Source: a virus | Direction: 5' to 3' (one strand) | Virus record (IMG/VR): IMGVR_UViG_3300025133_008824 | Span: 1-20,519 of that record | DNA length: 20,519 nucleotides | Part shown: piece after piece, positions 1-20,519 of the stretch | Layout of the letters: each line of letters opens with the position of its first letter | How positions within the stretch are numbered: the stretch's first letter is position 1 | The notes under the pieces: generated by a model | The model's database searches: none | Seen by the model: only the letters and a program-made list of their open reading frames with translations | Told to the model about the DNA's origin: nothing | Program-made: the position numbers and the translations under genes

Positions 1-121
1 CACTGCTTAGTTCTTGGCGCCATCGGTCTCTTTCTTCTCTAGTAGTTGAGCGAAAGCCTTGCGGTCTATTCCAGCTATCAAACTTATCTGCTTTAGCTCT
101 GACAAGATCACCTTTTTTCAT
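1..121 (-). CDS. Small GDLV-motif protein, 3' end outside the window
   Basis: This reading frame starts at an ATG read leftwards from 121 and is open to the left edge, giving at least 40 residues, so its C-terminus is missing. It begins MKKGDLVRAKADKF. The Gly-Asp-Leu-Val start recurs in seven other small proteins of this window and looks like the first strand of a small SH3-like beta barrel. After that the visible part is rich in Arg, Glu and Gln and shows no known motif. Its start overlaps the stop of the upstream gene by 14 bases, as expected for a co-translated string of phage genes. Function is unknown; membership in the local GDLV group rests on the motif alone. Confidence 0.6.
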   Translation of the reverse strand, partial: MKKGDLVRAKADKFDSWNRPQGFRSTTREERDRWRQELSS

Positions 122-356
122 TGTATTTCCTGATAGTTCCGCGCACATTTTCACCGTAGAGTGTAACAACTGACTCACCCTGAGCTTGCCTGGGCTTCTT
201 TATCCAGAGAAATCTATGCTTCTTCCAGGTTTTCCCGCTGTCATAGCGCATTTGGAAAGGTCCCAAGTATTGAACTATTCCCTTTCCACTATTAAGCCAG
301 TAATCAAAAGTATATACCTCACCGATCTGGAGATCTCTTACAAAAACTTTACTCAT
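108..356 (-). CDS. Small basic protein, possibly SH3-like
   Basis: An 82-residue protein, beginning MSKVFVRDLQIGEVYTF. I chose the ATG at 356 because it is preceded by AACAGGAAATA, a good ribosome site; an in-frame ATG at 371 has a poorer one. The chosen start overlaps the stop of the upstream gene by 8 bases (ATGAGTAA). The pattern IGEVYTF followed by NSGKGIVQYLG resembles the GDLV...GIIL layout of the other small proteins here, so it may be a diverged member with a small beta-barrel fold. The C-terminal half is rich in Lys and Arg. It has no catalytic motif, signal peptide or membrane segment. Function unknown. Confidence 0.65.
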   Translation of the reverse strand: MSKVFVRDLQIGEVYTFDYWLNSGKGIVQYLGPFQMRYDSGKTWKKHRFLWIKKPRQAQGESVVTLYGENVRGTIRKYNEKR

Positions 357-633
357 TATTTCCTGTTTCATTTGGAGACCAGTCCCAAGAATACTTGCTC
401 ATTCCCTCTTCTTTCTCCCACGAGAAAGTTCCGTTCTCATAAAACCACCGATTGACTCCGTCTCGCTGGACGTCTTTAGCAGCTTGCATCAACTCCCATG
501 AAGAGAGAAGATCAGTCTTGCAGAATGCAGGGTCGCCCTCTATATTATAAAGCTCTGAAAGCTGGCACACTTCTTGGTCGAACTCATCGATGTCTACTAA
601 GATCATCGCGTACTTCCATCCACTAGCTTTCAC
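349..633 (-). CDS. Hypothetical acidic protein
   Basis: A 94-residue acidic protein that I do not recognise. The start is a GTG at 633 with GAGG six bases upstream; an in-frame ATG at 606 (beginning MILVDIDEFDQE) is an alternative that would shorten it by nine residues. It overlaps the preceding gene by 11 bases and the following one by 8, which supports a translated operon. The middle contains CKTDLLSSWELMQAAKDVQR, probably helical, and the C-terminal third is rich in Trp, Ser and Glu. It shows no signal peptide, membrane segment or metal-binding pattern. Confidence 0.55.
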   Translation of the reverse strand: MKASGWKYAMILVDIDEFDQEVCQLSELYNIEGDPAFCKTDLLSSWELMQAAKDVQRDGVNRWFYENGTFSWEKEEGMSKYSWDWSPNETGNNE

Positions 634-814
634 TTACAGCCTCACAATTTGCGCTTATAACATCAATGATTTCTCCGCTTTGCATGAGCGCTTTGAGGAA
701 CATACCATTGGCTTTTACAATAATACCGCAGTGCCCGCCAATTTTACAGTATTTTTTTATTCGAACTAAGTCACCTGCTTGGAAGCGGCGGGAGTAGCTT
801 TTACACGGTTTCAA
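623..814 (-). CDS. Small GDLV-motif SH3-like protein
   Basis: A 63-residue protein whose core reads FQAGDLVRIKKYC then GHCGIIVKANG, the shared GDLV...G(I/V)(I/L) layout of the small-protein group in this window. The strand pattern suggests a single SH3-like barrel; the function is unknown. The start is a TTG at 814 with GAGG at good spacing; no ATG lies in frame before the motif. Three Cys residues (in the KYC and GHC stretches and near the C-terminus) do not form a standard zinc motif. It overlaps the next gene by 11 bases and follows the 841 gene after a 26-base gap. Confidence 0.6.
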   Translation of the reverse strand: MKPCKSYSRRFQAGDLVRIKKYCKIGGHCGIIVKANGMFLKALMQSGEIIDVISANCEAVSES

Positions 815-840
815 TCTAACCTCGCGGAACTTAGGAGATC

Positions 841-1050
841 TCAGCTGTCTTCTGGCGGGAAGGATCTCAGATGCTCGGCGAACAACTTCGCTATAGTTGT
901 TGATTTTTGAATATCAGACAAGCCATCCAGCTGACCTTCTTCTTCTTTGTCTACAAACTCAAGAACTCCGTCTTCGGCTCTTTTCAAACCGCTGAACTTG
1001 TATTTCTTTCCATCTATCTCGGTTTCAATAACTTGATTAGTATCTGACAT
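841..1050 (-). CDS. Hypothetical acidic protein
   Basis: A 69-residue acidic protein starting MSDTNQVIETEIDGKKYKF. GCTAGGAGATAAAAA lies just before the ATG, a clear ribosome site. The N-terminal ETEIDGKKYKFSGL stretch looks like a beta hairpin, followed by acidic and helical segments. No known domain or metal-binding pattern can be seen. It sits 29 bases downstream of the Bfd-like gene in the same orientation, so the two are probably co-transcribed, but nothing in its sequence ties it to iron metabolism. Function unknown. Confidence 0.65.
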   Translation of the reverse strand: MSDTNQVIETEIDGKKYKFSGLKRAEDGVLEFVDKEEEGQLDGLSDIQKSTTIAKLFAEHLRSFPPEDS

Positions 1051-1079
1051 TTTTTATCTCCTAGCAAAGTGTTGCGTTA

Positions 1080-1250
1080 TTAACTATTCTCGAGCGCATC
1101 TTCGAACATTCTATATGCATCATCAAAGCAAGTGCCGCATTCATCTGCAAGTCCCAGCATCTCCATCAGCTCAACAAAGTCATTACAGCCACCTCTTGCG
1201 GCTTTTTGAATACTCTTATCTGAAATTCCATTACAAATACAAATTATCAT
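1080..1250 (-). CDS. bfd: Bfd-like [2Fe-2S] protein (bacterioferritin-associated ferredoxin family)
   Basis: A 56-residue protein starting MIICICNGISDKSIQKAAR. Cysteines at 4, 6, 38 and 41 (CxC ... CGTC) match the four cluster-ligand positions of Escherichia coli Bfd, and CxCNGISDK is the family signature, so a BFD-like [2Fe-2S] helix-turn-helix domain is well supported. In bacteria Bfd passes electrons to bacterioferritin to release stored iron; related domains also occur within nitrite reductases, NifU and other redox proteins. The length fits a stand-alone Bfd-like domain. AAAGG lies seven bases before the ATG and a TATAAT box 18 bases upstream. The downstream acidic gene probably shares its transcript. 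No bacterioferritin gene is in the window, so the partner may be the host's. An extra Cys at 22 is not a canonical ligand. Confidence 0.85.
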   Translation of the reverse strand: MIICICNGISDKSIQKAARGGCNDFVELMEMLGLADECGTCFDDAYRMFEDALENS

Positions 1251-1268
1251 TCTTTAGCCTTTCGATAT

Positions 1269-1274
1269 ATTATA
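1269..1274 (-). promoter_or_regulatory. Candidate promoter -10 box (TATAAT) for the Bfd-like gene
   Basis: Read on the minus strand the context is AAAGTATTATAATATATCG, with the TATAAT ending 18 bases before the ATG at 1250. The same box at nearly the same spacing precedes five other genes in the window. No convincing -35 element is visible, so either the host sigma factor needs little from it or this is a phage-specific late-type promoter. Confidence 0.45.
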
Positions 1275-1282
1275 ATACTTTC

Positions 1283-1531
1283 TTATTCATCTTGCATTTT
1301 TTGTACTATAGACTCATTCTCGTGATCATCTGGCGCTTTTTCTAGCCAGCGCTCGTCGATCTCTCGAAACTCCTCATTCTGGAACTTTACCCAATAAACA
1401 TCTGATCTGTAGGGCGAGCGATGCTGAGAGATCTTAAGTATGAAACCTAACTTTCCTGAGTCTTTGTTTCTCCTCTTTAGAAAAACATATCGAACAAGAT
1501 CGCCAGACTTGTACCTGGGAGAACTACTCAT
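1283..1531 (-). CDS. Small GDLV-motif SH3-like protein
   Basis: An 82-residue protein starting MSSSPRYKSGDLVRYVFLK, with GKLGFILKISQ about 20 residues later and DVYWVKFQNEEFREI after that. This is the GDLV...G-hydrophobic-hydrophobic...strand layout of the group, compatible with a five-stranded barrel. The C-terminus is acidic. Its ATG overlaps the stop of the upstream GDLV gene (ATGAGTAG), and that gene in turn overlaps the one before it, so three members stand head to tail, probably by local duplication followed by strong divergence. No catalytic residues are evident. Function unknown. Confidence 0.7.
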   Translation of the reverse strand: MSSSPRYKSGDLVRYVFLKRRNKDSGKLGFILKISQHRSPYRSDVYWVKFQNEEFREIDERWLEKAPDDHENESIVQKMQDE

Positions 1532-1706
1532 CTATCTTTAATAATTCTGATTCAGAAAAACCCCGAAGCTCTCCGCATAACAGCACGGTGATCCTCCGTT
1601 CGTAAGGGGCAGTGTGATTTATCCGCAAGACGACACCTTTAGTGCCGCTGAATCCATTGCTCAAATACGGAATGTTGACTTCAACTAAATCACCCTTTTT
1701 CAGCAC
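1524..1706 (-). CDS. Small GDLV-motif SH3-like protein
   Basis: A 60-residue protein, the shortest member of the group: LKKGDLVEVNIPYL, then GTKGVVLRINH, then RRITVLLCGELRGFSESELL. Strand-rich throughout, with almost nothing outside the presumed barrel. The likely start is a GTG at 1706, overlapping the upstream gene by 17 bases; its ribosome site is weak, so it probably depends on translational coupling. Function unknown. Confidence 0.65.
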   Translation of the reverse strand: MLKKGDLVEVNIPYLSNGFSGTKGVVLRINHTAPYERRITVLLCGELRGFSESELLKIDE

Positions 1707-1911
1707 GAGACACCAGTTCTAGCTTAGAATGATATACCAAGTCCCGCTTGCCGCTGCTAAACAAAACTTCATAAACATCTCTCGTATTATGACCAGTACG
1801 ATGTGCCTTTACTAAAGGCCATTTGTGTGAGTACTTAAGCACCACACCTCGCATATCAGTGCCTGGATGCAAGACAAGATCACCCGGGTAGAACTTTTTT
1901 TTCTTAGTCAA
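1690..1911 (-). CDS. Small GDLV-motif SH3-like protein
   Basis: A 73-residue basic protein: KKKKFYPGDLVLHPG, then MRGVVLKYSHKW, then DVYEVLFSSGKRDLVYHSKL. It has the same motif order as its two downstream neighbours. The start is most likely the TTG at 1911; there is no in-frame ATG before the motif, and the ribosome site (CCAGAG) is modest. It follows the 1925 membrane-protein gene after 13 bases. The Lys run at the N-terminus could contact nucleic acid, but that is a guess. Confidence 0.65.
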   Translation of the reverse strand: MTKKKKFYPGDLVLHPGTDMRGVVLKYSHKWPLVKAHRTGHNTRDVYEVLFSSGKRDLVYHSKLELVSRAEKG

Positions 1912-1924
1912 TTTTGACTCTGGT

Positions 1925-2179
1925 TTAATTAGTCTCAGAATCAGGCACGTCTATTGCGTCGCCTGGAGTGACTTCGTCTATCGCCCAAGGAGGAAGCTCA
2001 TCCTCTATTGAGGGCGCTGGCGCTTTCATCTCAATGACATTTTCAATTATACGTTCCATCTGCGGTGTTGGCTCTTGTTTTTGAAGAGCAACTTTTACAC
2101 AAAAAGCCACAACAATTAATGCCACTAAGAGTTTTGCACTACTTAAGACTCGATATCTTCTGCCTGTGCTATCTTCCAC
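1925..2179 (-). CDS. Small single-pass membrane protein with acidic, Pro-rich tail
   Basis: An 84-residue protein. Residues about 15-33 (AKLLVALIVVAFCVKVALQ) form one hydrophobic segment after a basic N-terminus, predicting an N-in, C-out anchor. The remainder is acidic and proline-rich (MKAPAPSIEDELPPW). The start is a GTG at 2179, overlapping the end of the methyltransferase gene by 37 bases, with GGAAG six bases upstream. Topology alone would fit an inner-membrane spanin subunit or another phage envelope protein, but no partner gene is recognisable next to it, so I do not assign one. Confidence 0.55.
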   Translation of the reverse strand: MEDSTGRRYRVLSSAKLLVALIVVAFCVKVALQKQEPTPQMERIIENVIEMKAPAPSIEDELPPWAIDEVTPGDAIDVPDSETN

Positions 2180-2766
2180 TTTCCAGCTTCCTTTCCATCA
2201 GTCGTCCACCCGGGACGATCTGTTCTTGAATAAAGTTCTAAGTATGGGCCTAGACTTCTAGACTCCACGAAATCAAAGAACTCTTCTGGTTTTCTTGAGT
2301 GCTCACGCCTGGGGGCGAACAAATAGTCCTTAGATGAGCACAATCCTTTTCCGTTCACAACATTCTCAGGATCATCAGTGCCACTATACCGCGTGTTCTT
2401 GCCCATGCCTTTATCATATCTGACTGCAAATATGCACATCTCTGTGTATCGCATGCCATAAGGAGTAGGACTACCCACGTTGCTCTTTACCCACGGAATA
2501 AGAGTAACGGGAGTAAACCCAAGTCGCTCGATAACATCGACCGAGGGTAGGATCCCTTGATCTTTTCCTGCTGTAAAAGAATTTACTGCCCACATATACA
2601 AGTGTGCCTCTGGGGTGACTCCGTATTCCTCGAACCAACGCTTTAAAGTAGCAACGATCTCCTCCCTGGACTGGACATCATAGTGCGTTGAAGGCTGCAA
2701 AGATTTGTGCCCAACACCGCCGGTGCTCTTCTTCCAGGGAGGATCGATCATTACCGTCTTGAACAT
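2143..2766 (-). CDS. MT-A70 family DNA adenine N6-methyltransferase
   Basis: A 207-residue protein. The catalytic DPPW motif is at residues 8-11 (MIDPPW), very close to the N-terminus as in compact phage MT-A70 enzymes. Other family features are LYMWAVNSF, the IPWVKSNVGSPTPYGMRY stretch, and a C-terminal RREHSRKPEEFFDFVE followed by LELYSRTDRPGW, where S-adenosylmethionine-binding and fold-closing residues usually lie. It should transfer a methyl group from S-adenosylmethionine to N6 of adenine, probably in DNA. In phages this commonly protects against restriction. No paired restriction endonuclease is present, supporting an orphan protective role. AAGGA precedes the ATG by five to six bases. 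Confidence 0.88.
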   Translation of the reverse strand: MFKTVMIDPPWKKSTGGVGHKSLQPSTHYDVQSREEIVATLKRWFEEYGVTPEAHLYMWAVNSFTAGKDQGILPSVDVIERLGFTPVTLIPWVKSNVGSPTPYGMRYTEMCIFAVRYDKGMGKNTRYSGTDDPENVVNGKGLCSSKDYLFAPRREHSRKPEEFFDFVESRSLGPYLELYSRTDRPGWTTDGKEAGKWKIAQAEDIES

Positions 2767-2775
2767 GAGATTCCT

Positions 2776-3207
2776 TTACTGCTGAATCTCTACAAGTTCG
2801 ATCTCGAAGTTGAGATCCTGGCCGGCCATTGGATGATTGAAGTTAACATTAACTTCATTTTCCTTCACTTCGTTGATAGTGCCAACGACAGGACCGTTTG
2901 GACCCATTCCCTGGATCATGGCACCTTCAACGTATTCAAAGTCATCTGGGAAGCTTTTCTTGTCAACATCGACAAATGCTTCTTCATTCACTTCACCGTA
3001 AGCCTGCGCTGGCGTCAAAGAAACATTCTTTGTCTCACCTGTAGTCATGCCGACAAGTGCAGTATCAAATCCTGGGATCATCTGCCCAGCACCCACTTCA
3101 AAAGTTAAGGTTTCATTACGACTATGTGAGCTATCAAACTCGGTGCCGTCATTAAGAGTGCCACGATAGTGGACACTGACTGTATTACCATTTTCTACTG
3201 CGTTCAT
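2776..3207 (-). CDS. SlyD-like FKBP-type peptidyl-prolyl cis-trans isomerase
   Basis: A 143-residue cytoplasmic protein. The FKBP half-domain at residues 1-70 includes VSVHYRGTLNDGTEFDSS and GQMIPGFDTALVGM. An inserted flap domain follows (AYGEVNEEAFVDV ... to about 120), and the FKBP fold is closed by NHPMAGQDLNFEIELVEI, very close to the NHMLAGQNLKF stretch of E. coli SlyD. SlyD-type enzymes are prolyl isomerases and folding chaperones. The His/Cys-rich nickel-binding tail of E. coli SlyD is absent: the protein stops right after the fold. The ribosome site AAGGAGAAGAA is strong. It may help fold phage proteins, possibly in place of a host chaperone. Confidence 0.9.
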   Translation of the reverse strand: MNAVENGNTVSVHYRGTLNDGTEFDSSHSRNETLTFEVGAGQMIPGFDTALVGMTTGETKNVSLTPAQAYGEVNEEAFVDVDKKSFPDDFEYVEGAMIQGMGPNGPVVGTINEVKENEVNVNFNHPMAGQDLNFEIELVEIQQ

Positions 3208-3216
3208 TTCTTCTCC

Positions 3217-3411
3217 TTATAAGTCCATGTGCAATGTAGTTGTTTCATCAGAATTTTCAGATCTTTGATATCCTGTTTGCGATTCAGTAAAGAGCTGGGC
3301 TGTCATTTTTCGAACCTGCTCTTTTAACTTTTTATTCTCTTTTTGTAGCTTGTTGATGATATCTTGAAGCTGCTTTTCTCTGCTCATTCTAGCACGTCCG
3401 TTCATCACCAT
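3217..3411 (-). CDS. Small coiled-coil protein
   Basis: A 64-residue protein, or 56 if translation starts at the ATG at 3387 (MSREKQLQDIINKLQKE). Residues about 10-42 are a highly charged helix with Leu/Ile at heptad spacing, a likely parallel coiled coil; the tail is Ser/Thr-rich and polar. The 3411 start has AAGGTGA upstream; the 3387 start lies one base past the ligase stop and could use reinitiation. Either way it is coupled to the ligase gene. The basic residues in and before the helix leave open DNA binding, but there is no clear basic-leucine-zipper signature. Confidence 0.6.
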   Translation of the reverse strand: MVMNGRARMSREKQLQDIINKLQKENKKLKEQVRKMTAQLFTESQTGYQRSENSDETTTLHMDL

Positions 3412-4672
3412 GAATCACCTTCACCACTGGAAACCTTAAGCTAAAGGTTCCTTCCTGGTTTTGGCTCTCTTCAAAGTACTGCACGGTAATAACTTTGTTC
3501 AAGATATCTTCAGGATTCTTAAAGAAATGTTTTCTCTCTTCAATCGTGAATCCAGACCCAACCCCGACGGGATTGCCTTTGTGCTCGATCACAACGTTGG
3601 AAAGCATGATTTCTTCTACTTCCTTGCCGTCGACCACGTAGCGAAACGGACCAGCATCATAACCCATCACTCGATACTCAGCGTCGTGCATCGTCTTGAC
3701 CTTCAGGATGTCCTTCGACCGCTTACCTTTATATGTGGTATCAAGTCGGAGCATTAAACCTTCCCAGCCAGCATCCTGGGCTTCCTGGCGCCACTTCTGG
3801 AAGTCCTCGTGGTCTGTGAGGCGCTGCTGACCGAGCACTGAGGTGTATTTTGCATCTTGCGGAATGGTGTCAGCTAATCTACCTAGCCTCGTGAGAAACC
3901 CGTCCTCGGACACGCGAGCTTGGAAGTCGGGTAGATCAATCATGTCAAAGATCTGGAACAGGCCGTTCTCGACCGTGTGATCCTTCCGCCTGATCTCCTT
4001 CATCATGCGCTGGAAGTCCTCGTTACCGTCTTCATCGACCAGACACATCTCGCCGTCATAGACAACGTTGGTCACACCGAGTGATTCGATCTCCTCTTCC
4101 ACCTTCCGCAAAGTTTGGAACTGCTTGCCGGAACGTGCCCATGAAGTGGCGTGACCGTTCTCATCTACCATAACGAGACATCTAACTCCGTCAAGTTTTC
4201 GGGACACCACCCAGACTTGATTTTCGAAATCAACTTTCTTAGCAGTCTTCTCATCATACGAGTTTGCCAATGCTACGTCGAACGTGGGAATAAGATTGTC
4301 ACACGCTCTGTTAATAAGCTTCTCAGATGCTCGGATCTTCAGGTTGCGGTCGAGGATGAGATTTAAAACGTCTTTCCACTCCGGATTTTCCTTTAGAAAT
4401 GCATTGATCTGCGATAATGATTTGTGCCCCGTGATCTCTCGTGCATTCAAAGCGTCAAGCAGATCAAAGACATCCTGATAATCACACGTGTCATCACAAA
4501 GATCTGACCGTTTTCTCAAGTTCTTCACTCCCACATGATATTGCAGGAATGGATTGTAGGCGTAGTAAAGAGCTTTCCGAGTAAGCTCATCAGTGGATTC
4601 AAGAAGAGCAACCTTATCTAAGACTGACGACGTTGCAGTCATGTTTTCGATAAAACTAGTTAATGTATTCAT
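3389..4672 (-). CDS. ATP-dependent DNA ligase
   Basis: A 427-residue enzyme that seals nicks in duplex DNA. Numbered from the ATG at 4672: motif I is RKLDGVR with the adenylated lysine at K159; motif III is VVYDGEM with E208; motif IV is WEGLMLR at 303-309; motif V is ILKVK with K324/K326. An OB-fold domain follows from about residue 330, with LRFPVVKV near the end as the motif VI region. The N-terminal 150 residues are a helical DNA-binding region of the phage T4 ligase type. I chose the ATG at 4672 because it forms TGATG with the stop of the M23 gene; a TTG at 4693 is possible. It probably serves phage replication or repair. The gene looks more GC-rich by eye than its neighbours. Confidence 0.93.
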   Translation of the reverse strand: MNTLTSFIENMTATSSVLDKVALLESTDELTRKALYYAYNPFLQYHVGVKNLRKRSDLCDDTCDYQDVFDLLDALNAREITGHKSLSQINAFLKENPEWKDVLNLILDRNLKIRASEKLINRACDNLIPTFDVALANSYDEKTAKKVDFENQVWVVSRKLDGVRCLVMVDENGHATSWARSGKQFQTLRKVEEEIESLGVTNVVYDGEMCLVDEDGNEDFQRMMKEIRRKDHTVENGLFQIFDMIDLPDFQARVSEDGFLTRLGRLADTIPQDAKYTSVLGQQRLTDHEDFQKWRQEAQDAGWEGLMLRLDTTYKGKRSKDILKVKTMHDAEYRVMGYDAGPFRYVVDGKEVEEIMLSNVVIEHKGNPVGVGSGFTIEERKHFFKNPEDILNKVITVQYFEESQNQEGTFSLRFPVVKVIHGDERTC

Positions 4673-5202
4673 CAGTGCGAATGCTTCTTCCAAATGTTTT
4701 CACGGTACTTGCAAACAAACTTTCTCGGATCAACGAAGTCATCCGTGTTTCTTCCCTTGTTCCGATAGATCTCCAAATGAAGATGAGGGCCCAAAGATCT
4801 GCCGGTGCTCCCCACTCGGCCAATTACTTGACCTGCTGCAACCCGAGAACCTTTCTTTACAAGAATCTCTGACATGTGAGCGTACTTGAATTTCAAGCCA
4901 TTGGGGGCGCGCATGAGAACTTGCAATCCGCCACCTCGAGCAGATTTACGTGCGAAGTAAACATATCCGTCAGTAACTGCTCTGATCTTTACACCTTCGT
5001 CTGCTTGAATATCAATGCCGTGGTGAAACTTCCGACCCGGTCCGAACGGATTATCGCGGGTGCCGAAATGCGAAGTGATTCGGGCGAGACGGTAATCAAT
5101 CGGGACCTTGCAGTTAATTCCCATTTCAGACTTGACTGTGACAGATTGCATCGAAACAACACTATTTGGTGCAGCTAAAACTAGCAAAGTAGTGAGAACC
5201 AT
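4672..5202 (-). CDS. M23 family metallopeptidase (LytM-like), secreted
   Basis: A 176-residue peptidoglycan endopeptidase. The N-terminal hydrophobic stretch (MVLTTLLVLAAPNSVVS) predicts a signal peptide. Zinc ligands are the HxxxD pair H60 and D64 (FHHGID) and the second His of HLHLE (H142), with YAHM (H109) and H140 completing the active site. The length fits a single M23 domain with little else. C31 and C164 are at equivalent places in the paralogue and could form a disulfide, fitting an exported protein. A short Lys/His tail (KKHSH) ends it. The ribosome site GAGGAGGAACAA is shared almost exactly with the upstream paralogue. The ligase gene starts on its stop codon. Likely used for lysis or virion wall penetration. 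Confidence 0.9.
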   Translation of the reverse strand: MVLTTLLVLAAPNSVVSMQSVTVKSEMGINCKVPIDYRLARITSHFGTRDNPFGPGRKFHHGIDIQADEGVKIRAVTDGYVYFARKSARGGGLQVLMRAPNGLKFKYAHMSEILVKKGSRVAAGQVIGRVGSTGRSLGPHLHLEIYRNKGRNTDDFVDPRKFVCKYRENIWKKHSH

Positions 5203-5220
5203 TTGTTCCTCCTCAATCTT

Positions 5221-5226
5221 ATTATA
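5221..5226 (-). promoter_or_regulatory. Candidate promoter -10 box (TATAAT) for the downstream M23 gene
   Basis: The minus-strand context is GCACTGTTATAATAAGATTG, followed by the ribosome site GAGGAGGAAC and the ATG at 5202, 18 bases from the box. The predicted leader is only about a dozen bases. The upstream paralogue has the same arrangement. Confidence 0.5.
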
Positions 5227-5255
5227 ACAGTGCTTTTCTTGTTTTACACATTTAA

Positions 5256-5786
5256 TTAGTGAGAATGACTGTGCGGATGGGTAAACACTGGGTAGCTGCA
5301 GATGAAGTCCCTCGGATCGAGGTGATCAGATTTAGTCCAACCTTTCTTCTCGTAGATAGCGAAGTGCAAGTGTGAACTGCGAGTACGCCCAGTAGATCCG
5401 ACCATGCCGATCACGGCTCCTGCAGGCACAACAGCGCCGGCTTTGACGAGGAACTTTCTCATGTGCGCATATTTCTCAGTGAGGCCGTTCTTCGTCTTGA
5501 TGATCATCGTGTAACCCCCGATGTCGTCGTGCTTGGCGTAGAAAACGGTGCCGCCGAAAAGGCTTCTAACTAGAGTGCCTTCAGGTGCTGCAATATCAAC
5601 CCCGTAATGAAAGGTTCTTCCTGGGCCGAAAGGATCTTCGCGCATTCCGAACTCTGATAGCATTTTTCCAGAGCCGGCAGCGACTGGAGCCTTGCAAGAC
5701 TCAGTGCCTTCTAAGGTGACGGTATCCATAGTCACCGACGTGTTAGCAGTAGGGGCAGATAGCAGCAAGATAGTAGCGAGAACCAT
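5256..5786 (-). CDS. M23 family metallopeptidase (LytM-like), secreted, paralogue
   Basis: A 176-residue paralogue of the next gene downstream. It has a signal peptide (MVLATILLLSAPTANTS), zinc ligands H60 and D64 (FHYGVD), H108 (YAHM) and H139/H141 (HLHF), and paired Cys at 31 and 163. The core GSTGRTRSSHLHF matches the GSTGRSLGPHLHL of the paralogue, but surface residues differ widely, suggesting an old duplication with different substrates or timing rather than a recent copy. It ends in a His-rich tail (HPHSHSH). The family cleaves peptide cross-links in peptidoglycan. AGGAGGAACAA is the ribosome site and a TATAAT box lies 18 bases upstream of the start. Confidence 0.9.
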   Translation of the reverse strand: MVLATILLLSAPTANTSVTMDTVTLEGTESCKAPVAAGSGKMLSEFGMREDPFGPGRTFHYGVDIAAPEGTLVRSLFGGTVFYAKHDDIGGYTMIIKTKNGLTEKYAHMRKFLVKAGAVVPAGAVIGMVGSTGRTRSSHLHFAIYEKKGWTKSDHLDPRDFICSYPVFTHPHSHSH

Positions 5787-5804
5787 TTGTTCCTCCTTGC
5801 TACT

Positions 5805-5810
5805 ATTATA
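5805..5810 (-). promoter_or_regulatory. Candidate promoter -10 box (TATAAT) for the upstream M23 gene
   Basis: The minus-strand context is AAGCAGTATAATAGTAGC, followed by AAGGAGGAACAA and the ATG at 5786, 18 bases from the box. No good -35 hexamer at 16-18 bases is seen. Confidence 0.5.
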
Positions 5811-5843
5811 CTGCTTGTGTTTTAGATTTGCACAAAAACTCGA

Positions 5844-6989
5844 TTATTTAGAAAGCTCTACTCTATCGACGCCGGCGCCTTTGGCAATGCGATCAAGATC
5901 TGGCTCACCTTCTTCTTCCCATTGACTTCGAGAAATGCTCAGGATTCTGTCTCCCGATCCGTCCCTGGCGTCGTGCTCGATTCCTCCTGCGAATACCTTG
6001 GGATCGATTCCTGGAAGAGTAGGCATGCTAGATGGATCGTCATCATACTTAACAGGGTCGCCCGGCGTGGCAGCTGAAGCTCCTACGCCTCTCTCATCTT
6101 CGCTATCAGCGGAAGCAACCATTGTATCAGAGCCAGAAATGCTCAGTGCAACCATAACAGGCTGGGAGATTTTACGCATCAAGCGATGTGTAAGCTGATC
6201 TTTGTTTGCTACCTTAGAAAGATCTCGAACGTTTGTTGCGAACGCAGGATCAGACTTCATCTTATCGACCATAGCAGATTTTACAGATTTCTCATCTACA
6301 TTCTCACCGCCGGCTTTGATCCTTTTAACTAAATTCTTAAGGACACGATTTAAAGGATTTTCACCGGGGGCAGCAGGCTTTTGTCTTTTAGAAGTTCCGC
6401 CCATGCGTAAAACTTTTCCACCAAGATCGCTGTAGTCCACCCATGATTGGAGCCACTGTTTTGTAGCATTTACCGTACCCAAGCTAGCTGTCGGAGAAGG
6501 ATCTGTGACAGTACCTAGGTTCGCATCCATGCCGGCGGCAATGGCGGATTTGGCGGCGGCCGTGAAAGCTGCGTTTGTTTTGGGCCCCCAAACACCGTCG
6601 GGTTTAAGATTACTCTGCTTCTGGAATCTTTCAAGTGCCTTTTTTGTCTTAGGCCCAAACTTGCCGTCGATGTCGCTGAAGCTATTAGGATCAAGGTATC
6701 CCAGGAGGGCGAGACCCCACTGCATTTTCTTAGTAGGAGACCAAAGAGTTGCGGGGTCGAATACATCACCCATGGAGTCCCCCTTCTTAATGTAGTCAAC
6801 TAAGCCTTCACTCAGTATTTCCTTCGCGAGCTCTGCGATCATCCCGCGGAGATCAGACTCGTTCATCGTAGAAGACTGCGTTTCCTCAACTGTAGCTTCC
6901 TGTACTTGCTCAGTTTCAACAGTTTGTTGTGGTTCAGCGGACTCATTGAGAATCCCAGCTAGTTTGTTCCATCGATCAAATGTAGACAT
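5844..6989 (-). CDS. Peptidoglycan-binding-domain protein, probable virion-associated
   Basis: A 381-residue protein without a signal peptide. The N-terminus (MSTFDRWNKLAGILNE) and the helical segment SDLRGMIAELAKEIL resemble N-termini I associate with structural proteins of large marine myophages; this is recalled, not searched. Residues about 85-145 form a PG_binding_1 domain (LLGY, DGKFGPKTKKALERFQ, PDGVWGPKTNAAF). The remaining 230 residues are Ala/Lys-rich then acidic, with no catalytic motif, so it is probably a wall-anchoring or structural component rather than a hydrolase. The 484-residue protein at 10274 carries a related binding module. AAGGAG lies upstream of the ATG, with a weak TATAGA box about 20 bases away. 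Confidence 0.8.
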   Translation of the reverse strand: MSTFDRWNKLAGILNESAEPQQTVETEQVQEATVEETQSSTMNESDLRGMIAELAKEILSEGLVDYIKKGDSMGDVFDPATLWSPTKKMQWGLALLGYLDPNSFSDIDGKFGPKTKKALERFQKQSNLKPDGVWGPKTNAAFTAAAKSAIAAGMDANLGTVTDPSPTASLGTVNATKQWLQSWVDYSDLGGKVLRMGGTSKRQKPAAPGENPLNRVLKNLVKRIKAGGENVDEKSVKSAMVDKMKSDPAFATNVRDLSKVANKDQLTHRLMRKISQPVMVALSISGSDTMVASADSEDERGVGASAATPGDPVKYDDDPSSMPTLPGIDPKVFAGGIEHDARDGSGDRILSISRSQWEEEGEPDLDRIAKGAGVDRVELSK

Positions 6990-7030
6990 AGTTGCACTCC
7001 TTATGCTGTCTATAAGTATTTCTTAACTCA

Positions 7031-9280
7031 TTAATTATCAAGGGTGAATACTTGAACTTCTTGGGTCCAGGCACGGCGATTATATGCCGACGATTCATTA
7101 AGATCCCATTGCCCAAAGTTAAACCCAGGTATTAGAGCGGTAACCATTCTGTAAAAGAATGCTCCTGCTTGTGGTTTTTGAACTGCCGACCCGAGATCAT
7201 CTTCGGGAAAATACGGTAGTTTAAATTTAGTTATATGCCCTGGTACGAAAACGTACCACTGATTTCCTGTAGTTGCTTCAGAGATAACAAAGGAATATAG
7301 AGAGGGCTGCGGGCTGACTGGCATTATTCTCCATTGGAACATTCTATTTCTAAGGTACCCACCGTCCTCTGGTATGTTAATGCCTGGGAACTGCATCATA
7401 TCACCTAACACCACTCCGTCATGAATACTATCTTGACCGGACCTTATGATCGCGCTGTAGGGTTCATTATAAACGTAAGACCCATGACAAGAATACCCTC
7501 TGCTACCTGACAAGCAGGATTGTCCTGGTTGACAGTCTGTGTGCATTCGACATGGTGTTAAATTATCTGCATTAGGATCCCACGCCCTAGTATAAGTTCC
7601 CGCGTAAAAAGTAAGCATTTGGCCTGGCACTGAGGGTAGGCTCTCAACCATCACGTGAGCTCGAGAATCAGTCTTGGTACTCAAGTGATAAACACCTTCG
7701 CCGCCGAAATCCAAGAAAGATACAACCTTAGAGTGCGTAGGGCCGGCACGACCATCAACATAAAATGGTGCGTCTGGCAATGTTATTACTGTTGAGTTTT
7801 CTAGATCATATTCCAGATTAATAATGATATCACTAACAGTCTCACCGTAAACTGCACTGACTCCTCTTCGGATTCCCATTTGACGCACTGACGTCACTTC
7901 CTGTGTTCTTACATTTAGAACACCTGTGAACGCAACAAGTGCATACCTTCCAGGGACAGTAATAAAATCAAATGTAGAATTGTCTTCAAAAATGGTGTCG
8001 TTGCCATAGACCACAATGCAGTTTCCGCTTGAGAACCAAGTACAGGGTCGGCCGCCTTGCGGAACTGGTTGTTCCCACACAGTGGCCTTTGGCGTCTTTC
8101 GACTAAATATATTGCGCTGTGTAAGATCAATGAAACCAAAGGCTCTCTCATTTGGACCCAATGTGTAAGGGTCAAAGAGTGCTTTTGAGAATCCAGTTAC
8201 AATACCTCGGATTCTTGGAAAGACAACAGGTGGCTGTTCTGGTGGCGCGCCTGAAGACGGTGGTGATGGAAAACTGCATGACAGGTAAACTGTGAGATCC
8301 TCAGACGGCATCTCAATATAAGTCTCAGTGCTGCAATGCTGTGCTGCGACTGTGACTGCCTGGGCCCCGTAAACATTTGGCCCACTCAGAGTTGCCAAAC
8401 CGCTTTGATCTGTTGTCTTCACATGTTCTGGATGATCGTCTGTTCCTAGCCAGACTAAAGAATTAGGAAGCGGAACTCGCTCCCCTTGAATTATAGTTAA
8501 AACTTTAACATTTACTGCCCCGTCAATTTGTCCGCCGTGAACGCCGCCTGTGATGAATGCTGGATCGTAGTACTCAAACCCTCCATCTATTACAAACGAC
8601 GGAGACCCGACAGGATTGACAGTGACGTCCACAAAACCTCGAGAACCTTGCGGAGTATACACATTTAAAGTATTTTCGTCAGGTGCTGATTCGATAACTG
8701 CATCCATAAATCCAAATTTAACAACAGAGCTCTCATCTCCGATTCCTTCTCTGACGATGGTGACGTAAGTTCCGCCAGCGATGGAACCCCTAGAAGGGTG
8801 CACCTGTGGGCCGGTGCCGTCGATATAAGAAAACTCTGACGTAGTTACAGTGCCGAGACTATTTTGAACTCTAATCTCAACTGGTCCTGCTTGACCGGGC
8901 GGAAGGCGGAATGTAATAATTCTATTGTTAGTAACAAAGATATCAGACGCGGGTGCTCCTGCAACAGTTACTGATGAATCTGGTGCAAATCCGCTTCCTC
9001 TTAGACGCACACGAATTCCACCCAGTATCGGTCCGGTCGGAGGTGTGACTGATTCTATTACTACAGCTGACCCTGCATCATAGGCAGGAGGTCGAATAGC
9101 GGGCCCCGTATCCCTGGCTGGCGGGGCAGTAGTTCTTCCCGCATCATGAGCAAGATTTATTACTGGGCCAGAATCTGGCAGATAGGACTCTTCCTGGTCT
9201 ATACAACCAACCGTAGTCAATAATACAAGACTAAAAGTCTTTAAAAAAAGCTTCTTCGAACTCGATGGCTTTGTTCTCAT
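7031..9280 (-). CDS. Large IPT/TIG-domain lipoprotein
   Basis: A 749-residue lipoprotein. The signal peptide ends in a lipobox (LLTTVGC, lipidated C26). An Ala/Pro/Asp-rich linker (residues 30-72) follows, then two IPT/TIG immunoglobulin-like domains at about 74-152 (IESVTPPTGPILGG) and 156-238 (VHPSRGSIAGGTYV). A carboxypeptidase-regulatory-like beta domain spans about 255-330 (NSLVWLGTDD ... TTDQSGLATLSG). The rest is strand-rich, with a Cys cluster (CRMHTDCQPGQSC) of a type common in myxobacterial surface proteins. I prefer the ATG at 9280, with AAGG six bases upstream, over a TTG at 9283. It should sit on the outer membrane. No enzymatic motif is seen; binding or adhesion is likely. It may be host-derived cargo. 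Confidence 0.85.
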   Translation of the reverse strand: MRTKPSSSKKLFLKTFSLVLLTTVGCIDQEESYLPDSGPVINLAHDAGRTTAPPARDTGPAIRPPAYDAGSAVVIESVTPPTGPILGGIRVRLRGSGFAPDSSVTVAGAPASDIFVTNNRIITFRLPPGQAGPVEIRVQNSLGTVTTSEFSYIDGTGPQVHPSRGSIAGGTYVTIVREGIGDESSVVKFGFMDAVIESAPDENTLNVYTPQGSRGFVDVTVNPVGSPSFVIDGGFEYYDPAFITGGVHGGQIDGAVNVKVLTIIQGERVPLPNSLVWLGTDDHPEHVKTTDQSGLATLSGPNVYGAQAVTVAAQHCSTETYIEMPSEDLTVYLSCSFPSPPSSGAPPEQPPVVFPRIRGIVTGFSKALFDPYTLGPNERAFGFIDLTQRNIFSRKTPKATVWEQPVPQGGRPCTWFSSGNCIVVYGNDTIFEDNSTFDFITVPGRYALVAFTGVLNVRTQEVTSVRQMGIRRGVSAVYGETVSDIIINLEYDLENSTVITLPDAPFYVDGRAGPTHSKVVSFLDFGGEGVYHLSTKTDSRAHVMVESLPSVPGQMLTFYAGTYTRAWDPNADNLTPCRMHTDCQPGQSCLSGSRGYSCHGSYVYNEPYSAIIRSGQDSIHDGVVLGDMMQFPGINIPEDGGYLRNRMFQWRIMPVSPQPSLYSFVISEATTGNQWYVFVPGHITKFKLPYFPEDDLGSAVQKPQAGAFFYRMVTALIPGFNFGQWDLNESSAYNRRAWTQEVQVFTLDN

Positions 9281-9407
9281 CAAGAACCTTCCTAACCATG
9301 GGTTTAATAATCTGCGGTAAAAGAACGCGCAGTTGTGATTCTACTTCCATTCGAATCATGTGTTCAACCTCGTCTTTAAAAATCTTACTAACCCTAGGAG
9401 TATACAT
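9231..9407 (-). CDS. Small helical protein (possible)
   Basis: A 58-residue frame starting MYTPRVSKIFKDEVEHMIRM. Most of it is predicted amphipathic helix (VRKVLDENKAIEFEEAFF), with mixed charge, so the frame looks like real protein. It overlaps the lipoprotein start by 50 bases, more than most neighbours, and no Shine-Dalgarno sequence is seen, so expression is uncertain. A TTG at 9416 is an alternative start. Function unknown. Confidence 0.4.
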   Translation of the reverse strand: MYTPRVSKIFKDEVEHMIRMEVESQLRVLLPQIIKPMVRKVLDENKAIEFEEAFFKDF

Positions 9408-9474
9408 GAGAAACAAACATAAACGTCAAAACAACAGTGATGACATATAGAATAATATCATTTTTTAAGAACAT
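9394..9474 (-). CDS. Possible 26-residue membrane peptide
   Basis: A tiny frame starting MFLKNDIILYVITVVLTFMF, nearly all of it one membrane-spanning helix. It overlaps the start of the next small gene (ATG inside its last codons), consistent with coupling. There is no good ribosome site and the local DNA is AT-rich, which can produce such frames by chance. Confidence 0.25.
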   Translation of the reverse strand: MFLKNDIILYVITVVLTFMFVSHVYS

Positions 9475-9510
9475 GATTTAATCTACAGAGAGTGAAATAA
9501 AAAATAAAAA

Positions 9511-9816
9511 TTATCGCTTATTTGTTTTTTTGCCTGCAGGGTGGCTCAGCTTGACTTGCTTAGAATGTGCCAAATATAAAATAACAGCATTGCCGACGAA
9601 ATAAGATGTAACAACTGCACCTAAAACAGCATCACCAACGACAAGAAGTGTGTAAAGAACTGATGCAAAGGCACTCATCGTGAAGACACAGTAAGCAGGA
9701 ACTGAGATTGCGTCAGCTGTCTCTGATGCGGCTACAGCCTTAACTTGATGTATAAAAAGCAGGATCGCCAATGCCTGTGAGAAGATGTAAAAACACGTAA
9801 GCAGAGTGTCGATCAA
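9511..9816 (-). CDS. SemiSWEET/PQ-loop-like three-helix membrane protein
   Basis: A 101-residue protein with three hydrophobic segments at about 3-23, 40-60 and 66-84. The stretch FIHQVKAV, then ETADAISVPAYCVF, then SVLYTLLVVGDAVLGAVV follows the SemiSWEET/PQ-loop pattern (normally PQ, then Ser/Thr-Ala-Asp-Gly-Ile-Ser, then Tyr-Gly and an Asp/Asn). The usual PQ is replaced by HQ. SemiSWEETs are small transporters, often of sugars, that work as dimers. A Lys-rich tail ends the protein. The TTG start at 9816 overlaps the upstream stop (TTGA). Transport substrate and activity cannot be told from sequence. Confidence 0.65.
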   Translation of the reverse strand: MIDTLLTCFYIFSQALAILLFIHQVKAVAASETADAISVPAYCVFTMSAFASVLYTLLVVGDAVLGAVVTSYFVGNAVILYLAHSKQVKLSHPAGKKTNKR

Positions 9817-10277
9817 TTAACTAACCCCGCCCGGACCTTGAATTCTATGCCAGGAACTTTGGTCGTGAGATATCCCACAGATTTTTCTACGTCACCTTTT
9901 ACGATATGGGGCGCTTCAACTGGAATGCCGTCACCGGTGATAGCTCGACCGTAGATCACGAGATCGCCCTTGTCAACCATATACCTGTCAACGTGGAAAT
10001 CAACTCGATCAGTCTTATAACCCGGTTCGAACAATTCGTCGTAAATCGCTTGGCCGTTCCAGTTAGAAACGATCAAAATCTTCACGGGTATCTCAGGATA
10101 CCTTGCCACAGATCCCACGCGGACTTGTGGGATATTTGTGTTAGCATTCTTATAATCTACCCCAAGCTTGAACATTCGACCGAATCCGCCCAGCGTATGT
10201 GCAAAGCGACGGGATCCGTAAACAGAAAGCGTCTCACGGATCAGTTTTCGAAGTTTTTTCTCTTGGTCAGTGTTCAT
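9813..10277 (-). CDS. Hypothetical protein, possibly virion-associated
   Basis: A 154-residue protein that I do not recognise. It opens with a short charged helix (MNTDQEKKLRKLIRETLSVY); an RxLIRE-type helix is a feature I associate with structural and virion proteins of large myophages, a weak clue. The rest is probably beta-rich (VKILIVSNWNGQAIYDELF, DKGDLVIYGRAI). It has no signal peptide or catalytic motif. It overlaps the multidomain wall hydrolase upstream by ATGA and the SemiSWEET-like gene downstream by TTGA, so all three are translationally linked. The GDLV inside it appears coincidental because it is mid-protein. Confidence 0.65.
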   Translation of the reverse strand: MNTDQEKKLRKLIRETLSVYGSRRFAHTLGGFGRMFKLGVDYKNANTNIPQVRVGSVARYPEIPVKILIVSNWNGQAIYDELFEPGYKTDRVDFHVDRYMVDKGDLVIYGRAITGDGIPVEAPHIVKGDVEKSVGYLTTKVPGIEFKVRAGLVN

Positions 10278-11728
10278 ACTGTTGCTGTGTTAGAATAAGC
10301 GCTATTATAAGCATTGATGTTTTTTGTAACGTGGGCAATATAATCTGGATTTTTTTCACCGTAATATTTTCCTACCCAGCCCGCTGTGTTACCAGATTTC
10401 ATTAATTTAGCTGCGGTAGGATTCATAGAAACCCATCGTTTAAACGCTGTTTTAGAGTGTTCTGCAGGGTTTGAATTCCAAGATTGTAGAAACTTATCTG
10501 CATCACCGTTGTAGTCTATTAAAGAGAAAGCTCCGAGGACTTGATAGAGGCCCCACGCTCCGCCGACGATTGCTGCAACAGGGTCAACTTTATAAGCTTG
10601 ATTGAATTTTGCTTTGGCGGCGCCGCCGAGATAAGATTTTCCTGACGGTAACTTTTGTTTTGCGGTTTTCGTAAGCTTATGCCCAGCCATCGCGCTCCAC
10701 TGCGGGTCTCGAGAGATGTGTGCATTCCAGGCGAAGGCTTTGGGGTTGCCGGCTGACTCCCTTTTCTCAATTGCATAGATCACTGCAGCTGGAATACCTG
10801 TTTCCTTTGAAAGTTCTTGCGCTCGGGCGGCAGCTGTTTGACTTACATCTTCACCAGCAACCAGATCACCAGCTGCAGTATCGATATCCTTGACTTTAAT
10901 AAGTGCTTTTTCAATATTCTTTGGAATGTCGGCGGTTACGGTTGCTTTTAACTCTGCATCCTTCGCCAGGAACTTATCCCACGTTTCCTTTGTCGTTGTT
11001 CCAGTGACGGTCAAGCTATTATCTTTTTGAAACTTCTTAATAGCATCCTCAGTCTTTTGATCGAACTTACCATCAACATCGACTTTATACCCGAGCGATT
11101 TCAGCCCTTGCTCAAGAACTTTGATAACGCTTAAATAGATCGCTGTTTGTCCAGCAGGGGTTTTAGCATACACATCTCTTTTTGATTTTATCTCAGCTTT
11201 TGCGCCGGCTGTGAGTGCTTCTTGGACTGATTGTTGTATTGTTGACTTTATTTCTGCCAGAGTGGGCATGCCCTCAAGATCTTCAAGGCGATAGTGCACG
11301 TCTTCCAAGATCAGATTCTGGAATTGCTTTCTAATTTCGTATACATCGTCTTCTTCTCTGTCCAGGGCAAATCCTTTGATCAAAGATCCTGCCCGGGCAT
11401 TAGCATCATCTTCCAAGTATCCTCCAACATGCTGCATAGGGTGCTCGTCAAACTCCCCTTTGACATCTTGTTTAGCGTGAACTAATTCGTGTGCGATTGA
11501 TCTCAGCACATCAGGGACGGCTCGATCTTTGGCGTAAATCTTGATAATCTTATTGTTTGGATCGTAATAAGCCGTGGTCTGGATTCCGTGGGATTCTCGA
11601 TCATCAACAATGTAGATATCGTAGTCATCCCCGATCTCCAGGGACTTACAGCAGTGATCAACAAAGATCTGAATTAGATCTTGTTTCGGTTCTATGCGCG
11701 GCAGTTCGCCCTCGAGATACAAGCCCAT
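10274..11728 (-). CDS. Three-module wall hydrolase: HExxH metallopeptidase, PG-binding domain, muramidase-like domain
   Basis: A 484-residue protein without a signal peptide. Residues 1-145 hold a zinc metallopeptidase-like domain: AHELVH (80-84) with YLEDDANARAG about 20 residues later supplying a candidate third-ligand Glu (E106). Residues about 195-255 are a PG_binding_1 module (LKSLGY, DGKFDQKTEDAIKKFQ). Residues about 295-480 look like a phage N-acetylmuramidase (DUF3380-like, lysozyme-fold) domain: IEKRESAGNP with candidate catalytic E324, GGAWGLYQVLGAF, and a C-terminal AYNSAY. Wall binding and glycan cleavage are likely. The peptidase could process protein or wall peptide, or be only structural. 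AGGAG lies nine bases before the ATG, with a TATAAT box 22 bases upstream. It fits a virion-associated lysin or endolysin. Confidence 0.82.
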   Translation of the reverse strand: MGLYLEGELPRIEPKQDLIQIFVDHCCKSLEIGDDYDIYIVDDRESHGIQTTAYYDPNNKIIKIYAKDRAVPDVLRSIAHELVHAKQDVKGEFDEHPMQHVGGYLEDDANARAGSLIKGFALDREEDDVYEIRKQFQNLILEDVHYRLEDLEGMPTLAEIKSTIQQSVQEALTAGAKAEIKSKRDVYAKTPAGQTAIYLSVIKVLEQGLKSLGYKVDVDGKFDQKTEDAIKKFQKDNSLTVTGTTTKETWDKFLAKDAELKATVTADIPKNIEKALIKVKDIDTAAGDLVAGEDVSQTAAARAQELSKETGIPAAVIYAIEKRESAGNPKAFAWNAHISRDPQWSAMAGHKLTKTAKQKLPSGKSYLGGAAKAKFNQAYKVDPVAAIVGGAWGLYQVLGAFSLIDYNGDADKFLQSWNSNPAEHSKTAFKRWVSMNPTAAKLMKSGNTAGWVGKYYGEKNPDYIAHVTKNINAYNSAYSNTATV

Positions 11729-11750
11729 TACAAAACACTCCTAGGCATAC

Positions 11751-11756
11751 ATTATA
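11751..11756 (-). promoter_or_regulatory. Candidate promoter -10 box (TATAAT) for the multidomain wall hydrolase
   Basis: The minus-strand context is GCATAAATATAATGTATGCC, 22 bases before the ATG at 11728. It overlaps a TAAATATA stretch similar to the T4-type late promoter box TATAAATA, so the exact element is uncertain. Confidence 0.4.
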
Positions 11757-11778
11757 TTTATGCACCCAGAAGAAGTTA

Positions 11779-12096
11779 TTACTCTTCGACGTGAACTAAG
11801 ATGGTTCCTTTTTCGAAGCCGCCTCGATCGCTACGCTTTGTACACTTAGCTTCGATCACGTCCTCGATCTTGAGCTCGAGCTTCTTTCGAAGAGAATCAA
11901 CGACCTCCATTAGGTCAGCCATCTCCTCTGGGCACGGATTCTCAAAGAGCTCTTCCATCTCCTCCTGGATCTTAAGTCTATAGTACTCTTCGATCTCAGC
12001 AGATTTCATTGTCCGAGTCTTGCACTGACTTCCTGACTCCTTGATAATAGCTGGAATCTTATCACGAACTAGTTTGTTGTACTTCTTTTTTATCAT
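11779..12096 (-). CDS. MazG/PRA-PH-like nucleotide pyrophosphohydrolase
   Basis: A 105-residue protein of the all-alpha NTP pyrophosphatase superfamily. It opens with YNKLVRDKIPAIIKESG, the signature of a phosphoribosyl-ATP pyrophosphohydrolase-like subfamily. Metal-binding acids follow: KIQEEMEEL (EExxE, E45/E46/E49) and CPEEMADLMEVVD (E58, D61). The C-terminal RGGFEKGTILVHVEE is also typical. It should hydrolyse a nucleoside triphosphate to monophosphate and pyrophosphate. Phage members are thought to clean nucleotide pools or lower host alarmones; the substrate here is unknown. The length fits a single-domain member. It overlaps the upstream GDMV gene by 35 bases, with a weak ribosome site. 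Confidence 0.85.
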   Translation of the reverse strand: MIKKKYNKLVRDKIPAIIKESGSQCKTRTMKSAEIEEYYRLKIQEEMEELFENPCPEEMADLMEVVDSLRKKLELKIEDVIEAKCTKRSDRGGFEKGTILVHVEE

Positions 12097-12277
12097 CTAC
12101 TGGGTGCACCATCTGGGGTTCAATATAATAGATCTCACCATCTGATAAGATCTTGCATAACATATCTTCGAACGGGCTTTGTCTTTCTTTTGGCTCTTCT
12201 AAAAGCACGCCAAAAAAACGATAAGACTCAGGGAGCTCCTCGTCTTCTATCCAGACCATATCACCCGTTTTTAGCAT
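12062..12277 (-). CDS. Small GDMV-motif SH3-like protein
   Basis: A 71-residue acidic protein beginning MLKTGDMVWIEDEE, then YRFFGVLLEEPKE, then MLCKILSDGEIYYIEP. The motif order matches the GDLV group, with Met for Leu. It is much more acidic than the others, so if the fold is shared the ligand probably is not. The ATG overlaps the stop of the upstream gene (TAATG). Function unknown. Confidence 0.65.
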   Translation of the reverse strand: MLKTGDMVWIEDEELPESYRFFGVLLEEPKERQSPFEDMLCKILSDGEIYYIEPQMVHPVDDKKEVQQTSS

Positions 12278-12504
12278 TACGCTTCAAGTATATCGAGCAT
12301 TTGCTCAATCGTATTCGTAGAATCCACATTCTTTAGACGGATCTTATAGATGCTAAGGGCTGCCTTGAACGCTTTGGTGTCAAGACGAGCCTTAAACTCT
12401 TCCATCAATTCTTTTTTATCTTCTCGGAGAGTATCCATCTCCGACTCAATTGTAGTTAAGCGAGTCATAAACTCTTTTACTGCGCCTTCAAACTCATTGG
12501 ACAT
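12277..12504 (-). CDS. Helical protein, tentatively GapR/DUF2312-like
   Basis: A 75-residue all-helical protein starting MSNEFEGAVKEFMTRLTTIE. I chose the ATG at 12504 because AAGGA lies six bases upstream; an in-frame ATG at 12531 has no such site. A first long helix (TIESEMDTLREDKKELMEEF) is followed by DTKAFKAALSIYKIRLKN and a terminal helix. This order, a coiled helix and then a Lys/Arg-bearing helix, resembles the GapR (DUF2312) DNA-binding family, which coats overtwisted DNA. The match is by eye and weak; a generic coiled-coil protein is the alternative. Both ends overlap neighbouring genes. Confidence 0.6.
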   Translation of the reverse strand: MSNEFEGAVKEFMTRLTTIESEMDTLREDKKELMEEFKARLDTKAFKAALSIYKIRLKNVDSTNTIEQMLDILEA

Positions 12505-12730
12505 TTTTATTCCTTTCATGAATAAGTTCAATTTTATCTGGTGTGGTGATTACTTTTTCACCGTCTACTAGTACATCAACCCAAAGGAGACTTTCAAAAT
12601 CAATATCTTGAGAGACTTCCAAGAGAATCCCTGTCTTCCAGTAATGATCAAGCTCCATCGTTGAAGGATCTCGACTAGTCATCAAAACTTCTACTAAATC
12701 CCCTGATCGGGGTTGCTTTCTTGAGGTCAT
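12494..12730 (-). CDS. Small GDLV-motif SH3-like protein
   Basis: A 78-residue protein: KQPRSGDLVEVLMTSRD, then YWKTGILLEVSQD, then LLWVDVLVDGEKVITTPDKI. It has the complete group layout with an extra loop between the first two strands. Its ATG at 12730 has no strong Shine-Dalgarno sequence and lies two bases from the stop of the upstream gene, so coupling is likely. The 3' end overlaps the helical gene by 11 bases. Function unknown. Confidence 0.68.
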   Translation of the reverse strand: MTSRKQPRSGDLVEVLMTSRDPSTMELDHYWKTGILLEVSQDIDFESLLWVDVLVDGEKVITTPDKIELIHERNKNVQ

Positions 12731-12732
12731 TT

Positions 12733-13098
12733 CTATTTACTCAATTTTTCTCGAAGCTTCTTCATCTCTTTCTCTTTCGCCTTGTCCAGACGATCGATAT
12801 CAACATGAGTGTTAAACTTCTCCGGAGAGTCGAGGCTATCCAGGGCAAAAAGATCTCCGAGTTCAGCTGCTAGAAAACTATCTTCGTTCTTGTCAGAAAT
12901 ATAGAGCATAGCGCGGTGGGCGGCATGCATCCAGAAGGCGTCTTCTAACTCTTCCTTATTAGCCATCTCTCGGAACTTACCAACCTCTTCTGAGATGGTT
13001 GCTGTTATCTTATCGCAGGATTTGCGCAACTGACGCTTGAGACGATTGGTCTTAACCTTATCTTCTTTACCTGCTGCTTTAACTACTCTAAACCCCAT
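12733..13098 (-). CDS. Hypothetical helical protein
   Basis: A 121-residue charged, mostly helical protein starting MGFRVVKAAGKEDKVKTNRL. The middle (EELEDAFWMHAAHRAMLYIS) is a well-packed amphipathic helix and the C-terminus is a Lys/Glu coiled-coil segment (KAKEKEMKKLREKLSK). No Cys, signal peptide, membrane segment or known motif. TGGAGG lies four bases before the ATG. Not recognised. Confidence 0.65.
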   Translation of the reverse strand: MGFRVVKAAGKEDKVKTNRLKRQLRKSCDKITATISEEVGKFREMANKEELEDAFWMHAAHRAMLYISDKNEDSFLAAELGDLFALDSLDSPEKFNTHVDIDRLDKAKEKEMKKLREKLSK

Positions 13099-13115
13099 GA
13101 AACCTCCAGTATTTT

Positions 13116-13418
13116 CTACAGTGATGACTTTTCTTTATCAGGCGGATTGTGAGGTGTTCCGCCTTCTGTATCAACTTCCTTGAAGTTGCCGCCCTTCCTC
13201 TTGGGAATTCCACCCTTAACTCTGGCAGTTGCAATGTTGTTTGCTTCTTCAATCCGCTTGTTATTCACTGAGCATCCTGGGCATTTTTCTTTTTTATTTG
13301 GCTCTTTAGTTGTAGTCATCCCACAACCATTTAGGCACCTGTATCTTGTCACTGAAATTAGCTGTCCGCTTATTTCGATCTTATCTTTGAATTTTTTCCA
13401 CTTACTTGCGTTTCTCAT
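13116..13418 (-). CDS. Zinc-ribbon-like basic protein
   Basis: A 100-residue basic protein. Cysteines 28, 32, 46 and 49 (RCLNGC ... KCPGC) form a CxxxC-x13-CxxC pattern that should bind one zinc ion. The N-terminus (MRNASKWKKFKDKIEI) and the region after the zinc site are Lys/Arg-rich, and the last 30 residues are low-complexity Gly/Lys/Pro. Nucleic-acid or protein binding is plausible. TGTGGAGAAAA precedes the ATG. A ribosomal-type or transcription-factor-type zinc ribbon cannot be told apart by eye. Confidence 0.65.
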   Translation of the reverse strand: MRNASKWKKFKDKIEISGQLISVTRYRCLNGCGMTTTKEPNKKEKCPGCSVNNKRIEEANNIATARVKGGIPKRKGGNFKEVDTEGGTPHNPPDKEKSSL

Positions 13419-13476
13419 TTTTCTCCACAGAGTTTTGAGGTTAGTGAGATCTATATAACATGTTTTTGAAATTTGT

Positions 13477-13644
13477 TTATTTTAGACGACGATTTTGAGC
13501 TAAAAGTCGATATCCCCAGTCGGCGAACAATCCGAATATGGCGATGTCAGCAAGGGCGTCAAGAGTCGACCCTGGAAGAACAATCGACGCAAGAATAACA
13601 GTGATTCCGGCGAGTCGTAAAGTATTTTTATTGATTTCAGACAT
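13477..13644 (-). CDS. Small membrane protein, 55 residues
   Basis: A 55-residue frame starting MSEINKNTLRLAGITVILAS. Residues about 11-24 are hydrophobic, followed by a Gly/Pro turn and a second hydrophobic stretch (DALADIAIFGLFADWGY), ending in a basic NRRLK. This suggests a two-helix hairpin in the membrane with the positive end inside. CGAAGGAAATAAA precedes the ATG, a good ribosome site, and the start lies one base past the stop of the DUF3310 gene. The region would otherwise be a 230-base gap in a dense gene string. Function unknown. Confidence 0.7.
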   Translation of the reverse strand: MSEINKNTLRLAGITVILASIVLPGSTLDALADIAIFGLFADWGYRLLAQNRRLK

Positions 13645-13645
13645 T

Positions 13646-13846
13646 TTATTTCCTTCGTATTTCTACTAATCGATCAAGATACCAGAGTGCTTTCTCTAAG
13701 TCCTCAATCTCGTTTCCTTTATACGGTGCTCTAAGCAGATACTTTAGCACATTGCCTTCATGAAATCCCAAATTCCACTCTTCAATTACGTCGAGAACTT
13801 CAATTTTGCCAATATTGTAATGATTGGGATGATTAACTTTGCTCAT
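13646..13846 (-). CDS. DUF3310 protein
   Basis: A 66-residue protein matching the phage-widespread DUF3310 family: VNHPNHYNIGKIEVLDVIEE, then GNVLKYLLRAPYKG, then EDLEKALWYLDRLVE, covering the full usual domain. The HPxHY and GNxxKYxxR motifs are its hallmarks. The biochemical role of the family is not settled. I chose the ATG at 13846 because family members begin just before VNHP; a TTG at 13873 would add nine residues, and neither has a clear ribosome site. GCAGTATAAAAC lies only a few bases before the ATG and may be a promoter-like element. Confidence 0.88.
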   Translation of the reverse strand: MSKVNHPNHYNIGKIEVLDVIEEWNLGFHEGNVLKYLLRAPYKGNEIEDLEKALWYLDRLVEIRRK

Positions 13847-13878
13847 GTATGTTTTATACTGCAAGGGATTCAATTGTA

Positions 13879-14148
13879 TTACTTGTCTTGAACAAGAACG
13901 ATCTCATCTTCATAAACCCAGACTGAGTTTCCACTTAACAAGATCTTGTAGTCGAAAGTTCTATCACCTGACACGGGTGTTACATGAGATCGGCATGACA
14001 AATACGTTCTTCTACCGATGATGACGCCCACTCCGCTTGATTTTTCTAAACCAAATATTTCCAAGACATTGTGCTGGAGTGACTTCTTCAGTCTAACTAA
14101 ATCCCCGATCTTAAACTTAGGGGGTGCGGTCGACGATCCATTCATCAT
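13879..14148 (-). CDS. GDLV-motif SH3-like protein
   Basis: An 89-residue protein: PKFKIGDLVRLKKSLQ, then SGVGVIIGRRTY, then RTFDYKILLSGNSVWVYEDE. It is the longest member of the group, with larger loops. It starts at an ATG-ATG pair at 14148/14145 and overlaps the end of the transglycosylase gene by 32 bases; GGAAG lies just upstream. The terminal VWVYEDEIVLVQDK matches the final strand seen in the others. Function unknown. Confidence 0.7.
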   Translation of the reverse strand: MMNGSSTAPPKFKIGDLVRLKKSLQHNVLEIFGLEKSSGVGVIIGRRTYLSCRSHVTPVSGDRTFDYKILLSGNSVWVYEDEIVLVQDK

Positions 14149-14734
14149 ATCGCTTCCGGATGAGGCGCGTGATTCTGATTGATGATCGCTGGTATCTTTC
14201 TATTACTTTTCTTGCTTTTGAGTGTCGCCATTTTGGTCCCCCGTTATAACAAGCAAAAATATTATCACCTTGACATGCTTTAAATCTATAGAAATCACGC
14301 AATATAAATACGGCGTGACGAGCACTAGTTCGGGGGTTCATGTTACTTTTTACAAAATCTTTTTTAGAATTGTAACCCAACTTCTTATACCACCATCTTG
14401 CATTGATCTGGAACAATCCATAATCCCCAGTATGAGAAACAATGTTTGAATAGAATGATGACTCTTTAAATGCGATAGTAAGCAATAAAACTTTATCGAA
14501 GTTTTCTTCTTTGGCAGTCTCTAATATAATACTAACGTTTGTTAGCTGCTCAGAATTTAAGTGCCCTAACACAGACGCTGCGTGGAAATATGTTATTTCT
14601 AGTTCATCGTCGGGAACAGCAGCGAGATGGATTGTAGGAGTATCATCTTCATACTTTTCATATACAGGAGTCGGCTCATTACACCCATTGCATGACGCAA
14701 GGAGAATTAATGCGGGAAGATATTTTTTTAACAT
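14117..14734 (-). CDS. SLT-type lytic transglycosylase lipoprotein
   Basis: A 205-residue lipoprotein starting MLKKYLPALILLASCNGC; the lipobox LLASC puts the lipidated residue at C15. The catalytic domain spans about 70-180: IAFKESSF with catalytic E91, HTGDYGLFQIN (101-111), and ACYNGG (161-166), the three landmarks of the lysozyme-like SLT fold. It should cleave peptidoglycan glycan strands while held on a membrane. The start is supported by GAGGT before the ATG; an upstream extension to 14767 would bury the signal peptide. A TATAAT box is 19 bases upstream. It may thin the wall for lysis or DNA entry, or be part of the flanking envelope island. Confidence 0.88.
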   Translation of the reverse strand: MLKKYLPALILLASCNGCNEPTPVYEKYEDDTPTIHLAAVPDDELEITYFHAASVLGHLNSEQLTNVSIILETAKEENFDKVLLLTIAFKESSFYSNIVSHTGDYGLFQINARWWYKKLGYNSKKDFVKSNMNPRTSARHAVFILRDFYRFKACQGDNIFACYNGGPKWRHSKARKVIERYQRSSIRITRLIRKRYDEWIVDRTP

Positions 14735-14753
14735 AGTCAACCTCAAGTTTTTT

Positions 14754-14759
14754 ATTATA
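14754..14759 (-). promoter_or_regulatory. Candidate promoter -10 box (TATAAT) for the transglycosylase lipoprotein gene
   Basis: The minus-strand context is GCAGAGTATAATAAAAAAC, 19 bases before the ATG at 14734. The flanking GCAG...TATAATA resembles that of the upstream M23 gene. Confidence 0.5.
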
Positions 14760-14788
14760 CTCTGCATTTTTCTAATCTTAAGAAGATA

Positions 14789-15589
14789 TTATCGTCTATA
14801 GAAAACAAAGCACTTGTTAAACATGCAGAATTTATAAACGTCTCTATCTTCTTCTATTACAGAATCAACAATCGCTCGAATAGAATCGTGCGGAGAAGCA
14901 ATAGATAAGTTTTCTAGCTTGTCGACGCCGGCGTAGATAACTCCGACGATCTGCATAGAAGAGTTTAAGATAGGTGAGCCTGAAGATCCTGGGCGTGTTG
15001 GAATAGAAAACACTGCTTCGTGAACACCTGGCCTTCCAGAGTAAAACCCTTCAAAGATCATAACTGTTTTTCTTCCAAAATATCCGTACGGGGCAGCCAT
15101 ATTATAAACTCTTTCCCCTCTAGCTGGTGGGTCTTCAGCAATATCCAGGTATTTTAGATTTGCATCCGGGTGGAGAAGAACCTTCAAGACGCATAAATCG
15201 TTTTTAGAATCAATTCGAATAACTTCTGTTGACATTTTATTGAGATCCTCATCAACGACTGTGATCGCTGACGTCAATATTGTTATTTTCATTTCATCCT
15301 TGAGATTTTTTGGGATCTTTGGATTTGCGCAAGAATGGCCTGCAGTTAGAAAAAATCCGTAATCAGAATTACTTCTACTTCTAGCAAAGAAAGCCCCCGA
15401 AGACGTGGAGACAGACGTCTTAATTGTGCACTGGTCGCCGTGACATATTTTCAAAAGCATTGAGTGTCGAATCATTCCAAATGCTTCAGTCGCCATATAG
15501 ACTCTATTCGGTGACACATAACAGCTGCTTAATGGGAGCAGACAAAATAAAGTTACAGCAGGAAGTATATTTTTTATGATTTTTTCCAT
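14789..15589 (-). CDS. Trypsin-like serine protease lipoprotein
   Basis: A 266-residue protein starting MEKIIKNILPAVTLFCLLPL with lipobox PLSSC (lipidated C23). The S1-type triad is H85 (FLTAGHSC), D131 (NDLCVLKV) and S203 (RPGSSGSPIL). The distances fit a single trypsin-like domain, without a PDZ domain. Extra Cys pairs (C49/C54, C256/C260) suggest disulfides. The frame is open further upstream to 15889, but that stretch overlaps the divergent genes and lacks a signal, so the ATG at 15589 is preferred even though its ribosome site is weak. It should be lipid-anchored outside the cytoplasm. It diverges from the plus-strand genes across a 70-base gap. Substrate unknown. Confidence 0.85.
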   Translation of the reverse strand: MEKIIKNILPAVTLFCLLPLSSCYVSPNRVYMATEAFGMIRHSMLLKICHGDQCTIKTSVSTSSGAFFARSRSNSDYGFFLTAGHSCANPKIPKNLKDEMKITILTSAITVVDEDLNKMSTEVIRIDSKNDLCVLKVLLHPDANLKYLDIAEDPPARGERVYNMAAPYGYFGRKTVMIFEGFYSGRPGVHEAVFSIPTRPGSSGSPILNSSMQIVGVIYAGVDKLENLSIASPHDSIRAIVDSVIEEDRDVYKFCMFNKCFVFYRR

Positions 15590-15659
15590 ATTAGTAAATA
15601 TGTAGGAACGCGCATACACATATAAAAATATTGCGCTAAGTAGTCTCGGAGCATTTCCC

Positions 15660-15938
15660 ATGAAATTTTTAAAGAACTCTGTCGTTGGCTTAGTTGCCAT
15701 CTTCATCGCGCTAGCTTTTTTAAACAAAGGCGGCATCAAACAAAAAGAACAAGCTTGGACAAAAAATGGCAATGAATGGTCATATGTCGGAACCAAGTCA
15801 GATGAAAAAAAGCAAATACACATTATAGAAACTTCTACTATTAACGACAAAGAAATATTTAATACTGTGATAAAGATGCCTTTTGTCACACTAGAGGGCG
15901 CAGATCAATCTCATGGTAAAAATTGGAGAAAAAACTAG
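15660..15938 (+). CDS. Small membrane-anchored or secreted protein
   Basis: A 92-residue protein starting MKFLKNSVVGLVAIFIALAF, a signal anchor or uncleaved signal peptide; no lipobox is seen. The rest is polar, with likely beta strands (QIHIIETSTINDKEIFNTVI). It is the first of three plus-strand genes and overlaps the second by 26 bases. GGAG lies eight bases before the ATG. TATAAA in the 70-base divergent gap (near 15620) could be its promoter. The base composition is AT-rich by eye. Function unknown. Confidence 0.65.
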   Translation: MKFLKNSVVGLVAIFIALAFLNKGGIKQKEQAWTKNGNEWSYVGTKSDEKKQIHIIETSTINDKEIFNTVIKMPFVTLEGADQSHGKNWRKN

Positions 15939-16371
15939 ACTTGGTATTCTGCTCAGCCTTTTAGCTGTAGCAGGATTAACATACTACGAAATTTCTCATA
16001 GGCCCGCCCTAGTATTTAAAAAAGACACTTCATATTTTATGTCCGGGAAGAATCGGGACTGCAACTGGCAAGTGTTTTTTGAGAAAGATGTTTATCTAAA
16101 AAGAGGCTCTTTCTCAAATGTATTCATTGGATTACCTGAAAAACAAAAACTCGGGGCGATCAAAGGAATCGTAGAGTCAACTGACTCTGATCTTCTTTTA
16201 GCTTTTTCATTTCCCGGAAAGTTTAGCAGTCCTCCCATAGTGCTGACGTCTAGACATCAATCAATCAAAATTCCCTATGAATCAGTTAGGTTCAAGCTGC
16301 TCAATAGCAGCATTTTAACTATCTTAATCTACAAAGACCAAGAAACTTGTATGAAGATGAGGGGCCGTTGA
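15913..16371 (+). CDS. Single-pass membrane protein of unknown function
   Basis: A 152-residue protein. Residues about 9-26 (RLGILLSLLAVAGLTYYEI) form a single N-terminal membrane segment, so about 125 residues should face outwards. That part is strand-rich (NWQVFFEKDVYLKRGSF, SIKIPYESVRFKLL) with two Cys (one in RDC, one near the end). It starts inside the preceding gene, and its stop TGA shares a base with the ATG of the VWA lipoprotein gene (TGATG), so the three are translationally coupled and probably work together. Not recognised. Confidence 0.68.
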   Translation: MVKIGEKTRLGILLSLLAVAGLTYYEISHRPALVFKKDTSYFMSGKNRDCNWQVFFEKDVYLKRGSFSNVFIGLPEKQKLGAIKGIVESTDSDLLLAFSFPGKFSSPPIVLTSRHQSIKIPYESVRFKLLNSSILTILIYKDQETCMKMRGR

Positions 16372-17618
16372 TGAAAAAAGTTCTAATCATGCTTTCACTC
16401 TTATCAGTCATCAGCTGCTCAGACGATCCAGAGCTGGTCGCGCTTGAGTGCTCGCCTGGCAGCGTGAGAAATTGTGATGAGAGCGGTGCAGTTGTAGCAG
16501 ATAACCTATCAAGCTTGGTAAGAAACGGTATATGTTCCTACGGTAAGCAGCACTGCTCCTTTGACGGCTGGGGTGAGTGCATCGGAGCTCAAGGTCCTGA
16601 AGCTGAGGTTTGTGATGGTTTAGATAATGACTGCAATGGGCAAATTGATGATGAGTACCCCGAAAAAAATGAGCTATGTGGATTCGTCGGGGGCGTGAAT
16701 TATAGTGAGGGAATATGCCAGCCAGGCGTCTACCAGTGTGAAGACGGGGCTATTAAATGCGAAGGACACATCGGACCTGAACTTGAGGTTTGTGATGGGA
16801 TTGATAATAATTGCAGCGGAGAAATTGACGAACATATTGTCAACCAGACAGCTGTAGTTTGTTATGACGGGCCACCGGGGACGATGAGGGTTGGAATTTG
16901 CAGAGCTGGGATCTCATACTGCACAGACGCAGTCATGACCCACTGCGAGGGACAAATCCTCCCAGAAGAAGAAAGATGTGACGGGATTGATAATAACTGT
17001 GACGGTGTTATCGACGAAGGATTTGAAGAAAGGCGTGCGGAAATAATTTTTGTTGTTGATGCATCAGGTTCATTTAGTGATGAAATCAACTCAATGATTG
17101 GCGGGATTCGGCCGCTTCTCTCAGATCCTATTACGGAAAGATTTAAGTTTGGCCTAGTAGTCATTGGAATGAGAGAACCGGAGAGAGATCCTGAGAGCAA
17201 CTACAAGCACTTGATTAAAGCGTCTGATTTAGTCCCACGTGATGAGTTTCTGACTTACCTTGAAGAAATACTAACAACTCACATGAGCAATTCTGGTGGA
17301 CAGGAACCATCATACGATGCGATTGTCGGGATTTCCAACGGAGATATCTCTTTTGACTTCTCTGAAAATGCACAAAAGATCATTGTTCTTATGACTGACG
17401 AGCCTGGCCAAACTTATGCAACACCTGGGAATAACGAAATGCTGGCGGCGCAAGCTGTTAGGGACGGATCTTTTGGAATCTATATCTTTTCTTTAGCAGA
17501 GCACTTTTACTCATTTGATGATATAGTAAGAGATCATAGTCACTTACACTCTGCTACGTCAGACCCTAATACTGTGTTTAGTCAGCTTCAAACTATGTTT
17601 GATGATATCTGCAGATAA
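16371..17618 (+). CDS. MopE-repeat and von Willebrand A domain lipoprotein
   Basis: A 415-residue lipoprotein starting MKKVLIMLSLLSVISC (lipidated C16). Three 60-residue Cys-rich repeats follow, each ending in CDGxDNxCxGxID (81, 141, 203), the putative metal-binding MopE motif common in myxobacterial surface proteins. Residues about 224-415 form a VWA domain: the metal-ion-dependent adhesion site has DASGS (D230, S232, S234), GGQEPSYDAI and LMTDEPG. Such proteins bind partner proteins through a divalent metal. The ATG at 16371 is preceded by GAGGGG; a start at 16347 would hide the signal peptide. Its stop is one base from the stop of the convergent protease gene. The architecture is host-like for a phage gene and suggests acquired cargo. 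Confidence 0.88.
   Translation: MKKVLIMLSLLSVISCSDDPELVALECSPGSVRNCDESGAVVADNLSSLVRNGICSYGKQHCSFDGWGECIGAQGPEAEVCDGLDNDCNGQIDDEYPEKNELCGFVGGVNYSEGICQPGVYQCEDGAIKCEGHIGPELEVCDGIDNNCSGEIDEHIVNQTAVVCYDGPPGTMRVGICRAGISYCTDAVMTHCEGQILPEEERCDGIDNNCDGVIDEGFEERRAEIIFVVDASGSFSDEINSMIGGIRPLLSDPITERFKFGLVVIGMREPERDPESNYKHLIKASDLVPRDEFLTYLEEILTTHMSNSGGQEPSYDAIVGISNGDISFDFSENAQKIIVLMTDEPGQTYATPGNNEMLAAQAVRDGSFGIYIFSLAEHFYSFDDIVRDHSHLHSATSDPNTVFSQLQTMFDDICR
16605..17024 (+). repeat. Three intragenic MopE-type repeats
   Basis: The protein-level repeat EVCDGLDNDCNGQID recurs as EVCDGIDNNCSGEID and ERCDGIDNNCDGVID at 60-62 residue spacing. Each is preceded by a GIC...G...C......C.G...PE pattern. At DNA level only short stretches such as GATTGATAATAA are shared. 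Confidence 0.8.
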
Positions 17619-17619
17619 A

Positions 17620-18393
17620 CTACTTATCAGTTGGGCACCATTCAGGCTTAATCCAGTTTTGTTCTGCACACAGATGATTCTCAAGTTTTTCAAAATCCAT
17701 CATTGAGCTCGGTGTTGCAAAAACAATAGACTCAAGAAGCTGCGGGACATATCCCCTTCCCACAGGAAGTGCGACTAATACCCCGACAAAATATCCTTGC
17801 TTGTCAAAAAATCCTGAACCTGAGGCGCCTGGCCATCCGTACGTATGTATGGTGATCTTAGTTCTGTCATTAGATATCTTCTCTATGCCGGCGACATCAC
17901 CTCTCAGAGTAAGAAGATCATGATGACCAGGGTACCCTGAATACGTTAGCGTTTCACCGATCTCTGGGAGCGAACGATTTACTTTTAAGGGTACAGCCAA
18001 AATAGATTCTAGCTTCTTTACTGCAAGGACACAGATGTCCTCTTCGCGATCAAAATAAACAATCCATCCTTTTTGTCTTTCTCTTTCAGGTGTTACAACC
18101 CAAACATATGACTGGGTTGATGCATCTACAACATGGGCGGCAGTAATTACCAAGTGGCGATTTTTATATGTAACGTATGTTCCACTTCCTCGGCCGCTAT
18201 TTGGAGTAAAGACTTTAACTGTTGCATATCTAGATCGAAGCTCATATGGGTTTAGAGTTTCAACTGGGGTTGCGTTGCCCCAAAAAAACTCTGTTAGGGC
18301 TTTTTTGTCATCTTTACACACGGGCACAGGCTGATCGGAGCTGCAGCTTACAGCCAAGATGAATATAGAACACAAAGATAAAATATTTTTCAT
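17620..18393 (-). CDS. Trypsin-like serine protease lipoprotein, second copy
   Basis: A 257-residue lipoprotein starting MKNILSLCSIFILAVSC (lipidated C17). The triad is H87 (VITAAHVVD), D119 (REEDICVLAV) and S191 (GWPGASGSGFF), a full S1 chymotrypsin-fold domain without extra modules. It shares architecture with the protease at 14789 (lipobox, single domain, similar length) but little sequence outside the motifs, so they are distant relatives or separate acquisitions. The gene converges on the VWA gene with one base between stops and no terminator hairpin. GAAAGAG lies before the ATG. It should act outside the cytoplasm; the substrate is unknown, and the neighbouring VWA lipoprotein is a candidate partner. 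Confidence 0.87.
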   Translation of the reverse strand: MKNILSLCSIFILAVSCSSDQPVPVCKDDKKALTEFFWGNATPVETLNPYELRSRYATVKVFTPNSGRGSGTYVTYKNRHLVITAAHVVDASTQSYVWVVTPERERQKGWIVYFDREEDICVLAVKKLESILAVPLKVNRSLPEIGETLTYSGYPGHHDLLTLRGDVAGIEKISNDRTKITIHTYGWPGASGSGFFDKQGYFVGVLVALPVGRGYVPQLLESIVFATPSSMMDFEKLENHLCAEQNWIKPEWCPTDK

Positions 18394-18413
18394 AATACTC
18401 TTTCAAAAAAATT

Positions 18414-18501
18414 TGGAGGAGAGTGAGGGATTCGAACCCTCGGTAGATTGCTCTACAGCCGCGTTCCAGGCGACCACCTTCGACCGCTCGGTCAACTCTC
18501 C
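18414..18501 (-). tRNA. tRNA-Ser (anticodon GGA)
   Basis: Eighty-eight bases including an encoded CCA end. The acceptor stem GGAGAGT pairs with ACTCTCC. The anticodon arm is GTCGC-CTGGAAC-GCGGC, giving anticodon GGA (reads UCC and UCU). The long variable arm GTAGA-GCAA-TCTAC is diagnostic of a class II tRNA, here serine. The T arm is GAGGG-TTCGAAT-CCCTC. All stems pair, so the gene looks functional. It sits alone between the protease lipoprotein gene and a hypothetical gene. Single tRNAs are common in large phages; tRNA genes are also frequent integration sites, but no attachment repeat was seen. Confidence 0.96.
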
Positions 18502-18518
18502 ATAACAGGTGCTAAGTA

Positions 18519-18812
18519 TTAATCTAAAATAACTTTCTCGTTAGTCTTCCAGTTTCTCAAATAGACGGTGCAAAGACCTTGCTTATAGGCCAAATTTAGA
18601 TCTTTGACTTTTAACCAAGCTGTTTGCCGATCGCTATATGTAAACAAAGTGTGATGAGATCTCCCTCGGCCCTTTCTTCCTTCGAAATCCAAGCATACAT
18701 GCCAAGGGTGTGTATCAGATTGACAAAAGTTTGACTTACGTTCCCAGGGCCATGCCTCAGTATCACCTGTTTTCTTAGCCTTGCCGATTGGTCGCTTGTA
18801 CTTATTAGACAT
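18519..18812 (-). CDS. Hypothetical basic protein
   Basis: A 97-residue basic protein starting MSNKYKRPIGKAKKTGD. GGAG lies six bases before the ATG at 18812; an in-frame start at 18854 lacks such a site. The core is rich in Trp, His and Arg (EAWPWERKSNFCQSDTHPWH, GRKGRGRSHHTLFTY), followed by probable beta strands (LCTVYLRNWKTNEKVIL). Basic aromatic composition is compatible with nucleic-acid binding, without a known motif. A TATAAT box is 19 bases upstream, so this gene and perhaps the tRNA downstream form one transcript. Confidence 0.62.
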   Translation of the reverse strand: MSNKYKRPIGKAKKTGDTEAWPWERKSNFCQSDTHPWHVCLDFEGRKGRGRSHHTLFTYSDRQTAWLKVKDLNLAYKQGLCTVYLRNWKTNEKVILD

Positions 18813-18831
18813 CTTTAACTCCGAATGATTG

Positions 18832-18837
18832 ATTATA
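18832..18837 (-). promoter_or_regulatory. Candidate promoter -10 box (TATAAT) for the 18519-18812 gene
   Basis: The minus-strand context is AGATAGTATAATCAATC, 19 bases before the ATG at 18812. TTATAC lies 17 bases upstream of it, a poor -35 match. The promoter sits within an 87-base stretch (18813-18899) that holds no gene. Confidence 0.5.
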
Positions 18838-18899
18838 CTATCTATAGTCCGCAAGTATAACAGAGATCATTCTGGGAACTCTGGGATATACTTATTTAT

Positions 18900-19385
18900 C
18901 TAATCCCTGGATTCCTCATCTATTGCTTGCTGTGTAGAAACGCTTAGCACCATCTCATGCAATCGTCCGGGAGAAATTTTTTCATATGTTATAGGAAAAA
19001 TTCCAGCTGTAATTAGCGCATGAGCGATCCACTGTGAGCAGTACCACTTTCTGTCGTGTTTAATCATATACGGTACGAACTGTGATATTATCATACCGAT
19101 CCAATCATATTTCTGTCCTGCTGTTTGCTCATAGAATCTGAATATGTTTTTTAGTTGAAGATCATCTACTTTTAGTTCTACTTTCTTCCAGCCCTTGTCG
19201 TCACAACAGAAGTCTTCTTGAACCATTCGGACAACGCCTTCTTCTTCTGGGCAAATTCCTGCCGTTATCCCCCCTGGGAGGATAAGCTCGGCGTGAAGAT
19301 ATGGGCTCTTAGTCCACCATGCAATAATCTTTTGGCGCCAATCTTGCGCGGGAGCACAATAAAATGCGACCCAGATTGAATTCAC
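18900..19385 (-). CDS. Permuted NlpC/P60-like (YiiX/YebB-type) papain-fold protein
   Basis: A 161-residue protein. The landmarks are WWTKSPYLHAELIL near residue 30 (candidate catalytic H31, with E33) and DRKWYCSQWIAHAL near residue 116 (candidate nucleophile C116). The order His first, then Cys marks the circularly permuted NlpC/P60 subfamily. GQKYDWIGM between them is also typical. Members act on wall peptides, lipids or unknown amide/ester bonds, so the substrate is open. It has no signal peptide, as expected if released by a holin or packaged. The GTG start at 19385 is supported by AGGA five bases upstream. Confidence 0.75.
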   Translation of the reverse strand: MNSIWVAFYCAPAQDWRQKIIAWWTKSPYLHAELILPGGITAGICPEEEGVVRMVQEDFCCDDKGWKKVELKVDDLQLKNIFRFYEQTAGQKYDWIGMIISQFVPYMIKHDRKWYCSQWIAHALITAGIFPITYEKISPGRLHEMVLSVSTQQAIDEESRD

Positions 19386-19397
19386 AAGGTTCCTAGA

Positions 19398-19745
19398 TTA
19401 GTTTTTTGTCTTCTTAGAAGATGTTTTCTTGGTGCGAGATGAAGTCTTAGACTTTTTAGCAGACGATGTAGCTTTGGTTGTCTTCTTAGATCGACGCTTT
19501 TTCGTCTTTGTTGCTTTTTCTAGATCAGGATCAACTGACAGTGAATTGATGATTGCCTGCGCTGGTTCAGTTGCATCATTCACCTTTGAAGTTTCAATTG
19601 ATTCTACTTCTAGCACATCCTCTGTTTCGTCAGTGGTAGCTTCCTCAACTTGATCATCTTTAGCAGTTGAAGTTTTTTCCTTGGGGCGAGCTGTAAGTGA
19701 CGGGGGATTTAAATCACTCAGGCTTATTCTTGCGGTTGATGCCAT
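19398..19745 (-). CDS. Lysine-rich, histone-H1-like protein
   Basis: A 115-residue protein in two parts. The first 75 residues are acidic and Ser/Thr-rich (VEEATTDETEDVLEVESIET). The last 35 are a low-complexity Lys/Ser/Thr tail (KATKTKKRRSKKTTKATSSA and onward to the end), like the C-terminal tails of histone H1 and bacterial H1-like proteins. Such tails bind DNA without sequence specificity. It may condense phage DNA or be a packaged protein; a disordered linker role is the alternative. AAGGAGAAAAAA precedes the ATG. It overlaps its upstream neighbour by 32 bases. Confidence 0.7.
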   Translation of the reverse strand: MASTARISLSDLNPPSLTARPKEKTSTAKDDQVEEATTDETEDVLEVESIETSKVNDATEPAQAIINSLSVDPDLEKATKTKKRRSKKTTKATSSAKKSKTSSRTKKTSSKKTKN

Positions 19746-19980
19746 TTTTTTCTCCTTGTTTATCCCTGGTAAGGGCCCGTTGTTTTTTTGGGGCTTCCAG
19801 GCTTGTAATATATTCTATCAAATCTTTCTTAGCTGTGGAAGCTAAAATCGACCATTTTTTTGCCTGCGAAACATCACCCATAGTGTAACAAGCATCTGAT
19901 TTGTACGCAAACTCATCGATTAAGTCTGCATACATTTCTAATGTCTCGTACGGTGGTGTGATGTTCACAATCTTATTCAT
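19714..19980 (-). CDS. Hypothetical helical protein
   Basis: An 88-residue protein starting MNKIVNITPPYETLEMYADL. Two helices (YADLIDEFAYKSDACYTMGD and VSQAKKWSILASTAKKDLIE) suggest a helical hairpin similar in layout to a TPR unit, followed by a disordered basic tail. The ATG overlaps the upstream stop (ATGA). It shows no catalytic motif. Not recognised. Confidence 0.6.
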   Translation of the reverse strand: MNKIVNITPPYETLEMYADLIDEFAYKSDACYTMGDVSQAKKWSILASTAKKDLIEYITSLEAPKKQRALTRDKQGEKNGINRKNKPE

Positions 19981-20168
19981 TCAAACTTCACGTATTCTGA
20001 CAAGATGTTATCTACTTTCCTGATTAGGGTCTCTAGCTCAGTTGCCACATCGCTCTGCTTAAGAATTCCGATGTCGGCGCCGGGGGCTTTCTTCATATCA
20101 AGCGAGTTATAGAACTCAATTAAATGTGTTCTAACCCCAACAATCTTTTGAATATCTTCTTGTTTCAT
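19977..20168 (-). CDS. Hypothetical helical protein
   Basis: A 63-residue helical protein starting MKQEDIQKIVGVRTHLIEFY. A second helix runs through TELETLIRKVDNILSEYVKF. AAAGGAAGAAAA before the ATG is a strong ribosome site. It overlaps the next gene by ATGA. Length and helix layout fit a small oligomeric phage protein. Not recognised. Confidence 0.65.
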   Translation of the reverse strand: MKQEDIQKIVGVRTHLIEFYNSLDMKKAPGADIGILKQSDVATELETLIRKVDNILSEYVKFE

Positions 20169-20204
20169 TTTTCTTCCTTTGAGGTCGCGGTGCCTCGTTA
20201 ATAA

Positions 20205-20519
20205 TTATGTGCAATTCTTAATTAGCCACTCATGGTACCAATTTAAAGCGTGGTCCTTTGGTTGGGCGTCTTTCCAGGCCGGAGTACAGAAAATCTTCCA
20301 TGCGTCATTTCCATACTTGCCAATACCATATAGCTCAATTGGCTCAGACCAATTCTTTTCTAAATATTCTCTAGACATTGTAACTAGTGTTTTAGCCCTA
20401 CGTTTACTTAAACCGATCGGCTTTAAAAGATCCGCGAGAAAATCTTCCTGGGCGTTCATCGCATCTTGAGGCGTAGGGTATAAGTCAAAAAACTTTCTCA
20501 TGATAGGTTCAGCTGTGAA
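20205..20519 (-). CDS. MBD4-like thymine/uracil DNA glycosylase, N-terminus outside the window
   Basis: The frame is open through the right edge; at least 104 residues are visible. The C-terminal part matches the glycosylase domain of animal MBD4 closely: LLKPIGLSKRRAKTLV, then PIELYGIGKYGNDAWKIFC, then PKDHALNWYHEWL. The helix-hairpin-helix is LYGIGKYG, and the Asp in PKDHALN is at the catalytic position. MBD4 removes thymine or uracil mispaired with guanine, starting base-excision repair. An ATG at 20501 (MRKFFDLYPT) would drop the first half of the catalytic domain, and the preceding FTAEPI also fits the family, so the true start is upstream. The missing part should hold the substrate pocket. 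A related HhH-GPD glycosylase with other specificity is possible. Confidence 0.82.
   Translation of the reverse strand, partial: FTAEPIMRKFFDLYPTPQDAMNAQEDFLADLLKPIGLSKRRAKTLVTMSREYLEKNWSEPIELYGIGKYGNDAWKIFCTPAWKDAQPKDHALNWYHEWLIKNCT

Follow-up and report, generated by a model that had tools for sequence, protein, structure and literature searches.

In phages, a precedent for a lipoprotein acting against a host surface protein is T5 Llp, which blocks FhuA, and the classical exclusion lipoproteins of this kind are made early in infection (PMC9586334). The locus described here lies in the window, namely the whole 20,519-nucleotide stretch of viral DNA that was analysed, and combines a lipoprotein protease with two small proteins and a MopE-repeat VWA lipoprotein. 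The four genes suggest an undescribed way in which phages rework the envelope of the infected cell.

Layout and conservation of the locus

Six genes had been placed at 14117-18393 by the initial annotation, and all of them were found there (Table 1). Its claim of an overlap-coupled plus-strand trio between two proteases was borne out, as TM92 and TM152 overlap by 26 nt and TM152 and VWA by 1 nt, and apart from these three genes the plus strand of the window holds no ORF longer than 133 aa; the VWA and PROT2 stops also lie one base apart as claimed (17618 and 17620). The four proteins annotated as lipoproteins each carry a readable lipobox (SLT LASC, PROT1 LSSC, VWA VISC and PROT2 AVSC). The length of 366 aa given for PROT1 was corrected to ~266 aa: the ORF is open up to 15889, and the lipoprotein start is ATG 15589.

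Table 1. Genes and intergenic region of the locus, in window coordinates.
Feature	Position	Strand	Description
SLT	14117..14767	-	Lytic-transglycosylase lipoprotein (PF01464, 1.7e-11); neighbour, outside the core
PROT1	14789..15589	-	Lipoprotein with trypsin/HtrA-type protease domain; cassette core
Divergent intergenic region	15590..15659		70 bp; promoter-like motifs in both directions in relatives
TM92	15660..15938	+	Small protein with N-terminal hydrophobic helix/signal and periplasmic tail
TM152	15913..16371	+	Predicted inner-membrane-anchored periplasmic lipocalin-like beta-barrel
VWA	16371..17618	+	MopE-repeat lipoprotein (three CDGxDNxC repeats) with MIDAS DxSxS in its VWA domain
PROT2	17620..18393	-	Second trypsin-fold lipoprotein; adjoins the cassette in the window clade only, outside the core

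Only part of the proposed six-gene island proved to be a unit. PROT1 divergent from TM92-TM152-VWA was kept in 48 of 48 distinct cassettes on IMG/VR contigs, which occupy at least four unrelated neighbourhoods, and all four genes were present in 63 of the 72 loci found with PROT1 as the lone seed. Conservation on this scale puts the arrangement far outside what chance would give, and the grouping of the VWA operon with the first protease, as first claimed, holds. SLT and PROT2 were placed outside the unit because their homologs in distant carriers lie 20-76 kb away: in G005 a PROT2 homolog with 51% identity is separated from the cassette by ~20 kb, SLT homologs are 36-76 kb from it in G005, G008 and G017, and the close PROT2 relatives (12 loci) all fall within the window clade. 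Thus, independent occurrence in relatives, which the initial annotation had named as counter-evidence, holds for SLT and PROT2 and fails for the four core genes. PROT1, TM92, TM152 and VWA evolve as a single unit in T4-like phages, and their divergent layout is fixed.

The large cassette carriers are T4-like as judged by gp23, whereas no carrier was found among 50,697 deposited phage records. In bacteria, the best 80 genome matches listed have MopE repeats, none with PROT1, TM92 or TM152 alongside, and so the suggested link to myxococcal hosts or chromosomes was not upheld; neither was the cassette seen in 9 further bacterial genomes nor in 379 others, a figure in which two phylum draws, apparently nearly identical in content, were counted once. 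Nothing relevant was found in the literature on MopE and phage or on protease and exclusion lipoprotein. The unit is an undescribed, conserved envelope-protein system kept by uncultured T4-like phages in several genome positions.

Protein features and exchange of the VWA gene

Both proteases matched Trypsin_2 well above the curated cut-off of 27.6 bits (PROT1, 5e-13 and 50.5 bits; PROT2, 5e-18 and 66.7 bits). The PROT1 catalytic triad is intact (H85, D131 and S203), and the H/D/S triad and four Cys are invariant in 45 of 45 sequences; the PROT2 triad motifs TAAH, ED[ILV] and GASGSG are likewise intact and present in the complete window-clade PROT2 sequences, so that substituted triads in close relatives, which had also been named as counter-evidence, were not seen. 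The best solved relatives of PROT1 are SplA/HtrA, at about 1e-7, and a search for a PDZ domain in PROT1 found none. In locus L010, PROT2 is split into three frame segments over a stretch that includes an N, which is probably a sequencing error and was not counted as decay.

TM92 had no match in Pfam or PHROG and gave no confident AF2 model (pLDDT 56), and its conserved residues are W...W.Y, Q and K(M/L)PF (37-member alignment A6). For TM152, the AF2 model (pLDDT 86) comprises a helix at 6-27 followed by ~9 strands, and C50 and C146 are invariant in the 40-member alignment A5. Its matches to calycin-like folds were not significant (Foldseek best E 0.04; VIA Z up to 7.2), no significant match was found in the Foldseek viral library, and the TM152 alignment was too divergent for pattern search when used as a query on viral contigs. 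From lipoboxes in PROT1 and VWA and N-terminal helices in TM92 and TM152, read together with hydrophobicity patterns, the predicted site of action of the cassette products is the periplasm and outer membrane of the host.

The 415 aa VWA protein matched Cu-binding_MopE (PF11617) over three stretches (1.6e-16, 60.6 bits vs the curated cut-off of 27). Its match to Pfam VWA (PF00092; 0.006, 17.2 bits) was below the curated cut-off of 23.8 and those to integrin beta-8 were weak (0.0035); the MIDAS residues D230, S232, S234 and D343 (DxSxS and a later Asp) are invariant in 45 of 45 sequences. The PROT1 and TM152 trees grouped by context, and PROT1-TM92-TM152 distances correlate (r = 0.95-0.96). The VWA tree conflicts with the PROT1 and TM152 trees, and its starred branches require no fewer than 4 changes for g9. 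These trees and distances indicate that PROT1, TM92 and TM152 diverge together while VWA was swapped between lineages.

Expression timing and possible roles

An SD-like CGGAGC lies upstream of TM92; PROT1 has none. ATATTTA precedes PROT1 in the window clade at ~12 nt from the start, and a motif so close would suggest a leaderless PROT1 mRNA. A ACTATTTA-type motif precedes the tail-sheath, tail-tube and scaffold-region genes, and also the VWA operon in the best-sampled lineage (g26); ACTA[AT]TTA was found on the operon strand before the operon in 23 of 25 g26 cassettes, a count drawn from related sequences, vs a shuffled mean of 0.33. Because motifs of this type also precede the tail-sheath and tail-tube genes, the three-gene operon is probably expressed late in g26. 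A late promoter in the window clade was considered and dropped, the motif being found on the operon strand in 0 of 6. The late look of the g26 operon would favour release or progeny protection over exclusion of the classical, early type.

As a tentative reading that falls somewhat short of probable, we propose that the cassette encodes a protease module tethered to the outer membrane, whose target-recognition subunit is exchangeable and which acts on host envelope proteins to remove or block a receptor or other surface protein late in infection. The products would form an envelope protease complex in which PROT1 is the protease tethered at the outer membrane and TM152, a barrel anchored in the inner membrane, and TM92, both of which diverge along with PROT1, serve as its regulators or partners. 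The MIDAS of VWA, carried on a calcium-binding MopE stalk, would recognise a host envelope protein and either bring it to PROT1 or mask it. The receptor that the phage itself uses, or some other surface protein, would be removed or blocked in the late phase; newly made virions would then not be wasted on the infected cell or on its debris, and latecomers would be kept out. VWA would face the host, which would explain why it is the part swapped between lineages; its exchange is compatible with any other host-facing role as well. The linkage, the invariant triad and MIDAS residues, the opposite-strand orientation of the operon and the fibre-like proteins flanking g26 cassettes fit this reading.

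Receptor removal or exclusion is slightly favoured over a release (lysis) module, a rather unlikely role in which late envelope proteins would replace spanins and meet across the periplasm, with PROT1 cutting outer-membrane tethers or a surface layer so that virions exit. The late-type motif fits such release, as does the predicted layout of an inner-membrane-anchored protein and an outer-membrane lipoprotein with overlapping genes, which resembles i-/o-spanins (PMC6139136). The i-spanin family PF03245 had no match in TM152 or TM92, nor in 12 large carriers, where its absence fits a stand-in for spanins; the E. coli control was positive. Also in keeping with release, a lytic transglycosylase lipoprotein adjoins the cassette in the window clade, although SLT is unlinked elsewhere. 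The cassette provides two of just ~3 lipoprotein candidates in G008, yet other candidates are present in every large carrier. That the cassette holds the phage's only lipoproteins had been hinted at by a stricter scan, and was not borne out by a looser one. Against release, there is no coiled-coil i-spanin, TM152 being a predicted folded barrel and VWA 415 aa long; the operon is on the opposite strand and does not adjoin an endolysin in the other contexts examined; and neither a protease nor a VWA domain is needed for spanin function.

The operon runs counter to an otherwise nearly one-stranded genome and makes up the principal set of opposite-strand genes in one 190 kb and one 90 kb contig. 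The same four-gene unit, with its own promoters and orientation, recurs in several insertion contexts, as in an autonomously transcribed, moron-like cassette that alters host adhesion, predation or nutrient uptake in long infections, and bacterial surface proteomes commonly contain MopE-VWA proteins. Such a host-fitness role is nevertheless improbable, since the carriers are T4-like, the motif is of late type and the cassette is absent from the bacterial genomes examined; T4-like phages are not known for lysogeny. A role in virion assembly or maturation, in which PROT1 and its partners process or fold structural or fibre proteins, is highly improbable. The late motif is common to structural genes, and g26 flanks include fibre-like proteins (LamG PF13385, 1.4e-15, in L013; a weak tail-fibre PHROG in G008), but this neighbourhood is not common to the other contexts, where neighbours vary, and each of the four proteins has an export signal or a lipobox, at odds with the cytoplasmic assembly of T4-like virions.

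Extending the proposed receptor-directed protease, the cassette may, though this is doubtful, be a late envelope protease machine of T4-like phages, new in phages, whose fixed PROT1-TM92-TM152 core would span the periplasm while a swappable, calcium-dependent VWA picks the host surface target to be cut or masked and is exchanged like tail fibres. The tree conflict predicts that the target is set by VWA and not by the protease. Proteolysis of receptors or opening of the outer membrane, if true, would be an added mechanism beside blocking lipoproteins and spanins. The cassette makes testable how phages of complex-envelope hosts manage release and re-adsorption, and it is a multi-gene system conserved in large phages, in which two protein families lack a database match; no relative among deposited phages and no description in the literature was found.

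Comparison with known systems

In animals, complement C2 and factor B join a metal-dependent VWA recognition part and a trypsin-fold protease in one polypeptide; the analogy is functional only, as the cassette has VWA and protease in separate genes, and no homology is claimed. PROT1 and PROT2 share protease domains with an intact triad with the HtrA/Deg and Spl proteases, and differ in being lipoproteins without a detected PDZ and, for PROT1, in the linkage to TM92-TM152-VWA. Bacterial MopE/VWA surface lipoproteins have the CDGxDNxC repeats, followed in some by a VWA domain, whereas matches to them cover mainly the repeats and 0 of the best 80 listed adjoin a PROT1, TM92 or TM152. Like lambda Rz/Rz1, the cassette pairs a predicted inner-membrane-anchored periplasmic protein with a predicted outer-membrane lipoprotein, overlapping genes and late expression (probable in g26); unlike them, it lacks a coiled coil or small proline-rich o-spanin and has a serine protease and a VWA protein in addition. 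With T5 Llp it shares a lipoprotein encoded by a lytic phage and acting, for the cassette by prediction, at the host outer membrane, and plausibly a common purpose; Llp is a single small early lipoprotein that jams FhuA (PMC9586334), whereas the cassette comprises four genes, counts a protease and a VWA/MopE protein among its products, and has a late motif in g26.

Gene content of the window and the conserved cassette

Gene calls on the window record, which is linear, 20,519 bases long and has no wider genome attached, bore out the six genes of a previously proposed envelope-protein island, including their coordinates, overlaps and one-base stop spacing. Pfam assigned an SLT domain to the transglycosylase lipoprotein gene (SLT), Trypsin_2 to both trypsin-fold lipoproteins (PROT1 and PROT2), and three MopE repeats plus a VWA domain below threshold to VWA; neither TM92 nor TM152 had a match in Pfam or PHROGs. 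The lipoprotein start of PROT1 is clear at ATG 15589, so the protein has ~266 aa, and the extra length of a 366-aa ORF is merely the antisense of TM92. A Shine-Dalgarno-like sequence was not found before PROT1 in the window or the other contexts, and its transcript is possibly leaderless.

Coordinates of window genes and of features in related loci (L) and large contigs (G) from IMG/VR
Source	Position	Strand	Feature
Window	4672-5786, 5844-6989, 10274-11728		Crowded cell-wall enzymes: a tandem pair of M23-type peptidases, and endolysin-like hits for two proteins
Window	7031-9283		750-aa protein, no confident family; G001 homolog 67% identical, begins with lipobox
Window	14117-14767	minus	SLT
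Window	14789-15589	minus	PROT1
Window	15590-15659		Intergenic region before PROT1; contains TATTTACT/TAGTTACT element, few bases before PROT1 ATG in all contexts
Window	15660-15938	plus	TM92
Window	15913-16371	plus	TM152
Window	16371-17618	plus	VWA
Window	17620-18393	minus	PROT2
Window	18414-18501	minus	tRNA-Ser (gga), directly upstream of PROT2
L010	9228-10049		Biopterin-dependent aromatic amino acid hydroxylase (PF00351, 3.3e-70) inserted between VWA and PROT2; one relative
L014 (g9)	5019-5819, 9248-9523		M50 (RseP-like) intramembrane protease near PROT1, Cpn10 homolog beside VWA; M50 family again in 11 loci
L013; G008 (g26)	1170-4502; 114035-116059		Conserved cassette-flanking protein starting like MGGVAGHMDHLYDN, family in 27 loci; cytidylyltransferase-like part in G008
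G001 (window clade)	57402-58598		Protein with start similar to the MGGVAGHMDHLYDN type, located elsewhere in G001
G008; G017; G005	85341-85778; 79658-80092; 212237-213103		Two short proteins and the G005 PROT2 homolog, common N-terminus like ITMLGI..LILMFA[ST]GC, perhaps an envelope anchor
L026	7593-10534		Different phage: 740-aa MopE/VWA protein, 12 bases on a trypsin-fold lipoprotein, same strand

A VWA-seeded scan of viral contigs yielded 43 loci. All six genes were kept in contigs close to the window, and in loci L012-L018 PROT1 lay divergent from TM92-TM152-VWA among genes without detectable similarity to the window. An independent scan seeded with PROT1 alone gave 72 loci, and HMMs of the four families detected the whole cassette (PROT1, TM92, TM152 and VWA) in 63 of them; of the other nine, L122 was truncated by a contig end and eight were remote homologs at 24-37% identity that lack the cassette. 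After removal of duplicates, the divergent order was identical in 48/48 distinct cassettes. Flanking genes defined four neighbourhood groups of 26, 11, 9 and 2 loci, the second of which was divided by protein divergence into the window clade and g67. Since the order is shared across these differing neighbourhoods, the cassette was either transferred or retained as one block amid changing surroundings.

SLT and PROT2 lie outside this unit. Close PROT2 relatives all fell within the window clade, and a 51% identical homolog in the 235 kb contig G005 is ~20 kb from the cassette. In G005 an SLT homolog sits at 156 kb and the cassette at 232 kb; the corresponding positions are 74 and 110 kb for G008, and 91 and 45 kb for G017. 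These distant homologs ruled out the six-gene island as one system; it is a local meeting of the cassette with two separate envelope genes, and the grouping proposed in the initial annotation thus holds for the four cassette genes.

Residues, folds and exchange of VWA

An alignment of 45 cassettes showed no variation in the PROT1 triad (H85/D131/S203), four PROT1 cysteines, VWA D230/S232/S234/D343 or TM152 C50/C146; the substituted triads that would have spoken against the proposed proteases were not seen. The solved structures nearest PROT1 were staphylococcal Spl and HtrA proteases. The TM152 model combines a single membrane helix with a beta-barrel at good confidence (pLDDT 86), and its structural list was led by calycin-like folds with Z only up to 7, a fold name to be taken as a lead from the model. 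TM92, whose model was poor, has a short conserved tail and appears to be either secreted or anchored in the membrane.

Pairwise distances of PROT1, TM92 and TM152 correlated at 0.95-0.96, whereas those to VWA reached only 0.54-0.59. Among the neighbourhood groups g26, g9 and g2, PROT1 was 36-40% identical versus 64-68% for VWA, whose identity between groups was about the level within g26 in both its MopE and VWA parts. Each context formed one group in the PROT1 and TM152 trees, with weak g26 support in TM152, whereas well-supported branches of the VWA tree put the minimum number of changes at 4 for g9 and at six for g26. These tree and distance contrasts indicate exchange of VWA between lineages alongside joint divergence of the other three genes, and the simplest reading of the sequences is a co-adapted trio with a host-facing subunit.

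Strand bias and promoter motifs

Counting ORFs of at least 100 aa, the 190 kb contig G008 carries 56,381 codons on one strand versus 1,866 on the other, where the two largest ORFs are VWA and TM152; the 90 kb contig G001 carries 26,205 versus 1,575. Lying opposite to nearly all other genes, the VWA operon therefore needs its own promoter. G008 (L208-L217), from an uncultured T4-like lineage with nearly one-stranded genes, has two promoter classes. One, probably early, combines AAAACTTGAC and a subsequent TATAAT-like box with AAGGGAGAGAG and is found before, among others, genes for an HNH endonuclease and for an ATPase. The other, probably late, is ACTATTTA; it stands before the genes for tail sheath and tail tube and before the one upstream of gp23, and G006, G017 and G019 have it ahead of their counterparts of these structural genes. 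On the operon strand of the cassette intergenic region, ACTA[AT]TTA occurred in 23/25 g26 cassettes versus a shuffled mean of 0.33, a count of related sequences and not of 23 independent events. Groups g9 and g2 carry ACTAGTTA[CT] at the matching position, and on this strand the region lacks such a motif in the window clade. The motif suggests late expression of the operon in g26, to which this reading is confined.

Carriers, proposed role and relation to known systems

T4-type gp23 capsid protein and terminase were found in every tested cassette contig >150 kb. The window clade probably belongs to this general type too, since it has many genes in common with G005 (e.g. g121, 87%; g98, 66%). 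At the protein level the cassette was found in 0/50,697 deposited phage records, with two weak, protease-only matches as the sole hits, and megablast likewise found none. A look for the neighbourhood in Myxococcota chromosomes had also been suggested; the best MopE matches listed, from Myxococcota and other Deltaproteobacteria, had no adjoining PROT1, TM92 or TM152. A TM152 profile that detected 5/5 cassette contigs as positive control gave no match in 9 and then 379 further bacterial genomes, a limited coverage. The pair in L026 is a second, separate pairing of a MopE/VWA protein with a trypsin-fold lipoprotein.

The cassette products are predicted to lie in the envelope, where VWA would recognise a host envelope protein and PROT1 would cut it under the control of TM152 and TM92. 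As the purpose we tentatively prefer that the receptor is removed or masked late in infection; in favour are the adhesin-like architecture of stalk and VWA, the fact that the host-facing part is exchanged, the fibre-like neighbours in one lineage and the precedent of T5 Llp (PMC9586334). A spanin-like role in release, which we consider only slightly less likely, is kept close by the late timing, the inner-/outer-membrane layout (PMC6139136) and the absence of PF03245 from the 12 carriers searched; the cassette itself did not qualify as a spanin family member. The function of the cassette may turn out to be a known one achieved by a new mechanism. Literature searches, partial in coverage, returned nothing on such a system. 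Each enzyme-like domain has a known fold, but the assembly as a whole matched none of the known kinds of system against which it could be tested.
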